Shown here: positions 1 through 64,000 of the stretch, piece after piece | How positions within the stretch are numbered: the first letter of the stretch is position 1 | Layout of the letters: every line of letters starts with the position of its first letter | DNA from: Clostridiaceae bacterium | GTDB taxonomy: Bacteria > Bacillota > Clostridia > Peptostreptococcales > Tindalliaceae | Assembly: GCA_011390155.1 (NCBI GenBank) | Contig: JAABSW010000009.1 | Coordinates: 1 to 64,000, forward strand | Direction: 5' to 3' | DNA length: 64,000 nucleotides | Notes under the pieces: generated by a model | What the model was told of the DNA's origin: nothing | What the model saw: only the letters and a program-made list of their open reading frames with translations | The model's database searches: none | Made by a program: the position numbers and the translations under genes

Positions 1-142
1 CGTCCTTATAATTCAGGGAGGAGTAAAGCACCTGGATTAATACATCTCCTTCAGGCAAATCTTCTTTCTGCCGTTGAATAACGGCTCTTCGATAAGCGTC
101 CCCCTCCTCAGTGATTCGAAAGGCTCGGAAACTGTCTTTCAT
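1..142 (-). CDS. Quinone oxidoreductase, YhdH/AcuI family (N-terminal part only)
   Basis: The reverse strand opens with ATG at 142 after a GGAAGGAG ribosome binding site and stays open to the window edge, so the ORF track missed it. The 47 visible residues begin MKDSFRAF and end LYSSLNYKD. The stretch LPEGDVLIQVLYSSLNYKD is typical of the N-terminal GroES-like domain of YhdH/AcuI medium-chain reductases (NADPH-dependent acrylyl-CoA reductase and relatives). The nucleotide-binding domain lies outside the window, so the family assignment rests on the N-terminus only and the substrate cannot be judged. Confidence 0.72.
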   Translation of the reverse strand, partial: MKDSFRAFRITEEGDAYRRAVIQRQKEDLPEGDVLIQVLYSSLNYKD

Positions 143-229
143 GATCAAAACTCCTTCCAACTCCATCAATGAGATAACTCGATCACTATCTTTGTACAAG
201 TATTAACTACCCAATAGTAAGGATTTGAA

Positions 230-721
230 TTAACTGATCCATGCAGCTCCTTGAGTTTCGATCTCCCATTTTTCATTTTTATACGTGACAACGGTACCAT
301 CATAGCCAATGGCACCTAACCCTGAACGCCATTTAGAGATGTCCATGGTGATGGAATTTCCCTTAATTGGCTCATCTTCAATCTCAAAGAGTATGCCTTC
401 TTCAAAGTATAAATCCTCTACATAACCTTCTTCTTTAAGTTCCTCAATGGTCATATCCAACACTGTGTAACCATAGCTTTCAATTTCTTGCAACAAGGCT
501 GTTTTTTCTTCGTCATTTAAATTTATGATTGAAGATGTATCCACCGCGATGTACTTTATCTTGTGATTAAGAGCGGTGTCTTCCACATACAATTTATCAA
601 TGACAGTTGTGTAGGCACCGACTTTATCAGTTACTTCACTTTGCGTGCAGGCTGCTGCAAAGACAGCGATGGATAGTATAAGCAGGATAATTACTTTTCG
701 TGACATCAGTTTTTTCTTCAT
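230..721 (-). CDS. Putative lipoprotein of unknown function
   Basis: The 163-residue product starts with a lysine-rich n-region, a hydrophobic stretch at about residues 9-23 and a lipobox (FAAAC), so it is probably lipid-anchored on the outer face of the membrane. The mature part is small and acidic with no motif I recognise. A good ribosome binding site (GGAGGGATCTT) sits before the ATG. It is transcribed in the same direction as the partial oxidoreductase beyond it, with about 90 bases between them. No function is offered. Confidence 0.7.
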   Translation of the reverse strand: MKKKLMSRKVIILLILSIAVFAAACTQSEVTDKVGAYTTVIDKLYVEDTALNHKIKYIAVDTSSIINLNDEEKTALLQEIESYGYTVLDMTIEELKEEGYVEDLYFEEGILFEIEDEPIKGNSITMDISKWRSGLGAIGYDGTVVTYKNEKWEIETQGAAWIS

Positions 722-896
722 AAGATCCCTCCGTAGACTGTTTATATAATAAGACGGAGATCATTGTCTTTAGTTCCACAGGAATTAATTGATCTTCAAG
801 CATGCAAAAGATAAAATAGTATGCATAATAGTGGAAAGAATTGTATTCAATGGGTATTCTAGTGAGGAAAATGGGCTGAAATGGAGTGACGACGTA

Positions 897-1388
897 ATGT
901 CTGGAAAGGTAAAATTTCGGGAAGCAACGGCAGAAGACAGTGATTTTCTCAGAGACATGTTTTATGAAGCGGTTTTTGTACCGGAGGGAGAGGAAAAACC
1001 GCCTTTTGACGTGATTGACGAACCTGTGCTTCAAAAATACACTTATAACTGGATGCTGCCCACAGACATGGGCCTGGTTGTTGAGTTGGATGGTGAGCCG
1101 GTGGGCATGTTTTGGGCCAGGCTTTTCTCAGTGGAAGCACCGGGTTATGGATATGTGGATGATCACACCCCGGAAGTCAGTATGGCCATCAAGCCTGAGT
1201 GGCAAGGCCAGGGAATAGGCAAAGTGCTCATGGTGCAGGCGCTAAATGCCCTTCGGGAACAGGGACATGCCAAGGTGTCCTTGAGTGTGTCCAAAGCCAA
1301 CAAAAGGGCTGTTGGGCTGTACCGTTCCATGGGGTTCACCATTGTGTCAGAGAACCAGGAAGACTATGTGATGGTTGGAGAGCCCTGA
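897..1388 (+). CDS. GNAT family N-acetyltransferase
   Basis: This is a 163-residue acetyl-CoA-dependent N-acetyltransferase. The ORF track starts at 789, but the ATG at 897 is preceded by a GGAGTGA site at good spacing and begins MSGKVKFREATAED, the usual first strand of the GNAT fold, so I chose 897. Motif A (WQGQGIGKVLM, acetyl-CoA pyrophosphate loop) lies at about residues 102-112. It is followed by the helix and NKRAVGLYRSMGF, the usual motif B end. The acceptor substrate cannot be told from sequence. It stands alone between a divergent lipoprotein gene and ahcY. Confidence 0.85.
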   Translation: MSGKVKFREATAEDSDFLRDMFYEAVFVPEGEEKPPFDVIDEPVLQKYTYNWMLPTDMGLVVELDGEPVGMFWARLFSVEAPGYGYVDDHTPEVSMAIKPEWQGQGIGKVLMVQALNALREQGHAKVSLSVSKANKRAVGLYRSMGFTIVSENQEDYVMVGEP

Positions 1389-1523
1389 TTCAGGGGTTGT
1401 ACATAATCGTTTCTTCCACTGTGTTCAAGCCTTACAAATGAATTCCCGATTGTTCTACCAGTTGAAGACTCATTTAATTGAACGTACACCTTGAAGAATA
1501 ACCGGGGGATCGCAGTGGTTTGA

Positions 1524-1558
1524 TTGTTCCGGCATCGATATTTCGAATATGCTATACT
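1524..1558 (+). promoter_or_regulatory. Possible vegetative promoter for ahcY
   Basis: TTGTTC (1524-1529), an 18-base spacer and TATGCT (1548-1553), with TATACT overlapping just after it, lie about 90 bases before the ahcY start. This is a moderate match to the sigma-A consensus. The 255-base gap before ahcY shows no other clear signal. Confidence 0.3.
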
Positions 1559-1643
1559 GATGGTAACATGGTCATTGAACCTGACATTACCCCATCAGGA
1601 GACAGTTAAGAAAAAATAAGGAGCCAATAAGGAGGAACAACTC

Positions 1644-2879
1644 ATGGAAAACAGGGAACAACTGCTTGTCACAGGTAACCAGAAACTGGACTGGGTGGCT
1701 GCCCACATGCCGGTCTTAAAGGCCATCGAAGGTCGCTTTCAGAAAGAACAGCCTTTTAAAGGACTGAAAATTGCCGTGTGCATTCACCTGGAAGCCAAAA
1801 CCGCCCATCTTTGTGAAGTGCTCCAGGCTGGCGGCGCCCAGGTGTTTCTCGCCGGCAGCAACCCCCTCTCCACCCAGGATGATGTGGCGGCAGCCATTGC
1901 GGCCCGCGGTGTGAAGGTCTTTGCCAGGCATGGATGCAAACCGGAAGAATACCTGCAGTTTATCCGGGAGATGATCCAGGAGGAACCCCATATCATTCTT
2001 GACGACGGGGGTGATGTGGTACAGCTGGTTCATGACGAATTTCCTCACCTAATTCCACAGATCATAGGCGGCTGTGAGGAAACCACCACCGGGGTGTTGC
2101 GAATGAAGGCCCGGGAAGCCGGCGGGCAACTGAAATTTCCCATGATCTCCGTCAACGACGCCATGAGTAAATACCTCTTTGATAACCGTTATGGCACAGG
2201 CCAGTCCGTGTGGACAGGCATCATGCAGACCACAAACCTGATCATCGCAGGTAAAAACGTTGTGGTGGCCGGCTATGGCTGGTGCGGCAAGGGTGTGGCC
2301 CACAAAGCCAAGGGGCTGGGCGCCAATGTCATTGTCACAGAAATCGATGCCATAAAAGCCATTGAAGCGGTGATGGACGGCTTTACCGTTATGCCCATGA
2401 CAGAGGCTTGCCCCTTAGGGGATTTCTTCGTCACTGTCACCGGCTGCTGCGACGTGATCACCACACCCCACTTTCCCCTGCTGAAAGACGGGGCCATCCT
2501 CACAAATGCCGGTCATTTTAATGTGGAGGTAGAGTATGAAGCCCTGGAAGCCTATGCCCTTAGCAAGCGTACGGTGCGCCATAATATCGTGGCTCACACC
2601 TTGCCCAATGACAAGGAAGTCTTCCTCATTGCCGAAGGACGCCTGGTGAACCTGGCTTCAGGTGACGGACATCCCGCAGAAATCATGGACACCTCCTTTG
2701 CAGTCCAGGCCCTCTGCGCTGAATACCTGACGCAAAATCAGCTGGAACCCGGTGTTTATGAAGTGCCGGAACACCTGGACCACCGGGTGGCAAAGATGAA
2801 GCTGGAAACCCTGGGGGTTTCCATTGACACCCTTACCCCCAAACAAGCCAACTACATGAAACAGTTTGACCACTCGTAA
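1644..2879 (+). CDS. ahcY: Adenosylhomocysteinase (S-adenosylhomocysteine hydrolase)
   Basis: The enzyme splits S-adenosylhomocysteine reversibly into adenosine and homocysteine using bound NAD, clearing the product of methyltransferases. Family signatures are visible: DDGGD at about residue 121, GCEETTTGVLRM at about 145, VNDAMSKYLFDNRYGTGQS at about 170, the NAD loop GYGWCGKG at about 210 and NAGHFNVE at about 290. At 411 residues it is the short form found in archaea, Thermotoga and many Clostridia. It lacks the insertion of the longer form and its usual C-terminal tail, ending instead in LTPKQANYMKQFDHS. The ribosome binding site is AAGGAGG. It is a single-gene unit closed by a terminator, with no sahH-linked methionine-cycle neighbours. 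Confidence 0.96.
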   Translation: MENREQLLVTGNQKLDWVAAHMPVLKAIEGRFQKEQPFKGLKIAVCIHLEAKTAHLCEVLQAGGAQVFLAGSNPLSTQDDVAAAIAARGVKVFARHGCKPEEYLQFIREMIQEEPHIILDDGGDVVQLVHDEFPHLIPQIIGGCEETTTGVLRMKAREAGGQLKFPMISVNDAMSKYLFDNRYGTGQSVWTGIMQTTNLIIAGKNVVVAGYGWCGKGVAHKAKGLGANVIVTEIDAIKAIEAVMDGFTVMPMTEACPLGDFFVTVTGCCDVITTPHFPLLKDGAILTNAGHFNVEVEYEALEAYALSKRTVRHNIVAHTLPNDKEVFLIAEGRLVNLASGDGHPAEIMDTSFAVQALCAEYLTQNQLEPGVYEVPEHLDHRVAKMKLETLGVSIDTLTPKQANYMKQFDHS

Positions 2880-2906
2880 CCCATCTTAACATCCATACGA
2901 AGCAAA

Positions 2907-2970
2907 CAACCCCGACAAATGATGATCTGTTATCTGATCACATATACCGGGGTTGATTTATATTTTTTTC
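2907..2970 (+). terminator. Rho-independent terminator after ahcY
   Basis: CAACCCCG (2907-2914) pairs with CGGGGTTG (2948-2955) and is followed by a T-rich run ATTTATATTTTTTTC. It closes the ahcY transcript before the sigma-54 activator gene. Confidence 0.75.
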
Positions 2971-3100
2971 AATTGTGTGTCCTCCTTACTAGTACGATGT
3001 TCATTGGGTATGAATCATCAAACTTATCTTGATGTGAATGTCCCTTCAGATATGCCTATGCTATAATGAACTAAATGCCTGTTATGATTGGGGTGAAATC

Positions 3101-4957
3101 ATGGCGTCCAAGATCATGTTGATAGCACCGAATGAAGAAATCTACAAAATAGGTATGCAAGTGATCCAGGAAGAACAGTTACCTGCAGACGCACTCATCG
3201 GAAATCTATCTGTTGGTGCTCAACTTGCCAAAGCTTCGGTTGAAGAAGGCTATGAAGTTCTCGTCAGCCGTGGTGGCACTTATTTAGAGATTGTGAACAC
3301 CATTAAACGAGTGCCTTGTGTGCCCATCTACGTTACCACCATTGACTTGATGGAAGCAATGAAGAAAGCGGTGGTTTACAGCAAACGTATTGGCGTTGTT
3401 GGTTATGCCAATACCATCTACGAAGCTTCGTCATTGGGAGATTACCTGCACTATGATGTGGTGGAGATATCTGTTAAGGACCCTGCTCTATTAAAGGAGA
3501 GGTTAAAAACAGAGGCGTTACATGGTCTGAAAGTAATAGTAGGGGACACGATTTCTGTAAAAACTGCCAGGGAAATAGGGTTGAAGGGGATTTTGATAGA
3601 ATCTGGGAAACGCGCAGTTTATGAAGCGCTGATTCGCGCAATGGATCTATCGAGAATCCGCATGAAAGATGCACTGGAGCAAGGCAGACTGATTACCATA
3701 TTGAACTCAGTGGATGAAGGAATCATCGCCACTGACCATGAAGGAACCGTAACACATATAAACCCTGTAGCACTACAGATATTTGATTTTACCGCAAGTG
3801 ATATTATTGGAAACCGTATTCAGGAGTACCTTCCTGATGACAGGGTTAAAGAGGAAATCGTCAACATATCAAACAAACAGTATTTATATAATGCACAACA
3901 GATTGTCTATGAAGGAAGTTATGAAGCCGGCCATGTGATTACCCTTAAGGCTCTCAAAAGTATTCAGGATACAGAGACAAAGGTTAGAAAGAAGCTTCAT
4001 AAAAGCGGCCTCATTGCAAAAAAAGCCATCAAGGATATTTTAGGTGACAGCAGCGCCATAAAAAAAGTAAAAGAGGAAATTATTAAGATAAGTGATTCCA
4101 ATGCCACAGTACTTATTCAAGGGCGGACAGGTGTTGGAAAAGAAATGATCGCCCAGAGCATTCATAACTTGAGTCCACGACGGGAGGGGCCCTTTGTTGG
4201 TGTAAACTGCGCTGCTTTTTCTGAGAGCCTTTTGGAAAGTGAACTCTTTGGCTATGTTGAAGGCAGTTTTACAGACGCCAGAAAAGGTGGAAAAGAGGGC
4301 TTGTTCGAATTGGCTCACAGGGGCACCATATTTCTGGATGAAATCAGTGAAATGAGTTTATCCGTTCAGGCAAAAGTGCTTCGAGTGATGCAGGAACGGG
4401 AAGTTATGAGGCTTGGGGACAACAGAATCATGCCTGTTGATATCCGCATACTTGTTGCAACCAATGAAAGTTTGTGGGATGCGGTGGGGAAAAAGTTATT
4501 CCGGGAAGATTTATATTATCGGGTGAATGTGCTGGGTTTAGAAGTGCCCGACCTGGCACAAAGAAAATCAGATATACCGCTGCTGGCGGAACATTATCTT
4601 AGAAAAAATGCATCATTTCTTCACATTGAACCAGGTTGCTTTGAACCTTTAAAGCGTTTTCACTGGCCTGGTAATGTGAGGCAGTTAAACAATTTTGTGG
4701 AACAGCTGATTGTGTTTACGACGAACAATGAAATAACCATGAGAGATGTTCAAAAACGACTTGATAAGCTCATGCAACAACACAACACCTCTTTATCAGG
4801 GTTGGTTCATCCGAAAAAAAGAATAACGGACAAAATCATAGAAGAAACCCTGGTAAATTTCAATGGTAACCAAACAGCTGCGGCTGAAGCCTTGGGCATT
4901 GACCGTTCTACATTATACCGGCGGCTGAAGAAAATGGAGACGAAAAGCAACAAATAA
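3101..4957 (+). CDS. Sigma-54-dependent transcriptional activator, PrpR family
   Basis: This enhancer-binding protein probably switches on the acid-sugar operon that follows. I chose the ATG at 3101 (GGGGTGA site upstream; begins MASKIMLIAPNEEI) over the upstream in-frame ATG at 3038. Domains in order are PrpR_N ligand-sensing (about 1-170), PAS (about 195-290, SVDEGIIATDHEGTVTHINP), AAA+ (about 310-545) and a Fis-type helix-turn-helix (about 575-618, NQTAAAEALGIDRSTLYRRL). Walker A is GRTGVGKE and Walker B is GTIFLDEIS. The sigma-54 contact loop reads GSFTDA rather than GAFTGA. PrpR_N domains are thought to bind small organic acids, which fits an inducer made from the operon's substrate. A TATAAT element lies at 3062-3067. 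Confidence 0.93.
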   Translation: MASKIMLIAPNEEIYKIGMQVIQEEQLPADALIGNLSVGAQLAKASVEEGYEVLVSRGGTYLEIVNTIKRVPCVPIYVTTIDLMEAMKKAVVYSKRIGVVGYANTIYEASSLGDYLHYDVVEISVKDPALLKERLKTEALHGLKVIVGDTISVKTAREIGLKGILIESGKRAVYEALIRAMDLSRIRMKDALEQGRLITILNSVDEGIIATDHEGTVTHINPVALQIFDFTASDIIGNRIQEYLPDDRVKEEIVNISNKQYLYNAQQIVYEGSYEAGHVITLKALKSIQDTETKVRKKLHKSGLIAKKAIKDILGDSSAIKKVKEEIIKISDSNATVLIQGRTGVGKEMIAQSIHNLSPRREGPFVGVNCAAFSESLLESELFGYVEGSFTDARKGGKEGLFELAHRGTIFLDEISEMSLSVQAKVLRVMQEREVMRLGDNRIMPVDIRILVATNESLWDAVGKKLFREDLYYRVNVLGLEVPDLAQRKSDIPLLAEHYLRKNASFLHIEPGCFEPLKRFHWPGNVRQLNNFVEQLIVFTTNNEITMRDVQKRLDKLMQQHNTSLSGLVHPKKRITDKIIEETLVNFNGNQTAAAEALGIDRSTLYRRLKKMETKSNK

Positions 4958-4980
4958 TCGATGCACACATAACAAGAAGA

Positions 4981-5020
4981 TGCAATGTTGCAAATGCAAT
5001 GTTGCATTTTTTTATGCAAC
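4981..5020 (+). promoter_or_regulatory. Tandem operator palindromes (upstream activator sites)
   Basis: TGCAATGTTGCA occurs twice, at 4981-4992 and 4995-5006, exactly 14 bases apart, followed by a half-site TGCAAC at 5015-5020. Each is a TGCAA-N2-TTGCA inverted repeat, and they lie about 80-105 bases upstream of the -24/-12 promoter, the normal place for binding of a sigma-54 activator. The second copy runs into TTTTTTT, so the same DNA may also end transcription of the activator gene. Binding by the neighbouring PrpR-type protein is inferred. Confidence 0.75.
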
Positions 5021-5085
5021 AATCCGGAATATTGACAAAATTCAGACAATGTGGCCGCATCAACGCTTTCCTCTTAAACGTATTG

Positions 5086-5103
5086 TTGGCATGTAAGTTG
5101 CAT
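5086..5103 (+). promoter_or_regulatory. Sigma-54 (-24/-12) promoter of the acid-sugar operon
   Basis: TTGGCATG-N4-TTGCAT matches the sigma-54 consensus TTGGCACG-N4-TTGCW, with the invariant GG and GC at the right spacing. It lies 42-59 bases before the start of the kinase gene and just downstream of the activator sites. Confidence 0.88.
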
Positions 5104-5144
5104 TATATATAAAAAAGAATTTGGGATGGGAGGAGGGATGTGAA

Positions 5145-6431
5145 GTGTGTGTGGCCATTATTGGTGACGATTTAAGTGGATCCAGTGACACAGCGGTATC
5201 ATTCATCCATTATGGATTTAGAAGTTGCGTTATTAATTACCCGGAAGGTTTTGAGGCAGAAATTAGTGATTGCGATGTTTTATCTGTATCCACTAACACA
5301 AGGGAACTTGATGGACCAGAAGCTGCAAAAATCGTACGCGAGGTCGTGGTTGTTCTTATGAAAATGGGTGTGAAGAACGTATATAAAAAAATTGATTCCA
5401 CGTGGCGTGGCAACGTTGGTTACGAAATTGAAGCCATTATGGAAGCCATGGACATCGATATCGCAGTGATCTGTTCTGCTTTTCCTGAAATGAAGCGTAC
5501 CATAAGTCATGGACACCTCTATGTCGACGAAGTGCAACTTGAAGATACACCAATAGCCGATGATCCAAACAGGCCTGTGAAAGATTCCTTTCTGCCAAGA
5601 TTATTACAGGAACAAACAGACCTGCAGGTGCACTTAATAGACAGGGAAGTTGTTACAAAGGGACCGGAAATTTTGTATGATACCATACTGAACGTCTCCA
5701 ATAATAAAAAAACCATGATACTGGTGGATGCAGTGACAAACGATGACCTTGATACAGTGGCCTCCATCAATCCGCACAATAGTGAGAAGATACTTTTTTG
5801 TGGATCAGCAGGCATGTCCAATGCCATGCTTTCAGCGGGTAAGTTTGCAACTGCCTCAAAAGCGCCTCCGGTCTTAGTGATTGTAGGAAGTGTACATCCG
5901 CAAAACAAAAAAATGATCGATCACACTGTAAAGTACGGAAGTGCCAAAGAAATTTTTATTGATCCTCAGCGATTCGTTGAAGGAATGGACCTAAGTGATG
6001 AGATTAAAAAAACGATTGACCTCATGCGACAGGGAAATAACGTGATCATCCATGCCTATCAAACTACAGAGGAAAGAAAAGTGGCTCGTGTCAAGGGATT
6101 TAGTAAAGGCTTGAACGAATCAGATATTTCACTCCTTATTAACAAAGGGCTGCAGAAAATCGCAGGTGAGGTTTTTAAAGACCATCAAGTGGCAGGGGTT
6201 ATGGTAACCGGTGGTTCAACCGCCTTACATTTTTTGAGAGGTGTTCAGGGTGCCGGTATTCGTATGATTGAAGAACTGGAAGTGGGTGTGCCCTACGGTA
6301 CTGTAATCGGAGGACCTCTCGATGGCACTGGTATTATTACAAAAGCGGGAGGTTTTGGCACTGAAACGGTTATGATCAAAGGAATTAAGTTACTTCAGTG
6401 GAAATATTTGTCAGGGAGGAATCGCCAATGA
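5145..6431 (+). CDS. Four-carbon acid sugar kinase family protein (DUF1537)
   Basis: An ATP-dependent kinase predicted to phosphorylate the terminal hydroxyl of a C4 acid sugar such as threonate or erythronate. The track begins at TTG 5121, but GTG at 5145 has an ideal GGAGGAGG site 8-9 bases upstream and gives VCVAIIGDDLSGSSDTA, matching the family's opening motif (ADDLTGAxDT). Further family marks are KKIDSTWRGNVG near residue 83 and the C-terminal ATP-binding part VTGGSTA with GGPLDGTGIITKAGGFG near 350-415. The length of about 428 residues is normal. It is the first gene after the sigma-54 promoter and is followed at once by a PdxA2-like gene, the pairing known from D-threonate catabolism (DtnK/PdxA2). 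Confidence 0.9.
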   Translation: MCVAIIGDDLSGSSDTAVSFIHYGFRSCVINYPEGFEAEISDCDVLSVSTNTRELDGPEAAKIVREVVVVLMKMGVKNVYKKIDSTWRGNVGYEIEAIMEAMDIDIAVICSAFPEMKRTISHGHLYVDEVQLEDTPIADDPNRPVKDSFLPRLLQEQTDLQVHLIDREVVTKGPEILYDTILNVSNNKKTMILVDAVTNDDLDTVASINPHNSEKILFCGSAGMSNAMLSAGKFATASKAPPVLVIVGSVHPQNKKMIDHTVKYGSAKEIFIDPQRFVEGMDLSDEIKKTIDLMRQGNNVIIHAYQTTEERKVARVKGFSKGLNESDISLLINKGLQKIAGEVFKDHQVAGVMVTGGSTALHFLRGVQGAGIRMIEELEVGVPYGTVIGGPLDGTGIITKAGGFGTETVMIKGIKLLQWKYLSGRNRQ

Positions 6432-7447
6432 AAAACAGACCAATTTTGGCAATTACCATGGGTGATCCATGTGGAATAGGCGCGGAAATAGCAGTTAAAG
6501 CCCTTTCGGAAAAAAGCATGTATGAAGAAGCGCGACCATTGATCATTGGGGATAAAGAAAGAATAAGACAAAGCCTTGCATTTGTGGATATACCATTGAA
6601 AATTAATGTGGTCACAACACCTGATGACGCTGTCTATGAACATGGCACGTTGGATGTTCTCCACATGGAAGTGCCCGGCGTTTCTGAACTGGGTTATGGT
6701 AAAGTCAATGCCCTGGCAGGTGAAGCTGCGGTTACTTATATCTTCAAATCCATCGATTTGGCAAAGGAAAGGCAAGTTGATGCCGTGGTCACGGGACCCA
6801 TCAACAAAGAGTCAATGCACATGGCAGGCCATCATTATCCTGGTCATACAGAAATCTTTGCACAGCGAACAGACACAAAAGATTATGCCATGATGTTGTC
6901 AGCAGAGGGTTATTTTGTCATTCATGTCAGCACACACTGTTCACTCCGGGAAGCCTGTGACCGGGCAAAAAAAGAGCGGGTCAAAAAGGTGATTCAACTG
7001 GCCTACGAATTAGTGACAGTCAATGATATGCCCAACAAAAACATCGGGATCGCAGGGCTTAACCCCCACAGCGGTGAGAATGGGGCTTTTGGAACAGAAG
7101 AGGTGGACGAAATTATTCCGGCAATGGAAGAATCCAGGCAAGAAATCCCTGGTATTCAACTCATAGGACCAGTACCGCCAGACAGCTTATTTGTCAAAGC
7201 GAAGCGTAATGATTATCGGGTGATGGCGGTGATGTACCATGACCAGGGGCATATACCCATGAAAATCATCAATTTTGACGAAGGGGTTAATGTCACACTG
7301 GGACTGCCCATCATAAGAACATCTGTTGACCATGGAACAGCTTTTGGAAAAGCTGGCAAAGGCACAGCTTCCGCCAAAAGTTTACATGCAGCCATAGCGT
7401 TAGGAATTGAAATGGCCTTGAATAAATTTTACAAGAAGGAGGTGTAG
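6428..7447 (+). CDS. pdxA2: PdxA2-like 4-phospho-threonate/erythronate 3-dehydrogenase
   Basis: A PdxA-family NAD-dependent oxidative decarboxylase. Because it follows a DUF1537 kinase, it is better read as PdxA2, which turns 4-phospho-threonate or -erythronate into dihydroxyacetone phosphate and CO2, than as the vitamin B6 enzyme PdxA. The ATG at 6428 has a GGGAGGAA site and overlaps the kinase stop by 4 bases; the track's 6398 start is upstream of that. Motifs are ITMGDPCGIGAEIA at the N-terminus and the metal-binding histidines in GHTEIF, NPHSGENG and YHDQGHIPMK. The length, 339 residues, is standard for the family. Confidence 0.9.
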   Translation: MKNRPILAITMGDPCGIGAEIAVKALSEKSMYEEARPLIIGDKERIRQSLAFVDIPLKINVVTTPDDAVYEHGTLDVLHMEVPGVSELGYGKVNALAGEAAVTYIFKSIDLAKERQVDAVVTGPINKESMHMAGHHYPGHTEIFAQRTDTKDYAMMLSAEGYFVIHVSTHCSLREACDRAKKERVKKVIQLAYELVTVNDMPNKNIGIAGLNPHSGENGAFGTEEVDEIIPAMEESRQEIPGIQLIGPVPPDSLFVKAKRNDYRVMAVMYHDQGHIPMKIINFDEGVNVTLGLPIIRTSVDHGTAFGKAGKGTASAKSLHAAIALGIEMALNKFYKKEV

Positions 7448-7503
7448 ATTAGATTAATCCGTTATTTATTTGGAAAACAACAGAAACAAAGGAGGAGAGC
7501 TTC

Positions 7504-8571
7504 ATGAATTTAAGAAAATGGATGGTTTTGATTCTGGCATTGGTAATGGTACTATCGGTAGCGGCATGTTCGCCTCAAGAGGAAGCACCGGCAGAAGAGC
7601 CTGAAACACCGGCAGAAGAACCGGCAGAAGAACCAGCAGAAGAACCAGCAGAGCCAGCAGAAGATTACAGCAGCTATCCTGAAAAACCCATCGTTGTCTT
7701 TCAGGGATTTGCCCCCGGTGGCGGAAGTGATGCATTAGCTCAGTTAACACAACCATTTTTAGGAGAAATTTTGGACATTACCTTTGTTAATCAATACATT
7801 CCTGGGGCAACGGGTGCAATCGCCTGGACACAACTGGCGAAATCAACAGACCCAGATGGCTACACCATCAGTATTACCAATACACCAATGTTGCAAACAA
7901 ACTACATTATGAATGAAGACATTACCTATAACATTACAGAACTGACACCAATTGCCAATGTTGTAACTGACCCAGGTTTAATCGTTGTTGGTGCAGACAG
8001 CCCCTTCGAAACCATTGAAGATTTAATGGCAGCAGCAGAAGCAGATCCTGAAGGCATAACAGTGGGTAACTCAGGGGTTGGCGGAGATGATTTCTTCTCC
8101 ACGTTGATCTTCCAAATGGAAACTGGACTGAAATTTATCCTGGTTCCCTTTGAAGGTGACGGACCATCCTGGCAGGCAGCGGCTGGCGGCCAGATTGACG
8201 CATCCTTTAATAACCTGGGCATCACCTTCCCGCAAATTGAAGCTGGCACACTGAGACCGTTGGCCATCTTTGCCGAGGAAAGAGACCCCAACATACCAGA
8301 CATCCCCACCATGAAAGAATTAGGCTATGATATAGTTAACGGATCATCACGGGGCTACAGTGCACCGGCTGGGCTTCCGCAGCCAATACTCGATGAACTG
8401 ATTGCCGCCTTTGAAGAAATGGGAAATGACCCTGAATTCTTGCAGGCAGCAGCAGATCGTGCATTGCCTGTCGACATCAAAACCGGTGATGAATATGCAG
8501 AGTATCTGAGAGGTCACGAAGATATCTTTGGCCAAATCTGGGAAGAAGTTAAGAGCGAATACACACAATAA
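7504..8571 (+). CDS. tctC: TctC-type tripartite tricarboxylate transporter substrate-binding lipoprotein
   Basis: The extracytoplasmic solute receptor of a TTT transporter, capturing a carboxylate for TctAB. It has a signal peptide with lipobox SVAAC at residues 19-23, so the mature protein is lipid-anchored. A repetitive acidic linker of PAEEP units follows (about 24-55), then the Bug/TctC fold starting YPEKPIVVFQGFAPGGGSD, with GVGGDD and FEGDGPSWQAAAGGQID typical of the carboxylate-binding loops. The total is 355 residues. The ribosome binding site is AGGAGGAG. The ligand is presumably the acid sugar degraded by the operon. A stable hairpin lies between this gene and tctB. Confidence 0.93.
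   Translation: MNLRKWMVLILALVMVLSVAACSPQEEAPAEEPETPAEEPAEEPAEEPAEPAEDYSSYPEKPIVVFQGFAPGGGSDALAQLTQPFLGEILDITFVNQYIPGATGAIAWTQLAKSTDPDGYTISITNTPMLQTNYIMNEDITYNITELTPIANVVTDPGLIVVGADSPFETIEDLMAAAEADPEGITVGNSGVGGDDFFSTLIFQMETGLKFILVPFEGDGPSWQAAAGGQIDASFNNLGITFPQIEAGTLRPLAIFAEERDPNIPDIPTMKELGYDIVNGSSRGYSAPAGLPQPILDELIAAFEEMGNDPEFLQAAADRALPVDIKTGDEYAEYLRGHEDIFGQIWEEVKSEYTQ
7584..7665 (+). repeat. In-gene GCAGAAGAACCG/A repeat coding the PAEE linker
   Basis: About six imperfect copies of a 12-base unit (GCAGAAGAACCG or GCAGAAGAACCA) encode a proline-alanine-glutamate tether between the lipobox and the binding domain of TctC. It is a spacer and probably varies in length between strains. Confidence 0.75.
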
Positions 8572-8578
8572 ACCATTT

Positions 8579-8610
8579 CAGCAGGGTAGGGATCAATCTC
8601 TACCCTGCTG
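8579..8610 (+). other. Intergenic hairpin between tctC and tctB
   Basis: CAGCAGGGTAG (8579-8589) and CTACCCTGCTG (8600-8610) form a perfect 11-base-pair stem with a 10-base loop. No T-run follows, so it is not a plain terminator. Stem-loops after binding-protein genes often protect the upstream message and allow more receptor than permease to be made; that role is inferred. Confidence 0.7.
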
Positions 8611-8653
8611 TTACAAGGCCTGATGGCCGAGAAAGGTTCAGGAGGTTCGTCCC

Positions 8654-9124
8654 ATGACAAACACTGTAAAAGTTGGCATTGCATCGATCGTGGCCATCAT
8701 TTTTTCAGCGGTCTTATACCTGGAGACATTAACAATGTCCCGTGCCGCTTACCAACTTCCAAGGATCCTCATTGTGATCATCATTCTACTGGCCATGGCA
8801 ATGTTTGCAGAGGAATACTACAAATCAAAGAAAAAGAAGAGCCAAGGTACTGAGGAGGCTGTTGTAAAACAACCAGAGGATAAATACGACAAAATTCATT
8901 ATGACCGGATTGCCGTTTTTGTGGGTGCCATCACGGTCTACATTTTCAGTATCAAGATTCTGGGGTATTTCATCGTTACCCCCCTCTTCATTATTGGTAT
9001 TTTCAGGTACCTAAAATCGGTTAAAATGACAACGGCCCTCATTATTGCTGTTGGATTTACTGGTTTTATATACATGCTGTTTATCAGATTTCTTCATTTA
9101 CCCATTCCCATTACCATGTTTTAA
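8654..9124 (+). CDS. tctB: TctB family small permease subunit
   Basis: The 156-residue integral membrane protein is the small subunit of the tripartite tricarboxylate transporter. About four hydrophobic segments are visible: two near residues 7-25 and 33-50, then a charged cytoplasmic loop rich in Lys/Glu, then two near 90-110 and 120-150. The sequence is weakly conserved in this family, so the call depends on length, membrane pattern and position between tctC and tctA. The ribosome binding site is CAGGAGG. The overlapping frame at 8623 is a shadow. Confidence 0.85.
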   Translation: MTNTVKVGIASIVAIIFSAVLYLETLTMSRAAYQLPRILIVIIILLAMAMFAEEYYKSKKKKSQGTEEAVVKQPEDKYDKIHYDRIAVFVGAITVYIFSIKILGYFIVTPLFIIGIFRYLKSVKMTTALIIAVGFTGFIYMLFIRFLHLPIPITMF

Positions 9125-9143
9125 GGAGGTGAAATAGAAACCC

Positions 9144-10640
9144 ATGGAATATTTAATGCTTGGATTAAACAACGTAATGACATTCATGAACCTTGCTGCC
9201 ATTGTTGTAGGTACTGCATTAGGCCTTTTTGTTGGTGCAATGCCTGGTTTGTCAGCAACCATGGCCATCGCCATATTGCTGCCACTGACATTTTCTTTGC
9301 CAACTGCCACGGGTATCAGCATGTTGGCCTCCTTGTATTTGGGAGCCATGTATGGTGGTTCAATCGCAGCGATTCTCATTAGAACCCCAGGAACACCTGC
9401 AGCAGCAGCGACGGTGCTCGATGGGTACCCAATGGCACAACAGGGAAGAGCCGGAAAGGCGTTGGGTGTTTCTCTATTCGCTTCCCTTGTTGGCGGCGTG
9501 ATTAGCTCCATTGCTTTATTGACAGTGGCCCCTGTTTTGGGAAGTGTGGCGCTGAAGTTTGGCCCTGTGCAATTGTTTGCCGTAGCGGTGCTGGGCATTA
9601 CCATTATCGGTTCACTTTCACAGGGTTCCACCATCAAAGGCTTATTATCCGGGGTTTTGGGATTACTGCTGGCACTGGTGGGCATGGACCCGGTCACAGG
9701 AAGTGCACGTTTTACCTTTGGCATGATTAACCTGTATTCGGGGATTTCCTTTACGGTTGCTTTAATTGGTCTTTTCTCAATTCCACAGGCCATCAGACTC
9801 ATTGAGAAAGATCAAAAAGTGATTACACAAGTAAACAAATTCAAAGACAGAATGTTACCAACCATGAAAGAAATTAAACAGATCATAGTCACCGTTATTC
9901 GCGGTAGTATTATCGGGATCTTTACGGGGATTATTCCTGGAACAGGTGGAGATACGGCCTGTTGGTTCAGTTACAATGAGGCAAAACGATTTTCCAAAAA
10001 CAAAGCCAACTTTGGTAAAGGGGCCATTGAAGGGGTGGCAGCTGCTGAATCTGCCAATAACGCAGTTGTTGGAGGCGCTTTAATTCCAACATTAACCCTG
10101 GGCATTCCTGGAAGTTCAGCCACTGCGGTGCTGATGGGATCATTAATGGTGCATGGCATTATGCCGGGGCCCACACTCATGACAGAATATGCAGATGTTA
10201 CCTACACGCTGATTTGGGCTTTACTTCTTGCCAATGTCGCCCTGTTCTTTGTTGGGTTGTTATTTACTCGATTGGCTGTAAATGTCGTTAAAATTCCCAA
10301 TCATGTACTGGCGCCGATTATTGTCATTTTATGTGTCATTGGTTCCTTTGCCATTAACAATAGCTTCTTTGAAGTTTATTTAATGCTCATCTTTGGTTTG
10401 CTGGGTTACTTGATGGACAAAATCGGCATGCCCACTGCGCCCATGGTGGTTGGACTTATTTTAGGGTTTATGCTGAACATGAGCCTGTACCAGTCGTTGT
10501 TAATTGGAAGAGGCAGCTGGATGATTTTTCTCCAAAACCCCATTTCAGCAATCCTGCTTCTTGTAGCATTGTTTTCAGTTATCCAATCAACCCCGTTGTT
10601 TGGATGGATAAAGAAAAAAATCGTTGCAAGTAAAATCTAA
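9144..10640 (+). CDS. tctA: TctA family large permease subunit
   Basis: The large channel-forming subunit of the TTT transporter, 498 residues with about 11-12 membrane segments. Family signatures are GAMPGLSATMAIAILLPLTF near residue 32, LYLGAMYGGSIAAILIRTPGTPAAAAT near 65-90, and the second half-repeat GIIPGTGGDTACWFSYNEAKR near 265 with GGALIPTLTLGIPGSSATAVLMG near 310. These glycine/proline loops are thought to line the transport path. It is preceded by TAAGGAGGTGAAA. With tctC and tctB it forms a complete importer inside the acid-sugar operon. Confidence 0.96.
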   Translation: MEYLMLGLNNVMTFMNLAAIVVGTALGLFVGAMPGLSATMAIAILLPLTFSLPTATGISMLASLYLGAMYGGSIAAILIRTPGTPAAAATVLDGYPMAQQGRAGKALGVSLFASLVGGVISSIALLTVAPVLGSVALKFGPVQLFAVAVLGITIIGSLSQGSTIKGLLSGVLGLLLALVGMDPVTGSARFTFGMINLYSGISFTVALIGLFSIPQAIRLIEKDQKVITQVNKFKDRMLPTMKEIKQIIVTVIRGSIIGIFTGIIPGTGGDTACWFSYNEAKRFSKNKANFGKGAIEGVAAAESANNAVVGGALIPTLTLGIPGSSATAVLMGSLMVHGIMPGPTLMTEYADVTYTLIWALLLANVALFFVGLLFTRLAVNVVKIPNHVLAPIIVILCVIGSFAINNSFFEVYLMLIFGLLGYLMDKIGMPTAPMVVGLILGFMLNMSLYQSLLIGRGSWMIFLQNPISAILLLVALFSVIQSTPLFGWIKKKIVASKI

Positions 10641-10659
10641 TATAATAAAAGAAAGTTAG

Positions 10660-11754
10660 GTGACAATGATGGAAATGATGAAAGGTTTAGTGGCGTACCC
10701 CGATGGCCATTTGGCTCTGGAAGAAGTGCCAGTACCAAAACTGGGTGATAATCCCTATGCACCAAATGATGTACTGGTGGAGGTTCAATACTGCGGGATC
10801 TGTGGCAGTGACGTTCATAAGTGGAAATCTGACAAAAAAGATGTACAGACTGCACCTAAAAAGAATGTGGCGGGCCATGAAATCGTCAGCGTGGTGAAAG
10901 AAGTGGGCCCTGCTGTTACCAAAGTAAAACCCGGTGACCGGGTAGTACATGAAATTGTTACTTTTTACTGTGGCCATTGCCCCAACTGTCTGGAAGGCAG
11001 GTTCAATATCTGCAACACATTACCACCCATGGAAGGCAGAGCCCACTTTATGACAGGTGGGGGTTTTGCCAAATACACCGTGTGGCCGGAACAACAACTG
11101 CATGTTTTGCCTGACAATATCACTGACCGGGAAGCAGTGCTCATTGAGCCAACGGCAGGTTCAGTGCACAGCATTATTACAAGAATGGGGATCAAGGCAG
11201 GTGAATCGGTGGCAATTCTGGGCCCTGGAGCTCGTGGTATTCTTATGGCCCAGGTATGCCAGGCAATAGGCGCCGGCCCCATTTTCATGAGCGGCCTTGA
11301 ACGGGACAGTAGTTACAGATTGGAAATGGCCAAAAAATTGGGAACGGATACTGTGATTAACGTGGATAAAGAGGACATTCGAAAAATCATAGCAGAGAAG
11401 ACCAATGGTGTCGGCGTTGACAATGTGCTGGAAAACACGGGTTCTGTAGAACCCATTGCTGAGTCTCTGGACATTGTGCGTAAAGGCGGCAAGGTGCTTT
11501 GGGCCGGCGGAGGCATACGCGGTGGCATTCATGCGCCTGTTGACACACATAAAATAATCGTAAAAGAAATCACCATTTATGGTGAGATATCACAGATCCC
11601 TTATGACTGGAAAACAGCGATTCATCTTGTGAAAAAAGGAGCAGTACAGTTAAAGCCCCTGGTAACCCACGTGTATGACCTGGAAAACTGGGAAGACGGG
11701 TTTGACCTGGCTGCCACAAGTGCAGAATGCATGAGAGTGGCAATCAAACCGTAA
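10660..11754 (+). CDS. Zinc-dependent medium-chain alcohol dehydrogenase
   Basis: An NAD(P)-dependent dehydrogenase of the sorbitol/threonine dehydrogenase type, likely oxidising a secondary hydroxyl of the operon's substrate. Catalytic zinc ligands are seen in YCGICGSDVHK (Cys near 40) and GHEIVSVVKEVG (His-Glu near 70). The structural zinc site is the four-cysteine cluster in CGHCPNCLEGRFNIC (about 105-120). The cofactor loop is GPGARG near 190. The start is unsure: GTG 10660 is the track's choice, while ATG 10666 or 10675 are possible. The ribosome binding site is weak (TTAGGTGA) compared with its neighbours, hinting at coupling to or lower translation than tctA. Confidence 0.9.
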   Translation: MTMMEMMKGLVAYPDGHLALEEVPVPKLGDNPYAPNDVLVEVQYCGICGSDVHKWKSDKKDVQTAPKKNVAGHEIVSVVKEVGPAVTKVKPGDRVVHEIVTFYCGHCPNCLEGRFNICNTLPPMEGRAHFMTGGGFAKYTVWPEQQLHVLPDNITDREAVLIEPTAGSVHSIITRMGIKAGESVAILGPGARGILMAQVCQAIGAGPIFMSGLERDSSYRLEMAKKLGTDTVINVDKEDIRKIIAEKTNGVGVDNVLENTGSVEPIAESLDIVRKGGKVLWAGGGIRGGIHAPVDTHKIIVKEITIYGEISQIPYDWKTAIHLVKKGAVQLKPLVTHVYDLENWEDGFDLAATSAECMRVAIKP

Positions 11755-11784
11755 GAAAGATCAGTGCAGTAAGGAGGAATTGGT

Positions 11785-13053
11785 ATGAGTTCCATCGATC
11801 TTTTACTTGATCCAATACCGATTCCACGGATGGTAAAAGTGGAACAAACTTTCACAAGGCCAAAAGTGGATGATGTTGAAGTGGAACTGGCACATAAAAT
11901 GAACCTGAGACAGGTGACATCAGGCATTACGCCAGGCATGAAAATAGCGGTTGCAGTGGGAAGCAGAGGCGTCAGCCAGCTTCCCCTGATGGTGAAAACC
12001 ATCATTAGGCTTATTAAGGATGCGGGAGGAGAACCCTTCATCCTTCCCTGCATGGGAAGTCATGGGGGTGCCACCGCAGAGGGCCAGCGGGACATGCTCA
12101 TTGGCATGGGCATCGAAGAAGCGTATGTGGGTGCACCCATCCGTGCCACCATGGAAACAGTGGTGGTAGGCACTTCAGTAAATGGGTTGCCTGCCAACAT
12201 TGACAAATATGCCTACGAAGCTGACGGCATTGTGATCATTAACCGGATTAAACCCCATGTTGCCTTTCGAGGCCCATTTGAAAGCGGGTTAATGAAGATG
12301 GTGACCATTGGTCTGGGAAAACAGAAGGGTGCAGATATTTGTCACGAGCTGGGGTTTGGTAAAATGGCAGAAAATATTCCTGCCATTGGCCGAGTCACCA
12401 TAGAAAAAACCAACATACTCTTTGCTGTGGGTGTTCTGGAAAATGCTTACCATGAAGTATGTCAGGTGGACGTACTGATGAAAGAAGAAATAGAAACCCA
12501 TGAACCCGCGTTGCAGGAAAAAGCCAAAGAATTGGCCCCCAGGCTGTATTTTGATCAACTGGATGTGCTGATCATTGATGAAATTGGTAAGGACATCAGC
12601 GGTACAGGTTTTGATACCAACATGGTGGGGCGCTATCACACACCCTACGCCAGTGGCGGACCCAGCATTACCAAAATGGCTGTGCTGGACATAACCGATA
12701 AGTCCCATGGCAATGGTAACGGGCTGGGAATCCTGGATTTTACTACAAAAAGAGCCTATGATAAATTCGTTTTCGAGATGACTTATCCAAATTCCCTGAC
12801 ATCCACGGTGCCCATGAGTGTAAAAATACCCATGGTGCTTAAGAATGACCGTCAGGCCATACAGGCAGCCATTAAAACATGCAACATACTTGATAAAACA
12901 CAAGTCAGAATGGCCCGGATTAAAAACACTGTGGCAGTGGCTGAAATTCAGGTGTCTGAAAACCTGCTAAGGGAAGTGGAAAAATGTGAATATATGAACG
13001 CCGTCAGTGATCCTAACCACTGGGTGTTTGATGAGGATGGTAATCTGTTGTAG
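11785..13053 (+). CDS. LarA-like nickel-pincer racemase/epimerase (DUF2088)
   Basis: A 422-residue protein of the lactate racemase N-terminal-domain family. LarA and its homologues use a nickel pincer nucleotide to invert the alpha-hydroxyl of 2-hydroxy acids. Motifs are PCMGSHGGATAEGQ near residue 90, where the histidine fits a catalytic position, and INRIKPHVAFRGPFESGLMKM near 155-175 with conserved His and Lys. In an acid-sugar operon it would be expected to epimerise C2 of the substrate. The cofactor makers larB, larC and larE are not in the window. The substrate is not lactate by context, but this is inference. Ribosome binding site AAGGAGG. Confidence 0.8.
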   Translation: MSSIDLLLDPIPIPRMVKVEQTFTRPKVDDVEVELAHKMNLRQVTSGITPGMKIAVAVGSRGVSQLPLMVKTIIRLIKDAGGEPFILPCMGSHGGATAEGQRDMLIGMGIEEAYVGAPIRATMETVVVGTSVNGLPANIDKYAYEADGIVIINRIKPHVAFRGPFESGLMKMVTIGLGKQKGADICHELGFGKMAENIPAIGRVTIEKTNILFAVGVLENAYHEVCQVDVLMKEEIETHEPALQEKAKELAPRLYFDQLDVLIIDEIGKDISGTGFDTNMVGRYHTPYASGGPSITKMAVLDITDKSHGNGNGLGILDFTTKRAYDKFVFEMTYPNSLTSTVPMSVKIPMVLKNDRQAIQAAIKTCNILDKTQVRMARIKNTVAVAEIQVSENLLREVEKCEYMNAVSDPNHWVFDEDGNLL

Positions 13054-13076
13054 CGGGATAAGAAGGAGTTGAGTTT

Positions 13077-14741
13077 GTGGGCAAGGGTGAGAATATACGT
13101 AGTCATGCGGTAACGGAAGGTAGTGACCGTGCAGCCAGTCGGGCACTGTTTTTTGCCACCGGATTAACACGCAGTCAATTGGATCAGCCCCTGGTGGCAG
13201 TGGTCAATTGTTGGAACGAAGTGGTACCGGGATGCGTTCCGCAACGCCAGGTAGCTGAATATGTTAAAAAAGGTATTCGGGAAGCTGGCGGAACAGCCAT
13301 GGAGTTCAACACCATTGGGGTGTGTGACGGAATCGCCCAGGGACACGAAGGCATGAAATACTCCCTGCCCAGCAGGGAAATCATTGCTTACTCCATCGAA
13401 ATCATGCTCCAGGCCCATCAATTTGATGCAGCTGTCTTTCTTTCCAGCTGCGATAAAATAACCCCAGGAATGCTAATGGCGGCAGCCCGGGTGAACATTC
13501 CCTCCATTTTTGTGCCGCCCGGTATTATGCATGCCGGCGAACATAAAGGACAAAAATTGACATTATCCCTTATGCGAGAGTTCATCGGAAAACAACAGTC
13601 AGGTCAGATGACCCTGGAAGAACTGCACGAAATTGAAGAGAAGGCCTGTCCCTCAGTGGGCAGTTGTGCCATGATGGGTACTGCCAATACCATGAACTGT
13701 CTTTGTGAGGTTTTGGGCATGGCAATGCCACTCACAGCTACATCCTTTGCCGGTTCCAGGGAAAAGTTGATGGAGGGTGAAGTGGCTGGGAAAAAAATAA
13801 TGGAATTATTCAAGCATGATACCAAGCCCTCGGACATTATGAAATCCGCTTCCTTTGACAACGCCATCAAGTTTGTCATGGCCATTGGGGGGTCAACCAA
13901 TTCAGTGCTTCACATACCGGCCATTGCCAATGAGTTGGGCATAGAATTGAATCATGAAGCTTTTGACAAGTGTTCACACATTCCCTATGTGGCAAAGATC
14001 AACCCTTCCGGACCACGGCCAGTGGAAGATTTTCACGCAGCAGGAGGCGTGCCTGCAGTGCTCAAATCATTACAGGATTACCTTCATACAGACCTGGTCA
14101 CTGTATCGGGCAAAACCATTGGAGAAGTGGCAGACCAGGCTGTCTGGAGTGACCTGGAAATGATCAGGCCGGCACAAAAACCAATAGCAGTGGACAGTGC
14201 TTTAAGGGTTTTATGGGGGAATTTAGCTCCTGATGGAGCCATTGTAAAGAAATCTGCCGTTGCTGAAAACATGCAGGTGCATAAAGGCCCTGCGGTTGTG
14301 TTTGACAGCATGGAAAACGCCATTGAGGCGGTGAAGAAAAAGGAAATTGAACCTGGCTCTGTCATTGTCATACGATACGAAGGTCCCACAGGGGGGCCGG
14401 GCATGAGGGAAATGCAGGCGATCACTGCCATGCTAATGGGTACTGGCCTGGCGGAGAGCACTGCCCTGGTCACTGACGGCAGGTTTTCCGGTTCCACACG
14501 TGGCCCTTGCATCGGACATGTGTCTCCGGAAGCAGCCCTGGGTGGTCCCATTGGATTGGTGGAAAATGGCGATCTTATTGAAATCGATATTCCAGGTGGA
14601 AAACTGTCGGTTTTCATTTCCGATGAAGAAATCAAGAAACGAAAAGAGTCCTGGAAACCCCTCATAAAACATCATGGTGGCGTTTTGGGACTATATGAAA
14701 AGGTGAAGCCCCAGGCAAAAAACGGGGCTGTATGGGAATAA
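13077..14741 (+). CDS. IlvD/Edd family dehydratase
   Basis: An iron-sulfur dehydratase of the dihydroxy-acid / phosphogluconate dehydratase family, which removes water from a 2,3-dihydroxy acid to give a 2-keto-3-deoxy acid. The three cluster cysteines lie in VVNCWNEVVPGC (about residue 45), SSCDKITPG (about 125) and SVGSCAMMGTANTM (about 195). DGRFSGSTRGPCIGHVSPEA near 470 is the substrate and metal loop. It starts at GTG after GAAGGAG. The 554 residues match IlvD length. Its place between a LarA-like protein and UxaA subunits argues for an acid-sugar substrate rather than branched-chain amino acid synthesis. Confidence 0.88.
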   Translation: MGKGENIRSHAVTEGSDRAASRALFFATGLTRSQLDQPLVAVVNCWNEVVPGCVPQRQVAEYVKKGIREAGGTAMEFNTIGVCDGIAQGHEGMKYSLPSREIIAYSIEIMLQAHQFDAAVFLSSCDKITPGMLMAAARVNIPSIFVPPGIMHAGEHKGQKLTLSLMREFIGKQQSGQMTLEELHEIEEKACPSVGSCAMMGTANTMNCLCEVLGMAMPLTATSFAGSREKLMEGEVAGKKIMELFKHDTKPSDIMKSASFDNAIKFVMAIGGSTNSVLHIPAIANELGIELNHEAFDKCSHIPYVAKINPSGPRPVEDFHAAGGVPAVLKSLQDYLHTDLVTVSGKTIGEVADQAVWSDLEMIRPAQKPIAVDSALRVLWGNLAPDGAIVKKSAVAENMQVHKGPAVVFDSMENAIEAVKKKEIEPGSVIVIRYEGPTGGPGMREMQAITAMLMGTGLAESTALVTDGRFSGSTRGPCIGHVSPEAALGGPIGLVENGDLIEIDIPGGKLSVFISDEEIKKRKESWKPLIKHHGGVLGLYEKVKPQAKNGAVWE

Positions 14742-14756
14742 CAAGGAGGGCTGCGC

Positions 14757-15035
14757 ATGCCGACTGTTGACGCGATAGTGATCAGTGAAAAAGACAGTGT
14801 TGCCACGGCACTGAGGTCGATACAAACAGGAGAAAATATTCAATTGAAGGTGTCAGATAAAAGCTATGAGATTGTCATATTGACTGATATACCGATTTTC
14901 CATAAAGTGGCACTTCATGAAATCGGGCAAGGTGAGAAAATCTACAAATATGGTGAAGTCATTGGTGAAGCGGTTTCGCGAATAAAAGCAGGGGAACATG
15001 TCCATTCGCACAACACTGTTACCTTAAGGGGGTGA
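14757..15035 (+). CDS. UxaA-type dehydratase small subunit (SAF domain)
   Basis: A 92-residue protein made of one SAF domain, equal to the N-terminal domain of altronate dehydratase. The pattern PIFHKVALHEIGQGEKIYKYGEVIG followed by IKAGEHVHSHN is diagnostic; the histidines probably help bind the metal or substrate at the interface with the large subunit. It ends 4 bases before the next gene, which holds the rest of the enzyme, so the two probably form one complex. Ribosome binding site AAGGAGG. Confidence 0.88.
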   Translation: MPTVDAIVISEKDSVATALRSIQTGENIQLKVSDKSYEIVILTDIPIFHKVALHEIGQGEKIYKYGEVIGEAVSRIKAGEHVHSHNTVTLRG

Positions 15036-15039
15036 ACAC

Positions 15040-16197
15040 ATGACATTTATGGGCTATCAACGTTCTAATGGAACGGTGGGGATCAGAAATCACGTATTAA
15101 TTTTGCCAACAGTGTCGTGTTCAACAGAAACGGCCCGTATTATTGCCGGCCAGGTGAAAGGAGCTGTTACCTTTCAAAATCAACAGGGGTGCGGGCAAAT
15201 GGGTGCTGACGCCAAGCGTACCATTGATATATTGATTGCACTGGGAAGTCATCCAAACATCAGCGGCGTGGTTGTCGTAGGATTAGGTTGTGAAACAGCA
15301 CAGCCTCACAAAGTGGCTGAAGAAATCGCTAAAAGTGGAAAACCTGTAAAAACCACTGTGATTCAGGAAGAAGGCGGTACACTGGGGGCCATCACCAAAG
15401 GCATTCGATACGCAACAGAAATGGCGCTGGCGGCTTCCATGGAAGAAAAGGTGCCCTGCGACGTATCAGAATTAATCGTGGCATTGGAATGTGGAGGTTC
15501 TGACCCAACCTCCGGGGTAGCTTCCAACCCCAGCATGGGATATGCCAGTGATTTGCTGGTGGCAGCAGGTGGCACCACCATATTGAGTGAAACCACAGAA
15601 TTTATTGGTGCCGAACATGTGCTTGCAGCACGTGCGGCGGATGAAGAAGTGGCAAATGATATTATGAACATTGTTCACCGGCTTGAAAAATCTACCAAAG
15701 AGCGTGGAGAAGACTTGCGGGGAGGGAACCCGTCCCCTGGTAATATTGCAGGCGGTATCACAACCATTGAGGAAAAGTCCCTTGGGTGCATCAATAAAGG
15801 AGGGTCTTCCCCCGCAGTGGAAGTGGTGGAATATGGGGAAAAACCAAGGCGCAAAGGATTGGTGATCATGGATTCCCCGGGTTTTGACATTGATTCCATT
15901 GTTGGTATGGTAGCCGGCGGTGCACAAATGTGCGTCTTTACCACAGGACTTGGGACACCGGTTGGCAATGGATTGGTTCCCGTTATTAAACTGACGGGAA
16001 ATTCCATGACCTACGAAAAGATGAAGGATAACATTGACATCAACGCCGGCGTTATTTTGGATGGCGGTAAGACCGTGGAAGAAGTTGGCCAGGAAGTCTA
16101 TGATGAAATGCTGCGGGTTGCCAATGGTAAAACAACAAAAGCAGAAATATTTGGATTCAGCGAGTTTGGTGTTTGGCGCTGCGGAACCAGCGTTTGA
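15040..16197 (+). CDS. UxaA family dehydratase large subunit
   Basis: A 385-residue catalytic subunit of the altronate/galactarate dehydratase family, which dehydrates acid sugars to 2-keto-3-deoxy acids using iron. The opening GYQRSNGTVGIRN is the family signature. NQQGCGQMG near residue 50, GLGCETAQP near 90, ALECGGSDPTSGVASNP near 155 and the cysteine-rich loops fit the metal site. The sugar acid is not deducible; a C4 or C6 acid is possible. Translation is likely coupled to the SAF-domain gene just upstream (GGGGTGA overlapping its stop). Confidence 0.9.
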   Translation: MTFMGYQRSNGTVGIRNHVLILPTVSCSTETARIIAGQVKGAVTFQNQQGCGQMGADAKRTIDILIALGSHPNISGVVVVGLGCETAQPHKVAEEIAKSGKPVKTTVIQEEGGTLGAITKGIRYATEMALAASMEEKVPCDVSELIVALECGGSDPTSGVASNPSMGYASDLLVAAGGTTILSETTEFIGAEHVLAARAADEEVANDIMNIVHRLEKSTKERGEDLRGGNPSPGNIAGGITTIEEKSLGCINKGGSSPAVEVVEYGEKPRRKGLVIMDSPGFDIDSIVGMVAGGAQMCVFTTGLGTPVGNGLVPVIKLTGNSMTYEKMKDNIDINAGVILDGGKTVEEVGQEVYDEMLRVANGKTTKAEIFGFSEFGVWRCGTSV

Positions 16198-16224
16198 TGT
16201 AACATCGATATCTCCCCCTTTACA

Positions 16225-16267
16225 TGAACCGGACAATGGCCAGGATCAACGGCTGCTGTCCGGTTCA
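16225..16267 (+). other. Strong intergenic hairpin before the hydroxyacid dehydrogenase gene
   Basis: TGAACCGGACA (16225-16235) pairs perfectly with TGTCCGGTTCA (16257-16267), an 11-base-pair stem. There is no T-run after it, so it may act as a processing or stability element that uncouples the last gene of the operon from the others. It is followed by AAGAATCCTGTTATAT, a near match to the dispersed motif seen elsewhere. Confidence 0.65.
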
Positions 16268-16359
16268 GCAGTTAAGAATCCTGTTATATGGAGATTGGCA
16301 CATTACATGGGATTGTACTATCGCTAAGAGGAGCAATCAAAAAGAGAGGATGTGATTTT

Positions 16360-17349
16360 GTGGGAAAAATAAAAGTATTTGTCACAAGTCAATTTCCTGA
16401 AGAAGCAATGCAATTATTGGGCACGCACTATGACCTTGTGATGAAACCTCAAAATGAGCAACTGTCAAAAGAAGCATTAATTCAAAAAGCAGCAGGATGC
16501 AAAGCGATCCTCGTTTCTGGCACAAGAATCGATTCGGAAATATGTGAAGCCATTAAATCTCATTGCCAGATTATCACCTGTTCTGGAGTCGGTTATGACA
16601 ACGTGGATGTTGAGGCAGCGACACGCAGTGGAATTTTGGTAACGCATAACCCAAGGGTAGTCACCGATGCAACAGCTGACTTAACATGGGGACTGCTTAT
16701 GGCGGTTTCAAGACGGATTGTTGAGGGGGATGGCTTTGTACGCAGCGGAAACAAGCAGTGGGGTCCGAGTAATCTATTGGGAGTACAGGTAAGTGGAAAA
16801 ACCCTGGGAATCATTGGTGCCGGACGCATCGGTACAGCTGTTGCAAAGCGCGGGATAGGCTTTAATATGCGTATACTCTATACAGGAAGAACACCCAAGG
16901 AAGCGTTTGAAAAAGTAACAGAGGGTGCTTATGTCAGCAAAGAGGTCTTGTTTAGTGAGTCCGACTTCATCTCGGTTCACCTGCCTCTCAATGCATCAAC
17001 GCATCATTATGTTGGGGTTGAAGAACTGAACATGATGAAAAAACATGCTATCCTGATCAATACATCAAGAGGTCCTGTCATTGATGAAACTGCACTGATT
17101 TCTGCGTTGAAAAATCAATTAATAGGAGGAGCCGGACTTGATGTGTTTGAACACGAGCCAAATGTTAACATTGGGTTGGCTTCATTGGATAACGTGGTTA
17201 TGACTCCCCATATAGGCACTGCAACCCTTGAGACAAGAATAAGAATGGGAGAGCTGTGTGCGCAAAAAATAGGTGAGGCCCTGGAAGGACGCATTCCCAC
17301 TGATTGCCTTAACCCCACCGCATTGTCTAACCGTGTGTCCAGCATCTGA
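16360..17349 (+). CDS. D-2-hydroxyacid dehydrogenase (NAD-dependent)
   Basis: A member of the phosphoglycerate/glyoxylate-hydroxypyruvate reductase family that interconverts 2-keto acids and D-2-hydroxy acids. I chose GTG at 16360 (GAGAGGATG site; begins MGKIKVFVTSQ) rather than the ATG at 16288. The NAD loop is GIIGAGRIG near residue 150. The catalytic Arg is in INTSRGPVIDE near 230, the Glu in DVFEHEP near 262 and the His in TPHIGTATLETR near 283. At 329 residues it is of normal length. It closes the acid-sugar cluster and may reduce a keto acid made by the dehydratases. Confidence 0.9.
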   Translation: MGKIKVFVTSQFPEEAMQLLGTHYDLVMKPQNEQLSKEALIQKAAGCKAILVSGTRIDSEICEAIKSHCQIITCSGVGYDNVDVEAATRSGILVTHNPRVVTDATADLTWGLLMAVSRRIVEGDGFVRSGNKQWGPSNLLGVQVSGKTLGIIGAGRIGTAVAKRGIGFNMRILYTGRTPKEAFEKVTEGAYVSKEVLFSESDFISVHLPLNASTHHYVGVEELNMMKKHAILINTSRGPVIDETALISALKNQLIGGAGLDVFEHEPNVNIGLASLDNVVMTPHIGTATLETRIRMGELCAQKIGEALEGRIPTDCLNPTALSNRVSSI

Positions 17350-17510
17350 TTTGCTCTGATAAGAGCCTTCCACATTACATTCCATGCATTAGGCAACCAT
17401 TTTTCTTCAGACATTTCACCAAGTTCATTGTAAAATAATATGAAGCGAAAGAAAACGTGGGTGGTCTGCGAGTCTTGTCGATGTAGTTCAGATGACGTAT
17501 GGGTGGTAAA

Positions 17511-17603
17511 ATGGAGTTTGTTGGTTTGTTAGCTCCTATTGCTTTTGTCTTTGCTCTGGGAGCATTGGACCAGGTGAGTACATTGAAAAAAGAAGTGGAA
17601 TGA
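17511..17603 (+). CDS. Small membrane protein, possibly a truncated copy
   Basis: This 30-residue frame (MEFVGLLAPIAFVFALG start) has one hydrophobic segment followed by QVSTLKKEVE and a stop. A GGGTGG site precedes it. The last part, GTxxATTGAAAAAAGAAGTGGAATG, is nearly the same DNA as 22777-22803, where the coil continues as CLKDEKDSLKKK. Here it stops at TGA exactly where the two copies diverge and the dispersed motif begins, so this is probably a gene cut short by rearrangement. Such short membrane-plus-coil proteins are common in Clostridia; the function is unknown. Confidence 0.5.
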   Translation: MEFVGLLAPIAFVFALGALDQVSTLKKEVE

Positions 17604-17605
17604 TG

Positions 17606-17616
17606 ATCCTGTTTAT
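17606..17616 (+). repeat. Dispersed motif ATCCTGTTTAT (copy 1)
   Basis: Exact 11-mer copy, three bases after the stop of the truncated small-protein ORF and at the point where that copy departs from its relative at 22.8 kb. See the finding on this motif. Confidence 0.7.
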
Positions 17617-17655
17617 GAACATTGCCCGGACATCTGGGGTTCATGGGGTGCAACT
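17617..17655 (-). pseudogene. Short fragment resembling the alpha/beta hydrolase genes
   Basis: About 35 bases (CCCGGACATCTGGGG followed by TTCATGGGGTGCA) match 28720-28751 within the reverse-strand hydrolase gene with only a few changes. No reading frame survives. It lies directly after a motif copy, so it looks like debris of a rearranged hydrolase copy. The rest of the 17.66-17.79 kb gap holds nothing I recognise. Confidence 0.4.
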
Positions 17656-17790
17656 TGTGAGGCCAATGGTTGGATCAGAAAGGTAAAAATGGTTGGACAC
17701 ATCAGCTCCTTAATGTGATAAAAAGAAACTGGGTCTATAACCTGCCTTTAAAGAACGATTATTGCTATGCGAAAAAGGGGGAACCAACCA

Positions 17791-18915
17791 ATGAAAATGA
17801 ACGATTTTAAACTTGAATGTTATTTTGGTAAGTATGAATTTACCGCACCCTACCTGCTGACCCAGTCTGACTGTGAATCCATGTCGACGAAGGAATTGCT
17901 GGCACTGGAACCTGGCTCCCAGGAAGCTTTTTTGGCCCAGTGGCTGGGGTATACGGAAACCTGGGGAGATCCGGAGCTGCGAAAACTCATTGCCGCCCTG
18001 TACCAGGACATGACAGCAGAAGATGTGCTGGCCTTCCATGGTGCCCAGGAAGCGATTTTCGGGTACATGAATGTAATGCTGGAGGAAGGGGATCACATGA
18101 TTGCCATGTACCCCAACTACCAGTCCGCTTATGAAGTGGCCAATGCCATTCCAAATTGCGAGTGTTCCAAGTGGTACATCCGGGACAAGGGTACCCATTG
18201 GGCAATGGATTTTGACGAACTGGAGGCCCTGATCAAGCCCAACACAAAACTCATTGCCGTCACTTCTCCCAACAACCCCACCGGGTACACCTTCACCAAT
18301 GATGAAATCAAACGATTGTGCGCCATTTGCGAAAAAAATGATCTCTACCTGTTTTCCGATGAAGTGTATAAAGGCCTGGAGTTGGAGGGGGAAAAGCGGG
18401 ATTGGATGGCAGATCATTATGACAAATGCGCTTCTTTGGGAGTCATGTCCAAGGCTTACGGCCTGGCCGGCCTCCGGGTGGGGTGGCTGGTGTCAAAGGA
18501 TCATGAGACACTGGAAAAAGTGGTAAAATTCAAGCATTACATGAGTATCTGCAATTCTGCCCCCTCGGAATATTTGGCCAAAGTGGCCCTGAAACACGGC
18601 GAAACGTTACTGGAACGGAACCGGCAGATTATATTGGATAACATCAAATTGGTGGATGATTTTTTTGACCGGTATCCCCAACTCTTTGAGAAAAAAGCCA
18701 CTACCTGCGGCCCTGTGGCCTATCATAAATTACTCCTTGACATGCCTGTAAAAGATTTTTGTCAGCTGGCTGTTGACAAGAAGGGCGTGCTGTTGCTGCC
18801 CTCGGAGATCTATGGCATGGATGACCAGTATTTTCGAATGGGGTACGGCCGGAAAAATGTGCCGGAAAGCCTGGCGAAATTTGAAGAATTCCTCATAGAG
18901 GAAAAATTTGTATAG
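17791..18915 (+). CDS. PLP-dependent aminotransferase, class I/II fold
   Basis: A 374-residue fold-type I aminotransferase that moves an amino group between an amino acid and a keto acid. The ATG at 17791 follows a GGGGG ribosome site; the track start at 17767 is upstream of this. The NNPTGY loop near residue 165 binds the substrate carboxylate/PLP, SDEVYKGLE near 193 holds the PLP aspartate, and SKAYGLAGLRVGW near 225 contains the Schiff-base lysine. The N-terminus is shorter than in AspB. It leads a three-gene cluster with an ornithine-cyclodeaminase-like enzyme and a MocR regulator, so an unusual amino acid is the likely substrate. Confidence 0.88.
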   Translation: MKMNDFKLECYFGKYEFTAPYLLTQSDCESMSTKELLALEPGSQEAFLAQWLGYTETWGDPELRKLIAALYQDMTAEDVLAFHGAQEAIFGYMNVMLEEGDHMIAMYPNYQSAYEVANAIPNCECSKWYIRDKGTHWAMDFDELEALIKPNTKLIAVTSPNNPTGYTFTNDEIKRLCAICEKNDLYLFSDEVYKGLELEGEKRDWMADHYDKCASLGVMSKAYGLAGLRVGWLVSKDHETLEKVVKFKHYMSICNSAPSEYLAKVALKHGETLLERNRQIILDNIKLVDDFFDRYPQLFEKKATTCGPVAYHKLLLDMPVKDFCQLAVDKKGVLLLPSEIYGMDDQYFRMGYGRKNVPESLAKFEEFLIEEKFV

Positions 18916-18926
18916 AGGTTAGAGAC

Positions 18927-18966
18927 TGCGGCAAATAAGGTCACACCGGTGACGCTGTTTGCCGCA
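18927..18966 (+). other. Intergenic hairpin between aminotransferase and cyclodeaminase-like genes
   Basis: TGCGGCAAA (18927-18935) pairs with TTTGCCGCA (18958-18966), and inside it GGTCAC and GTGAC extend the structure. No T-run follows. It may reduce read-through or stabilise the upstream message. Confidence 0.55.
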
Positions 18967-18992
18967 TAACTGTTTACGAGGAGGGTGTCATT

Positions 18993-19979
18993 GTGAAAAC
19001 CTTATTGCTGGGCATGAAAGACGTAGAGGCAGCGTTGTCCATGGAGGGGGTGATGGAGGCTGTTGAGGAAGGCTACCTGGCTTATCACAGGGGTAAGGTA
19101 AGGCAACCGGACATTGTCTCCATCGAAATACCGGAAAACAACGGGGAGACAGACATTAAATCATGTTATAATGAAATAAATGAGCGCATTTCAGTGAAGG
19201 TGGCCTCCGGGTTTTACAACAATGGGAAAGTAAACAACCTTCCCACAATGATTGGCACCATCTTGCTCTATGACGGCCTCGATGGTTCCCTTCTCTGCGT
19301 TATGGACGGCAGCTTGATCACTGGCATTCGAACAGGTGCTGCGGGAGCCATTTCATCTAAACTCCTGGCGCGGAAGGATGCCGCGACAGCAGCTGTTTTT
19401 GGTGCAGGCGGCCAGGCCAGAATGCAGGTTTATGGGTTGTGCCACGTGATGAAGCTCCAGGAAGTACGGGTTTTCAGCGAAGACCAACAGGCACTGGCCA
19501 ATTATCAACAAGACATCGAAAAGAACACCGGGGTCAGCGTAGTCGTCTGCCACAGTATTGCAGAAACCATGGAGAAGGCGGACATTGTGATCACCACCAC
19601 ACCGGCGAAGAAACACTATATCCCTCAATCCCTGGTAAAACCGGGCATGCACATTGTGGCAGTGGGAGCGGACATGGCAGGAAAGAACGAGTTGGACCCG
19701 GCTATTTTTAAGGGAGCCAAAATCGTCCATGACAGCACCCCACAATGTGTGTCCAGAGGTGAAACCAGAAATGCCATCATGGCAGGGGTCATTAAGGAAT
19801 CGGACATTCACGGGGAAATTGGCCAGCTTTTGGCGGGTGAAAAGCCCTTGCGGGAGCACGATGATGAAATCACCATTTTTGATACCACCGGCATGGGCAT
19901 CCAGGACAACGTGACAGCAGTCATGGTCTATGAAAGGGCATTGCAAAAGGGGCTTGGAAATTACTTCGAATTCATTTGA
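18993..19979 (+). CDS. Ornithine cyclodeaminase / mu-crystallin family protein
   Basis: A 328-residue NAD(P)-binding protein. The family includes ornithine cyclodeaminase, alanine dehydrogenase and ketimine reductases. The Rossmann part AAVFGAGGQARMQ is near residue 130, with the preceding GIRTGAAGAISSKLLAR and later ADIVITTTPAKKHYI and VGADMAGKNELDP all typical. It starts with GTG after GAGGAGGG. Which reaction it carries out cannot be said. Clustering with an aminotransferase and a MocR regulator suggests joint use of one amino acid, with this enzyme deaminating, cyclising or reducing an imine. Confidence 0.85.
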   Translation: MKTLLLGMKDVEAALSMEGVMEAVEEGYLAYHRGKVRQPDIVSIEIPENNGETDIKSCYNEINERISVKVASGFYNNGKVNNLPTMIGTILLYDGLDGSLLCVMDGSLITGIRTGAAGAISSKLLARKDAATAAVFGAGGQARMQVYGLCHVMKLQEVRVFSEDQQALANYQQDIEKNTGVSVVVCHSIAETMEKADIVITTTPAKKHYIPQSLVKPGMHIVAVGADMAGKNELDPAIFKGAKIVHDSTPQCVSRGETRNAIMAGVIKESDIHGEIGQLLAGEKPLREHDDEITIFDTTGMGIQDNVTAVMVYERALQKGLGNYFEFI

Positions 19980-20003
19980 TGAGTGGGAAATGGGAGATCA
20001 ATC

Positions 20004-21482
20004 ATGTCGGATTTTGAAAAAGGAAATCGGATTGTTGAGATGGGATGGAAACCGGACAAAGAAAGTAACGTCCCGGCGTACAGGCAAATCATTGATTATA
20101 TGAGCACCAAGATCTCCAAAGGTGATTGGACCATTGGCAGTGTTTTGCCGTCACAGCGTGCCCTGGCCAAAGAGTTTGGTGTTAATCGGAGCACGGTGGT
20201 CATGGCGCTGGAAGAACTGGAATCATTTGGGATTTTAAAAGGGGAAGTGGGTAAAGGAACACAAGTGATCAGCAACACCTGGTCACTTTTGATCTCTGCT
20301 TCCACACCAGACTGGAGCCAGTATTTACGATCAGGTCTTTTTAAGGAAAACATCCCCACCATTCGGACAATTAACAAGATGGAGTTTGAAGAAGGCATCC
20401 TGCGGCTGGGGACGGGAGAACTGTCCCCACGTCTGTATCCAGAGGAGATGATGAAAGAAATTTTCAGCCGGCTCCCCCATTCCATCTCTTCGTTAAACTA
20501 TGTTGAGCCCCTGGGATTACTTGAATTACGGGAAGTAATCTGTGAAAGGCTAAAGAAAAAAGCCATTCATTGCAAGCCCTCCAACGTTCTGATTACCTCT
20601 GGATCCCTGCAGGCATTGCAGCTGATTTCTGTTTCAATGCTCAAGCAGGGTTCCACCATTTTTACAGAAGCACCCTCCTACATAAAATCGCTTCAGGTGT
20701 TTCAATCGGCAGGAATGAAGCTCCTTGGCGTACCCATTGACCGGGAAGGAATTCAGTACTGGCAGATGGCTTCGGAACAAAAAAGCGGGGAAGAAGCATT
20801 GTTATACACCATTCCCACCTTTCACAACCCCACGGGTTATGTCATGACTGCAAGAAGAAGGCAAGAGTTGTTCAAATTTTGCACAGACAATCGGCTGCCC
20901 ATCATTGAAGACGATGCCTATGGGGATCTCTGGATTGATGAAGAGCCCCCCACGCCGTTAAAAAGTATGGACCAGAATGGTATGATCCTTTATGTGGGCA
21001 CCATTTCCAAAACCCTGTTTCCAGGGCTAAGGGTTGGCTGGATGGTCGGATCTGAATCCGTGGTAGACCGTTTGGGGGATGTGAAAATGCAGATGGATTA
21101 TGGCGCCAGTTCAGTCTCACAGTGGGTCTTGAAGGAGATCATGTCAGGTAATGCGTATGACCAATACCTGGAGGGTACACGCCATGCACTGAAAAATCGG
21201 AGAAACGCCATGATCGCTGCACTAAAAACGCATTTCAACCACCTTGCCTTCTGGGATATACCAAAAGGTGGGTTTTATATCTGGGTCACTTTGAAAAAGC
21301 AAGTCAGCATCGATAAACTGTTTCGTGAAGCGTTAAAAGAAGGAATACTGCTAAACCCCGGCAGCATTTACGACTTTAAGAAAAGCAATACCCTCAGGCT
21401 CTCCTATGCCTATGTGGATGAGGAAAAGATCATGGGAAGCCTTGAAAAATTAGCGGTTATAGTGAGAAAAATGCAACGATGA
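20004..21482 (+). CDS. MocR/PdxR-type regulator (GntR HTH fused to aminotransferase fold)
   Basis: A 492-residue transcription regulator. Residues about 15-90 form a GntR winged helix (VPAYRQIIDYMSTKISKGDW, FGVNRSTVVMALEELE) and about 115-490 an aspartate-aminotransferase-like domain that binds PLP, with HNPTGYVM near 283 and the lysine in ISKTLFPGLRVGW near 345. ATG 20004 with GGGAGATC upstream was chosen over GTG 19983. MocR proteins usually control adjacent genes for PLP or amino acid metabolism, so it probably regulates the aminotransferase and cyclodeaminase-like genes just before it, although they lie on the same strand rather than divergent. Confidence 0.92.
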   Translation: MSDFEKGNRIVEMGWKPDKESNVPAYRQIIDYMSTKISKGDWTIGSVLPSQRALAKEFGVNRSTVVMALEELESFGILKGEVGKGTQVISNTWSLLISASTPDWSQYLRSGLFKENIPTIRTINKMEFEEGILRLGTGELSPRLYPEEMMKEIFSRLPHSISSLNYVEPLGLLELREVICERLKKKAIHCKPSNVLITSGSLQALQLISVSMLKQGSTIFTEAPSYIKSLQVFQSAGMKLLGVPIDREGIQYWQMASEQKSGEEALLYTIPTFHNPTGYVMTARRRQELFKFCTDNRLPIIEDDAYGDLWIDEEPPTPLKSMDQNGMILYVGTISKTLFPGLRVGWMVGSESVVDRLGDVKMQMDYGASSVSQWVLKEIMSGNAYDQYLEGTRHALKNRRNAMIAALKTHFNHLAFWDIPKGGFYIWVTLKKQVSIDKLFREALKEGILLNPGSIYDFKKSNTLRLSYAYVDEEKIMGSLEKLAVIVRKMQR

Positions 21483-21555
21483 ATGCATTACAGCCAGGTT
21501 TTTCACGATTGAATGCCACCCAAATGAAGGAGAAAGAGCCAATGTGTTTGGAGTA

Positions 21556-21566
21556 ATCCTGTTTAT
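21556..21566 (+). repeat. Dispersed motif ATCCTGTTTAT (copy 2)
   Basis: Exact 11-mer copy 27 bases before the hemerythrin-GGDEF start codon, extending to CCTGTTTATGATCAG. Confidence 0.7.
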
Positions 21567-21592
21567 GATCAGTATAAAAAGGGGGGATTTCC

Positions 21593-22729
21593 ATGGAAAA
21601 CAACTATTTTCAGTGGGATTCAGAATTTGAAACCGGGCATAAAATCATTGATGAACAACACTATGGGCTTATTATCACCATAAATGAATTGATGCAGCTC
21701 ACCTTTCAAAGTGAAACAATTGAAGACCATAACATTGAAGACCTAAAAAAAAGATTAACAAACTATACCCTTGAGCATTTCAAGACAGAAGAAACATTAA
21801 TGAAAAAACTCGCTGTAGATCCTCAGCATAAAAAAGTTCACGAAGATGTGCACAAAGATTTTATCAAGAAGGTTACCGATTTTTTTAAAGAACCAGAGGG
21901 ATTGAAGAGTAAGAACAAGCTGGGTGAAGTCAATGAATTTCTTATTCGATGGTTGGCATACCATATTCTAAGCATGGATAAAAAAATGGTAAAACAAATT
22001 GATTTGATTCAAGGGCAAGGTCTTTCCCCTGCGGAGGCTTATGAAAAAGAAGTAAAAGAGTACGATACAAATGCTGAACCCTTGTTAAAAGCGCTTAAAG
22101 CCCTGTTTTTCCTTGTGTCTCAAAAAAACAAGGAACTGGAACTCATCAATATTGAACTGGAAGAAAAGGTTAGGGAAAGAACAAAGGAGCTGGAAGAAGC
22201 AAACCAGCGGTTGGAAAACCTTGCCATGGTGGACGAGTTAACAGGGTTACCAAATCGAAGGTTTGTCATGCGAGAGATTCAACAACTGATGAATCATTGG
22301 AAGCGATATGGAGTTCCTTTTTCTGTTCTGTTTATTGATTTAGACAAATTTAAAGCAGTTAATGATGATTACGGTCATGAATCTGGCGACCAGGTGCTAA
22401 AGTGGATCTCGGAATACATGCGACAACATATAAGGAAAAATGATCTTCTCTGCCGCCTTGGTGGTGACGAGTTTGTGATTATATCCCCTCATTGTAGGGG
22501 TGATGAAACTCTCTTAATGGCAGAAAAACTGTTGGGTCTTATTGAGGGTTTAAAGAAGGAGGAGAGACCTTCTTTTTGGAAACCGTCATTCAGTGTGGGG
22601 ATTATTGAAATGAATGATTCCTTTGAATCTGTCAGTGATATTTTAACAAAAGCTGATGCTGTAATGTATGAATCAAAACGTGCTGGTGGTGGTAAAGCCA
22701 TCCTCTTTCTTGAAGATAATGAAAAATAG
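21593..22729 (+). CDS. Bacteriohemerythrin-GGDEF protein (diguanylate cyclase)
   Basis: A 378-residue soluble signalling protein. The N-terminal half (about 1-140) is a hemerythrin with the diiron ligands in WDSEFETGHKIIDEQH, EHFKTEE, HKKVHEDVH and the final HILSMDKKM, so it should bind O2 or respond to redox state. A coiled coil (about 185-210, KNKELELINIELEEK) links it to a GGDEF domain (about 215-375). RLGGDEFVII is intact and an inhibitory RxxD site (RKND) sits five residues before it, so c-di-GMP synthesis with product inhibition is expected. No EAL domain is present. A broken copy of the 5' end lies at 36.5 kb. Confidence 0.93.
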   Translation: MENNYFQWDSEFETGHKIIDEQHYGLIITINELMQLTFQSETIEDHNIEDLKKRLTNYTLEHFKTEETLMKKLAVDPQHKKVHEDVHKDFIKKVTDFFKEPEGLKSKNKLGEVNEFLIRWLAYHILSMDKKMVKQIDLIQGQGLSPAEAYEKEVKEYDTNAEPLLKALKALFFLVSQKNKELELINIELEEKVRERTKELEEANQRLENLAMVDELTGLPNRRFVMREIQQLMNHWKRYGVPFSVLFIDLDKFKAVNDDYGHESGDQVLKWISEYMRQHIRKNDLLCRLGGDEFVIISPHCRGDETLLMAEKLLGLIEGLKKEERPSFWKPSFSVGIIEMNDSFESVSDILTKADAVMYESKRAGGGKAILFLEDNEK

Positions 22730-22749
22730 TTGCCGGAAACTTTTGATGA

Positions 22750-22854
22750 GGCGCCCAGGAGACCATTGATGCCCAGGTGGGTATATTGAAAAAAGAAGTG
22801 GAATGCTTGAAGGATGAGAAGGATTCACTGAAGAAGAAGGAGCCGGTAAAATGA
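22750..22854 (+). pseudogene. Remnant of a small membrane/coiled-coil protein gene
   Basis: In frame from GTG 22777 the DNA reads VGILKKEVECLKDEKDSLKKK and ends at a stop overlapping the next start codon (ATGA). The upstream membrane part is missing: stop codons lie just before. The 5' half closely matches 17570-17602. It is either a decayed gene or a short coil peptide translationally coupled to the next gene. Confidence 0.45.
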
Positions 22855-23426
22855 CGGAGAATGCTAGTGGAACCATGGTATTCAGCAATTCACAGAGGGA
22901 AATGCGGTCTGCTTTTTTAGGTGGATTTGCCGGACAGCTGGTGTCAGGGGTCATTTGGATTACCTCGGCGGCTATCAGCATGTTCGGCAGTTCGCTGCAT
23001 GGCATGCTGTTTTTGTTTTTTGGGTCTATGGGCATTTTTCCATTGACACAACTGACGTTACGGTTCATGGGGCGTTCTGCCAGGGTTGGTTCAGAAAATG
23101 GGTTGTGGGCCTTGGGTTCCCAGGTGGCTTTTACGGTACCCCTTAATTTTCTGCTGGTGGGAGCGGTGATCCTCTATAGACCAATGTGGTTTTATCCAGC
23201 GGCCATGATTGTTGTGGGTACCCATTACTTGCCTTTTATGACCCTGTATGGCATGAAAATCTATGGAGCGTTATCGGCAGTGCTTGTGCTTGGCGGCCTG
23301 GGACTGGCTTTGTATGGCCCACCCGTTTTCAGCCTTGGCGGGTGGTTCACTGGTGTGGTGATGATTTTGTTTGCCTTTTTGGGCAGGCATATAACCCTTA
23401 GGGAAGAGAAGGCTATGGTGGTGTAA
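22851..23426 (+). CDS. Six-helix membrane protein of unknown function (DUF7010-like)
   Basis: A 191-residue protein with about six hydrophobic segments and little else. It begins MTENASGTMVFSNSQREMRSAFLGGFAGQ; the pairing of an EMR-AFLGG opening with GQLVSGVIW recalls the DUF7010 family, but that is recollection, not a search. AAGGAG lies 10 bases before the ATG, which overlaps the stop of the coil remnant. The function is unknown. Confidence 0.7.
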   Translation: MTENASGTMVFSNSQREMRSAFLGGFAGQLVSGVIWITSAAISMFGSSLHGMLFLFFGSMGIFPLTQLTLRFMGRSARVGSENGLWALGSQVAFTVPLNFLLVGAVILYRPMWFYPAAMIVVGTHYLPFMTLYGMKIYGALSAVLVLGGLGLALYGPPVFSLGGWFTGVVMILFAFLGRHITLREEKAMVV

Positions 23427-23491
23427 TAATTTACTGCAGATGGATGACGCCCAGAATAGTAAGGTAGGTGTGAATGTATGCCTTGTTAAAT

Positions 23492-24700
23492 TTAGGGGAT
23501 GTGTATGATTATGTCCTCCTGGGTGTTTAGGCCTATCAACTGAATCCCCTGTTGTTGCACCAATTGATTAAACAACGTTTCATCATCAAACTGGGTTCGC
23601 TGCAGGCGAATGGAGGCCAGTAGATCCATGGATTCGATCTGATCCACATCTTTCAGCAGCACTTCATAAAACCGAAGGTGTTGGAGACTGGAAAAATCAG
23701 TTGCTTCGTCCAAACTAAAGGTTTGGGTGTCGGCAATGCCCAGCACTTGAATGGTTTCGGGTAAATCCAGATGGCTGAGACCTTCATAATGAAGGGGAGA
23801 ATGGACTCCCTGGAGGTCCAGTTCTTCCAGGCTGGGAAATTGGGCCAATGTTTCCAGGTGGCCCTTGTCAGGATACACCAATTCCAGGGTTTTAAGGGTT
23901 GGAATCTGGGGAATGTCATTCACTGCGTCCAGGTGGGCACCGCCCAGCATAAGGGTTTCCAACCGGGGCAGATCGGCTAGCAGTGTCAGGTCCTGGATTA
24001 AGCTGGCCTCCCAGATGTAGAGCCGATTGAGATTGGTAAAGTGTTCAATGCCATCCAGCCGGCTGATATAATTGTAGCGGGAAAGAGAAAAGCCTTCTAT
24101 GTGGGCAAGGTCTTCTGCAGTCAAGGGTGCCTGAAGGTCAAAAGTGCGACGGATGTGGCGATCAAAGCGATGGTCTTTCAGCAGTCGGTTTTGGTATTGT
24201 TCATAATCCACAGCGAAAAAGAGGGCCACTGCCAGCAGGACTATGCCGGTTTTCATTAAAACATGGGAATGATCGGTTTGAATGATGTCAACCATGAGCA
24301 ACACGCCGGTGACTAAGATAAAAACCACATAACTTGGGGCCAAAATGCCTGCTCGATAGAGCAAATAATTGGCGGACATGGTCATACCTAAAACTGTAGA
24401 ATAAATGAGAAACCGGGAAAGAGGTTCTTTTTTGTGCAAGTTAATTGCCAAACCAATGAGGCCGCCGATCCCATAACCCAGCCAGGTAAAGGGTTCGGTG
24501 CTTTCAGGGGGAATCAGGTAGATGCTCCGGGAATGGAGCACCATGAGTAAAATCAAAAGAAGAAAGTAAACCCACCGCTGGTGTTGTTTCAGAAAACGTC
24601 CCAAGCGTGTGAAGTGTGATTTTGGTTTCAGTTCAGGTGTGGTGTGCTCTGATTGATTCTGTTCACTTGTTGGTTCAGTTTTGTCATGGATCAGTGCCAT
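23492..24700 (-). CDS. Membrane protein with C-terminal leucine-rich repeats
   Basis: A 402-residue protein. I start at ATG 24700, which has AAGGAG upstream; the track's 24754 start would run through the dispersed motif. The N-terminal part has a hydrophilic head followed by about five membrane segments (about 35-185). From about residue 205 the protein is built from leucine-rich repeats (FTNLNRLYIWEASLIQDL, PRLETLMLGGAHL, PTLKTLEL, PSLEELDLQG), probably facing outside and binding a protein or peptidoglycan. No enzyme motif is visible. It converges with the membrane protein gene to its left. Confidence 0.75.
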   Translation of the reverse strand: MALIHDKTEPTSEQNQSEHTTPELKPKSHFTRLGRFLKQHQRWVYFLLLILLMVLHSRSIYLIPPESTEPFTWLGYGIGGLIGLAINLHKKEPLSRFLIYSTVLGMTMSANYLLYRAGILAPSYVVFILVTGVLLMVDIIQTDHSHVLMKTGIVLLAVALFFAVDYEQYQNRLLKDHRFDRHIRRTFDLQAPLTAEDLAHIEGFSLSRYNYISRLDGIEHFTNLNRLYIWEASLIQDLTLLADLPRLETLMLGGAHLDAVNDIPQIPTLKTLELVYPDKGHLETLAQFPSLEELDLQGVHSPLHYEGLSHLDLPETIQVLGIADTQTFSLDEATDFSSLQHLRFYEVLLKDVDQIESMDLLASIRLQRTQFDDETLFNQLVQQQGIQLIGLNTQEDIIIHIP

Positions 24701-24730
24701 TGAATCAGCTCCTTGTCGGTGAATGTAAGA

Positions 24731-24741
24731 ATCCTGTTTAT
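24731..24741 (+). repeat. Dispersed motif ATCCTGTTTAT (copy 3)
   Basis: Exact copy within AAGAATCCTGTTTATC, just upstream of the LRR membrane protein start on the opposite strand. Confidence 0.7.
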
Positions 24742-24823
24742 CCCATTTGGGCAATCACTTATAAGGATACCTTACTTGCCTTGCATAAGGCAACAATGTA
24801 ACTTGGAAAATTAACATTTGCAG

Positions 24824-24856
24824 CAAAAAAAGTACGGGATGAGTGGCTCCCGTACT
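24824..24856 (-). terminator. Reverse-strand rho-independent terminator
   Basis: AGTACGGGA (24831-24839) and TCCCGTACT (24848-24856) form a 9-base-pair stem; on the reverse strand it is followed by TTTTTTT. No intact reverse-strand gene ends here, which supports the idea that a gene once lay in 24.87-25.0 kb. Confidence 0.7.
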
Positions 24857-24857
24857 G

Positions 24858-24868
24858 ATCCTGTTTAT
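24858..24868 (+). repeat. Dispersed motif ATCCTGTTTAT (copy 4)
   Basis: Exact copy abutting the terminator hairpin at 24831-24856 and 117 bases from the previous copy, in the same orientation. Confidence 0.7.
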
Positions 24869-24990
24869 CTATTGAACATCGATGGATCGGTGAAATCGAA
24901 AGAGTAAACTTCTGTTTCTTTGATGAGCATTGAGGTAAAAACAACATAAGAGGATGAGTCGTATGATTCCTGGAGGGCAAGATCTGTCAT
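24865..24990 (-). pseudogene. Possible C-terminal gene remnant
   Basis: The reverse frame gives a 41-residue peptide starting MTDLALQESYDSSSYVVF and ending SMFNR, directly before a real terminator. It has a protein-like composition but no convincing ribosome binding site, and the + strand cyclodeaminase gene begins 22 bases beyond it. It may be the tail of a lost gene. I do not recognise it. Confidence 0.25.
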
Positions 24991-25011
24991 GGGTAGAATT
25001 GGAGGATCAAC

Positions 25012-25653
25012 ATGAACATTACCATGAGGTTGGACCAGTACATTGAACAAGTTGCCAGTAAAGAAAGGACGCCGGGAGGGGGAAGTGTTGCTGCAATTTC
25101 CAGCAGCCTTGGTTGTGCCCTGGCATCCATGGTGGCTAACTTGACTTTTGATAAAGAAGCGTTCCAGCAGTTGAAAAAAGAACAACAACAGACGTTTCAA
25201 CAAAGCTTTGAAGAATTACAGGTTCTTATGGATAAGTTGAATCAACTGGCAAAAGAGGATACCTGCGTTTTTAAGGAAGTGCTAAAGGCCATGGAACTTC
25301 CAAAAGGTACGGAACAGGAAAAGAAAGAACGGGAAACAGCCGTGGAAGAGGCCACGAAAGAGGCTCTTCAAACGCCACTGAAAATAGCCAGGCTATCACT
25401 CGAAGCTTTGGAACTTCAAACGGTTTTTGTCAGGTGGGGTAATACCGATGCCATGTCTGATATTGGTGTTGGGGTCTGGACCACTTATGGTGGTTTGGAA
25501 GGAGCCGTCATTACTGTGAAAATTAACTTGTATACGCTGATTGATGAGGCATACAAAACAGAAGTTATGAAAGATTGTGATGCAATAGTGGAAAAAGGAA
25601 AGAAGCTGCGGGATCAACACCTGGAAGAGGTTTATAAAAAACTGGATTCATAA
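25012..25653 (+). CDS. Cyclodeaminase/cyclohydrolase family protein (FtcD C-terminal type)
   Basis: A 213-residue, all-helical protein of the formiminotetrahydrofolate cyclodeaminase family. Stand-alone members act as formimino-THF cyclodeaminase or methenyl-THF cyclohydrolase in folate one-carbon metabolism. TPGGGSVAAISSSLGCALASMVANLT near residues 20-45 is the family signature. The middle and C-terminal helices carry LKIARLSLEALEL and GNTDAMSDIGVG, also typical. Ribosome binding site GGAGG. No folate gene lies beside it, so the exact reaction is open. Confidence 0.9.
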   Translation: MNITMRLDQYIEQVASKERTPGGGSVAAISSSLGCALASMVANLTFDKEAFQQLKKEQQQTFQQSFEELQVLMDKLNQLAKEDTCVFKEVLKAMELPKGTEQEKKERETAVEEATKEALQTPLKIARLSLEALELQTVFVRWGNTDAMSDIGVGVWTTYGGLEGAVITVKINLYTLIDEAYKTEVMKDCDAIVEKGKKLRDQHLEEVYKKLDS

Positions 25654-25682
25654 TATCCAAAGGCTTTCCGTTTTTCAGACTA

Positions 25683-25730
25683 AAATGACGCCGCCAGACA
25701 TTATTTTGTCTGGATCGGCGTCATTTCTTT
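25683..25730. terminator. Bidirectional terminator between cyclodeaminase and gerW genes
   Basis: AAATGACGCCG (25683-25693) pairs with CGGCGTCATTT (25716-25726), with a further CCAGA/TCTGG inner stem. T-rich DNA follows on both strands, so it serves the two converging genes. Confidence 0.85.
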
Positions 25731-25751
25731 TGCTTTGTAAGTTTTGTTCAG

Positions 25752-26150
25752 CTACTCAGCAGCTTCTTCAGATTCATCAACCTTTTCTTTGGTTGCGCTG
25801 ACACAACCGTTCAAATCAATCTTTTCCAGAATGTCGGGCACCAGGTCTACCAGTTTTTCCAGGCCGCCCCGGTTGCTGATGGGGAGCACTTCCACCTGGC
25901 CGTCACGAATGACCAGCACAGCGGTGGGAACGGCCTTGGCGCCAACGCCGCTTCCGCCACCGGTTCCTTTGTTGCCTTTTTCATCGGTGCCGTCGCCGCC
26001 ACCCAGTCCAAGGCCGAAGGAAATGTTCAGCAGGGGAATCAGGGTGACGCTGCCCACTTGCATGGGTTCACCAACCACGGTTTTTGAGGTGAAGAATTTT
26101 TCCAGTTTTTCAAAGAGTACAGACGCGTTTTCACTTAAATTCATTGACAT
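25752..26150 (-). CDS. gerW: GerW family sporulation protein (YtfJ)
   Basis: A 132-residue protein of the YtfJ/GerW family, which in Bacillus is needed for normal spore germination. The conserved core GEPMQVGSVTLIPLLNISFGLGLGGG near 25-50, then a glycine-rich loop and AVPTAVLVIRDGQVEVLPI, is diagnostic. Its ATG overlaps the end of the DUF2953 gene by 20 bases, with GGAGGAAT before it, so the two are co-translated. The pairing matches ytfI-ytfJ in Bacillus. Its presence is the best sign that this organism forms spores. Confidence 0.92.
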   Translation of the reverse strand: MSMNLSENASVLFEKLEKFFTSKTVVGEPMQVGSVTLIPLLNISFGLGLGGGDGTDEKGNKGTGGGSGVGAKAVPTAVLVIRDGQVEVLPISNRGGLEKLVDLVPDILEKIDLNGCVSATKEKVDESEEAAE

Positions 26151-26910
26151 GGGTATTCCTCCTTATTTTTACGTGCTTCTTAATGAATGGCCACCAGATG
26201 CGGCGTGCCGGCTTTGCCAGCATCAGCTGCAGGGCGGCGGCCAGAAAGGCCATGGGTACAAGGGAGCCCTTAATGTTGCCGGTAACATCCACCAGGCTGT
26301 CATGAAAGACAGGTTGCAGTTGCAGGGCCTGGTGAGGCCAGAGGGCAAAGAGGGCCATGATAAAGTTGTTAATGAGAGCCGTTTCATAGGGGTCGGGGAG
26401 CCCGTAAACCACTTTAATAATAAATGTTTCAGGACGTAAGGCTTTCCATACTTTCTGCAGAAATTGTCTGATGACGTCCATCAGTTCCCGGATCTGTGTT
26501 TCCCGTAGTTGTTGCAGTCCCTGGGAAAAGCTGAGGGAGGTCTTCTTCTTGGGTGGTTTCTGGGCGTCATTGTCAATTGGCTTGGGAGGTTCATTTGCTC
26601 TGACCTCTTTGATTTTTCTCTCGGTTTGGGCCTGTGTTTTTGTGCTTTTCTTCTTTGTGGACGTCGTTGGAATACGGAAAGCAAAGCTTGCAATAGTTAT
26701 CGTGATTTCCAGGTGTTGAAAATCATTGGTGCAGGCTTTCAGGCGGACCAGGCCCCAAAAGAGGGAGACCTGCCCCTGGCCCTGTTTTACCCCTTCCGCA
26801 TAACGCCCCGATGCCTGGTAGCCAATGGGGGCCAGCAGAAGCAGAAGGATCAGCGCCAGAAAGATGAATAACAGCCATAGTAGTATTTTCAGTAGAATCA
26901 TCAGCGTCAC
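26131..26910 (-). CDS. DUF2953 domain protein (YtfI-like)
   Basis: A 259-residue protein with one N-terminal membrane helix of almost pure Leu/Ile/Phe (about 3-28). A beta-rich domain follows, with a Lys/Thr/Glu-rich charged insert (about 80-125), and the C-terminal DUF2953 region carries VYGLPDPYETALINNFIMALFALWP near 170-195. It neighbours gerW as in Bacillus ytfI-ytfJ, so a role in the developing spore or its envelope is likely. The biochemical function is unknown. It overlaps both neighbours, consistent with one operon. Confidence 0.85.
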   Translation of the reverse strand: MTLMILLKILLWLLFIFLALILLLLLAPIGYQASGRYAEGVKQGQGQVSLFWGLVRLKACTNDFQHLEITITIASFAFRIPTTSTKKKSTKTQAQTERKIKEVRANEPPKPIDNDAQKPPKKKTSLSFSQGLQQLRETQIRELMDVIRQFLQKVWKALRPETFIIKVVYGLPDPYETALINNFIMALFALWPHQALQLQPVFHDSLVDVTGNIKGSLVPMAFLAAALQLMLAKPARRIWWPFIKKHVKIRRNTHVNEFK

Positions 26911-27356
26911 CTGGCCAGGAGGGCCTTCCCTTTCTGCCTGAAAAATTGGCCGGTTTTTTGCTTCACTTGTTTTGCCATAAAACGGGTGGTTTTTTCTGTA
27001 ATCTTTGTGCCCAGAGGTACGCCGGGGAGCCAGTGCATAAAACGGGTGGTGTTACTGGCAATGTGAGCTTGAAGCTTCAGCAGATTACCGGCTGTGAGGG
27101 TGCTTTTTCCATCTTTCAGGTAATCCTTCAACCACTGCTCCTGAAGTAACATCAGGGCAGGAGGGATCGCTGGTGGCGCTTCGTTTTCCAGGGCGGTGAA
27201 AAGCTGGCGAAAGACGTCGACGGTGGCGCGGCACTGGGGGCACTGTTCCAGATGACCCTCATAAAGGAGGCGTTCACCAGGAGAAAGAGTGTCATCCAGA
27301 TAGTTTTGGGCCCATGGTTCCTGCAATGAGCAGTATTGATGGGGTGAAGGTTTCAT
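26907..27356 (-). CDS. Zinc-finger anti-sigma factor
   Basis: A 149-residue partner of the sigma factor encoded just upstream (4-base start/stop overlap). The N-terminal zf-HC2/ZAS motif is seen as YEGHLEQCPQC near residues 32-42 (HxxxCxxC) with an earlier cysteine. No membrane helix is visible, so unlike many anti-sigmas this one seems soluble; its C-terminus is strongly basic (KTTRFMAKQVKQKTGQF). It should hold the ECF sigma factor inactive until a redox or other signal arrives. Confidence 0.82.
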   Translation of the reverse strand: MKPSPHQYCSLQEPWAQNYLDDTLSPGERLLYEGHLEQCPQCRATVDVFRQLFTALENEAPPAIPPALMLLQEQWLKDYLKDGKSTLTAGNLLKLQAHIASNTTRFMHWLPGVPLGTKITEKTTRFMAKQVKQKTGQFFRQKGKALLAR

Positions 27357-27952
27357 CCTGTTTCCTCCTTTTTGGTATTGGGCAGCCCCATGTTTGTTTC
27401 CTGCTGTTCCAAAGAGTCTCGCAGGGCTTGTCGTCCCCGGTGAAGGTAGGTTTTTACAGTTCCCAGGGGTTCCTGCATTTCCCGGGCGATGGCTTCGTAG
27501 CTGAACCCTTCGCCATGCCGCAGGTGAATGGCAGTGCGCATTTTCTCCGGCAGTTGTAGCAAAGCATGGTGTAATACCTGCCGTGTTTCTGCCAGCAGTA
27601 CCTGGTCTTCCACCTGTTGGGGGTCCTCCAGCATGTCTTCCAGGGTGTGTTCTGTTTCGGCTGCCATTAACTGCAGGGAAAGGGACAGTGAAGGCCGTTG
27701 CCGCAGGTAGTTGACGCAGGTGTTGGCAGCAATGCGGCGCAGCCAGGGTGTCAGGGGACGGTTGACATCAAAGGTGTGAATGCTGCGAAATACTTTCAGC
27801 CAGGTTTCCTGCATTAGATCCAGTGTGTCTTCCCGGGACTGGGTGTAGTAATAGCAGGTACGGTAAACCAGGGGACCATAGGCTTGCATCAGCGCCCTGA
27901 ATCCCTCAGGATCATTGGCCCGGCATTTTTTAACGATGGTACTTTCAGTCAT
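27353..27952 (-). CDS. ECF-family RNA polymerase sigma factor
   Basis: An about 199-residue sigma-70-family regulator. Region 2 (about 20-85) has QSREDTLDLMQETWLKVFRS and TPWLRRIAANTCVNYLRQR; region 4 (about 130-180) has LPEKMRTAIHLRHGEGFSYEAIAREM and GTVKTYLHRGRQALR. I start at ATG 27952 (a GTG lies 6 bases before it); the track's 27988 start is longer. The operon order sigma, anti-sigma, DUF2953, GerW suggests that the sigma factor drives these spore-related genes or reports on the same stress. The autoregulatory promoter was not identified. Confidence 0.92.
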   Translation of the reverse strand: MTESTIVKKCRANDPEGFRALMQAYGPLVYRTCYYYTQSREDTLDLMQETWLKVFRSIHTFDVNRPLTPWLRRIAANTCVNYLRQRPSLSLSLQLMAAETEHTLEDMLEDPQQVEDQVLLAETRQVLHHALLQLPEKMRTAIHLRHGEGFSYEAIAREMQEPLGTVKTYLHRGRQALRDSLEQQETNMGLPNTKKEETG

Positions 27953-28052
27953 ACTCACGAACAGCAACCCCACTTTCCCTGACGGCACCCGGGTGCGAAA
28001 GGTCCCTTTACTATTCTATACATGGATACTTCAAAAAAGTTTCAGCAGGTGT

Positions 28053-28090
28053 AAAAAAAAGCGACACATGTTATTCCATGTATCGCTTTC
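28053..28090 (-). terminator. Terminator of the MoaD-like gene
   Basis: On the reverse strand, AAAGCGATACATG and CATGTGTCGCTTT pair, then TTTTT follows. The same stem-loop sequence, slightly changed, occurs at 38117-38149. Confidence 0.8.
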
Positions 28091-28126
28091 ATTCATGTCA
28101 ACCCGTTTAACGGGCAGGAGATCCTT

Positions 28127-28366
28127 CTACATGCCACCAGTTGGTGGAAATAATGCAACGACATCTCCTTCTTTAATCTCGGTGTCCAGTTCTGCATCTC
28201 TACCATTGATCAGTATAATCTTGATGTCTTCTTTCTTAACATCCAATTTTCTAGCAGCGTCCTCTACAGTCTTGCCATCGCTGAGGTCGAAGGAGCACTC
28301 CTTGACACAATCTTTGTCTTCACGATGTTCTCGAAGGGTGGAAAACAGCTTGACTTTTACACTCAT
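28127..28366 (-). CDS. MoaD/ThiS family sulfur-carrier-like protein
   Basis: An about 79-residue ubiquitin-fold protein. ATG 28366 with AGGAGAAT upstream gives MSVKVKLFSTLRE, the usual first strand of MoaD; the longer track start lacks a site. The C-terminus is FPPTGGM. The diglycine that is adenylated and thiocarboxylated in MoaD/ThiS is present but followed by one extra methionine. Either that residue is trimmed or the protein is not a working sulfur carrier. No molybdopterin or tungsten-enzyme genes are near. It stands alone with its own terminator. Confidence 0.85.
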   Translation of the reverse strand: MSVKVKLFSTLREHREDKDCVKECSFDLSDGKTVEDAARKLDVKKEDIKIILINGRDAELDTEIKEGDVVALFPPTGGM

Positions 28367-28464
28367 AATAATTCTCCTTCCGTATAGACAAAACACATAA
28401 CCATCGTACTATAATTTCATAGTTACCCCCTGTTTTCTGATTCAAACGCTTCCTTTAACTTCCC

Positions 28465-29412
28465 CTAACTTTCCCCTTTTAAATGATTTTCCTCAAGAAA
28501 CACATTGATATGATTTCTAACTGCCTTCAGTTCTGTTGCCATTCCATGACCGCCACTGTCAAAGGAAATCAGCTGGGAGTTTGCCAAATGTGTGTGATAA
28601 AAAGCGCCGTGGTCATAGTCTACCAGGGTATCATCCTTGGCATGCAATATGATCGTGGGAACCGTTATACTGCTCATTTTCTCTCCGGTTAAGGGCTTTA
28701 TAGTGGCTTCGTGGATATTTCCCGGACGTCTGGGGCTCATGGGATGCATGAACGCCAGCATTTGATCGGCAAATGCTTTCTCATCAGTATTGAGGGATGC
28801 ATAGGTTTCCTCAGGAATGCCAATGAACCCTAAAAACTGAGTGCGAAATGTTTTCAGCACCATCCAGTAGGCAAAGTCAGACTTTTGGATGGTGTTGACC
28901 ACTTTTGTGCTAAGGGGGATGTCGTCGCCCATATACCTGGAGACAGCCGATGCCAAAATAAGAGCGTTGCTTTTTTCAGGGTAATCATGGGCAAACTGCA
29001 CAGCGGAGGGACCGCCTGCGGAGACGCCGAAGACAATCGCTTTTTCCACATCGAGGTGATTCAGTAAGTCAGCATAAAGCAGGGCCTGTTTTTCCACGGT
29101 GGCATCTTCTGCCAAGGGCGAGCCTAAATAGCCGAACCGGGAAACGGCGATGAACTGAAAGCCGCTGCCTAAAAAAGCCTGCCCCATGAGAAGTCCCTGG
29201 TCGTAACCGCCGCCTGCACCATGAATCAACAGTACAGGGGATCCTTCGCCATCAATGCCATACTCGATTTCACCATTTTCTGTGACCAGCACTTGACTTC
29301 CATCAGCCACTCTTTGGTAGGCACGGCTCATTTCCTTTTGATACTGCGCTAATACAGAGATCAGCAGTACCAGCAACACCAACACCATTCCAATTAACAT
29401 TTTTTTCTTCAT
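28465..29412 (-). CDS. Alpha/beta hydrolase, membrane-anchored (copy 1)
   Basis: A 315-residue alpha/beta hydrolase with an N-terminal hydrophobic anchor (about 4-23). The oxyanion region is LLIHGAGGGYDQG near residue 60, the nucleophile elbow is GVSAGGPSA near 130, the acid is probably the aspartate of HAKDDTLVDY near 265 and the histidine is in SGGHGMATE near 290. Substrate is unknown, perhaps an ester or lipid. Its start overlaps the stop of the TetR gene by 4 bases, so the repressor and hydrolase are co-expressed. A close paralogue lies at 59.9 kb. Confidence 0.88.
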   Translation of the reverse strand: MKKKMLIGMVLVLLVLLISVLAQYQKEMSRAYQRVADGSQVLVTENGEIEYGIDGEGSPVLLIHGAGGGYDQGLLMGQAFLGSGFQFIAVSRFGYLGSPLAEDATVEKQALLYADLLNHLDVEKAIVFGVSAGGPSAVQFAHDYPEKSNALILASAVSRYMGDDIPLSTKVVNTIQKSDFAYWMVLKTFRTQFLGFIGIPEETYASLNTDEKAFADQMLAFMHPMSPRRPGNIHEATIKPLTGEKMSSITVPTIILHAKDDTLVDYDHGAFYHTHLANSQLISFDSGGHGMATELKAVRNHINVFLEENHLKGES

Positions 29413-29984
29413 TCAGCCAACCCTTTCTCATAAACATTATCCACCAAGGTATCAATAAACTGATTTCTTTGTTTCTCATTATGCAAATCAATTCCGGAGT
29501 ACAAAAGAAATGCGCCAGGATTGATGCTTGTAACCTGTATGGGAAGTAGAATCTGCAGGGCAATGATTCGCAACTGCATTTCGTCTTTTTCAACTCCAAA
29601 GATTTCCTTCAGTACAGGAACAATAAAAAGGGGTGTCTGCATTTCCCCATTCAGCAGATTCTGTGTTATTGTGAACTGGATTAAGTTCTCATGCTGCGCT
29701 GCGAAACCATACAGTTTTTGTAACATATTTTTCATTTTTACAACAGGATTTGAACCGTCGTCGTCCCTTGGAGCCCCTAAATCAGTAACCATTTCTGCCA
29801 TAAAGGCTGCAACCGCTACGCTCAACAGGTTGTTTTTGGAATTGAAGTGATAATTGATGAGACCAACACCGACGTTGGCCCGTTCTGCCACCTGTCGAAC
29901 GGTGATCTTTTCCACATCCTTACCTTCAGAAAGCAGATCCATAGCAGCTTTTATGATACTATTTCTTGCGTCTGTGCCACCCAT
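29409..29984 (-). CDS. TetR family transcriptional regulator
   Basis: An about 191-residue repressor. ATG 29984 (GAGGGT site) gives MGGTDARNSIIKAAMDLL. The helix-turn-helix is VRQVAERANVGVGLINYHFNSKNNLL at about 30-55; the ligand-binding domain follows. The promoter just upstream carries a palindrome next to the -10 box, so the protein most likely represses its own operon with the downstream hydrolase and responds to a hydrophobic ligand. Confidence 0.92.
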   Translation of the reverse strand: MGGTDARNSIIKAAMDLLSEGKDVEKITVRQVAERANVGVGLINYHFNSKNNLLSVAVAAFMAEMVTDLGAPRDDDGSNPVVKMKNMLQKLYGFAAQHENLIQFTITQNLLNGEMQTPLFIVPVLKEIFGVEKDEMQLRIIALQILLPIQVTSINPGAFLLYSGIDLHNEKQRNQFIDTLVDNVYEKGLAE

Positions 29985-30006
29985 TTTAATACCCTCTTTC
30001 AAGAAA

Positions 30007-30059
30007 ACTGAACAATATTTGAACATGTTCAGTTTAACTTATGATTTAATTATTGTCAA
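30007..30059 (-). promoter_or_regulatory. Promoter and TetR-type operator of the repressor-hydrolase operon
   Basis: On the reverse strand TTGACA (30059-30054), a 17-base spacer and TAAACT (30036-30031) make a near-consensus promoter. Touching the -10 box is the 12-base perfect palindrome TGAACATGTTCA (30020-30031), inside a wider ACTGAAC/GTTCAGT inverted repeat (30007-30013 and 30027-30033). Binding there would block RNA polymerase. Confidence 0.78.
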
Positions 30060-30398
30060 TCAGTTTTTCAGTTATTTTTGAAAAAATTGCATGATATTTA
30101 TCTATTTAAATAAAGAAGTCTACATAAAACATGTAAGGAAATGGTAATGATAGAATATAATAGAGAGTAGTGTCCAGCTTAAATCAGCAAACAAGATGTT
30201 GCTTGGCAAGATTTGACGATTACTAGGCATTGGAAGAATTTTTTCCAGCGTTCAAAATGGTTATGCATTGGAATGAAATCTTTGATCTCTGAAACCATTA
30301 ACAGGGTGGGGAGGTTCTGAATTTATCACTGAAATAAAAAATATCAGACCATTATCATGTCAAGGAAACGATTGCCCCAAGAAAGGACTGGAGAAACA

Positions 30399-30899
30399 AT
30401 GAAACTGATCATCAATGACTTACAAGAGGAAGTACTGTTTAAGCTGCTGGGCAAGCATGAGAACGTCATTATATTATCGGAAAACACCCCCATCCATCAC
30501 TGCATTGGGTGTTTCGGTTGTTGGGTAAAAACACCAGCTTATTGCATCATCCAGGATTCTTTCGCAAGTATGGGTCCACAGATTGCAGCTTGTGATGAAA
30601 TCATCTTGATTTCAAAGTGCACCTACGGAGGGTACAGTCCTTTTGTTAAAAACGTGTTGGACCGAAGCATCGGTTACATACACCCGGATTTTACCATTAG
30701 AAAAGGCGAAATGCACCATAAAAGCCGCTACCCTGAACAGATTTCCATGACAGCACATTTCTATGGTGAGGACATAACGCCGGAAGAAAAGTCCACCGCA
30801 TCACATCTTGTAGAAGCCAACGGCCTGAACCTAAACACGAAAAAGAATCAGGTGTTTTTTTATAAACAACCAGAGGAAATGAAAGGAAGAATCCTATGA
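30399..30899 (+). CDS. Flavodoxin-fold NAD(P)H-dependent oxidoreductase / iron-sulfur flavoprotein-like
   Basis: A 166-residue protein. ATG 30399 (GGAGAAA upstream) starts MKLIINDLQEEV; the track start at 30357 lacks a site. CIGCFGCW near residue 36 is the compact cysteine motif of iron-sulfur flavoproteins, followed by IIQDSFASMG and CDEIILISKCTYGGYSPFVKNVLDR, the FMN-binding part of NADPH-dependent FMN reductases. It likely transfers electrons with FMN and perhaps a cluster. It overlaps the next gene, another flavodoxin-fold protein, by 4 bases. Confidence 0.8.
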   Translation: MKLIINDLQEEVLFKLLGKHENVIILSENTPIHHCIGCFGCWVKTPAYCIIQDSFASMGPQIAACDEIILISKCTYGGYSPFVKNVLDRSIGYIHPDFTIRKGEMHHKSRYPEQISMTAHFYGEDITPEEKSTASHLVEANGLNLNTKKNQVFFYKQPEEMKGRIL

Positions 30900-31552
30900 A
30901 AATTGGACTGATCAGTGGAAGTCCTAAAAAGAAAGACAGCGCTTCAGGTCTTTTACTGAAGGTGTTGAAGTCGCTGCTGGTTCAGAAAAACAAAACCTGC
31001 CAGTTTGAAGCCCTGAACCTTAACGAAAAAGGGATGACACAAGACCAGTTAACACAGATGGAGAACTGGGACAGGATCGTTTTTTCATTTCCGTTGTATG
31101 TGGATGGTATACCGGCACATCTGTTGACCTGCCTACAGGAGATGGAAGCTTATTTTAGCAGCCTGAAAATCCCGAAGGAAACGATGGTTTATGTTATGGT
31201 AAACTGTGGATTTTTTGAAGGAAGTCAAAATCGACTGGCCATCGACATGGTATCTCATTGGTGCAGGAGAACCGGATTTATCATGGGACAGGGTTTGGGA
31301 GTGGGAGGAGGAGGCATGGTTCCCTCCCTGGAAGTGGCGCCCCTGGGCAAAGGACCTAATAAAAATCTGGGAAGAGCCCTGGAAGAATTTTCTGATGCAG
31401 TGATTAATAAGCGATCCGGCCCGCCAATTCTCATCAACCCTAACTTTCCCCGGGTTGCCTATATGTTAGCTGCACAGCACAACTGGAGATCCCAGGCAAA
31501 GAAAAGTGGACTAAAGCGAAGGGATCTATCACGCAGGCCTACTTCTGTTTAG
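30896..31552 (+). CDS. Flavodoxin-fold NAD(P)H-dependent oxidoreductase
   Basis: A 218-residue protein opening MKIGLISGSPKKKDSAS, the phosphate loop of flavodoxin-fold reductases, with IVFSFPLYVDGIPAHLLTCLQEME near residue 60-83 (second FMN loop). The C-terminal extension (GKGPNKNLGRALEEF) resembles proteins annotated as NAD(P)H-dependent oxidoreductases in Clostridia. Translation is coupled to the preceding gene, so the two probably act together, perhaps as donor and acceptor in one redox step. The substrate is unknown. Confidence 0.78.
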   Translation: MKIGLISGSPKKKDSASGLLLKVLKSLLVQKNKTCQFEALNLNEKGMTQDQLTQMENWDRIVFSFPLYVDGIPAHLLTCLQEMEAYFSSLKIPKETMVYVMVNCGFFEGSQNRLAIDMVSHWCRRTGFIMGQGLGVGGGGMVPSLEVAPLGKGPNKNLGRALEEFSDAVINKRSGPPILINPNFPRVAYMLAAQHNWRSQAKKSGLKRRDLSRRPTSV

Positions 31553-31688
31553 AAGGAACAGATAGTGGACATACCCTCTCCGCAGACATTTCACCCCTAT
31601 AATCGTCGAACATGATGAAAAGTAAATCGAAGTAGTAACCCATTGAAAATACTCATATACATGGTGAACATGGCTCGTTTTCCGGTCA

Positions 31689-31718
31689 TTGACAAACGGG
31701 CTTCGTCTTTGCAATAAT
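31689..31718 (+). promoter_or_regulatory. Candidate promoter of the alarmone synthetase gene
   Basis: TTGACA (31689-31694), 18 bases, AATAAT (31713-31718), 60 bases before the start codon. Good -35, moderate -10. Confidence 0.45.
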
Positions 31719-31778
31719 GATGAAGTGCATGCATTTTGCTATGCACAGGATCCGTCGACTACAAAGGAGGATACCTTC

Positions 31779-32537
31779 ATGGATGAACGTCCCTTGACAC
31801 AAGACCGTTTAAATCAATTGAAATCTTTTAGGAATCAACTAACCCGGTTTATGCTGTCCTACAAATTCGGGTTAGAGGAAGTCGCCACTAAGATTGATAT
31901 ACTCAAGCAGGAATATGAGTTAATTCATGAGTATAACCCCATCGAGCATGTAAAGTCCCGGCTGAAAACCCCGGAAAGTATTTTAAAAAAAGTGCAGCGT
32001 AGAGGATTCGACTGGTCCATGGAGTCCATCCGTGAAAATGTCCGGGACATTGCCGGCATCCGGATCAATTGCTCCTTCAAGTCGGATATTTACCAGGTCA
32101 GCGATATGTTGCAGCAACAGCAGGACATCACTGTTGTGGAATACAAGGACTACATTAAACACCCCAAACCCAATGGCTACCAGACCCTGCACATGATTGT
32201 CCAGGTACCTGTGTTCATGTCGGATCGGCGGGAAGATGTCTACGTGGAAGTACAGATCCGCACAATTGCCATGGATTTTTGGGCAAGTCTGGAGCATAAA
32301 ATATATTACAAGTATGACAAGGATGTTCCCAAACACCTGAAAGACGGTTTGAAAGAAGCTGCGGACACCGTCGCCCGTCTGGATACCAAGATGGAACAGA
32401 TTCACCGGGAAATGAATCAGGTAAAAAACAACTCCCTTTCCAGCGAGAAAGATTTTCAGGAAATCCATATCAATGGAAGCCGCATGCCCCTGCCCATGGA
32501 CTTTTTATCATTGTTATTAAACCCTCCTGAAGACTAA
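31779..32537 (+). CDS. GTP pyrophosphokinase family small alarmone synthetase
   Basis: A 252-residue single-domain (p)ppGpp synthetase of the YjbM/YwaC class, without the hydrolase or TGS domains of Rel. ATG 31779 follows AAAGGAGG. The synthetase core includes KVQRRGFDWSMESIRENVRDIAGIRINCSF (about 65-100), HPKPNGYQTLHMIV (about 130) and the catalytic region EVQIRTIAMDFWASLEHKIYYK (about 158-180). It should make ppGpp or pppGpp from GTP or GDP when its own transcription is raised, as these enzymes are mainly controlled at that level. Confidence 0.93.
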   Translation: MDERPLTQDRLNQLKSFRNQLTRFMLSYKFGLEEVATKIDILKQEYELIHEYNPIEHVKSRLKTPESILKKVQRRGFDWSMESIRENVRDIAGIRINCSFKSDIYQVSDMLQQQQDITVVEYKDYIKHPKPNGYQTLHMIVQVPVFMSDRREDVYVEVQIRTIAMDFWASLEHKIYYKYDKDVPKHLKDGLKEAADTVARLDTKMEQIHREMNQVKNNSLSSEKDFQEIHINGSRMPLPMDFLSLLLNPPED

Positions 32538-32580
32538 CGCCCAGGTTCTTAGAAGCCCACGCAAAGGGGAGGGTTTTAAA

Positions 32581-33417
32581 ATGAGTCAATTGATGAAATT
32601 TGAAGCTGACGGCAAAGAACTGGGGAATACCATCCGGCACTACTGGTCAGTGAAAACAAGCGTCAGCCAATCGGAAGCCATACTAATGCCTATGGATCAT
32701 GTGGACCTGATCATGGCCCCCGCCGGCACTTTTGAATATTATTTAGACGATCAGGTCATTGTGCCTGACGGAATTCATTTTCATGGGATTCGCCTGCACA
32801 GTGTCAGAGTGAAAGTTCTACGGAAAGCCCATGTCTGGGGAGTCAGTTTTCATCCCTGGGGATTTAACTTGCTCTTAAACATGGAAATGAAGAGTTTTTC
32901 AGATGAAATCTACCCGTTGCATCAGTTTTTTCCTGAATTAAGCAATAATCTTGCTGAAATATTTGATGGTAGTAAAGAGTTGGACCACAACCATGTGAAA
33001 AAGCTTGACCAGCTTTTGAAGTCGACCAGGGCTCAATCTGAAGCAACCACACATCACATTTCTATCCTTCGGTCATTTGTCGAAGAAAAACCTGAAAACA
33101 TCAGCGTTTTTTGCCGGGATTCAGGCATCTCCATGCGTCACTTGGAGAGATTGTTTGATCAATGTATCGGGGTAAGCCCTAAAACATTTTTGCAGATTTG
33201 CCGCTTTGAAAGCTCTACAAGAGAAATGATATTCGGGAAAGCCGAAACAGATCTAACAGAGATTGGCTATAAGAGCGGGTTTTATGACCAGGCTCATTTT
33301 ATTAAGCAGTTTAAAAAATTCACTGATTTCACGCCAAGAAAGTTTCGTATTAACGAGCCTGCCGTTAAATCCAGGTTGTTGAAAGCAAAAACATCAGGAG
33401 ATCATTCTCATAAATGA
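32581..33417 (+). CDS. AraC family transcriptional regulator
   Basis: A 278-residue regulator. The N-terminal half (about 1-150) resembles the DUF6597 sensory region of AraC proteins (MPMDHVDLIMAPAG, VWGVSFHPWGFNLLL). The C-terminal AraC DNA-binding part (about 165-260) has ISVFCRDSGISMRHLERLFDQCIGVSPKTFLQICRF and LTEIGYKSGFYDQAHFIKQFKKFTDFTPRKF. It may control the small monooxygenase-like gene downstream on the same strand. Ribosome binding site GGGGAGGG. Confidence 0.92.
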   Translation: MSQLMKFEADGKELGNTIRHYWSVKTSVSQSEAILMPMDHVDLIMAPAGTFEYYLDDQVIVPDGIHFHGIRLHSVRVKVLRKAHVWGVSFHPWGFNLLLNMEMKSFSDEIYPLHQFFPELSNNLAEIFDGSKELDHNHVKKLDQLLKSTRAQSEATTHHISILRSFVEEKPENISVFCRDSGISMRHLERLFDQCIGVSPKTFLQICRFESSTREMIFGKAETDLTEIGYKSGFYDQAHFIKQFKKFTDFTPRKFRINEPAVKSRLLKAKTSGDHSHK

Positions 33418-33526
33418 TGCTATGAAAAAAATAACTGGTCGTTTTTATACAATTCTTATCAAAGGTTTCCCTGTATTCTTGAGTTAAGTAAAAGCTGACT
33501 TAAGAAAATATTGAGGAGGAAATGTG

Positions 33527-33859
33527 ATGAGAGAAATGTGTATGGAAATTATCAGTTTTAATTTGCTGGAGGGTACTGAGAAAAAGGCGGCTTTGGAGGG
33601 ATTTAAAGCACTGGATTCTTTTTATCGTTCCCAGGAAGGGTACCATGGTATGAATGTGGCACAGGTGGATGCAGATAGCTGGACGCTCATTTTGTACTGG
33701 ACTTCAAAACAGGATGAGAAACAAGCCAGCGGACGCATGATGTCCAGTGAAGAAACAGATGGGTTTAAACGACTGGTTATTCCGAAAACCGTCGAGAAGA
33801 AGATTTACCCAGGGTTCATCATGGATGCAGCAAGCCAGAATTCTAAAAAGGTATTTTGA
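33527..33859 (+). CDS. Small dimeric alpha/beta-barrel protein (antibiotic biosynthesis monooxygenase-like)
   Basis: A 110-residue protein with the size and strand pattern of the ABM/ferredoxin-like dimeric barrel: EIISFNLLEGTEKKAALEGFKALDSFYRSQEGYHGMNV, then a second half with WTLILYWTSKQDEKQAS. Such proteins include monooxygenases and haem-degrading enzymes but many have no known role. ATG 33527 follows AGGAGG. It comes after the AraC regulator, which may control it. Confidence 0.6.
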   Translation: MREMCMEIISFNLLEGTEKKAALEGFKALDSFYRSQEGYHGMNVAQVDADSWTLILYWTSKQDEKQASGRMMSSEETDGFKRLVIPKTVEKKIYPGFIMDAASQNSKKVF

Positions 33860-33879
33860 TTGAAGAAATAAGAGAAACC

Positions 33880-34332
33880 TTACTGTGGATACACAACTTT
33901 AAAGGTCTCAAACACCACGTCCATGTCTTCATGAAATTCCATACCAAATGATTTGGCATCTTGGGTAAAGAATTCTATGTGTCCCTGTCTCCAATACTCT
34001 AGTGACTGGTCCCCTTCGCCTTCGATTTTAGCGTGTTCTTCACGAATGTCTTTGAAAGGCAGTATTTCAACTTTTTCAACTTCAATGATGCAAGCTGCTT
34101 CATTGTTCCAGTATGTAATGATAATCAGATCTCCAACTTTAGGAACAGGTTCATTTTCCAGTGCATAACATTGATGCAAAGAGGCGGTTGCTCTTTTGGT
34201 TCCTGATTTTGTAAGGGCTGCAAGTTCATTGGCATCAGCTTCATTATTACAGAAATGCCATGATTGATAAGGTGTTTGTATGTCTTTTCCTGATAGACTG
34301 GTATACTTTTCCCACATTTCAGATACTGTCAT
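33880..34332 (-). CDS. ASCH domain protein
   Basis: An about 150-residue protein of the ASCH (PUA-like) fold, thought to bind RNA or act as an amidohydrolase on modified nucleosides. Typical parts are SGTKRATASLHQCYALENEPVPKVGDLIIITYWNNEAACIIEV near 45-85, and FKDIREEHAKIEGEGDQSLEYWRQGHIEFF near 95-125. ATG 34332 has GGAG at workable spacing; the track start at 34341 is too close to it. It converges with the ABM-like gene. Confidence 0.85.
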   Translation of the reverse strand: MTVSEMWEKYTSLSGKDIQTPYQSWHFCNNEADANELAALTKSGTKRATASLHQCYALENEPVPKVGDLIIITYWNNEAACIIEVEKVEILPFKDIREEHAKIEGEGDQSLEYWRQGHIEFFTQDAKSFGMEFHEDMDVVFETFKVVYPQ

Positions 34333-34341
34333 TATGTTCAT

Positions 34342-34641
34342 CTCCTATTCTAACCATTCATTTCTTTTCGTTGTTAATATATTATGGTGTGTGGCTGTTG
34401 TCAACTGTTTCTGACCAACATTTAAGACGACCGGTGTTGTTGCCAACCGATCTTGGAGAGAGTGAACCATTGGAAAAAAGGGTAATAGCCTGAATAAATA
34501 TAAAAAGCTGCAATGCCAATCAATCAGCCTGCATCGTACTTTAAAAACAAACGGACCCTGTTATAAGCTGGATTTTAATAGATGGGGAAAAACACCTGAC
34601 AGTTACCAGGTTGTGTTGAAAGGTCAGGGGAAAGAAAGGCG
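34342..34641. other. Gap without a visible gene
   Basis: This roughly 300-base stretch before the amylase has no convincing coding frame, hairpin or promoter on either strand. It should hold the promoters of the ASCH gene and the amylase gene. Confidence 0.5.
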
Positions 34642-36102
34642 GTGGTGTATTTGGCAGTCAACGGCGTTATGATGCAATATTTTGAATGGCACCTGGAAGA
34701 CAATGGAAATCTCTGGAATCAGTTGCGGGAAGATGCCAGCCATTTGAAAGAAATGGGAATTACCGGTGTCTGGATTCCTCCCTGTTACAAAGGCACCGGT
34801 ACCAATGATGCCGGTTATGGAGCCTACGATCTGTACGATTTGGGAGAATTTGATCAGAAAGGGAATGTGCGGACAAAATATGGTACCAAAGAAGAATTGC
34901 TGGAAGCCATCCGAGTGCTTCAGGAACAGGGAATCAGTGTTTATGCCGACGTGGTGCTAAGCCACAAGGCTGGTGCTGATGAAAGCCAGCGGTTTATGGC
35001 GGTGGAAGTGGATCAAAACGACCGTACCAGAGCTGTAACAGAACCTTATGAAATCGAAGGGTGGACCCGGTTCACTTTTCCGGGGCGTGGTGATACCCAT
35101 TCGTCCTTTCAATGGTCCTGGGAGCATTTCAATGGAACAGATTATAACCAGGAAAACGGTAAAAATGCCATTTATCTGATTCTTGGGGATAATAAAAAAT
35201 GGTCTGTAGGCGTAGCCCGGGAATTTGGTAATTATGATTATCTGATGTTTGCCAACATTGATTACGGTCACCCGGAGGTTCAGGAGGAAGTTAAAAGCTG
35301 GCTCCGGTGGTTCGTGAGGGAAACCGGGGTGGACGGCATACGGCTGGACGCCATCAAGCACATCAATGATTGGTTTATTAGAGATCTTGTGTTTATGACA
35401 CATCAGGAGTTTGGCGATGAGTTTTACACCTTGGGAGAATATTGGGAACGAGATTTGGAATTAGTGAAGCATTACCTGCAGGAAGTGGATTTCCAGATAG
35501 ATCTTTTTGATGTAGGTTTGAATTACCGCATTTATGAAGCTTCCCAAAAGGGCATTGACTTTGACCTGCGTACCATTTTTGACGGCACACTGGTCCAGGA
35601 TCAGCCGGAACAAGCAGTGACCTTTGTGGATAACCATGACTCCCAGCCAGGCCAGTCCCTGGCATCTTATACGGAAGCCTGGTTTAAACCCATGGGCTAT
35701 GCCCTCATTTTGTTGCGCCAGGATGGGTACCCCTGTGTTTTCTACGGGGATTACTACGGTATTGGCGGACCGGATCCCCTGCCTGGACAAAAGGAGATGC
35801 TGGAAAAACTATTGCTATTGCGAAAAGAGCATGCCTACGGCGACCAGGTGGATTATTTTCAGGAGGCCAACCGTGTGGGATGGGTCCGTCTGGGAACAGA
35901 GGAACATCCGGCAGGTTGCGCTGTGGTAATTTCCAACGGAGAGGGAGGAGAAATTACCATGGAAGTAGGAGGTCTTCACGCGGGAGAAATTTGGATAGAC
36001 TACATGGGAAACCAGGATGCCCGGGTAATGATTGATGAAGCAGGAAAGGGTGTTTTTCCGGTGAATGGCGGCAGTCTTTCTGTGTTTACCCGGGAAAACT
36101 AA
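34642..36102 (+). CDS. Cytoplasmic alpha-amylase, GH13 family
   Basis: A 486-residue glycoside hydrolase that cuts alpha-1,4-glucans. There is no signal peptide, so it works inside the cell on maltodextrin or glycogen. GH13 regions are seen: ADVVLSHKAGA (region I), GIRLDAIKHI near 233 with the nucleophile Asp, LGEYW near 265 with the acid Glu, and FVDNHDSQ near 330. The N-terminal GVMMQYFEWHLEDNGNLW is typical of the GH13_5 intracellular group. The exact start (GTG 34642, GTG 34645 or TTG 34651) is uncertain. No other sugar gene is adjacent. Confidence 0.94.
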   Translation: MVYLAVNGVMMQYFEWHLEDNGNLWNQLREDASHLKEMGITGVWIPPCYKGTGTNDAGYGAYDLYDLGEFDQKGNVRTKYGTKEELLEAIRVLQEQGISVYADVVLSHKAGADESQRFMAVEVDQNDRTRAVTEPYEIEGWTRFTFPGRGDTHSSFQWSWEHFNGTDYNQENGKNAIYLILGDNKKWSVGVAREFGNYDYLMFANIDYGHPEVQEEVKSWLRWFVRETGVDGIRLDAIKHINDWFIRDLVFMTHQEFGDEFYTLGEYWERDLELVKHYLQEVDFQIDLFDVGLNYRIYEASQKGIDFDLRTIFDGTLVQDQPEQAVTFVDNHDSQPGQSLASYTEAWFKPMGYALILLRQDGYPCVFYGDYYGIGGPDPLPGQKEMLEKLLLLRKEHAYGDQVDYFQEANRVGWVRLGTEEHPAGCAVVISNGEGGEITMEVGGLHAGEIWIDYMGNQDARVMIDEAGKGVFPVNGGSLSVFTREN

Positions 36103-36217
36103 GAGCTTTGCCTGTTGTTTGAACAAATGTTATAAGGGTATATTTTCAATGAAAGGTCGTTGAGATAACTTATCAGATGGTCTTGCAGTCATTGAATTTT
36201 TAAGTGGAGGGATCAAT

Positions 36218-36286
36218 ATGTATCGTACGATTGGAATCATTGTGGTAGTCATTATTGTGGTAGTGCTTCTTATGAGATTACTGTAA
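36218..36286 (+). CDS. 22-residue single-span membrane peptide
   Basis: ATG at 36218 follows GTGGAGGGATCAAT, a strong ribosome binding site at good spacing. The frame encodes MYRTIGIIVVV continuing into a run of Ile/Val/Leu and ends MRLL. It is a bare transmembrane helix with basic ends and is too short for the ORF track. Similar tiny membrane peptides are common in Bacillota. The function is unknown. Confidence 0.55.
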   Translation: MYRTIGIIVVVIIVVVLLMRLL

Positions 36287-36441
36287 AGAAGAATTGATTT
36301 AGCAATCTATGCTTTCAGGACACGGTTTTTTGCCGGTAGCCTGGAAGCTTTTTTTCGAAAAAGTATTTCCAGGGTTCATCATGAGCGGGGACTCTTATGC
36401 TTCTGTGATATAATGGATTTAGTGATGATATGTGATGTTGT

Positions 36442-36476
36442 AAGAACAAGGGGCGTTTCTCTTGTTCTTTTTTCTA
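36442..36476 (+). terminator. Rho-independent terminator
   Basis: AAGAACAAG (36442-36450) pairs with CTTGTTCTT (36461-36469), then TTTTTCT. It could end the small-peptide transcript 155 bases upstream. Confidence 0.75.
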
Positions 36477-36523
36477 ATAGATGCAGTTGCATCGAAAGTG
36501 GAACCATTACCAAAGGGAGTACC

Positions 36524-36615
36524 ATGATGAACAACTTTTTTCAATGGGATTCAGAATTTGAAACGGGCATAAAAAAATGATGAACAACATTAAGGCTACT
36601 CACTTCACTGGAAAT
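36524..36615 (+). pseudogene. Broken 5' end of a bacteriohemerythrin gene
   Basis: The frame starts MMNNFFQWDSEFETG and then meets a stop (36578-36580). The DNA matches the start of the hemerythrin-GGDEF gene at 21593 almost base for base for about 65 bases, but one G of the ACCGGGCAT stretch is missing, which shifts the frame. After GATGAACAACA the similarity fades. The rest of the gene is absent. This is a degraded partial duplicate. Confidence 0.8.
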
Positions 36616-36654
36616 TAGGGAACATAATTTACGAAGATCTTTAAGGAGGCGCCA

Positions 36655-37929
36655 ATGAAAAACCAACTAACCATTAAAAACGCAAAGCTTCGCAACCAGG
36701 AACAGCTGGTGAACATTGTCATTGACCAGGGAATGATCCGCCAGATCAGCACACATCCTGAAGTGGAAGCCAATGAGTCCATCGATGCCCAGGGGAACCT
36801 GGTGACACCACCCTTTGTACAGTCTCATGTTCACCTGGACAGTGCCCTGACAGCAGGGGAACCCCGGGAGAACATCAGCGGGACATTGTATGAAGGCATT
36901 GAGATTTGGGCACAGCGGCAAAAGAAAATCACCCGGGAAGATGTGATATCCCGGGCTTTAAAAATTATCAAGTGGCATGTGGGCCAGGGCACTCTGCTGA
37001 TCCGTTCCCATGTGGACATTTGCGACCCGTCCCTGACAGCGGTGAAGGCTTTACTGGAAGTAAAGGAAAAAGTGGCACCCTACGTGACCCTGCAGCTGGT
37101 GGCTTTTCCCCAGGAAGGGATCATGGATTATCCCCAGGCTTTGGAATTGATGGAAGAAGCTTTGAAGATGGGAGTGGATGGGGTTGGCGGCACGCCTCAC
37201 CTTGAATTCACCAGGGAAGAGGGAGTCGCCTCCATCAACCGTGTTTTTGATTTGGCGGAAATGCATGACTGTTTTGTAGACATTCATTGTGATGAGACAG
37301 ACGACGAACAGTCACGTTTTCTGGAACATGTGGCGCTGCAGGCTTATCGACGGGGCTACGGTGCCCGGACCACGGCAGGCCACACCACAGCCATGCACTC
37401 TTATAACAATGCTTATGCCGACAAAGTGCTAAACCTGGCCCAGCGTGCCAACCTTCATTTTGTGGCAAATCCTTTGTCAAATATTTCTCTCATGGGTCGA
37501 TTTGACAATTATCCCAAACGCCGCGGCCTGACAAGGGTGCGGGAAATTCTTGAAAGAGGCCTGAACATCAGCCTGGGCCATGACAATGTGATGGACCCTT
37601 TCTATGGGCTGGGAATGGCCAGTATGTTACAGGTGGCCAACATGTGCCTGCATGTGTGCCAGATGACCGGAATCGATGAAATGAAGCGGGTCTTTGACAT
37701 GATCACCCTGAACGGGGCAAAGACATTGCAGCTGGACGATGCTTACGGCATTGAAGAAGGGAAGCCTGCCAATTTCATGGTGCTGGACGCTTGTGATGAG
37801 GTGGACGCCCTGAGAAGAATGCCCGCCATTACGACGGTGATTAGCCGGGGCCAGGTAGTGGCTTCCACTGAGCCTGTTCGCACCAGAGTGGCCTTGGAAA
37901 GCGAAGAAATCATTGATTACAGGAAATGA
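36655..37929 (+). CDS. codA: Cytosine deaminase
   Basis: A 424-residue amidohydrolase that turns cytosine into uracil and ammonia. It aligns by eye with E. coli CodA through its length. Metal ligands are in SHVHLDSA (His-x-His near 58-60), DIHCDETDDEQS (His near 211, catalytic Glu near 214), AGHTTAMHS (His near 243) and GHDNVMDP (Asp near 310); the substrate glutamine is in VAFPQEG near 152. Ribosome binding site AAGGAGG. The usual partner permease codB is not adjacent. A hairpin-rich non-coding region follows. Confidence 0.95.
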   Translation: MKNQLTIKNAKLRNQEQLVNIVIDQGMIRQISTHPEVEANESIDAQGNLVTPPFVQSHVHLDSALTAGEPRENISGTLYEGIEIWAQRQKKITREDVISRALKIIKWHVGQGTLLIRSHVDICDPSLTAVKALLEVKEKVAPYVTLQLVAFPQEGIMDYPQALELMEEALKMGVDGVGGTPHLEFTREEGVASINRVFDLAEMHDCFVDIHCDETDDEQSRFLEHVALQAYRRGYGARTTAGHTTAMHSYNNAYADKVLNLAQRANLHFVANPLSNISLMGRFDNYPKRRGLTRVREILERGLNISLGHDNVMDPFYGLGMASMLQVANMCLHVCQMTGIDEMKRVFDMITLNGAKTLQLDDAYGIEEGKPANFMVLDACDEVDALRRMPAITTVISRGQVVASTEPVRTRVALESEEIIDYRK

Positions 37930-37958
37930 AAGTGTGGAGCCAAGTAAATGTAGGAAGA

Positions 37959-37969
37959 ATCCTGTTTAT
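37959..37969 (+). repeat. Dispersed motif ATCCTGTTTAT (copy 5)
   Basis: Exact copy within AAGAATCCTGTTTATC, 30 bases after the codA stop. Confidence 0.7.
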
Positions 37970-37980
37970 CCGATGACTAC

Positions 37981-38080
37981 CACCGCTAAGACTCCCTCTT
38001 CTGCAAGAGGCAGATAAGCGGTGCTACGTCCCTGGATAACGCATTCTAACCTTCTGATGGAGTTAAAACTCCACCAGAAG
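37981..38080. other. Two strong hairpins in non-coding DNA after codA
   Basis: Hairpin one is CACCGCT (37981-37987) with AGCGGTG (38017-38023), with inner CCTCTT/AAGAGG. Hairpin two is CTTCTGATGGAGTT with AACTCCACCAGAAG (38051-38080), 14 pairs with one mismatch and almost no loop. They lie between motif copies 5 and 6. No terminator T-run follows either. This could be a structured RNA or a mobile-element remnant. The 67-residue reverse ORF over it (37966-38169) is not believed. Confidence 0.6.
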
Positions 38081-38086
38081 CTAAGA

Positions 38087-38097
38087 ATCCTGTTTAT
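38087..38097 (+). repeat. Dispersed motif ATCCTGTTTAT (copy 6)
   Basis: Exact copy within AAGAATCCTGTTTATC, immediately after hairpin two and 128 bases from copy 5. A degenerate inverted copy, ATAAACAGG, follows at 38168-38176. Confidence 0.7.
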
Positions 38098-38113
38098 CAT
38101 CAGCGCTACCCAA

Positions 38114-38161
38114 AGCAGAAGCGATACATGTGATTTCATGCATCGCTTCTGTGCTTTTTTG
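38114..38161 (+). terminator. Rho-independent terminator after codA region
   Basis: AGCAGAAGCGATACATG (38114-38130) pairs with CATGCATCGCTTCTGTGCT (38137-38155), followed by TTTTTT. The core stem-loop is a near copy of the MoaD-gene terminator at 28.06 kb. Confidence 0.85.
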
Positions 38162-38356
38162 TTTATCATAAACAGGTTTCTTGAAATTTACCACAGAATT
38201 TGGCATAGGTCTCACACCTCATATTGAACAACTGCTATAATAAAATTTTTATCCACATACTATAACAGATGTGTGAGTGGAAGGATCCAAGACATTTAAA
38301 CGCCTCAAATTTTACCAACGCCTTCTGTGTTAACCCAGTTGAATTAATTCGATACA

Positions 38357-38381
38357 GTTTAACAAATACGATTACGGGCAT
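38357..38381 (+). promoter_or_regulatory. Sigma-B-like promoter of the stress-protein cluster
   Basis: GTTTAA (38357-38362), 13 bases, GGGCAT (38376-38381) is close to the sigma-B consensus GTTTAA-N12-14-GGGTAT. It lies 74 bases before the DUF1328 gene; csbD genes in Bacillus are sigma-B targets. Confidence 0.5.
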
Positions 38382-38454
38382 CAATAGTATATCAAACATT
38401 ATAACAAACAACATCGTGCGCGCTTCCTTACAAATATATGAAAGGAGGAATTCT

Positions 38455-38664
38455 ATGCTCAAGTGGGCAGGAGTGTTTTTCATCATTGCGCTCATCGCCG
38501 CGTTTTTCGGGTTTGTAGGTATCGCTGGTGCGGCCATTGAAATCGCTAAAGTTCTGTTTTTTATCTTCGTGATTCTCTTTGTCATTACACTCGTGGCAGG
38601 AATCGTAGCCGGACGGCGTGTGGCTGGTACGTTTGATGAATCAAGTGAACAGAAGGAGGATTAA
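38455..38664 (+). CDS. DUF1328 family small membrane protein
   Basis: A 69-residue protein with two membrane segments (about 3-28 and 33-56). The pattern [35 protein letters not shown] is the DUF1328 (YtjA) signature. The track's start at 38269 is upstream of the ATG at 38455, which has AAAGGAGG. These proteins often appear with CsbD in stress clusters, as here, where the csbD-like gene starts 2 bases after its stop. The function is unknown. Confidence 0.88.
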
Positions 38665-38665
38665 C

Positions 38666-38875
38666 ATGAATGAAACAATTTTAAAAGGAAAATGGAATCA
38701 ATTGATGGGCAGCGCCAAAAAAAAATGGGGCAAATTGACTGATGATGACCTGGACATGATTGAAGGCGACTCTCAGAAACTTTCAGGTAAAATTCAGGAA
38801 AAATACGGTAAGAGCAAGGAAGAGGCAGATGAGGAAGTCAGAGCCTTTGAGAAAGAGCAAGAAAACCAGGTCTAA
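38666..38875 (+). CDS. CsbD family stress protein
   Basis: A 69-residue hydrophilic protein, start ATG 38666 after AAGGAGG. It opens with LKGKWNQLMGSAKKKWGKLTDDDLDMIEGDSQKLSGKIQE, the full CsbD motif. CsbD-like proteins build up under general stress in many bacteria, but their molecular action is not known. It is joined to the DUF1328 gene (2-base gap), so both probably come from the sigma-B-like promoter upstream. Confidence 0.93.
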   Translation: MNETILKGKWNQLMGSAKKKWGKLTDDDLDMIEGDSQKLSGKIQEKYGKSKEEADEEVRAFEKEQENQV

Positions 38876-38945
38876 AGTGTATGGTTATCGAACTGAAAAA
38901 GTAAATGTGTGTACTTTATTTATGAATTAACAAGGAGGATTATAA

Positions 38946-39764
38946 ATGAAAGATATTTTTGGAAATAACAATAACAACAGGGAACTAAACAGGCTCGATA
39001 ACGAGCCCAGGAACAGAGACAACAACAGGGTAAACAGTCCCTCGGATCCGGGAGATGACAGAATCAACCCCTATCGAAAAGATGAGCCAAGGGCATCCAA
39101 CGATCAAAGAGAAACATTCAGCGGAGACAGGGGAAATGTTGGTACCATGGAACGAGGTACAGCCACCAGTACTACGAGAGATTCAGGCTATCCCGACAAA
39201 ACAACAGACACCTCAGAAAAGTATAAAGACAATCATGACGACGATAAAGTGATTGTCGGTATCTTTGAAACAGAAAATCAGGCGATTAACGTTGTCAACC
39301 GTTTGAAAGAAATTGGTTATCATGAAGATGATATCACAGTTGTAGCAAAAGACGATGACAAGATGGAACGGCTTGATGATGCAACGGATATCAATACTAA
39401 AACCCAGGGTGATACTGGAGCAAAAGTTGGAGCAGGTGCCGCCATAGGGGGAGCACTGGGTGGTATTGCTGCAGCATTACCGGCATTGGGTTTGTTGGCA
39501 GTACCGGGAATCGGTCCCCTTTTGGCCGCGGGTCCCATTGCCACCATACTGGCCGGTGTCGTTGCAGGGGGTGTGGCTGGTGGACTTGTAGGCGCGCTGG
39601 TTGAACTGGGCGTCAGAGAAGAAGACGCTAAGGAATATGAACAGCAGATAGAACAGGGTAAAATTCTTATCCTTGTTGAAAACAGAGAAGATCAACGTAA
39701 TGAGGTTCACAGAACGTTCAAACAGAATGACAGTATCATTGCCAACCGATACGAGAGACGATAA
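38946..39764 (+). CDS. General stress protein 17M/YflT-like with disordered N-terminus
   Basis: A 272-residue protein. The first 95 residues are an Asn/Asp/Arg-rich, probably unfolded tail. The YflT-like domain then begins KVIVGIFETENQAINVVNRLKEIGYHEDDITVVAKDDD (about 98-135) and is interrupted by a glycine-zipper hydrophobic stretch (about 160-215: GAGAAIGGALGGIAAALPALG, LAAGPIATILAGVVAGGVAGG) that could insert in membranes. The domain resumes with QGKILILVENREDQ. It follows csbD by 70 bases and has its own AAGGAGG site. It is expected to be a stress-induced envelope-associated protein. Confidence 0.82.
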   Translation: MKDIFGNNNNNRELNRLDNEPRNRDNNRVNSPSDPGDDRINPYRKDEPRASNDQRETFSGDRGNVGTMERGTATSTTRDSGYPDKTTDTSEKYKDNHDDDKVIVGIFETENQAINVVNRLKEIGYHEDDITVVAKDDDKMERLDDATDINTKTQGDTGAKVGAGAAIGGALGGIAAALPALGLLAVPGIGPLLAAGPIATILAGVVAGGVAGGLVGALVELGVREEDAKEYEQQIEQGKILILVENREDQRNEVHRTFKQNDSIIANRYERR

Positions 39765-39825
39765 CCTGAAAGCAGGGTAAGGTTGGTTGTGTAGTAAAAA
39801 CAAATAAGATTATATGGAGGGTTCC

Positions 39826-40284
39826 ATGGATATTTTTGATGAAATGAAAAAAGAGCACAAAGGATTTAGAAAACTGATTCAGGACATCGTAGAAACAACA
39901 GAGAGGGCAGTAAAGACCCGGGAAAAAAAATTTTTGGAACTGAGTACGGACCTGATGGCACATCACAGGGCTGAAGAAAAGGTGCTGGTACCAGTTTTGA
40001 AAGATCACAAAGAAACAAAAATCATGGGAATCGAAATCGAAGAAGAACACCATGTGGCTGACCAGATCGTCTATGAGTTAAAAGACATTCCGGTGGACAA
40101 TGAAAACTGGTTGGTGAAATTCGAAGTACTGAAAGAGATTATGGAACACCATATGAAAGAAGAAGAGAATGAAATAACGACAAAAGGCCGTGAAGTAATC
40201 GAAAAAGACAGGCTTGAAAAAATGGTCGGTAAATTCGAAAGAGAAATGGAAAAGAGAAAAGATGAAATGATGGCAAAGGCTTAA
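39826..40284 (+). CDS. Hemerythrin HHE domain protein
   Basis: A 152-residue diiron protein. ATG 39826 follows ATGGAGGG. HHE ligands lie in MKKEHKGFRKLI (His near 11), LMAHHRAEEKVLVPVL (His-Glu near 47-52), IEEEHHVADQIV (His near 75) and MEHHMKEEENEI (His-Glu near 109-115). Such proteins bind oxygen or NO, or repair iron-sulfur clusters (RIC/YtfE type). As the last member of the stress cluster it probably defends against oxidative or nitrosative stress in an anaerobe. Confidence 0.9.
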   Translation: MDIFDEMKKEHKGFRKLIQDIVETTERAVKTREKKFLELSTDLMAHHRAEEKVLVPVLKDHKETKIMGIEIEEEHHVADQIVYELKDIPVDNENWLVKFEVLKEIMEHHMKEEENEITTKGREVIEKDRLEKMVGKFEREMEKRKDEMMAKA

Positions 40285-40313
40285 CAACCTGCAGATGTTG
40301 TTGAAATAGATTG

Positions 40314-40353
40314 ACGGGTAATGCGACTGATTTGACGCAATACCCGTTTTTTA
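40314..40353. terminator. Terminator between hemerythrin and kynureninase genes
   Basis: ACGGGTA (40314-40320) pairs with TACCCGT (40341-40347), with an inner GCG/CGC, followed by TTTTTTA. It lies between converging genes. Confidence 0.8.
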
Positions 40354-40369
40354 TTTCCTTATTGATAGG

Positions 40370-41644
40370 TTAAGCCACAGGCCCCCGTTTGTTTTCGTAC
40401 TGTTCATACAATCGGTTATCCATGATTTCTTTTAAGATGTCAACCAGTTGCCAGATGTCTTCAAATGTATTGTACAGGGCCATGGGGGCCAGGCGGATAA
40501 TGTTGGGATACCTGAAATCGGGAATCACATTTCGGGCTTTCAACGCTTCATTAATCCGCACCGCCTCGTCGTGCTCCAGTGCCACATGGCCGCCCCGTCT
40601 GCCGGAATCCCTGGGTGTGCCAATGGTGAAGTGGTGATCAGCCAGCCGTTCATCAATCAACCGCATTAAAAAGCCAGTCATTGCCAATGATTTTTGACGC
40701 AAACTGATGATGCCGGCCTCTTCGAATATATCCAGTGATCCGGCAAGGGGTGCCATACTCAGCAAGTGAGGCGTGCCGATCTGCCAGGCTCCGGCACAGG
40801 GTGATGGGGTGAAAGACAAGTCCATGTCGAACTGTTTCTTTTTGTCGCATCCGAACCATCCGGCAAGTCCGGGGCCAAGATGGTGGTGCTGTTCATGAAT
40901 AAAAAGGGTGGATACACCACCGGGACCACTGTTCATGTATTTATAGGTGCACCAGAAAGCGAAATCAACCTGCTGGTCATGAAGGTGGTGAGGAATGGTA
41001 CCTGCGGAATGGCTCATATCAAAACCAATCAGGCTGCCGTTTTCATGTACGGCGGAAGTAAGCAGTGCCATGTCAAGCAGTTGACCGCTGCGGTAGAGTA
41101 CGGAAGGAAGCAACACCAGGGCTGTTCTGTTTGTCATGGCATTAATGATATCCGATTCTTCCAGGGTGCGTCCGTTTCGACTGGGCACTACCCTCAGGTA
41201 AACATCCGGATCTTTGCCCATCCTGTCAAGAAAACTTCTGACGGCATAATGATCGGATGGGAAGTTAAGTTCATCCATCAGTATTTCATCCCGGTACCGG
41301 GTAGGTTTGTAGAAAGTTGACAACAAGGCATGAAGGTTAACGGTGGTTGAACTGTGCATCACCACTTCGTGCTCCAGCGCCCCAACCAAACTTGCCTGGC
41401 GTGCTGCCAGGTGTTCAGCCATGTAGAACCAGGGAGGATTGCCTTGCATCCAACCGTTGATACCCAGTGTTTTCCATTCATCCAGCATGTGCAACAACGC
41501 TTTTTCTGCGTCTTTGGACAGCAGGCCCAGCGAATTACCATCAAAATACAACTGGCCGGGCTGCCGGTAAAACCGGTCTGCAAAATGTCTCAGTGAGTCT
41601 GCCTGGTCAAAGGACCTGGCAGTTTCCAGCGAATAATGACCCAT
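40370..41644 (-). CDS. kynU: Kynureninase
   Basis: A 424-residue PLP enzyme that splits kynurenine to anthranilate and alanine. LYFDGNSLGLLSKDAEKAL near residue 33, STTVNLHALLSTFY near 100, IGFDMSHSAGTIPHHLHD near 210 and CTYKYMNSGPGGVSTLFIHE near 233 (Schiff-base lysine) are characteristic. ATG 41644 has AAGGAGG; the track start is a TTG 6 bases earlier. No kynA or kynB is near, so it may act on imported kynurenine or feed anthranilate to tryptophan synthesis. Confidence 0.93.
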   Translation of the reverse strand: MGHYSLETARSFDQADSLRHFADRFYRQPGQLYFDGNSLGLLSKDAEKALLHMLDEWKTLGINGWMQGNPPWFYMAEHLAARQASLVGALEHEVVMHSSTTVNLHALLSTFYKPTRYRDEILMDELNFPSDHYAVRSFLDRMGKDPDVYLRVVPSRNGRTLEESDIINAMTNRTALVLLPSVLYRSGQLLDMALLTSAVHENGSLIGFDMSHSAGTIPHHLHDQQVDFAFWCTYKYMNSGPGGVSTLFIHEQHHHLGPGLAGWFGCDKKKQFDMDLSFTPSPCAGAWQIGTPHLLSMAPLAGSLDIFEEAGIISLRQKSLAMTGFLMRLIDERLADHHFTIGTPRDSGRRGGHVALEHDEAVRINEALKARNVIPDFRYPNIIRLAPMALYNTFEDIWQLVDILKEIMDNRLYEQYENKRGPVA

Positions 41645-41707
41645 GAACAATTCCTCCTTTGCTTCAATCTACGTAACTTGGTTTCATCGGTTTATGATTT
41701 CTATTCC

Positions 41708-42244
41708 TCATTTTATTTCCTTAAGTTGCATGGACACTTCTTTGGTGCCATCAGCGGTCATTTGTCGACCGACTTCGACAAAACCGTTTGCTTTGTGGAA
41801 TGCCAAAGAAACCACGTTTGGCGGCTGTGAATAAATTTCAGCTGCTACTTTAGCAATACCCTTTTCACTGGCGTAATCAAACAGGTGTTGATAAAGGGCT
41901 TTGCCTAAGCCTTGTCCTTGCATTTTCTGTGAAATCACGATGCGGTCGATGTAAAGGAACACAGGATACCGTTGGGAAAACCAGCGGTAGTTCACAGAAT
42001 CGTAAGGCTGCCCTTCCCGCAGTGTAATAAAGAAACCTACCACGTTTCCATTTTGCACCACAACCTTAAAAAGATCTGACTGATTTGCAAGGTTCTGCAG
42101 CCCTTCAAGACTGAGGGGGGAGAGAAAATTCACCAGACTTTCATTGAGGGCTAGCACTTCTTGGTAGTGAGATGCATCTGCGTCAATAATACTGAAATCC
42201 ATTGGTCCCTTTTGTTTTTGGGTTTCATTCGTTGATTGATCCAT
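41708..42244 (-). CDS. GNAT family N-acetyltransferase
   Basis: A 178-residue acetyltransferase. The acetyl-CoA loop MQGQGLGKALYQHL is near residue 107, preceded by the strand FLYIDRIVIS and followed by AEIYSQPPNVVSLAFHKANGFVEVGRQ, the motif B helix and strand. Its N-terminus (MDQSTNETQKQKGP) is hydrophilic and perhaps flexible. Ribosome binding site GGGAGG. The acceptor is unknown; proteins of this subfamily are often annotated as amino acid or protein acetylases. Confidence 0.85.
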   Translation of the reverse strand: MDQSTNETQKQKGPMDFSIIDADASHYQEVLALNESLVNFLSPLSLEGLQNLANQSDLFKVVVQNGNVVGFFITLREGQPYDSVNYRWFSQRYPVFLYIDRIVISQKMQGQGLGKALYQHLFDYASEKGIAKVAAEIYSQPPNVVSLAFHKANGFVEVGRQMTADGTKEVSMQLKEIK

Positions 42245-42312
42245 CTTTTCCTCCCTTTGGTTTTGGTATTTTCTGTGGGAATCATCGCCTGTTCTTTATT
42301 TATTTGGGTGAT

Positions 42313-44070
42313 TTAGTTATTTCGCTTCAGTGAACCAATGATTTCATAGTTTTCTCCATAGGCAGCATCCGGTTGATCACCATCGGTCACGCCTTCTTCG
42401 TAAAGCACCAATTCTCCATTCAGATCCAGGATGCTGTTGTTTTCCAGGGAGAAAGAAGCCATAACCTGGCAAAAAAGCTCTACCTGGGCTGGCAACTTTT
42501 CAATTTTAGTCATTATACCATCAGACTCATTACTCATGTATACATTACCGGATACATCCTTTATATAATAGGCATTCATATTTTCATAAAAAAAGAATTC
42601 TTCACCCCCATACAGTTGAACATCTATTTTTAATATGTTGTTTTCAACAGTATAGGGCATTTTAAATAAATTCAGATCCATCAGGTTATTTAAAATGAAT
42701 CCTTCTTGGGTATTGACCATTACCTGGCCGGCATAAGGCAGGCTGTACCCAGGGTTAGAGGGCATAGTGAATTTGCCTTTATCGATGATGGCAAAAAAGG
42801 GAATGTCACCTGTACTGTACCAACTCCCTGAAAAATCAGTGTCTTGAGTGTCGGGGATATCCTGATTGTCAATATCGTTTGTGACTGAGTTGTTTTCAAC
42901 CATTTCATCCGGTCTGCCTTCCTCCAGGATGTTATTGGTATACCCTTCAAAGTGAATGGCGACAACGGCGCCATTGTCCAGGTTCATGATCAGCATGCCG
43001 TCATAGACCTTGGTGTTTGGATGAGACAATGCCCTCATAAAAAGCTGCTCACCATGTATGTATTGATTAAAGGTGCTCAATAAATAACCAGAGCTGATTT
43101 CTGAAAGATCATCCAGCAAATAGGTTCCTTCAACCTGGCTGTTTGCATTGGTTGTAAATAACACATGTCTGCTTGTTTCATCATTGGGAGAAAGAGTAAA
43201 CTGAGTGCTGTACATGTAATACCCTTCAACAATGGTATCCAGAAATTCCTGTTGTTTTGGGCCTAATTCCCCCTCCAGCACAGAATAGTCTCTGTAATAG
43301 AAATCATAGGTGCCATAGTATGCTTGCAACGTGTCATCATGTTCTTTGTAATCGTAATAAAGTGTCACCTGGTAAACACTCTTTTGGCCGGTTTCAAAAT
43401 CGGTGTAATGTAAGGTGCCTGTGCTGAAGACCTCCTCTGTGTTTTCAATGGTCCCCCAATATGAAACCTCCATTTTTTCTGTCACTGTCTCGGCCATCAT
43501 GTTTCCCTGTTCATACTCTCTGATGGTTAAATCCATGGTAATGTCTGGTGTGGAGATATTCAGCACATAACCTGATTCATCATTTTTTTGCACTTTAAAG
43601 ATATCAACAAAAGTATTTCCTTCAAGGTCATCAGAAATGTGCTCGACAATGTGTAATGAAGCAGCATAAGAACCCAAAACCTGGTCAATTGCATCTGGGT
43701 TCCCGGTTCCCTTTTCTTCGCCGGTATGTCTGTTGGTGTCTTCATTGTTGCTTATATCCAAATTCAGACCAGAGTCTGAATGATTATTTTCCCCGGGAGT
43801 GTTTATTTCGTCACCAGCACTTACATCCGACTGGTTGCCATTATCTGTCTTATCAGATGAATCTGAGAACATAATAAAAGCCCCGAAAATGATGGCAACG
43901 ACGCCCAACAATGATGCCACAGTGATGAGCCAGTTTTTCTTCAGTTTATTGTTTGATCCAGTGCTTGCTTTGTTTTTTGTGTTCACTTCAACCCCTAGGG
44001 GTTGCCCGCAATGAGTGCAAAACATGTCCTCTGGATTTAATTCATACCCACAATTCGAACAATACTTCAT
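42313..44070 (-). CDS. Zinc-ribbon membrane-anchored protein of unknown function
   Basis: A 585-residue protein. The N-terminus MKYCSNCGYELNPEDMFCTHCGQPLG is a double-CxxC zinc ribbon of the kind seen in cytosolic heads of envelope proteins; one membrane helix (about 50-72) follows, then an Asp/Asn/Ser/Gly-rich linker (about 75-120). The outside part is about 450 residues of mainly beta prediction with several repeated YYD/YYG stretches but no recognised domain. ATG 44070 is preferred to GTG 44082. The next gene (ankyrin) lies upstream on the same strand, 21 bases away, and may be co-transcribed. Confidence 0.7.
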   Translation of the reverse strand: MKYCSNCGYELNPEDMFCTHCGQPLGVEVNTKNKASTGSNNKLKKNWLITVASLLGVVAIIFGAFIMFSDSSDKTDNGNQSDVSAGDEINTPGENNHSDSGLNLDISNNEDTNRHTGEEKGTGNPDAIDQVLGSYAASLHIVEHISDDLEGNTFVDIFKVQKNDESGYVLNISTPDITMDLTIREYEQGNMMAETVTEKMEVSYWGTIENTEEVFSTGTLHYTDFETGQKSVYQVTLYYDYKEHDDTLQAYYGTYDFYYRDYSVLEGELGPKQQEFLDTIVEGYYMYSTQFTLSPNDETSRHVLFTTNANSQVEGTYLLDDLSEISSGYLLSTFNQYIHGEQLFMRALSHPNTKVYDGMLIMNLDNGAVVAIHFEGYTNNILEEGRPDEMVENNSVTNDIDNQDIPDTQDTDFSGSWYSTGDIPFFAIIDKGKFTMPSNPGYSLPYAGQVMVNTQEGFILNNLMDLNLFKMPYTVENNILKIDVQLYGGEEFFFYENMNAYYIKDVSGNVYMSNESDGIMTKIEKLPAQVELFCQVMASFSLENNSILDLNGELVLYEEGVTDGDQPDAAYGENYEIIGSLKRNN

Positions 44071-44091
44071 TTCACAATTCACTCCTTTAAA

Positions 44092-44871
44092 CTAGTCAAT
44101 CCCTTCCTGCATACCTTCCGCCGGTCTTCTGTATTGATATTGTCTGCCTGTATTAATATAAGTGATTCTGCGGTAAAGCTCTTCCAGGTCATGTAGCTGG
44201 TTTCTGCCAAGATCACCGGCTTTTTTCGGTGGCCACTGACTCAAGTCAAATGTCATGTATTGATCAGGGTCAGTCATGTTCAACACCGTTTCCCCATTGT
44301 TGTTCTTTACATAAATACCTGCACCGTGATCAAGCAATAGCCTGCCCACATAAGGTTCTTTATACACCAGGGCATACATAAGGGGGGTAAGCCTGTGTGG
44401 GCCACTTTTCAAATTAACATCAGCACCTGCTTTTATCAATGACACTGTACTTAGAGATGAACCATTTGCTGCTGCCAGTGCCAGCACTGAAATGCCTAAA
44501 TCATTTATTTTATTAACATCAGCTCCAAACTTTGAAAAAAGCCTTACAAATTTTTCCGAAGCCCCTGGCGAGTAATTTCTGCCTTCCTGAAGAATCACAT
44601 AGGTTAATGGGTCCACTTCATCAATGTTTTCTGTCTTAAAGGGATAACCCTTCTCCAGCAATTTTTCAACATGATAGTACCATCCTTTTTTTAATAACAC
44701 ATGCAACAGGCTGTTTCCCTGTTGATCGACAGTGTTTAAGGACCCACTCTCAATTAGTCGAAGGTAATATGCAGCTTCTTCATTGGTCTTTTTTGTCTGC
44801 CGGATAGATTGCCTTAGTTTAATAACTATGAATAAAAAAGTGATACCGGCAATCAATACAATATAAATCAT
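44092..44871 (-). CDS. Ankyrin-repeat protein with N-terminal membrane anchor
   Basis: A 259-residue protein beginning with a membrane helix (about 2-20, MIYIVLIAGITFLFIVI), then about five ankyrin repeats (NSLLHVLLKKGWYYHVEKLLEKG; VRLFSKFGADVNKINDLGISVLALAAANG; VSLIKAGADVNLKSGPHRLTPLMYAL; GRLLLDHGAGIYVKNNNGETVLNM). Start ATG 44871 follows AAGGAGAG. Ankyrin repeats bind proteins; the partner could be the zinc-ribbon protein encoded next on the same strand. Confidence 0.82.
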   Translation of the reverse strand: MIYIVLIAGITFLFIVIKLRQSIRQTKKTNEEAAYYLRLIESGSLNTVDQQGNSLLHVLLKKGWYYHVEKLLEKGYPFKTENIDEVDPLTYVILQEGRNYSPGASEKFVRLFSKFGADVNKINDLGISVLALAAANGSSLSTVSLIKAGADVNLKSGPHRLTPLMYALVYKEPYVGRLLLDHGAGIYVKNNNGETVLNMTDPDQYMTFDLSQWPPKKAGDLGRNQLHDLEELYRRITYINTGRQYQYRRPAEGMQEGID

Positions 44872-45122
44872 GATAACTCTCCTTCCAAAATGCAGTAACA
44901 TTCTGATAGCTCACTACTACCATTCTATCAGAAGCTGCCGTTACATTCACTGATAAATGAACGAAATTTAATGTTTCAAGGATTTTCAACTCAGCAATTA
45001 ATCGTTTAAAAGAGGCACTGTCACTGGAGTGGGAAGATATGATGCCAGCGTTTATTTACAGGATTATGTCACCCTGTGCCGGGTAATAATCTAAAAAGAC
45101 TACATCTTAGAAAGGAATACGT

Positions 45123-46043
45123 ATGGATACTGTACTGGAACTGAAAGGCGTGACAAAACGAATCCGGGGAAAGACCATTATCAAGGGCATTGATTTTTCT
45201 GTGAAAAAAGGACAGATTTATGGATTTTTAGGCCCAAATGGTGCGGGAAAAACCATGACGCTACGCATGATTGTGGGATTGATTAGACCCACGACTGGCC
45301 AAATCATCATCAACGGCCACAGCGTGATCCATTCTTTTGTGAAGGCCATGGCCCAGGTGGGGTGTATCATTGAAAACCCGGAGCTGTATGAATACATGTC
45401 CGGCTACAATAACCTGTTGCTTCTAAGCCGCATGGAACCAGGGATAGATGAAAAACGAATCCATGAAGTGGTGGCAATGGTGGGCATGGAACGGCGGGTT
45501 CACGACAAGGTGAGCACCTATTCACTGGGCATGAAGCAGCGGCTGGGCATTGCCCAGGCACTGATGAAACGTCCCCAGCTGCTGATATTGGATGAGCCCT
45601 CCAACGGCCTTGACCCTGCCGGTATCAGGGAATTTAGGCAGTTGGTGAAATCCCTGGCAGCAGAACATGGGATGACCATTCTAATTTCCAGCCACCTGTT
45701 GTCGGAAATTCAGATGATGTGTGATGAAGTGGCCATTATTCTTCATGGAAGCCTCATCAGAACAGCCAGGGTGGATGCCCTGGGCCGGGACCAGAAGGTG
45801 ATCTGGGAGGTGCACAAGACTGACCAGGTACCCCAGGTGCTGCAGCTGCTTCGGGAACAGTTTGGGTTGGAGACCCTTGACCATGGCGACGGCAGGGTGA
45901 GTGCTTTTGTGGAGGATGACTTATTGACCCACATCAATGCTGTTTTTGTCAAGGCAGGCATTGAACTCCTTTTTGTGTGCAAAGAGCCCAAAAACCTGGA
46001 AGACCTGTTCCTTGAACTGACGGGAGGTGAAACCATTGGGTAA
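45123..46043 (+). CDS. ABC transporter ATP-binding protein, BcrA/CcmA type
   Basis: A 306-residue ATPase of a drug- or peptide-type exporter. Walker A GPNGAGKTM is near residue 40, the signature is YSLGMKQRLGIAQAL near 135 and Walker B LLILDEPSNGLDPAG near 155. The C-terminal 90 residues are the typical DrrA-like extension. A weak Shine-Dalgarno (AAAGGAAT) lies upstream. It overlaps the permease gene, so ATPase and permease are made together; the SGNH hydrolase gene follows in the same run. Confidence 0.93.
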   Translation: MDTVLELKGVTKRIRGKTIIKGIDFSVKKGQIYGFLGPNGAGKTMTLRMIVGLIRPTTGQIIINGHSVIHSFVKAMAQVGCIIENPELYEYMSGYNNLLLLSRMEPGIDEKRIHEVVAMVGMERRVHDKVSTYSLGMKQRLGIAQALMKRPQLLILDEPSNGLDPAGIREFRQLVKSLAAEHGMTILISSHLLSEIQMMCDEVAIILHGSLIRTARVDALGRDQKVIWEVHKTDQVPQVLQLLREQFGLETLDHGDGRVSAFVEDDLLTHINAVFVKAGIELLFVCKEPKNLEDLFLELTGGETIG

Positions 46044-47040
46044 GCTCATTGAGAATGAAGTAATGAAAATATTATATAAGAAACGGCTCCAGGTGATTGC
46101 TGCCATTCTCTTGGTGCTCATAGGCCTCTTTGCCTATGGAGAACATTACACCATCAACCGCACCCAGGAACGGGTGGCCCAGCGAATGGGGGTTGAGAGT
46201 AGCGATAACTGGCAAAACCTGATTGAGCAGCAACTGTTGGACCTGGAACGGCGGATGAACAACCCCTACATTTCTGAGGAAGGTATCGCTTCTCTACAGG
46301 TACGGGCAGAGCAGCTGCAGTTTTATTTGGATAATGAGGTGAATCCCCTGAACTCCAGCATGGCCCGTTTTATGGGGCGGTTTATGGAACAGTCGGTGTT
46401 TCTTTTTTTACCGCTGCTCATCATTTTATTAGCGGGAGATATGGTTTCCGGGGAAGTGAACACAGGCACCATAAAACTGATCCTTACCCGGCCGGTGGCC
46501 AGGTGGAAGATTCTCTTCAGCAAGCTGATAGCCCTGGTGATATTGGAAATGCTGGTAATGCTGCTTATTGCCCTGATCTCTGGGGTGGTTTCCCTGGTGG
46601 TGTTCCGCTATGGAGGTTTTGGTGAACCTGTGATTGCAGGTTTCCAGGCAACCGGGAGCCAGCTGGACACATCCCTTGTCCGTACCATTCCCCAGTGGCA
46701 ATACCTGTTGATGGTCTACGCCATCGGGTACTTTGTGGCCTTTGTTATTGGCTGCCTGTCATTGATGGTTTCTGTGCTGGTGCGCAGTACTTCTGTTTCC
46801 ATCGGCATCATGATGTCTTCTTTGATCGGTGGAAGCTTTCTCAGTTTTTTCATGGAAGACTGGGTCATCACCCGATATCTCTACACCGTTAACCTGAACC
46901 TGACGGCCTATATTACCGGCAGTTTTCAAATTGTTGAAGGACTGACCATGCTTTTTTCCACCATGGTTTTATTGGGCTGGGCCCTGGGGTCACTGGTGAT
47001 TGCTTTTGCCGTGTTTACCCAGAAGGATGTCCTGGCGTAG
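46036..47040 (+). CDS. ABC-2 type transporter permease
   Basis: A 334-residue membrane subunit with about six helices. TTG 46036, with GGAGGTGA upstream, gives MGKLIENEVMKILYKKRLQ, the usual opening of this family; the track's GTG at 46027 lies inside the ribosome site. The first helix is near 20-38 (IAAILLVLIGLFAYG), followed by an about 85-residue extracytoplasmic loop with an ERRMNNPY stretch, then MVSGEVNTGTIKLILTRPV near 145, the usual ABC-2 coupling motif, and four further helices. The exported substrate is not known. Confidence 0.88.
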   Translation: MGKLIENEVMKILYKKRLQVIAAILLVLIGLFAYGEHYTINRTQERVAQRMGVESSDNWQNLIEQQLLDLERRMNNPYISEEGIASLQVRAEQLQFYLDNEVNPLNSSMARFMGRFMEQSVFLFLPLLIILLAGDMVSGEVNTGTIKLILTRPVARWKILFSKLIALVILEMLVMLLIALISGVVSLVVFRYGGFGEPVIAGFQATGSQLDTSLVRTIPQWQYLLMVYAIGYFVAFVIGCLSLMVSVLVRSTSVSIGIMMSSLIGGSFLSFFMEDWVITRYLYTVNLNLTAYITGSFQIVEGLTMLFSTMVLLGWALGSLVIAFAVFTQKDVLA

Positions 47041-47049
47041 GAGGTTATC

Positions 47050-47868
47050 ATGAATAGTCAATCCATCAAAAGAAAAGTGGTTTGGTATGGCCTATTGTTA
47101 CTCTTTTTTGCCGGTTTTCTCAGCTTTGTCATCGGCTTTTACAATGCGCTTTCCATTGGCATTACGATGACACAGTCTTCTGAGCCGGTGAGTCAAGAGC
47201 CTTCAGATCCTTCTGCTGAAAAACATGATGAGAAAACATTTCCTTCGGAAGGGGTTCAGATCATGGCACTGGGAGATTCCCTGGCCCGGGGCACGGGAGA
47301 CCCGGAGGGAGACGGCTTCGCTGAAAGGGTAGCCCGGGGACTGGAAGAAAGGGTAGAGGAACAGGTGACTCTGTTTAATTTTGCTGTGGAAGGCATGCGG
47401 TCTGAGGACCTGGTCACCCAGCTGGAAGATGAAGGGATGATGCAGGGAATTATGAATGCCCGGTATATTCTGGTTTCCATTGGAGGCAACGATTTACGTG
47501 AAGTGGCCCGTTTACCCCTGGTTCAACAGGAACAGGCCTTTGAGGAAAGGCTCACGGCCTATCTGGATAACTTGCAACTGGTGATTGAGGGGTTGCGCAG
47601 CGTCAATGAAGAAGCGCTGATCCTGTTCATCGGCCTGTACAACCTTGACTACAATAGCCCTTATGACCAGGAGACTGCCTACCTGCTGGAATGGAATTAT
47701 GAAACCCAGCAGCTACTTGAAACCGACACCAGGGCCCAATTGATTCCCACCTATGACCTGTTTCAATTTAAGATGGACCAATACCTGTCACTTGACGGGC
47801 TGCATCCCAACGCCCCAGGCTATGAAGCCATTGCACAGCGGATTTTGGAGAATTTGCCGGAGCAGTGA
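47050..47868 (+). CDS. Membrane-anchored SGNH/GDSL hydrolase
   Basis: A 272-residue esterase-like protein. A membrane helix (about 9-32) anchors it outside; a Ser/Pro/Glu linker (about 45-70) follows. The catalytic serine is in MALGDSLARGTGD near 77, the oxyanion glycine/asparagine in SIGGNDLRE near 150 and the Asp-His in SLDGLHPNAPGYEA near 250, so the SGNH set is complete. It starts 9 bases after the ABC permease stop with TAGGAGG. It may deacylate the exported compound or a wall component. Confidence 0.88.
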   Translation: MNSQSIKRKVVWYGLLLLFFAGFLSFVIGFYNALSIGITMTQSSEPVSQEPSDPSAEKHDEKTFPSEGVQIMALGDSLARGTGDPEGDGFAERVARGLEERVEEQVTLFNFAVEGMRSEDLVTQLEDEGMMQGIMNARYILVSIGGNDLREVARLPLVQQEQAFEERLTAYLDNLQLVIEGLRSVNEEALILFIGLYNLDYNSPYDQETAYLLEWNYETQQLLETDTRAQLIPTYDLFQFKMDQYLSLDGLHPNAPGYEAIAQRILENLPEQ

Positions 47869-47964
47869 AGTGGGAAAAGATTGAACAATCGATATATTGG
47901 ATATATACAAGAATAGAAGAAGTCCCTTGAAAATTTGTATATTCTCTTGGAAATGAGGCGTAAC

Positions 47965-48873
47965 ATGAACATTAATCAATCGTCTAACAGTAAGTCCCGG
48001 ATCACACCCAAAGGAAAGTTGGTGGCCATCGGGGGAAATGAAGACAAAATTAAGGACCTGCAGATTCTATACACGATTCTGTCACTGGTAAAAAAACAAA
48101 AGAAAAACATTGAAATCATAACCACTGCCAGCCGTTATTCCGATGAAGCCGGTGAGGCTTATTTAAAGGCTTTTGCCAACATCGATCACACTGTGGGGTC
48201 AATGCACATAACCACACGTGAACAGGCTGCTGACATCAACTTAGTGCGACGAATCACTGAGGCGGACATCATTTTTTTCACCGGGGGCTATCAACTGCGC
48301 ATCACCAGTATTCTAGGGGGGTCTCCCATTGAAAAAGAATTGCTTCGTCGTTATGAACAGGACGATTGTATTATTGCCGGAACCAGTGCCGGAGCCAGTG
48401 CCATGTCCAAAACCATGATTTACGGCGGCGAGGGTAAGGTGGCGCTGCGCAAAGGCACCATCAATGTGTCAACGGGTTTGGGATTCATCGACAACGCCAT
48501 CATCGACACGCATTTTGTGGAGCGGGGACGGTTTAGCCGCTTAATGCAGATTGTCAGTACCAATTCAAGTAATACAGGGATCGGTCTCGGCGAGGACGCG
48601 GCCATTGTCATTGAGGGTGGACGTATCCTTCGAGCCATTGGAAGCGGAGTCACGGCCATTCTGGATGGCCAGCTTCTAAGACATACAAATATTGCGGACA
48701 TTGATGCTGATGAAGCCATCGCCATTGAAAACCTGGTGATTCACACCATTGTGAATGGCTACGGTTATGATTTATGTGAGAAAAAATACTTGCGACCAGA
48801 AGATCTTGAAAAGTTAAAACTGGGTGAAAGTGAGGATAATACCCATGAAAATAATGGAACTAAGAGCGATTAG
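47965..48873 (+). CDS. cphB: Cyanophycinase
   Basis: A 302-residue serine peptidase of the S51 family that cuts cyanophycin (multi-L-arginyl-poly-L-aspartate) into beta-Asp-Arg dipeptides. ATG 47965 with TGAGGCG was chosen. KGKLVAIGGNEDK, DIIFFTGGYQLRI, and CIIAGTSAGASAMSKTMI near 138 with the nucleophile serine are diagnostic, as is TGLGFIDNAIIDTHFVERGR near 170. It overlaps cphA by 29 bases, so polymer breakdown and synthesis are co-expressed. Arginine storage as a nitrogen reserve follows. Confidence 0.95.
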   Translation: MNINQSSNSKSRITPKGKLVAIGGNEDKIKDLQILYTILSLVKKQKKNIEIITTASRYSDEAGEAYLKAFANIDHTVGSMHITTREQAADINLVRRITEADIIFFTGGYQLRITSILGGSPIEKELLRRYEQDDCIIAGTSAGASAMSKTMIYGGEGKVALRKGTINVSTGLGFIDNAIIDTHFVERGRFSRLMQIVSTNSSNTGIGLGEDAAIVIEGGRILRAIGSGVTAILDGQLLRHTNIADIDADEAIAIENLVIHTIVNGYGYDLCEKKYLRPEDLEKLKLGESEDNTHENNGTKSD

Positions 48874-51463
48874 GGGTCCCAATTATTATAGCAGACACCC
48901 GGTTATATTTATGCAATTGGACCTGGAAGAGCTTGAAAAAACACCGACGGACATGGTTCCTGGCTTTAGGGACAACTTGGCAATGATGATGCCCAGCCTT
49001 TATGAGCACAAATGCTCTCCCGGAAGGGTGGGAGGCTTTTATGAGCGACTGGTAAGGGGCACCTGGGCCGGACATGTGGTGGAACATGTGGCGCTGGAAT
49101 TGCAGTCACTTGCCGGTCATGAAGTGGCTTTTGGAAAAACCTTTACCACGGATGAAACCGGCATTTATAACCTGGTCTATCGTTACCTGGATTATCAGGC
49201 CGGCCTGCGGGCAGGTGAAATGGCCGTTCAAATTGTGGAAAAACTTTTTCAGGGAACCACCACAGATGTACAGCCCTTGGTCATTGAATTAAAAACAATT
49301 GCAGCCTCCAGCCTCCTGGGGCCTTCAACGCAGTCAATTGTCAACGAAGCCACCAAACGTGGCATTTCTCACTTTCGCCTCAACGATGAAAGTTATGTGC
49401 AATTAGGCCAGGGAGTGCACCAGAGGAGAATCCAGGCCACTATGATGGATAACACCTCCGCTTTGGGGGTTGAAATTGCTGATAATAAGGAAAGCACAAA
49501 AAAGCTTCTGTCTTCCATGGGCATTCCTGTTCCGGAAGGCCGCTCTGTCCGGGCGGCCCATGAAGCGTTGCAGGCAGCGGAAGCCATTGGGTACCCCCTG
49601 GTGGTCAAACCATTGGTGGGAAACCATGGACGGGGCATTACCGTGAATGTGGGAAATGCCGATGAACTGCTGATTGCCTATCAGATGGCAAGAGAAATCC
49701 ATGAAACCTGTTTGGTTGAAAAATACTTGGAGGGTTTCGACTTCCGGGTGCTTGTCATTGATGGTAAATTTGTGGCAGCTGCCCTGCGGGAACCACCCTA
49801 CGTCATTGGAAACGGAAAAGACACCATTCAGCAGCTCATCGACGAAGTGAACAAAGACCCGCAGCGGGGCATCGGTCACGAAAAAAACCTGACCCGCATT
49901 ACCCCTGACACCATGACGGAACGGTTGCTGGCAGGTAAACAACTTAGTCTGGACAGCGTTCTACCTAACGGAAAAAAAGTATATGTAAAATCCACAGCGA
50001 ACCTCAGTGTCGGAGGCACGGCACTGGATGTCACGGAAAATGTCCATCCCCTGAACCAAGTTATGGCCCAGCGCATTTCACAGATCATAGGGCTTAATGT
50101 CATTGGCATTGATATCATTGCCGATTCACTGGAAAAACCTCTTCGCAATGGTTCATCCGGTGTTGTGGAAGTCAATGCGGCACCAGGCTTTAGAATGCAC
50201 CTTAATCCTACAAAAGGAACGCCCCGCAATATTTCATCCAATATTGTGGACATGCTGTTTCCGCCCGGATCGGCTCATGCTGTTCCCATTGTAGCCGTCA
50301 CTGGTACCAACGGCAAAACCACCACCACCAGACTGATTTCTCATATTTTTGGGCTCAATGGAAGGACCGTGGGCATGACATCCACGGATGCGGTGATCAT
50401 TGATAAAATCCCTATCCTCACAGGGGATTACAGTGGTCCGGAAGGCACCCGAAAAGTCATGATGGATGCCACCATCGATATGGCCGTGCTTGAAGTGGCC
50501 AGAGGCGGCATTATTCGCCGTGGCCTTGGGTACGACGAAAGTGATGTGGGGGTGTTGCTCAATGTATCGTCTGACCATTTGGGAGAAGGGGGCATCGATA
50601 CCCTGGAGAAGCTGACGCGCTTAAAATCAACGGTGACGGAAGCGGTAAAACCATCTGGTTATGCGGTTTTCAATGCCGATGACCCACGTGTTCTTTCTTG
50701 CCTTGATAAGACAAAAGCACGTCCTGCCTTGTTTTCAAGAGATCCGGAACATCCGGCCCTGAAAGCAAATTATGATAAAGGAAACCTGAATGTGACTGTT
50801 CAGGAGGGAAACTTCATCATCCAGAAAAAAGGCTGGACGTCAATCGTTGCCAGTGTGGTTGAAATTCCCATCACCTTCGACGGAAACGCCGGGTTTAACA
50901 TTGAGAATGTGATGGCAGCCATCGCTGCCACAGCAGTCCTGGGATTGAATGAGGTTCAAATCAGAGCAGGATTGGTCAGTTTCAGTTCTTCCATTGGTCA
51001 GTCACCTGGAAGAATGAATGTCATTGAGATGGGTGATTTTAAAGTGGTGGTTGATTATGGTCATAATATTGGTGCCATTAACGCCACCGGCGACTTCATC
51101 AAAGGCTTAATGCCAGGCAAAAAAATACGCATGGCCTCCGGCAGCGGCAACCGAAGACGAGAAGATATTCTGGCGTTTGGAACAGCACTTTCAAAGTACT
51201 ACGATCACATCGTTCTTTGTGACTCAGACCCACGACAAAGAACCGTCGGTGAAACGGCCCAGATCGTGAAAGAGGGTTTGCTCAAGGGCGGTTTCAGACC
51301 GGAGATGATCACCCTTGTCGATGACGAAAAAGAAGCCACCAAAATTTCATTGGACATGGCAGAAAAAGGAGACCTGGTGGTATTACAGGCAGATGACATT
51401 GCCCAGGTGATTAAAGATGCTTTGGAGTATAAGGCAAAAATTACGAAAGCCGGGAAGGTATAA
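48845..51463 (+). CDS. cphA: Cyanophycin synthetase
   Basis: An 872-residue two-domain ligase that builds cyanophycin by alternately adding Asp and Arg. ATG 48845 (GTGAGGATAATACCC upstream) begins MKIMELRAIRGPNYYS, the CphA opening. The ATP-grasp part occupies about 160-480 (YPLVVKPLVGNHGRGIT, VVEVNAAPGFRMHLNP) and the Mur-ligase-like part about 485-870 (VTGTNGKTTTTRLI Walker loop, ARGGIIRRGLGYDESDVGVLLNVSSDHLG). The length is full for CphA. It ends in a terminator. No argininosuccinate or isoaspartyl-dipeptidase gene lies nearby. Confidence 0.97.
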   Translation: MKIMELRAIRGPNYYSRHPVIFMQLDLEELEKTPTDMVPGFRDNLAMMMPSLYEHKCSPGRVGGFYERLVRGTWAGHVVEHVALELQSLAGHEVAFGKTFTTDETGIYNLVYRYLDYQAGLRAGEMAVQIVEKLFQGTTTDVQPLVIELKTIAASSLLGPSTQSIVNEATKRGISHFRLNDESYVQLGQGVHQRRIQATMMDNTSALGVEIADNKESTKKLLSSMGIPVPEGRSVRAAHEALQAAEAIGYPLVVKPLVGNHGRGITVNVGNADELLIAYQMAREIHETCLVEKYLEGFDFRVLVIDGKFVAAALREPPYVIGNGKDTIQQLIDEVNKDPQRGIGHEKNLTRITPDTMTERLLAGKQLSLDSVLPNGKKVYVKSTANLSVGGTALDVTENVHPLNQVMAQRISQIIGLNVIGIDIIADSLEKPLRNGSSGVVEVNAAPGFRMHLNPTKGTPRNISSNIVDMLFPPGSAHAVPIVAVTGTNGKTTTTRLISHIFGLNGRTVGMTSTDAVIIDKIPILTGDYSGPEGTRKVMMDATIDMAVLEVARGGIIRRGLGYDESDVGVLLNVSSDHLGEGGIDTLEKLTRLKSTVTEAVKPSGYAVFNADDPRVLSCLDKTKARPALFSRDPEHPALKANYDKGNLNVTVQEGNFIIQKKGWTSIVASVVEIPITFDGNAGFNIENVMAAIAATAVLGLNEVQIRAGLVSFSSSIGQSPGRMNVIEMGDFKVVVDYGHNIGAINATGDFIKGLMPGKKIRMASGSGNRRREDILAFGTALSKYYDHIVLCDSDPRQRTVGETAQIVKEGLLKGGFRPEMITLVDDEKEATKISLDMAEKGDLVVLQADDIAQVIKDALEYKAKITKAGKV

Positions 51464-51481
51464 CACCATCATTTACCATAT

Positions 51482-51528
51482 AAAAACACTGGCAGTGGTA
51501 TGGGAGTACCGCTGCCAGTGTTTTTTTG
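51482..51528 (+). terminator. Rho-independent terminator after cphA
   Basis: AACACTGGCAG (51485-51495) pairs with CTGCCAGTGTT (51512-51522), then TTTTTG. Confidence 0.92.
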
Positions 51529-51548
51529 TTAATATACTAATGAAATAG

Positions 51549-51573
51549 AGTATTCCCTTACAAAAAGGGTACT
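51549..51573 (+). promoter_or_regulatory. Possible operator before the multicopper oxidase gene
   Basis: AGTATTCCCTT and AAGGGTACT form an interrupted inverted repeat about 35 bases before the start codon. It may bind a metal-responsive regulator, but no regulator gene is adjacent. Confidence 0.35.
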
Positions 51574-51607
51574 AAATAATAATGGTTCTCGTTAGGAGGT
51601 GCTCTTC

Positions 51608-53053
51608 ATGGATATAAAAAAAATAAAAAACCAATACTTTTCGATTTTTTATTACATCTTGTTATTATTACTGGTGGGAATGTTGCTTTTTCAAGGCGTG
51701 AAGGCAATAACACCCTCCCCTGCACAACAGTTGAGGGCCATCCTGCCGGATGAAGAGAAAGGCAATCCACTGGCCATTCCTGCTTTGCTGGAAGATGGCG
51801 ATCCCGACCCTATGAAGGTTTTTTTTCAGTTGGATGCACAGCCAGGCCAGATGGAATTTTTTCCTGGTGTGGTAACAGAAACCCTGGGTTATAACGGAGA
51901 TTATCTGGGGCCTGTGTTGCGTGTTAAGAAGGGGCAGGAGGTTCAGATACAAGTCAATAACCAGCTGACTGCTCCCACAACGGCTCACTGGCATGGCATG
52001 GATGTGGACGGCGAAAATGACGGCGGCCCCCACCAGGGGATTATGCCTGGTGAAAGCTGGACAGCCCGTTTTACCATCGATCAGCCAGCGGCCACGCTTT
52101 GGTATCATCCTCATTTTCATCTTTCTACGGGTGCCCAGGTATACCATGGATTGGCAGGGCTCATTTATATTGAGGACGAAGCGTCAGAAGGTTTGAACAT
52201 TCCCCGTGACTATGGGGAAAATGACATTCCCCTGGTGATCCAGGACCGAAACTTTAACAGTGACGGCAGTTTTTATCACAACATGACTAGGATGGGCCTG
52301 GAACCCGGTGAGTTTCTCCTGGTGAACGGTACCATGAACCCTTACCTGGCGCTGAACCGGGAGCTGGTGCGGCTGCGTGTGCTCAACGGCTCTAATTATG
52401 AAAACATGGATTTGGCTTTTAGCGACGGCCGTTTTTTCCACCAGATTGCGTCAGACGGTGGATTTCTGGAGGCACCTGTGGAGAAAGATTCTTTGTTTCT
52501 GTCTCCTGGAGAACGGGCAGAAATTCTCGTTGATTTTTCCCAAGTGACAAGTGATCACCTGACCCTTATGGCGGGTGGTGAACTGGTGCTTGATTTCTAC
52601 CTGTCAGGAGAAACTGCTTCCGCGGCAGAGATACCTGCCTTACTGGTTGCTGTGCCGGAAATTGAAATAGGGGAAAATCCAACAACCCGAATTTTTACCC
52701 TTGAAAGTGAAGGCATTAACGGCACCATCAACGGCAAGGCGTTTGACATGGAGCGTATTGACGAAGTGGTACCCAAGGGAGAAGCTGAATTATGGGTGAT
52801 TCGAAACACAGACAGGAACAGGATCATGCCCGGACATCCTTTCCACCTTCATGGCACACAGTTTCAGGTTGTATCGAGAGATGGCACTCCTCCGCCTCCC
52901 GAAGAAGGCGGTTTTAAAGACACCATTTTTGTGGCCAATGGGGAAGAAGTGGTCATCAAGGTGCTGTTCCATAATGAGGGTCTGTTTATGTACCACTGCC
53001 ATATGCTGGAACATGAAGAGCATGGGATGATGGGTCAGTTTATGGTGGAATAG
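51608..53053 (+). CDS. Multicopper oxidase
   Basis: A 481-residue laccase/CotA/CueO-type oxidase with an N-terminal hydrophobic export/anchor segment (about 10-32). All four copper motifs are there: TAHWHGMDVDG near 125, LWYHPHFHLSTG near 165, HPFHLHGTQFQ near 415 and HCHMLEHEEHGMMGQF near 465, so type 1 and trinuclear sites look complete. It should oxidise Cu(I), Fe(II), Mn(II) or phenols while reducing O2 to water. ATG 51608 with TTAGGAGG was chosen. No other copper gene is close. Confidence 0.94.
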   Translation: MDIKKIKNQYFSIFYYILLLLLVGMLLFQGVKAITPSPAQQLRAILPDEEKGNPLAIPALLEDGDPDPMKVFFQLDAQPGQMEFFPGVVTETLGYNGDYLGPVLRVKKGQEVQIQVNNQLTAPTTAHWHGMDVDGENDGGPHQGIMPGESWTARFTIDQPAATLWYHPHFHLSTGAQVYHGLAGLIYIEDEASEGLNIPRDYGENDIPLVIQDRNFNSDGSFYHNMTRMGLEPGEFLLVNGTMNPYLALNRELVRLRVLNGSNYENMDLAFSDGRFFHQIASDGGFLEAPVEKDSLFLSPGERAEILVDFSQVTSDHLTLMAGGELVLDFYLSGETASAAEIPALLVAVPEIEIGENPTTRIFTLESEGINGTINGKAFDMERIDEVVPKGEAELWVIRNTDRNRIMPGHPFHLHGTQFQVVSRDGTPPPPEEGGFKDTIFVANGEEVVIKVLFHNEGLFMYHCHMLEHEEHGMMGQFMVE

Positions 53054-53055
53054 AA

Positions 53056-53991
53056 TTAATCTCTATACTTCCGAATACTGTTCACCATGGTTTTTGCCAT
53101 GTCCTGGCCATAGCCTTTTAACTCTTCAACCCGGTGCATCAGATCAGTTTTATTGAAGGTAATGCCATAATTCATATTGATAAAAACAGCTTCACCAATG
53201 GCGTAGGTAAAGGCAAATGCAACCCCCGCTTTTAGAAGTGTTCCGGCGCCTGCCGGCACTTTTCCCAAGAGTTGGGTTGCCAGCACCTGTGCCCCTTTTG
53301 CGCCCCCCATCATGATGAGTATTTCAGGAACTAAACGAAAGGGATTTACTTTTCTGCCGCTGATGCTGGCTAAGATAAAGGTCATTCTCAGCTCGTTGAG
53401 TGTCATCACACTAAAATCTGACGTTAATTCCACCGGCGCATAAAAAAGTGAGTGAGGACCTGGTGCAATGTTAGGGATTGACGTACCAGCTGCCCATGTA
53501 GCATTCTGTTTCGAAACACTGATCATGGTTTCCCTTGCCACGATGCTGCGAAATACTGGAAAATTATAACATAAAGCTTGTTTTAAGTGATCATTTTCAG
53601 CGATGATTTTCTCAAATATCGAGCTTTCTTTTCCGGTGGAATAAATGTATAAATGATTGTATTTGTGGGTCAGCTGTGTATAATATTTTTGATCCACCAC
53701 AATGATGTCAGCGTTTTTTATGATGGTGGAGCATTCATTTTCATCGTCGATTAAAACCTTTGCCATTAACGTATCTGCATCATCTGACAAGGGAATCTTT
53801 TTTTTGTGTTTGATGTTCATAAAATCATACGTGGTTGTTTCAAGGGAATCTGTTATATTCGTAAAGGTGGATTCATCCCCAATCATGACGAACAGAAAGG
53901 TTTTTAATGCTTCATGATTGATATTTCTCCAGTCAATTTTTTGAACTTCTTTCCAAAGGGTTGACATCATATCTCTTGATTGTCTGCTCAT
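53056..53991 (-). CDS. Conserved protein of unknown function (DUF697-like membrane part)
   Basis: A 311-residue protein opening MSRQSRDMMSTLWKEVQK. Residues about 30-145 look like a soluble alpha/beta domain that mimics a GTPase (VMIGDESTFTNITDS, DADIIVVDQKYYTQ-like strands) but no intact P-loop or NKxD is visible. The second half has hydrophobic helices with LNELRMTFILASISGRKVNPFRLVPEILIMMGGAKG, like the DUF697/YcjF region. Ribosome binding site GAGAGGA. It converges with the oxidase. The function is unknown. Confidence 0.6.
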   Translation of the reverse strand: MSRQSRDMMSTLWKEVQKIDWRNINHEALKTFLFVMIGDESTFTNITDSLETTTYDFMNIKHKKKIPLSDDADTLMAKVLIDDENECSTIIKNADIIVVDQKYYTQLTHKYNHLYIYSTGKESSIFEKIIAENDHLKQALCYNFPVFRSIVARETMISVSKQNATWAAGTSIPNIAPGPHSLFYAPVELTSDFSVMTLNELRMTFILASISGRKVNPFRLVPEILIMMGGAKGAQVLATQLLGKVPAGAGTLLKAGVAFAFTYAIGEAVFINMNYGITFNKTDLMHRVEELKGYGQDMAKTMVNSIRKYRD

Positions 53992-54094
53992 GTGATCCTC
54001 TCCTTAGATTAATTGATGATAGGCATTAGACAATCATTATTATACCATGTATTAGGTACAAACAAGGCGTTATTTGATTATTTTATAGTGCGGA

Positions 54095-54100
54095 GGGTAT
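54095..54100 (+). promoter_or_regulatory. GGGTAT element, possible sigma-B -10 box
   Basis: GGGTAT lies 55 bases before the YtxH-like gene. A convincing GTTT -35 is not present at the right place, so this is weak. Confidence 0.2.
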
Positions 54101-54154
54101 GATTTTTTTGATGGGAGTTATTCGATCAATACCTGAAGGAGAGGAATTTATACC

Positions 54155-54520
54155 ATGAAAAAATTTAGAAAAACCTTTAAATCTTTACTAAAACGATTTC
54201 ACTTTGAATCCAGGGAAAAAGGAGCAGCTGAGGGTTACAGTGGATTGGCCCTTGGGCTTGTGAGCGGCACCCTGATTGGAGGAATAGTCGGTGTTTTATT
54301 TGCCCCTGCCAGAGGCAGCATAACCCGAAATCGGTCTAAGAGAAAACTGTTGAGAGCCAAAAACAGCGTGGAAGAAGGCTTCGAAGATGCAGTGGATAAT
54401 GTGGTGGAAAATGTGGAACAGGTGGAGAACAACATGGAACAGAAAGTTGGAAGAGCGACACGAATGAAAAACAAAATGAAAAGGGCAGGAAAAGCTGCCA
54501 AACATGAACTGAAAAAATAG
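54155..54520 (+). CDS. YtxH-like general stress protein
   Basis: A 121-residue basic protein with a glycine-zipper hydrophobic segment GLALGLVSGTLIGGIVGVLFAPARG near residues 30-54, the YtxH signature, flanked by Lys/Arg-rich ends. The C-terminal half is a charged coil (VENVEQVENNMEQKVG). It is expected at the membrane in stressed cells. AAGGAGAGG upstream. It is followed at once by an MscS channel and a CsbD-like gene, so this looks like a second stress unit. Confidence 0.8.
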   Translation: MKKFRKTFKSLLKRFHFESREKGAAEGYSGLALGLVSGTLIGGIVGVLFAPARGSITRNRSKRKLLRAKNSVEEGFEDAVDNVVENVEQVENNMEQKVGRATRMKNKMKRAGKAAKHELKK

Positions 54521-54559
54521 TTGTGATCACTGTCGGGCATAGATGGAAAGGAGATCGCC

Positions 54560-55609
54560 ATGGAAGACATATCACCTGATGTTCTGGAAGGTCTCTTGAT
54601 TTTCATCGGACCGGTGGTGATTTTGGCTTTACGAATCATCATGGGAAAACTTATTCACCGGTTTTTGCAAAAGGGTCAAGATGCCTGGGTTTCAATACTT
54701 AACTGGTTGACGGTGTATCTTCTGATTACCTATACAGCCACTTATTTCAGCGAGGCCTCATGGCTTTTTGGCCCGCTGTTTACCTTTGGAAACACGTCGG
54801 TGTCACTCTTCACCACAGTGGTGGCGGGTTTTATTCTAATTTTTGCTGCCAGAATTTCTTCGTTGCTGAAAAGTGTGCTGCTACCCCAGGTTTTTGATAG
54901 ATATGAGATTGAAACAAGCGCACGTTTTACTTTCACCAGTCTGGTTCATTACCTTATACTCACAATAGCCGTTCTCATAAGTCTTTCCACCCTGGGAATT
55001 AACATTAGCAGTCTCACGGTCTTTGCCGGGGTTATCGGGATTGGGATTGGTTTTGGCATGCAAAACATTGCCTCCAATTTTATTTCTGGGATTATTATTC
55101 TTTTTGAACGTCCCATTAAAGTGGGTGACCGGGTGATCATTGACGACATCTTTGGCGATGTGGAAGAGATCAAAATGCGGGCCACGGTGGTACGCACCTT
55201 GGAAAATGAACGAATCATCATTCCCAACTCTTTTTTTCTTGAGGAAAAAGTGGTTAACCGCTCTTATGGCGATTCTAACCTGAGGATTTTTATCGACCTG
55301 GGCGTTTCGTACGACAGCGATGTCATGAAGGTGAAAAGAGTGCTGGAAGAAGCGGTGGCAGTATTGAAAGAAAAAACCAGTGGCATCATGGATGTGCCTC
55401 CACTGGTCAGGTTTAGAGATTTTGGAGACTCCTCCCTGGATTTCAGGTTGCTTGTCTGGATTAGTAATCCGGAAAAGGAATTTGGCATTAAAAGTGACCT
55501 GCGTTTTCTCATACTGGAAAAGTTTAGGGAAAATGACATTGCGATTCCCTTTCCCCAACGAGATTTGCATTTGGTTCATGAGGATACCGAATCTGTGGGA
55601 GAAAGATAA
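54560..55609 (+). CDS. Small-conductance mechanosensitive channel (MscS family)
   Basis: A 349-residue channel. Three or four membrane helices occupy about 10-120 and the pore helix with conserved glycines reads VFAGVIGIGIGFGMQNIASNFISGIIILFERP near 150-182. The beta domain follows (KVGDRVIIDDIFGDVEEIKMRATVVRTLENERIIIPNS), then a C-terminal alpha/beta part (FRDFGDSSLDFRLLVWI). It releases solutes under osmotic downshift. Ribosome binding site AAAGGAG. Confidence 0.93.
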   Translation: MEDISPDVLEGLLIFIGPVVILALRIIMGKLIHRFLQKGQDAWVSILNWLTVYLLITYTATYFSEASWLFGPLFTFGNTSVSLFTTVVAGFILIFAARISSLLKSVLLPQVFDRYEIETSARFTFTSLVHYLILTIAVLISLSTLGINISSLTVFAGVIGIGIGFGMQNIASNFISGIIILFERPIKVGDRVIIDDIFGDVEEIKMRATVVRTLENERIIIPNSFFLEEKVVNRSYGDSNLRIFIDLGVSYDSDVMKVKRVLEEAVAVLKEKTSGIMDVPPLVRFRDFGDSSLDFRLLVWISNPEKEFGIKSDLRFLILEKFRENDIAIPFPQRDLHLVHEDTESVGER

Positions 55610-55654
55610 ACTATTTTGACAAAGCAAAAAACTGGAAAATATGGAGGGTCAACC

Positions 55655-55819
55655 ATGGGTGGTTTTAGAAAAAGAATGGAGATTCAAAAAGACAAAGTGG
55701 AAGGCGCTGTGAAGATGCAGGTTGGCAAAGCCACAGGTAATAAAAAGTTGGTATTGGAGGGCAAAGCCCACAAGTTGTCAGCGTCTCTGCAAAGCAAGTT
55801 TCTGGCCATGAAAAAATAA
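55655..55819 (+). CDS. CsbD-like small protein
   Basis: A 54-residue basic, hydrophilic protein, start ATG 55655 with ATGGAGGG. KRMEIQKDKVEGAVKMQVGKATGNKKLVLEGKAHKL matches the core of CsbD (KGKxKQxxGxxxGNxxLxxEGK). It is shorter than the other copy at 38.7 kb and lies 46 bases after the MscS gene, in the same stress unit. The function is unknown. Confidence 0.8.
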   Translation: MGGFRKRMEIQKDKVEGAVKMQVGKATGNKKLVLEGKAHKLSASLQSKFLAMKK

Positions 55820-55856
55820 AAAATTGATTAATAGGACAGCTGCAAGGAGGAGATTT

Positions 55857-56363
55857 ATGGAACTGAAAGAAGCCATTCAACTGAGACGTAGTGTACGCAC
55901 CTTTGAATCATCACCCGTAGAAAGAGAAAAGGTGGAAGAAATGCTGAGGGCAGCCATGCAGGCACCCTCTGCCCATAACCAGCAACCCTGGGAATTTTTG
56001 GTGGTGGAAGGCCAGAAGAAGCTGAAAGAACTTTCACAGGTGCACCAGTTTACCACACCCCTGGCGGAGGCTCCTGTGGGCATTGTGGTACTGATGAACC
56101 AAAAACGGGTAAAGACGGAACTTTTCTGGCAACAGGACATAGCGGCGGCTGTACAGAACATGATGTTGCAAGGGGTCGACCTGGGCCTGGGAACCCTTTG
56201 GATGGGCGTTGCTCCAGATGAGAAGAACATGGCCAAGGTTAAGGAAATATGTAAACTTCCAGAAGAGGTGGAGGCTTTTGGGCTCTTTGCCGTGGGCTAC
56301 TCCGACAGAAACCGGTTCAAAGACCGTTTTGATGCTTCTAGAATTCACTGGGAATCTTATTAA
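55857..56363 (+). CDS. Nitroreductase family protein
   Basis: A 168-residue flavoprotein. ATG 55857 (AAGGAGGAG) gives MELKEAIQLRRSVRTFESSPVEREKVEEML; APSAHNQQPWEFLVV near 33 is the FMN-binding motif, and QDIAAAVQNMMLQGVDLGLGTLWMGVAP near 95-122 the dimer/FMN helix. VGYSDRNRFKDRFDASRIHWE closes the protein. It should reduce nitro compounds or quinones with NAD(P)H. It shares the run with the stress genes but ends in a terminator. Confidence 0.92.
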   Translation: MELKEAIQLRRSVRTFESSPVEREKVEEMLRAAMQAPSAHNQQPWEFLVVEGQKKLKELSQVHQFTTPLAEAPVGIVVLMNQKRVKTELFWQQDIAAAVQNMMLQGVDLGLGTLWMGVAPDEKNMAKVKEICKLPEEVEAFGLFAVGYSDRNRFKDRFDASRIHWESY

Positions 56364-56386
56364 ACGGATTTAATAGAGATTTATGA

Positions 56387-56428
56387 CAAAAACCCTGACC
56401 CGCCAATAGTGGCTGAGTCAGGGTTTTG
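56387..56428. terminator. Terminator between nitroreductase and fasciclin-fusion genes
   Basis: CAAAAACCCTGAC (56387-56399) pairs with GTCAGGGTTTTG (56417-56428), with T-rich DNA on both sides. Serves two converging genes. Confidence 0.9.
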
Positions 56429-56458
56429 TATTTCAGTAACTATCGTGTTGCTTTGGGT

Positions 56459-57487
56459 TTACAGTGTGAAATCGTCAGGCACCAGTACAGTGTCAATAAC
56501 ATGAATGACACCATTGGAAGCTTCCACGTCAGGGTCGATTACCATGGCGGCGTCATTAATTCTAACCCCGTAGGACAGATCAATGGTCACTGTTTCACCC
56601 TGCAGGGTTGCAGGCTCCATGCCATCCGTCAGGTCAGTTGACATGACTTTACCGCTTACCACGTGGTACTTCAGAACGTCCGCCAGCTGTGGATGTGCCA
56701 GCAGTTCGGCGGCTTCAATCTCCAGGGTTGCCAGGAGAGCTGCAAAAGCGTCGTCGGTTGGTGCAAATACGGTGAAAGGACCATCGCCGGAAAGAGCCCC
56801 GACCAGGTCAGCTTCTGTTAACGCAGCTACCAGAGTGCTGAAGTTTTCGTTGCCAACAGCAATTTCAACGATGGAGCTAAGTTCTTCCTCTTCAACCATC
56901 TCGTGATCAATGGCGTCCCAGGCTTCCAGGAATGCTGGGCGGCCGCCTGGTATTACATAGGCGTCAAAATTGTTCATGGTCAGGATCGCAACGGCATAAG
57001 CCGCATTAATATCATTGGCGCAGTAAACTGCGTACTGCATGTCGGCATCAAGTTCTCCCATGCGGTCAGCCAGCTCTGGTACGGGGATGTTCACAGCGCC
57101 GTCAACTCCGTCTGCCTCATACATGTCAACAGGACGCACATCCAGCACCATTGCCTTATTTTCAGCAACCATCATGGCGGCATCTTCTGCGGGCCACATC
57201 AGCATGCCTTCTGCCATCCATTTTTCACCAAAGACTTTGGCGGGGGTGGTTACTTCAGCCCGGCGGGCTGCCGCATTCCACTCAACAATACCACCCATGT
57301 TCTCGGTGATGACGGCCAGTGGCACCATGCTTCGGTCATTGATAATGATAGGGAGAGAATCGGTTTCCACATCACTGCCATTGATCCAAAGAGCCACCGT
57401 GGGCATATGGCCGGCGGCCAGTACTGTGAAACTCATCAACACCATGATTCCAACAACCAATAAACTAATCGTTTTTCTGTTCTTCAT
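56459..57487 (-). CDS. Secreted stalk-rhodanese-fasciclin fusion protein
   Basis: A 342-residue exported protein (signal peptide about 1-25, LAAGH cleavage area). Three modules follow. A stalk domain of the copper-amine-oxidase-N type (about 28-75, [21 protein letters not shown]) is followed by a rhodanese-like domain (about 105-190) with [25 protein letters not shown] and [18 protein letters not shown], where the catalytic cysteine is present but its loop is not the canonical CxxGxR. A fasciclin domain (about 205-340, [34 protein letters not shown]) ends it. ATG 57487 has GGAGG at 6 bases. The combination is unusual; adhesion plus thiol chemistry at the surface is a guess. Confidence 0.85.
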
Positions 57488-57493
57488 AAACAT

Positions 57494-57781
57494 CCTCCTT
57501 CAGTTACACTCGTTTTAGCCATAAATAAGGAACATATAATTGTACTGTTGCCCAATCTGCCTGTGCAGTGTGAGAGCAGAAGCACATTTCATTAATACCC
57601 CTTGATGAAATTTGAAACGCTGTCTCTGCCATTGTAATCATTCTGTAACACTAATTCACAAATACATGGAATTGTTGGAACTGTATTAAGAGAGATGCTG
57701 ATGAAAAGATAACATTTGTTTCTACTAATTGCTTGAATCATGCCGTTAAGGGTAAATAATCAATGCACAGAGAAATAAATA
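57494..57781. other. Gap without a visible gene
   Basis: Between the fasciclin fusion and the structured leader, no coding frame, promoter or terminator that I can support is visible on either strand. Confidence 0.5.
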
Positions 57782-57877
57782 GGGCGTGGCCCGGAAGCGA
57801 TGAATATGTGGGCGTATATGGATGCTTGCCCGCATAATGAGCTGGTAGCGTAACCGATCTTCTAGATCGGTTTTTTT
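57782..57877 (+). promoter_or_regulatory. Structured leader ending in an attenuator-like terminator
   Basis: GGGCGTGGCCC (57782-57792) is a small hairpin; TATGTGGGC (57805-57813) pairs with GCCCGCATA (57828-57836), 9 pairs; AACCGATCT and AGATCGGTT (57852-57872) form the last stem, followed by TTTTT. The terminator sits only about 30 bases before the TPM-protein start, so it could switch that gene. The part CCGATCTTCTAGATCGG also looks like a tRNA anticodon arm, but no T-arm follows. No known riboswitch consensus was recognised. Confidence 0.5.
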
Positions 57878-57902
57878 CGTTTTTAGGGATGAAGTGGAGG
57901 TC

Positions 57903-59003
57903 ATGGCAGTGGGTAGAAGTGGTGGTTCCGGTGGTAGAAGCAGTGGTGGTTCCTTTGGTGGCAGCCGCAGCAGTGGTGGTCGCAGTGGCGGTCTTTTTGG
58001 CGGCAGAAGTGGTGGACGAAGTGGTGGTCTTTTTGGAGGAAGTCTGGGAAAAGGCTCTTTTGGAAACGCTGGCAACAGTGGAGGTCTCTTTGGGAAGCGG
58101 AAAAAAAGTGGTGGTCTATTTGGTAATCTTCAAAATAGCGGAAGGAATACCAGTCCAACAGGCTGGGGCGGATTTTCGGGTGGTGGAAGATCTGGCGGTT
58201 CCGGATGTGGATGTGGTTGCGGCTCACTGATTGGACTCCTGATTATCGTTGCTATTGTGGCAGTGCTCATTATGTCAGGAATGGTTTCGATGTTCAGTGG
58301 ATCGACCAATGCCAACGACACTACTGTCATAACGGCATCCACCATCAGGCGTGAAGCACTGCCCCAAGGTTCGGTGAATGAAACTAATTATTATACTGAC
58401 GAATTGGGATGGATTAATAATCCGACCCAGTTGACTGGAGGATTAAAAAATTTCTATCAGCAAACAGGGGTACAGCCGCATTTGTATATCACAGATACCG
58501 TTAATGGCTCACGTTCTCCTTCCAACACCGATCTCGATGTTTTTGCCAATAACCTGTATGATCAACTCTTTACCGATGAAGCCCATCTGTTGCTTGTTTT
58601 TTTTGAATACGACGGATCTTATATGACACGTTATGTCGCTGGTACCCAGGCAAAAACCGTCATTGATTCGGAAGCCGCCGACATTCTTCTTGATTATATC
58701 GACCGGTATTACTACGATGACAGTTTGACGGATGAGGTCTATTTCAGTATGGCCTTCAACGATGCGGCAGAGCGTATCATGAAGGTAGAGCGGTCTCCCT
58801 GGATTGCTGTGTTTGTGATCATAGGTATTGCAGCACTACTACTCATTCTCTTTGTTTGGTGGCGAAATATGAAGAAGCAGAAAAACCTGGAGGCACAGCA
58901 GCGAGAGGAAATGCTGAACACACCGCTGGAAAAATACGGCGACCTTGAAATGGAGAAGTTGGAGAAAAGATACGAAGAACCGAATGGTGATTCAGATCAA
59001 TAA
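57903..59003 (+). CDS. TPM-domain-like membrane protein with Gly/Ser/Arg-rich N-terminus
   Basis: An about 366-residue membrane protein. The first 100 residues are a repetitive SGGRSGG/GGLFGG/GSFGG tail, ending in GCGCGCGS, then a membrane helix (about 106-128, LIGLLIIVAIVAVLIMSGM). The TPM-like domain (about 150-290) has HLYITDTVNGS, LLVFFEYDGSYMTRYVAGTQAK and AADILLDYIDRYYYD. A second helix (about 298-320) and a charged tail follow. ATG 57903 is close to the ribosome site; GTG 57909 has better spacing. It precedes a PspA gene, a common pairing in envelope-stress systems. Confidence 0.78.
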   Translation: MAVGRSGGSGGRSSGGSFGGSRSSGGRSGGLFGGRSGGRSGGLFGGSLGKGSFGNAGNSGGLFGKRKKSGGLFGNLQNSGRNTSPTGWGGFSGGGRSGGSGCGCGCGSLIGLLIIVAIVAVLIMSGMVSMFSGSTNANDTTVITASTIRREALPQGSVNETNYYTDELGWINNPTQLTGGLKNFYQQTGVQPHLYITDTVNGSRSPSNTDLDVFANNLYDQLFTDEAHLLLVFFEYDGSYMTRYVAGTQAKTVIDSEAADILLDYIDRYYYDDSLTDEVYFSMAFNDAAERIMKVERSPWIAVFVIIGIAALLLILFVWWRNMKKQKNLEAQQREEMLNTPLEKYGDLEMEKLEKRYEEPNGDSDQ

Positions 59004-59069
59004 AAAACTTAACCTGAAGCATCCTGTCCAAACTGGGCAGTGCGATAATATGAATGAGGAGGAAATGAA

Positions 59070-59747
59070 ATGGCTATATTAGATCGATTCAGCGACATTA
59101 TTAAGGCAAACATCAACGTGGTCCTTGATAAAATGGAAGATCCGGCCAAGATGATTGACCAGTATTTGAATGACATGATGGAAGACATGGCCGAAGTCAA
59201 GCGCAGTACTGCAGGAGTGATTGCAGAAGAAAAACGCACCAAACGGTTAGTGGATGAGAACCAGGCCGCGGTGGCCAAATACGAAGATTTTGCCAGAAAA
59301 GCAGTGGCGTCAGGTAATGAAGGGGATGCCCGCACATTCATCACCAAAAAGCAGGAACTGGAAAACGTAGGAGCAGGATTGATGACAGCCTATGCTGCCG
59401 CCCATGAAAATGCGCTGAAAATGCGCCAGATGCACGACAAACTGGCGTCTGATATTGAGGCGCTGAAAGCGCGTCGCTCGATGATTAAAGCAAAAGTCGA
59501 TGTGGCGAAAACCCAGGAAAAAATGAATGAAGTTGGGGCTGCCATGGCTAAATCCCATGGAGCGGCCAATGCTTTTAACCGCATGGAGGATAAAGCCAGC
59601 AGAATGCTTGATGAGGCAAACGCCATGGCAGAACTAAATATGGAACCCATTGATGATGCAAAGGCACTGGAAGAGAAGTACGCTTCCCAGGGTACTGCTT
59701 CTGTTGATGAAGAACTTGCTAAAATTAAAGAAGAATTGGGCAAGTAG
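59070..59747 (+). CDS. pspA: PspA/IM30 family membrane-stress protein
   Basis: A 225-residue, nearly all-helical coiled-coil protein of the PspA/Vipp1 family, which coats and repairs stressed membranes as ESCRT-III-like polymers. MAILDRFSDIIKANINVVLDKMEDPAKMIDQYLNDMMEDM is the family's opening; the long hairpin coil follows (KQELENVGAGLMTAYAAAHENALKMRQMHDKLASDIEALKAR). The C-terminal LEEKYASQGTASVDEELAKIKEELG is usual. Ribosome binding site GAGGAGG. Together with the upstream TPM-domain protein it forms an envelope-stress pair. Confidence 0.94.
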   Translation: MAILDRFSDIIKANINVVLDKMEDPAKMIDQYLNDMMEDMAEVKRSTAGVIAEEKRTKRLVDENQAAVAKYEDFARKAVASGNEGDARTFITKKQELENVGAGLMTAYAAAHENALKMRQMHDKLASDIEALKARRSMIKAKVDVAKTQEKMNEVGAAMAKSHGAANAFNRMEDKASRMLDEANAMAELNMEPIDDAKALEEKYASQGTASVDEELAKIKEELGK

Positions 59748-59877
59748 ATTAGTTGGTTTACAATATTATAATTTGATTGCATCAAAAAAGAGACTTAACC
59801 CTCCATGCGGTCTATCACATGAAGGGTTGATTCTTGTGAAAGTGTCGTTGTCCTGTTAATAAGAAAGGATTGAATAA

Positions 59878-60810
59878 ATGAAGAGAATCGCGTTATTAGG
59901 AACAGCCTTGGTGGTGTTGGCGCTGGTTCGGTCTTTAAGGGCACAGTATAGAAAAGAGATCAATCATGCTTATAAAAGGGTATCAGATGGAAGCCGTGTA
60001 TTGAACACGGAAAATGGTGAAATTGAATACAGCACTGATGGGGAAGGGACACCAGTACTGCTGATTCATGGCGCAGGCGGCGGCTATGACCAGGGTCTGC
60101 TGGTGGGACAGTCGTTTTTAAATGGTGGCTATCGGCTCATCGCTGTTTCCAGGTTTGGTTATTTAGGTTCTCCGGTACTGGATGATGCCACCGTGGAAAA
60201 ACAGGCGATGCTTTACGCTGACTTGCTGACTCATTTGGACTTGGAAAAAGTGATGATTCTAGGTCTTTCAGCGGGCGGTCCCTCAGCGATGCAATTTGCC
60301 CATGATTATCCTGAAAAGAGCAACGCACTTATTTTGGTATCACCTGTAACCATTTTTACGGGCAAAGATATTCCTTTGAGTACAAAAATAGTCAATATCA
60401 TTCAAAAATCTGATTTTATTTATTGGCTGGTGTTAAAAACTTTTCGTACTCAAGCTTTAGCGTTAATGGGTATTCCTAAAGGAACATATAATTCGCTTAG
60501 CTTGGACGAGAAAAAATTTGCCAATCAAATGTTGGCATTCATGCATCCCATTCGTCCCAGAAGTGCGGGGATTATACACGAAGCTGAAATTGAACCTTTA
60601 TCAGGCGATGAAATGAGTCGAATGATAGTTCCCACCATTGTACTGCATGCCAGGGATGATAAGATAATAGACTATAAACATGCTGAATATTATCATGAGC
60701 ATAGGGCTGACTCACAGTTGATTTCCTTTAAGAGCGGTGGTCATGTGATGGCATCAGAACTAGAAGCGATTAGAGGTCATATCAAAGTATTTCTGGAGAA
60801 AATCATATAA
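59878..60810 (+). CDS. Alpha/beta hydrolase, membrane-anchored (copy 2)
   Basis: A 310-residue paralogue of the hydrolase at 28.5-29.4 kb, very similar along its length (for instance EIEYSTDGEGTPVLLIHGAGGGYDQGLLVGQSFL). Nucleophile elbow GLSAGGPSAMQFAHDYPEKSNAL near 128; the acid is probably in HARDDKIIDY near 262 and the histidine in SGGHVMASE near 288. An N-terminal anchor is at about 4-20. Here there is no TetR partner. Ribosome site AAAGGAT. Substrate unknown. Confidence 0.88.
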   Translation: MKRIALLGTALVVLALVRSLRAQYRKEINHAYKRVSDGSRVLNTENGEIEYSTDGEGTPVLLIHGAGGGYDQGLLVGQSFLNGGYRLIAVSRFGYLGSPVLDDATVEKQAMLYADLLTHLDLEKVMILGLSAGGPSAMQFAHDYPEKSNALILVSPVTIFTGKDIPLSTKIVNIIQKSDFIYWLVLKTFRTQALALMGIPKGTYNSLSLDEKKFANQMLAFMHPIRPRSAGIIHEAEIEPLSGDEMSRMIVPTIVLHARDDKIIDYKHAEYYHEHRADSQLISFKSGGHVMASELEAIRGHIKVFLEKII

Positions 60811-60884
60811 TTGAATATTTTTTTTAATTCATCGCTGGAAGAGGATAAATCTGACGTAAAATGAAATAAATTGACCAAATATGA

Positions 60885-60912
60885 TTGACATTGATCATGT
60901 GTGTGGTATTAT
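60885..60912 (+). promoter_or_regulatory. Promoter of the DeoR-regulator gene
   Basis: TTGACA (60885-60890), 16 bases, TATTAT (60907-60912). The spacer starts TTGATCAT, and TGAT/ATCA elements overlap the -35, a possible operator for the DeoR protein itself. Confidence 0.65.
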
Positions 60913-60931
60913 TTTAGTGAGGGGGTGAACC

Positions 60932-61681
60932 ATGCTGCAACAAGAACGCTATGAGAAAATTCTGTCCCGGGTACAAGCCAAAGGGGCTGTCAGGGTGGCT
61001 GCCCTGGCAAAAGCATTGGAAATCAGTGAATCAACCATCCGAAGAGATATCATCGAACTGGACCATATGGGAAAGTTGCGAAAAGTCTTTGGAGGAGCGG
61101 TTTCCTGCGATGCCTACCTGACATCCAATGAAACAGATGTGAACACAAGAGCAACTTTCAGTGTATTGGAAAAAGATTCCATTGCCAGGTACGCTGCCAA
61201 TCTCATTGAAGCAGACGACTTCGTGTTCATTGACGCTGGTACAACCACTGATAAACTCATTGACTTTTTACCCGGTAGTAAAACGGCCACCTTTGTCACC
61301 AACGGCCTGGCTCACGCCCTAACCTTAACCCGCAGAGGTCATAAGGTGTATTTACTGGGGGGGAGGGTCAACGCCAGCACAGAAGCTGCCACAGGCGTGG
61401 AAGCCGTTTCAAGTTTAGGAAAGTATAACTTTACTAAGTGTTTCTTAGGCACCAACGGCATCGATGTGGAACATGGGTTTACCACACCCAACGTGGAAGA
61501 GGCCATGGTGAAAACCCATGCTGCTCAGCGTTCCTCCGTGGTATATGTGCTGGCGGACAGCAACAAGTTTGAAACTGTTGCGCCGGTTACTTTTCTGGGT
61601 ATAGATAAAGCGTGGATCATTACTGACAAACTGGAGAATGTGGAATACAGGGACCATACGGAAATCATCGAAACTGAATAA
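60932..61681 (+). CDS. DeoR/GlpR family transcriptional regulator
   Basis: A 249-residue sugar-phosphate-responsive repressor. The DeoR-type helix-turn-helix is VRVAALAKALEISESTIRRDIIELDHMGKLRKVFGGAV (about 20-60). The C-terminal DeoRC sensor includes FIDAGTTTDKLIDFL near 95, LLGGRVNASTEAATG near 143 and FLGTNGIDVEHGFTTPNVEEAMVK near 170. The strong site GGGGGTGA precedes ATG 60932. It lies upstream of gap on the same strand, so it may control glyceraldehyde-3-phosphate dehydrogenase, acting as a glycolytic regulator. Confidence 0.92.
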   Translation: MLQQERYEKILSRVQAKGAVRVAALAKALEISESTIRRDIIELDHMGKLRKVFGGAVSCDAYLTSNETDVNTRATFSVLEKDSIARYAANLIEADDFVFIDAGTTTDKLIDFLPGSKTATFVTNGLAHALTLTRRGHKVYLLGGRVNASTEAATGVEAVSSLGKYNFTKCFLGTNGIDVEHGFTTPNVEEAMVKTHAAQRSSVVYVLADSNKFETVAPVTFLGIDKAWIITDKLENVEYRDHTEIIETE

Positions 61682-61782
61682 AATGTGAATCATAACAACA
61701 CACCAATGTTGAGGGTGCAGATTACCTCAATGTGATAGATGCAAGTGATCAATTACACATAGGAGAAATTAGGAGGTTTATT

Positions 61783-62802
61783 ATGAAAATGAAAGTGGCA
61801 ATTAATGGATTTGGAAGAATAGGACGTCTCACATTCGGGCAGATTTTTGGGAATGACGATTACGATGTGGTGGCCATCAATGACCTGAGCCAACCAGACA
61901 TGCTGGCATACCTGCTGAAGTACGACAGTGTTCAAAAATCCTTTGAGAACCATACGGTGGAAAACTCTGATCATTCTATTACTGTGGATGGAAAGGAAAT
62001 TAAGATTTTTAGAGAGCCAGATCCATCCAAGCTTCCCTGGGGAGACCTGGGTGTGGATGTAGTTTTGGAATGCACCGGCTTTTTCACTTCCAGGAAAAAA
62101 TCCCAGGCACACATTGATGCAGGTGCCAAGAAAGTTTTGATTTCTGCTTCGGCTGGTGATGACGTACCCACCATTGTTTATGGTGTCAACCACGATATTC
62201 TCACCAAAGACGATACCATTGTGTCTGGAGCTTCCTGCACAACCAACTGCCTGGCACCCATGGCAAAGGCGCTGCATGAGTACCGGGAAGTACGTACCGG
62301 CTTTATGACCACCATCCACGCTTATACTGGTGACCAGATGTTGCTGGACGGACCTCACCCCAAAAATGACTTCCGTCGTGCCCGTGCCGGTGCCATTAAC
62401 ATTGTTCCCACCAGCACAGGTGCTGCAAAAGCCATTGGCATGGTTATTCCCGAATTGGACGGCAGGCTCATGGGTAATGCCCAGCGTGTACCGGTGGCTT
62501 CCGGTTCCGTCACCATCTTGAATGCGGTATTAAAAGACGACACCGAAACCGTCACATTGGAAGGCCTTCATGAAGCCATGAAAGATGCTTCCAACGAGAC
62601 CTTTGGCTACACTGAAGAAAAGCTGGTTTCCAGTGACATCATTGGCATAACCTATGGTTCATTGTTTGACGCCACCCAGACACTGGTTGCCCGAAGCGGT
62701 ACTGGTGTGTTCCAGGTGCAGGTGGTTGCCTGGTATGACAACGAAATGAGTTATGTGGCGCAGCTTGTGCGCACTTTAAAGCATATGGGAAGCTTAGCTT
62801 AG
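61783..62802 (+). CDS. gap: Glyceraldehyde-3-phosphate dehydrogenase, type I
   Basis: A 339-residue glycolytic enzyme that oxidises and phosphorylates glyceraldehyde-3-phosphate with NAD. ATG 61783 (TTAGGAGG) gives [22 protein letters not shown]. The catalytic cysteine is in [17 protein letters not shown] near 155, the histidine in [14 protein letters not shown] near 182, and [19 protein letters not shown] (about 33-51) follows the NAD loop. It is closed by a terminator. No pgk, tpi or other glycolysis gene is beside it, only the DeoR regulator upstream. Confidence 0.97.
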
Positions 62803-62838
62803 TGTAAACTAAAACAAAAATGCATTGCACCACCAACA

Positions 62839-62875
62839 AAAAAGAGGCTAGGAGTCACAACTCCTGCCTCTTTTG
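62839..62875. terminator. Terminator between gap and the reverse-strand mscS gene
   Basis: AAAGAGGC (62841-62848) and AGGAGT pair with ACTCCT and GCCTCTTT (62866-62873), with A/T runs on each side for both strands. Confidence 0.88.
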
Positions 62876-62902
62876 TAAGTGATAAACATGAAAGTTTACT
62901 GT

Positions 62903-63799
62903 TTATTCTGTTTTAAGTTCAATTGGAGGAGCGCTTACTACCTCAAAAGTTGCGGAGGCCAGTTGCACCTGAGAGGAACTGTTTTCCACTTTTTTCAGGA
63001 TTCTTGTAAAGAGTTCATCTTTTACAATCACTCTTTTTTTATAATCTACCACATATCGCAGGTTAAACTCCACCCAGTTATCATTTGCGACAATGGTCAC
63101 CATAGGTTTTGTTGTTGCGTCTTCAATCATAAACTTACGAACCATTGTTTTCCAGTGTATTTCTGCTTCATTGGCATAATCACCCACCACTTCATGCGCA
63201 ACTTCATAGAAAAATTGTCTGGCAAGGTCATAATTACTGCCGTATTTAACGGGAATTTTAATTTCATCCCACAGAAAGGGAAAATCTGCAGAATAATTAT
63301 AAACCGGTTCTTTGAAGACAAAACTGTTGCCGATTCTGACAATTCTTCCGTTATACAAATCTCCTTCAACCCACCCTCCAATTTCCATGATTGTGGTTCT
63401 GAGAACACCGACGTCAATTACATCTCCTTTAATGCCGCCCAATAACACCCGGTCCCCGGATTTATAAATATCACTTAACAAAATGGCCATCCATCCGGCT
63501 ATGCTGACGATAACTTCCTGCAAGGCAAAAGCAATCCCTGCTCCGGCGATTCCAAAAAAGACCGTCAATGTACCTAAACGATCCCGATAAATGACGGATA
63601 ACAAAAGCACAACAAGAAAATAACCAACAGTGTTGATGGCCTTTTTGCTTCGATAAAAGTTGTTGTGATCTTTGATAGACTTGCCGACACGGGTCCGGAC
63701 CAGCCTAATCACCGTTAAAATGATCAAAACGCCTATCACGGCAATGATCAGTTGCATTACGAATGGTTCCTGTATTATTTGAACTAAATATTCATCCAT
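62903..63799 (-). CDS. MscS family mechanosensitive channel (second copy)
   Basis: A 298-residue channel different from the one at 54.6 kb. ATG 63799 (AGAGGTG) gives MDEYLVQIIQEPF. Helices lie at about 13-32 and 58-80. The pore helix has VFFGIAGAGIAFALQEVIVSIAGWMAILLSD near 83-113, then the beta domain KSGDRVLLGGIKGDVIDVGVLRTTIMEIGGW and, later, NGRIVRIGNSFVFKEPVYNYS. The C-terminal part is longer and more charged than in small MscS, typical of the YnaI-like or plant-like group. It may act in osmotic relief. Confidence 0.92.
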   Translation of the reverse strand: MDEYLVQIIQEPFVMQLIIAVIGVLIILTVIRLVRTRVGKSIKDHNNFYRSKKAINTVGYFLVVLLLSVIYRDRLGTLTVFFGIAGAGIAFALQEVIVSIAGWMAILLSDIYKSGDRVLLGGIKGDVIDVGVLRTTIMEIGGWVEGDLYNGRIVRIGNSFVFKEPVYNYSADFPFLWDEIKIPVKYGSNYDLARQFFYEVAHEVVGDYANEAEIHWKTMVRKFMIEDATTKPMVTIVANDNWVEFNLRYVVDYKKRVIVKDELFTRILKKVENSSSQVQLASATFEVVSAPPIELKTE

Positions 63800-63891
63800 G
63801 AAATGCACCTCTTTAGACACGGTATTTTAATACTCTTATACCCCAAAATAACCTCAAAACAAACGACTAAGTGTTAGCAAGAAGATCATAT

Positions 63892-63906
63892 AACTTGAAA
63901 CAAGTT
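63892..63906 (+). promoter_or_regulatory. Perfect inverted repeat AACTTG-AAA-CAAGTT
   Basis: A 6-3-6 palindrome about 60 bases before the last, partial gene; a possible operator. The regulator is unknown. Confidence 0.35.
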
Positions 63907-63965
63907 AAAAAAAGATTAGAATATAAGTTAAGAACATACGAAAACGTTAACCAGGAGGTGTGCCA

Positions 63966-64000
63966 ATGTCTACAGTTAAAGAAACACCAGTGAAGGAAAA
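63966..64000 (+). CDS. Start of a gene cut by the window edge
   Basis: ATG 63966 follows CAGGAGGTG at good spacing, and the frame reads MSTVKETPVKE to the edge. Eleven residues are too few to name the product. Confidence 0.5.
   Translation, partial: MSTVKETPVKE

Follow-up and report, generated by a model that had tools for sequence, protein, structure and literature searches.

We interpret the gene cluster at 3038-17349 of the window (the whole 64,000-nucleotide stretch analyzed) as one sigma-54-activated operon that would import a hydroxylated carboxylic acid and drain several of its stereoisomers, most likely those of the C4 tetronates, a reading to which we assign a probability of about 0.45. 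If correct, it points to a way in which a single operon could exploit all stereoisomers of a four-carbon acid and supplies a substrate hypothesis for LarA group 22, a group tied to split UxaA across many genomes. The cluster comprises twelve genes, all on the + strand. Domain calls and coordinates bear out the gene inventory, order, single orientation and short gaps of the original prediction; the activator start, given there as 3101, is corrected to 3038, where its ORF begins. The features are as follows.

3038..4957, + strand: sigma-54-dependent activator, PrpR_N-PAS-AAA-HTH_8 (Pfam Sigma54_activat 217 bits, PrpR_N 119 bits; L005 counterpart 61% identical)
4981..5021, + strand: candidate activator binding site, two copies of TGCAATGTTGCA followed by a TGTTGCA...TGCAACA inverted repeat (from the sequence; L005 and L007 have comparable repeats in the corresponding position)
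5087..5102, + strand: sigma-54 promoter-like site TGGCATGTAAGTTGCA (one mismatch to TGGCACN5TTGCW; counterparts in L005, L006 and L007)
5121..6431, + strand: DUF1537 four-carbon acid-sugar kinase (SBD_N 197 bits, NBD_C 73 bits)
6398..7447, + strand: PdxA2-type 4-phospho-2,3-hydroxyacid dehydrogenase (Pfam PdxA 330 bits)
7504..8571, + strand: TctC solute-binding protein (Pfam TctC 145 bits)
8654..9124, + strand: TctB (Pfam TctB 66 bits)
9144..10640, + strand: TctA permease (Pfam TctA 529 bits)
10660..11754, + strand: Zn-dependent alcohol dehydrogenase (ADH_N, ADH_zinc_N; nearest model L-threonine 3-dehydrogenase)
11785..13053, + strand: LarA superfamily nickel-pincer-nucleotide (NPN) isomerase, group 22 (NF052515 531.5 bits, cut-off 400)
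13077..14741, + strand: IlvD-type dehydratase (ILVD_EDD_N 415 bits; TIGR00110 682 bits)
14757..15035, + strand: split UxaA small subunit, SAF domain, UxaS (SAF 31 bits)
15040..16197, + strand: split UxaA large subunit, UxaL (GD_AH_C 330 bits)
16288..17349, + strand: D-2-hydroxyacid dehydrogenase, glyoxylate/hydroxypyruvate reductase type (2-Hacid_dh_C 193 bits)

From the kinase gene onward, no intergenic gap exceeds 90 bp. The kinase and PdxA2 genes overlap by 34 bp, followed by gaps of 56 bp (PdxA2 to TctC), 82 bp (to TctB), 19 bp (to TctA), 19 bp (to the Zn-dependent dehydrogenase), 30 bp (to LarA), 23 bp (to IlvD), 15 bp (to UxaS), 4 bp (to UxaL) and 90 bp (to the D-2-hydroxyacid dehydrogenase), whereas 417 bp separate this last gene from the next. 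The kinase is listed with a TTG start at 5121; a GTG at 5145, a possible alternative start, has a better ribosome-binding site. This layout supports a single predicted transcription unit from the kinase to the last gene. Sigma-54 control, originally deduced from the activator, is now strengthened by the -24/-12 site ahead of the first gene of the operon, which is the best in the cluster and the only one with at most one mismatch. Both this site and the TGCAA/TTGCA repeat array, which also lies upstream of the kinase gene, recur in Acidaminobacter hydrogenoformans. Across the window the -24/-12 pattern is not enriched (41 matches against 47 expected), so the support for the site comes from its position and conservation.

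In Acidaminobacter hydrogenoformans DSM 2784 the genes stand in an identical order, lacking only the final one, and sub-blocks of the row recur in further Bacillota- and Spirochaeta-assigned contigs, indicating that the arrangement reflects more than chance. Homologs of the Zn-dependent dehydrogenase adjoin larA in L005, L006, L008 and L010 (72-85% identity), and no D-2-hydroxyacid dehydrogenase gene was found in the L005 cluster. Six other genomes contain, in one row, a sigma-54 activator, UxaS, UxaL, KdgT, the DUF1537 kinase and PdxA2 (L118 without a UxaS match); the kinase/PdxA2 pair and split UxaA therefore look like parts of one system. Split UxaA has a LarA of any group no more than about 10 kb away at 17 of 34 loci. 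Compared with simple Poisson expectations, which ignore kinship among the genomes, split UxaA is near DUF1537 at 6/34 (about 0.16 expected) and near group-22 LarA at 5/34 (about 0.09), while group-22 LarA is near DUF1537 at 4/34 (about 0.24), the four genomes including the host. A phylum-wide search with LarA returned relatives at 44-55% identity with mostly different neighbors, so the full gene set appears rare. On plasmids, relatives of UxaL were found in Escherichia albertii, where UxaA is accompanied by KdgT and a sigma-54 regulator, in Priestia, where it stands with DHDPS and a semialdehyde dehydrogenase, and in Sporomusa, within an enolase-TctCBA-LarA-UxaA row. The claim that no described pathway has this gene set holds for the literature searched, and the neighborhood check returned the gene order elsewhere with no substrate assignment found for it.

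The proposed pathway would begin with TctCBA importing threonate or erythronate. In its first branch, the DUF1537 kinase and PdxA2 would convert D-threonate to dihydroxyacetone phosphate and CO2, as such pairs are known to do. This branch, already recognized in the original prediction, is backed by family membership. The kinase contains both family domains, SBD_N and NBD_C, and has solved relatives (PDB 4xfr/4xg0); its best NCBIfam model is D-threonate kinase (NF047819), at 250 bits below the equivalog cut-off of 450. PdxA2 exceeds the TIGR00557 cut-off, scores 302 bits against a cut-off of 583 for NF002891, and has D-threonate 4-phosphate dehydrogenase (6e85, 5e-80) as its second-best PDB match. 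Both families point to C4 acids. The KdgT encoded in the related rows is a transporter type that imported D-threonate in E. coli (PMC10079672).

In the second branch, group-22 LarA would invert C2 and so interconvert erythronate and threonate within the D series and within the L series. The LarA-like protein is a member of NPN isomerase group 22: it scores above the family cut-off; retains the two catalytic His, the cofactor-binding Lys and the Ni-binding His (His93, His158, Lys171 and His187, assigned by motif and 96-100% conserved in 46 sequences); and has a predicted structure (pLDDT 85) for which all 18 PDB matches at E<0.001 are LarA-family entries (TM 0.45-0.57), whereas a PDB sequence search gave no match. 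No assigned substrate or reaction was found for group 22. A LarA homolog is reported to epimerize 4-deoxy-threonates and 4-deoxy-erythronates (PMC11770544), and genomic context is often a poor predictor of LarA homolog substrates (PMC7583248).

The two dehydratases, correctly described as unrelated, belong to families with opposite typical C2/C3 preferences: 2R,3S, as in L-threonate, for IlvD, and 2S,3R, as in D-threonate, for UxaA. We infer that IlvD would act on L-threonate and split UxaA on D-threonate, both pools converging on the same achiral 4-hydroxy-2-oxobutanoate. Threonate dehydration has precedent: AraD enzymes of the UxaA/GarD family act on D-threonate as dehydratases in vitro, and dehydratases for L-threonate have been described (PMC10079672; family, PMC6336799). 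The "IlvD/Edd" label resolves to the IlvD side, with the TIGR00110 score above the equivalog cut-off of 618, but this is not the only IlvD of the genome, which has three ILVD/EDD genes. In a tree, the window protein groups with those of L005, L010 and L011 and not with the housekeeping-like C38 IlvD, whose partner there is the E. coli enzyme (83/86, not starred); the TIGR00110 score is therefore not used to assign the window protein a role, and a function as the branched-chain enzyme of the genome is unlikely for it. Split UxaA retains the SAF, GD_AH_second and GD_AH_C domains, spread over two polypeptides.

The original prediction left the dehydration product unexplained, with no aldolase present. 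The latter holds for the window cluster and the closely similar Acidaminobacter cluster, but not for relatives: a DHDPS-family aldolase adjoins larA/ilvD/uxaA in L007 (by Pfam) and L009, and larA/ilvD in L149. It also lies beside the closest UxaL relatives outside the cluster (L056 and L137, 61-62% identity), L137 having in addition a class-II aldolase and a sugar-isomerase-like gene. In some relatives, such an aldolase would cleave 4-hydroxy-2-oxobutanoate. A second lead is the paralogous C94 cluster of the host genome, in which two PanB enzymes stand beside LarA, IlvD and UxaA; G328, from another genus, has a cluster with the same complement plus formate-tetrahydrofolate ligase (FTHFS). The PanB catalytic residues are retained, and through cross-talk between the two clusters PanB might convert 4-hydroxy-2-oxobutanoate to pyruvate and methylene-tetrahydrofolate. 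Alternatively, the D-2-hydroxyacid dehydrogenase may reduce it. If the link holds, a vitamin-biosynthesis enzyme would act as a C1-yielding lyase in sugar-acid fermentation, a reaction not known outside engineered strains. The fullest version of the scheme, in which anaerobes degrade all four tetronates by group-22 C2 epimerization, two mirror-image dehydratases and a catabolic PanB, with ATP gained through formate-tetrahydrofolate ligase, we consider unlikely. Pantoate catabolism was rejected as the role of C94: it accommodates PanB, and ApbA in G328, but not IlvD or UxaA.

Several observations weigh against the tetronate reading, and some favor other substrates. The kinase and both dehydrogenases score below substrate-specific cut-offs (the Zn-dependent enzyme 209 bits against 458 for tdh; the D-2-hydroxyacid enzyme 338 against 455 for glyoxylate reductase, its best NCBIfam model), and PanB lies outside the window cluster. 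The aldolases beside larA, ilvD and uxaA, and those next to the closest UxaL relatives, would suit dehydratases acting on C5/C6 aldonates or aldarates, whose 2-keto-3-deoxy products would be split into pyruvate and an aldehyde, with the kinase and PdxA2 serving a C4 acid of the same diet or pathway. We regard this as possible, though tentatively. The UxaA/GarD enzymes characterized so far use C5/C6 acids (PMC6336799), and in L011 the genes larA, ilvD, kinase and pdxA are followed by a GarD homolog (61% identity to the E. coli protein), which suggests C6 aldarates at that locus. Conversely, the window and Acidaminobacter clusters are without an aldolase, as are the UxaA-KdgT-kinase-PdxA2 rows of six genomes, and dehydratases of opposite stereopreference would yield different products from longer acids. 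It is rather improbable that a single sigma-54 promoter serves two or more unconnected pathways, with kinase/PdxA2 handling D-threonate and adh-larA-ilvD-uxaA an unrelated hydroxyacid: tctCBA-larA-ilvD does occur without kinase/PdxA2 in L007 and L010, and in L007 a further sigma-54 site separates larA from ilvD, yet the recurrent pairings of kinase/PdxA2 with split UxaA and of a DUF1537 kinase with group-22 LarA, the short gaps and the lone sigma-54 site with at most one mismatch argue against it.

The participation of LarA is itself in question. Neither LarC nor LarE was found above cut-off in the host genome (97% complete; an assembly gap is possible), and the same absence in G012, G070, G328, G339 and G383 makes six LarA-bearing genomes, raising the question of the nickel cofactor source. 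An active nickel epimerase is therefore not to be taken for granted; the absence weakens the case for function but leaves family membership untouched, as cofactor genes fall outside the family definition. It is nevertheless doubtful that LarA is inactive here, leaving only the kinase and dehydratases at work: all cofactor and catalytic residues are retained, its Acidaminobacter counterpart shares 80% identity, cofactor uptake may be conceivable, and in the family-mate G269 LarE and a split LarC are adjacent, which means that a single gap in the assembly could conceal the pair in the host. The predicted LarA-type epimerase thus stands as to family, residues and recurrent split-UxaA neighbor, with its activity less certain. 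Very improbable, and rejected, is an identity of split UxaA as sulfolactate sulfo-lyase SuyAB, with Tct importing sulfolactate and the dehydrogenases or LarA racemizing it. SuyAB is the characterized heteromeric member of this family (PMC6336799) whose clusters include sulfolactate dehydrogenases (PMC12421959), but UxaL conserves all four cysteines (Cys27, 51, 84 and 151, aligned against UxaA and GarD of E. coli) that mark the dehydratases and are reported absent from SuyAB (PMC6336799). Furthermore, other split members occur in sugar-acid clusters (with KdgT, kinase and PdxA2, or with DHDPS and semialdehyde dehydrogenase), and IlvD, the kinase and PdxA2 would have no role. The tetronate reading, with its two branches and several stereoisomers, accordingly keeps the operon layout, kinase/PdxA2, LarA and dehydratases of the original prediction, adding leads on product fate and some doubt about epimerase activity.

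Among known systems, the D-threonate pathway (DtnK, PdxA2, KdgT) shares the adjacent kinase and PdxA2 genes, co-regulated with a transporter, but uses KdgT where the window has TctCBA; LarA, IlvD, split UxaA and two dehydrogenases are additional here, and the kinase falls under the curated D-threonate kinase cut-off. The UxaA/GarD dehydratases for D-altronate, galactarate and D-arabinonate match in domain content and the four cysteines, whereas here the enzyme forms two separate subunits and co-occurs with DUF1537/PdxA2 and LarA. With LarA superfamily group 22 (NF052515) the window protein shares a score above the family cut-off, the LarA fold, the catalytic His/His pair and the Lys/His cofactor residues; it is only 12-20% identical to solved LarA structures, and the host genome yielded no LarC or LarE. 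The clusters of GntE, a D-gluconate 2-epimerase, embody the same idea of a LarA homolog feeding a sugar-acid pathway, but with another LarA group and without the two dehydratases and phosphorylating branch present here. The synthetic 2,4-dihydroxybutyrate pathway (PMC10079672) likewise dehydrates threonate to 4-hydroxy-2-oxobutanoate and reduces it to a hydroxyacid; it was engineered in E. coli, whereas the window holds a natural cluster with a putative substrate.

The cluster forms a run of twelve genes, with the gene set and one-strand order that the original prediction described. Intergenic gaps are short, ranging from -34 to 90 bp from the kinase through the last gene, and 417 bp then precede an aminotransferase gene. 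The G+C content of the cluster (45.6%) equals that of the window (45.5%).

3038-17349, + strand: in order, PrpR-type sigma-54 activator, DUF1537 kinase, PdxA2, TctC, TctB, TctA, Zn alcohol dehydrogenase, LarA-like protein, IlvD-type dehydratase, UxaS and UxaL (small and large subunits of split UxaA), D-2-hydroxyacid dehydrogenase
17767-21482, + strand: aminotransferase, ornithine cyclodeaminase/mu-crystallin family protein, MocR-type regulator

Within the first 20 kb, only one site comes within one mismatch of TGGCACN5TTGCW: 5087-5102, ahead of the kinase. Since this pattern is not enriched in the window overall, the argument for a sigma-54 site rests on position and conservation. The equivalent gap in Acidaminobacter hydrogenoformans DSM 2784 (L005) contains TTGGCACAAACCTTGCG, with near-identical TTGCA/TGCAA repeats upstream, and a Desulfosporosinus locus (L007) carries two sigma-54-type sites, one before tctC and the other separating larA from ilvD, and both are preceded by TTGCA repeats. 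Read by eye, the kinase probably starts at the GTG at 5145, preceded by GGGAGGAGGG.

A scan of GTDB genomes using the LarA protein as the query identified 11 loci. Gene order in A. hydrogenoformans is identical except for the missing last gene, the tctC-tctB-tctA-adh-larA block recurs in L006 and L010, larA accompanies ilvD and uxaSL in L007 and L009, and L011 contains a larA-ilvD-kinase-pdxA row. LarA of NPN isomerase group 22 occurs in 25 of 391 genomes of the class, mostly in other gene contexts, indicating that the full gene set is rare.

The LarA-like protein scores 531.5 bits against the group 22 model (NF052515; cut-off 400) and retains all catalytic and cofactor residues; its AlphaFold model (pLDDT 85) matches only LarA-family structures at E<0.001. 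No group 22 activity is given in the main texts of PMC7583248 and PMC11770544; other LarA homologues epimerise D-gluconate and 4-deoxytetronates (PMC11770544). Neither LarC nor LarE was found above cut-off in the window's own genome (G000; 97% complete), nor in G012, G070, G328, G339 and G383, which likewise carry LarA-family genes, while most remaining group 22 genomes possess both. In G269, from the same family as the source, a 3-kb stretch encodes both LarE and a split LarC, so a single assembly gap could hide both in the own genome; with six cases, such a gap is less easy to accept as a general explanation.

UxaA/GarD enzymes typically take (2S,3R) acids, and sugar-acid enzymes of the ILVD/EDD family typically take (2R,3S) acids. 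LarA would account for two dehydratases of mirror-image preference within one operon. Sulfolobus IlvD accepts both configurations (PMC10079672). Alignment revealed UxaL cysteines 27, 51, 84 and 151, the four kept in UxaA and GarD and reported absent from SuyAB (PMC6336799). Phylogenetically, the window IlvD groups with those of L005, L010 and L011 (support 95/99), separately from the IlvD on own-genome contig C38. The C38 protein and E. coli IlvD form a less well supported pair. A single KARI gene is present in the genome.

Across the class, a DUF1537 kinase lies within 10 kb of split UxaA at 6 of 34 loci, all ordered activator, (UxaS,) UxaL, KdgT, kinase, PdxA2; the window is left out because its two elements are just over 10 kb apart. 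A LarA gene of some group lies near split UxaA at no fewer than 17 of the 34, second-group partners being recognised by BLAST alone. Simple Poisson expectations are 0.16 for the kinase and 0.09 for group 22 LarA, and the resulting probabilities overstate the association because the genomes are related; several families are involved, however. The six genomes with the kinase (L113-L118) share a sigma-54 activator, split UxaA, KdgT, DUF1537 kinase and PdxA2 (L118 without a UxaS match), an arrangement that is a candidate for a general D-threonate operon that includes a dehydratase. In L114, the gene immediately 3' of PdxA2 (13062-14141) encodes a methyl-accepting chemotaxis protein whose sensor domain is PrpR_N, possibly mediating chemotaxis toward the operon's acid. 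Sporomusa termitida plasmid pSPTER (L090 2983-10161) carries an enolase-superfamily protein, TctCBA, LarA, UxaS and UxaL in one row, the first being a candidate unrelated second dehydratase in IlvD's place.

The dehydration product had been left unexplained for want of an aldolase; the cluster indeed contains none, but a DHDPS-family protein adjoins larA/ilvD(/uxaA) in the relatives L007 (confirmed by Pfam), L009 and L149. Two further clusters, the first a paralogue with two LarA proteins from different groups and two PanB, contain PanB.

Own-genome contig C94 (L049 1643-17582): IclR, group 22 LarA, UxaS, UxaL, TRAP transporter, LarAH10-type LarA, PanB, IlvD, PanB, GntR, EtfB, EtfA, GlcD
Genome G328: IlvD, ABC transporter parts, LarA, PanB, ApbA, UxaS, UxaL, PanB, FTHFS

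Since PanB undoes the hydroxymethylation of a 2-oxo acid, it must act on a 4-hydroxy-2-oxo acid, and any tetronate, once dehydrated, yields just such an acid. The catalytic residues of PanB are intact, and FTHFS beside it fits C1-unit disposal. The second PanB forms a distinct clade (16 matches at >=73%, then a fall to 58%), whose members elsewhere neighbour FTHFS, FTCD_C and FolD-family genes. Clusters at L110 (2226-12613) and L111 combine FTHFS, FolD-family, PanB, ApbA, TRAP transporter and IclR genes, followed in L110 by DUF997 and a sodium:solute symporter; L108 (6656-11058) encodes an isochorismatase-family protein, PanB, ApbA, and DUF997-like and symporter-like genes. These resemble clusters for degrading pantothenate or pantoate in which PanB runs in reverse.

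Because kinase/PdxA2 and PanB both indicate a four-carbon chain ending in a hydroxymethyl group, tetronates such as threonate and erythronate are favoured as substrates, at a probability of roughly 0.45. That longer C5/C6 sugar acids are used instead seems somewhat less likely for this cluster, although relatives may use them, as suggested by their DHDPS-type aldolases and by the GarD homologue that ends the L011 cluster. In agreement with the original prediction that this set is not known from any described pathway, no account of it was found in the full-text literature, whose coverage is incomplete. The individual parts belong to known families; what is new is their combination, the LarA-UxaA association and the link to PanB.

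Follow-up and report, generated by a model that had tools for sequence, protein, structure and literature searches.

Clostridial sigma-54 activators of the NifA/FhlA class are among the closest described systems; they use upstream activating sites of the form TGT-N10-12-ACA, and the commonest regulon in the published set is a single operon adjoining the activator gene (PMC6615313). The locus examined here, in a window comprising the whole stretch of 64,000 nucleotides (64 kb) that we analysed, appears to share with that class (PMC6615313) a single-operon regulon beside the activator gene, and the operator common to its relatives, TGWTGCA-N3-TGCAWCA, contains TGT-N11-ACA and likewise lies upstream of a -24/-12 element. 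It differs in the inner TGCA..TGCA and in its placement immediately after the activator's stop codon, within a predicted terminator hairpin; the core in the window itself reads TGT-N10-ATG. The window's sugar-acid operon is absent from those listed for the 39 groups of the published set (PMC6615313, Table 1), and a sugar-acid operon of anaerobic clostridia would gain a sigma-54 regulator that the published regulon reconstruction lacks (PMC6615313).

We consider it quite probable that the window contains the sigma-54 control region of a sugar-acid operon in which the half-sites of a PrpR_N activator double as a terminator hairpin. Judged from sequence, the sigma-54 enhancer and promoter are of the ordinary kind; what is unusual, and recurrent, is the predicted design, an operator inside a terminator. 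A partial search of the literature on sigma-54 systems found no report of operator/terminator overlap, which is not proof of absence.

Activator, promoter and downstream operon

The activator gene (3101..4957, + strand) encodes, by Pfam matches, PrpR_N, PAS, sigma-54 AAA+ (Sigma54_activat, 216.6 bits) and DNA-binding HTH_8 (43.6 bits) domains. Its open reading frame opens at 3038, and the likely start, ATG 3101, was chosen via the homologue in Acidaminobacter hydrogenoformans. It is the only PrpR_N activator in the genome and is encoded directly upstream of the control region. The initial annotation had proposed a PrpR-type activator, which stands as regards the PrpR_N domain but not as regards identity with PrpR, the activator of propionate catabolism. 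PrpR_N, the sigma-54 AAA+ domain and a Fis-type HTH are common to both proteins, whereas that of the window has an extra PAS domain, scores below both PrpR equivalog cut-offs (TIGR02329, 382.5 against 499.2 bits; NF011953, 349.3 against 703) and has no adjoining propionate (prp) genes, its neighbours being sugar-acid genes (DUF1537, PdxA, tripartite transporter). By its domains and neighbourhood the activator is PrpR-like, not PrpR.

The sigma-54 contact loop of the activator is GSFTDA, as against GAFTGA. The changes A2S and G5D are each found in working activators (LevR, FlgR), the double change not being described there (PMC3162934); our collection of PrpR_N activator loci, drawn from 391 genomes of the class and 198 of the order, numbers 98, and of these relatives none but the window and A. 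hydrogenoformans carries both changes. The A. hydrogenoformans activator is 62% identical and, up to the end of its locus, the order of the genes is the same. No orthologue at that level of identity was found in closer relatives of the window species, so the distribution of the system, as sampled, is patchy. Upstream, between an adenosylhomocysteinase-like gene and the activator, there is a strong hairpin (AACCCCG..CGGGGTT) with a T-run at 2905-2970, which suggests that the activator gene probably has its own promoter.

The predicted promoter, TTGGCATG-TAAG-TTGCAT (= TTGGCATGTAAGTTGCAT; 5086..5103, + strand), has the full consensus TTGGCAY..TTGC, in which the canonical 10 bases separate GG from GC; a second -24/-12 element is present in A. 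hydrogenoformans. The TTGGCAYRNNNNTTGC promoter pattern occurs once in the 64 kb (0.09 expected), the genome has one rpoN (a Sigma54_DBD gene, E 5.4e-65), and for 77 of the 98 PrpR_N activator loci the 450 bp downstream contain a -24/-12 element on the activator's strand. The full consensus and the single rpoN support the earlier assignment of a sigma-54 promoter to the operon that follows. The same annotation had called the region complete and its transcription start precise; the elements are present, and both words exceed the sequence evidence, the start being placed by spacing at about 5113.

Sugar-acid operons with a DUF1537 kinase and a PdxA homologue belong to D-threonate-type pathways, and the window operon likewise has a kinase, a PdxA-type dehydrogenase and a transporter. 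Its first gene encodes a DUF1537 (four-carbon acid sugar) kinase (5145..6431, + strand; SBD_N, NBD_C), with the start set by homology with locus L002 and a ribosome-binding site AGGAGG (5131..5136, + strand) 8 nt before GTG 5145. The mechanically called start, TTG 5121, is probably wrong, and GTG 5145 behind AGGAGG fits the A. hydrogenoformans homologue. Domain matches identify next a PdxA homologue (6398..7447) and the tripartite tricarboxylate-type transporter genes TctC, TctB and TctA (7504..10640), and the probable remainder (10660..17349), co-transcribed to judge by spacing and strand, encodes a zinc dehydrogenase, a nickel-pincer isomerase, an IlvD-type dehydratase, altronate/galactarate dehydratase parts and a 2-hydroxyacid dehydrogenase, all of these genes on the + strand. 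In contrast to D-threonate-type operons, the window thus adds the nickel-pincer isomerase and the dehydratases. The D-threonate kinase model gives the operon kinase 250.9, below its cut-off of 450; the genes encode what is, by domain content, a sugar-acid catabolic set for which the D-threonate assignment falls short of the model cut-off. The nickel-pincer cofactor-dependent isomerase (group 22, 11785-13053) scores 531.5 against a family cut-off of 400, and its substrate may hint at the pathway of the operon.

Half-sites, operator register and recognition helix

Between the activator gene and the operon, TGCAATGTTGCA is present at 4981-4992 and again at 4995-5006, with a 14-bp period, followed by a run of seven Ts (T7) at 5007-5013 and by a fifth half-site, TGCAACA (5015..5021, + strand), where GCAACAAT is conserved. 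These elements are as the initial annotation described them, and the two palindromes lie 80-105 bases upstream of 5086, as it had stated. Behind its activator's stop codon A. hydrogenoformans has TGCAACGTTGCA twice, with the same 14-bp period, then a T-run, GCAACAAT and TTGGCACAAACCTTGCG; in the alignment of the two species 46 of 53 positions are identical in the operator block and 25 of 53 in the spacer after it.

The pair is rare. TGCAANNTTGCA has two copies in the 64-kb window, where chance would give 0.26, and both are the ones described here; a close pair (within 12 bp) is found in one of the 391 class genomes, which is this genome, the reversed control pattern having no match in the same set. 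The six TTGCA/TGCAA half-sites in 40 bp are also the densest cluster of the window, the next unrelated one having three; when the 128-bp interval was shuffled 130 of 5000 shuffles reached six, a weak test because the repeats themselves set the dinucleotide content. Genome-wide, single copies of TGCAANNTTGCA are at chance level, with five other sites, four of them inside open frames, and no good -24/-12 element was found near any of the five. A wider regulon was rejected: with the other single palindromes at chance level, mostly in open frames and away from good -24/-12 elements, the activator probably controls this operon alone.

The half-sites start at 4981, 4988, 4995 and 5002, that is, as a 7-bp array of alternating orientation, which can be grouped in two ways. 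The initial annotation had taken them as two helically offset palindromes, and in keeping with this reading two independent operators TGCAATGTTGCA, 14 bp (about 120 degrees) apart, would each hold a dimer. In either species the two copies are the same, and between species both have changed in step at one central base (TG in the window, CG in A. hydrogenoformans); several sites are present at many clostridial target operons (PMC6615313). However, the common operator of the relatives, TGWTGCA-N3-TGCAWCA, has oppositely pointing half-sites that make one dyad centred on the hairpin apex, and 12-bp sites with a 14-bp offset would, we presume, leave their dimers too little room. We therefore regard two independent operators as unlikely, although worth keeping in mind, and the register of the initial annotation as probably wrong; the comparison favours the apex dyad. 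The window counterpart is the predicted core operator TGTTGCA-AA-TGCAATG (4986..5001, + strand), assigned by motif and by apex position in relatives, between an outer TGCAA (4981..4985) and an outer TTGCA (5002..5006), both on the + strand and both kept in A. hydrogenoformans. From the centre of this core to the -24 GG is 95 bp, or 9.05 turns.

The type of half-site tracks the recognition helix. Among the collected loci, TTGCA/TGCAA half-sites lay behind the activator gene in 10 of 12 with a D/N/H-R-S/T-T recognition helix and in 9 of 85 without it. This rule, formed on the initial loci, was applied unchanged to 19 new loci from the phylum, where the counts were 10/11 and 1/8 (p 0.001). With the HTH left out of the tree, the helix signature changes about five times on it, and the independent pairs go the predicted way, too few for significance. 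The pairing of helix and half-site supports the suggestion that TGCAA/TTGCA is the recognition sequence of the adjacent activator, and it offers, for many activators as yet uncharacterised, a testable operator code in which D/N/H as the opening residue of the recognition helix goes with half-sites of the TTGCA type. A sister clade with T for D in the helix has AAACGTTT-type repeats at the same hairpin position, downstream of the activator (L036, L037, L040, L041, L056, L058, L059 and L062).

The operator block as a predicted terminator

The RNA of the block folds into a single hairpin (-18.7 kcal/mol, z -4.35 over 4975-5025), which begins 19 nt after the activator stop codon and is followed by T7. 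We take it as the predicted intrinsic terminator of the activator gene (4977..5013, + strand; hairpin 4977-5010, T-run 5007-5013). A simple terminator scan of the + strand did not list this hairpin, the stem of which is A/T-rich with two G-U pairs. No other hairpin was found between operator and promoter, where the stretch folds no better than shuffles. The A. hydrogenoformans counterpart folds at -17.9 kcal/mol and is followed by TTTTTATT.

For 14 of the 19 activators of this operator type, the window and A. hydrogenoformans included, the operator lies in a T-run hairpin (the operator of L146 is a TGATGC variant missed by the pentamer count), while the other five have a separate terminator further down (L020, L021, L024, L029 and L046), which indicates that the predicted overlap is not obligatory. 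In L021 and L024 the best operator match, TGATGCA-N3-TGCAAYW, opens with the TGA of the activator's stop codon.

Within the hairpins the operator arms are conserved, so that arms of different species still pair (0.88), whereas the 4-6 bases outside seven 17-bp operators vary in sequence, yet pair at 0.95-1.00 with their own partners and at about 0.4 when swapped, in hairpins that had been picked for stability. When the operator was located by motif alone, a motif derived from the same loci, there were 49 outer pairs as against 28.8 (sd 4.0) after swapping, a count that none of 5000 swaps reached, and a T-run followed the hairpin in 13 of 16 loci. Compensatory changes beyond the bound sequence are what one would expect in a terminator stem and not in an operator, and they support the terminator reading. 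The idea that the same DNA may also end the activator transcript thus gains from the hairpin, the T7 and the covarying stems in relatives; the activator's probable binding site would seem to serve also as the RNA hairpin at which its message ends, and to do so in many related bacteria. One short DNA element would then be under two constraints, sequence for the protein and complementarity for the RNA hairpin.

Hairpin and T-run might instead arise as a by-product where palindromes lie close together, and the block would then be an operator and no terminator. Tandem palindromic sites always form an inverted repeat, and five relatives keep a separate terminator. Moreover, hairpin arms behind PrpR_N activators are overall no more palindromic than shuffles, a result that also leaves unsupported the general notion that every activator's terminator is its operator (strict tandem palindromes are present in no more than 3 of 66 PrpR_N loci, albeit with 0.06 expected). 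Against a by-product stand the covariation of stem bases outside the operator, the want of another hairpin between operator and promoter in the window, and the T-run on the correct side in 36 PrpR_N loci versus an A-run on the other side in 11, and we judge it improbable. If the block were a terminator and nothing more, with the activator bound at some other place, this would suit the position of the block directly behind a stop codon and the T-run at its end. Terminators, however, do not need TTGCA, the half-site type tracks the recognition helix, and half-sites are found outside the hairpin (5015-5021) and in relatives with a separate terminator, all of which makes this alternative very improbable indeed.

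Proposed mechanism

Sequence and comparison give the elements and show them to be conserved, and they also give the match of half-site type to helix and the covarying stem in relatives; from these we infer binding, a ligand, a start site and termination as follows. The activator, encoded directly upstream, would be a one-component regulator that binds the TTGCA/TGCAA half-sites located immediately after the stop codon of its gene. With ligand present, it would contact sigma-54 RNA polymerase at 5086-5103 via DNA looping, and transcription would proceed from about 5113 into the DUF1537/PdxA/Tct operon. As RNA, the same half-sites would form the apex and stem of the terminator at 4977-5013, and activator transcripts would stop about 70 bp before the promoter, leaving the operon insulated. 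The few independent origins of the helix signature and the unusual contact loop GSFTDA are points against this explanation.

More tentatively, and with rather more doubt than confidence, we infer an effect of bound activator on termination: in one activator lineage the operator may have evolved as the terminator apex, with the two functions coupled, such that the bound activator alters termination of its own transcript and the terminator shields the promoter from read-through. If termination and binding do interact, the element would be a compact self-limiting switch with built-in feedback.

A second family, of PAS-type activators, has TCTCA-N3-TGAGA sites repeated immediately after the stop codon, often with a hairpin and T-run (L105, L109, L121, L129, L130 and others), possibly the same operator-in-terminator design.
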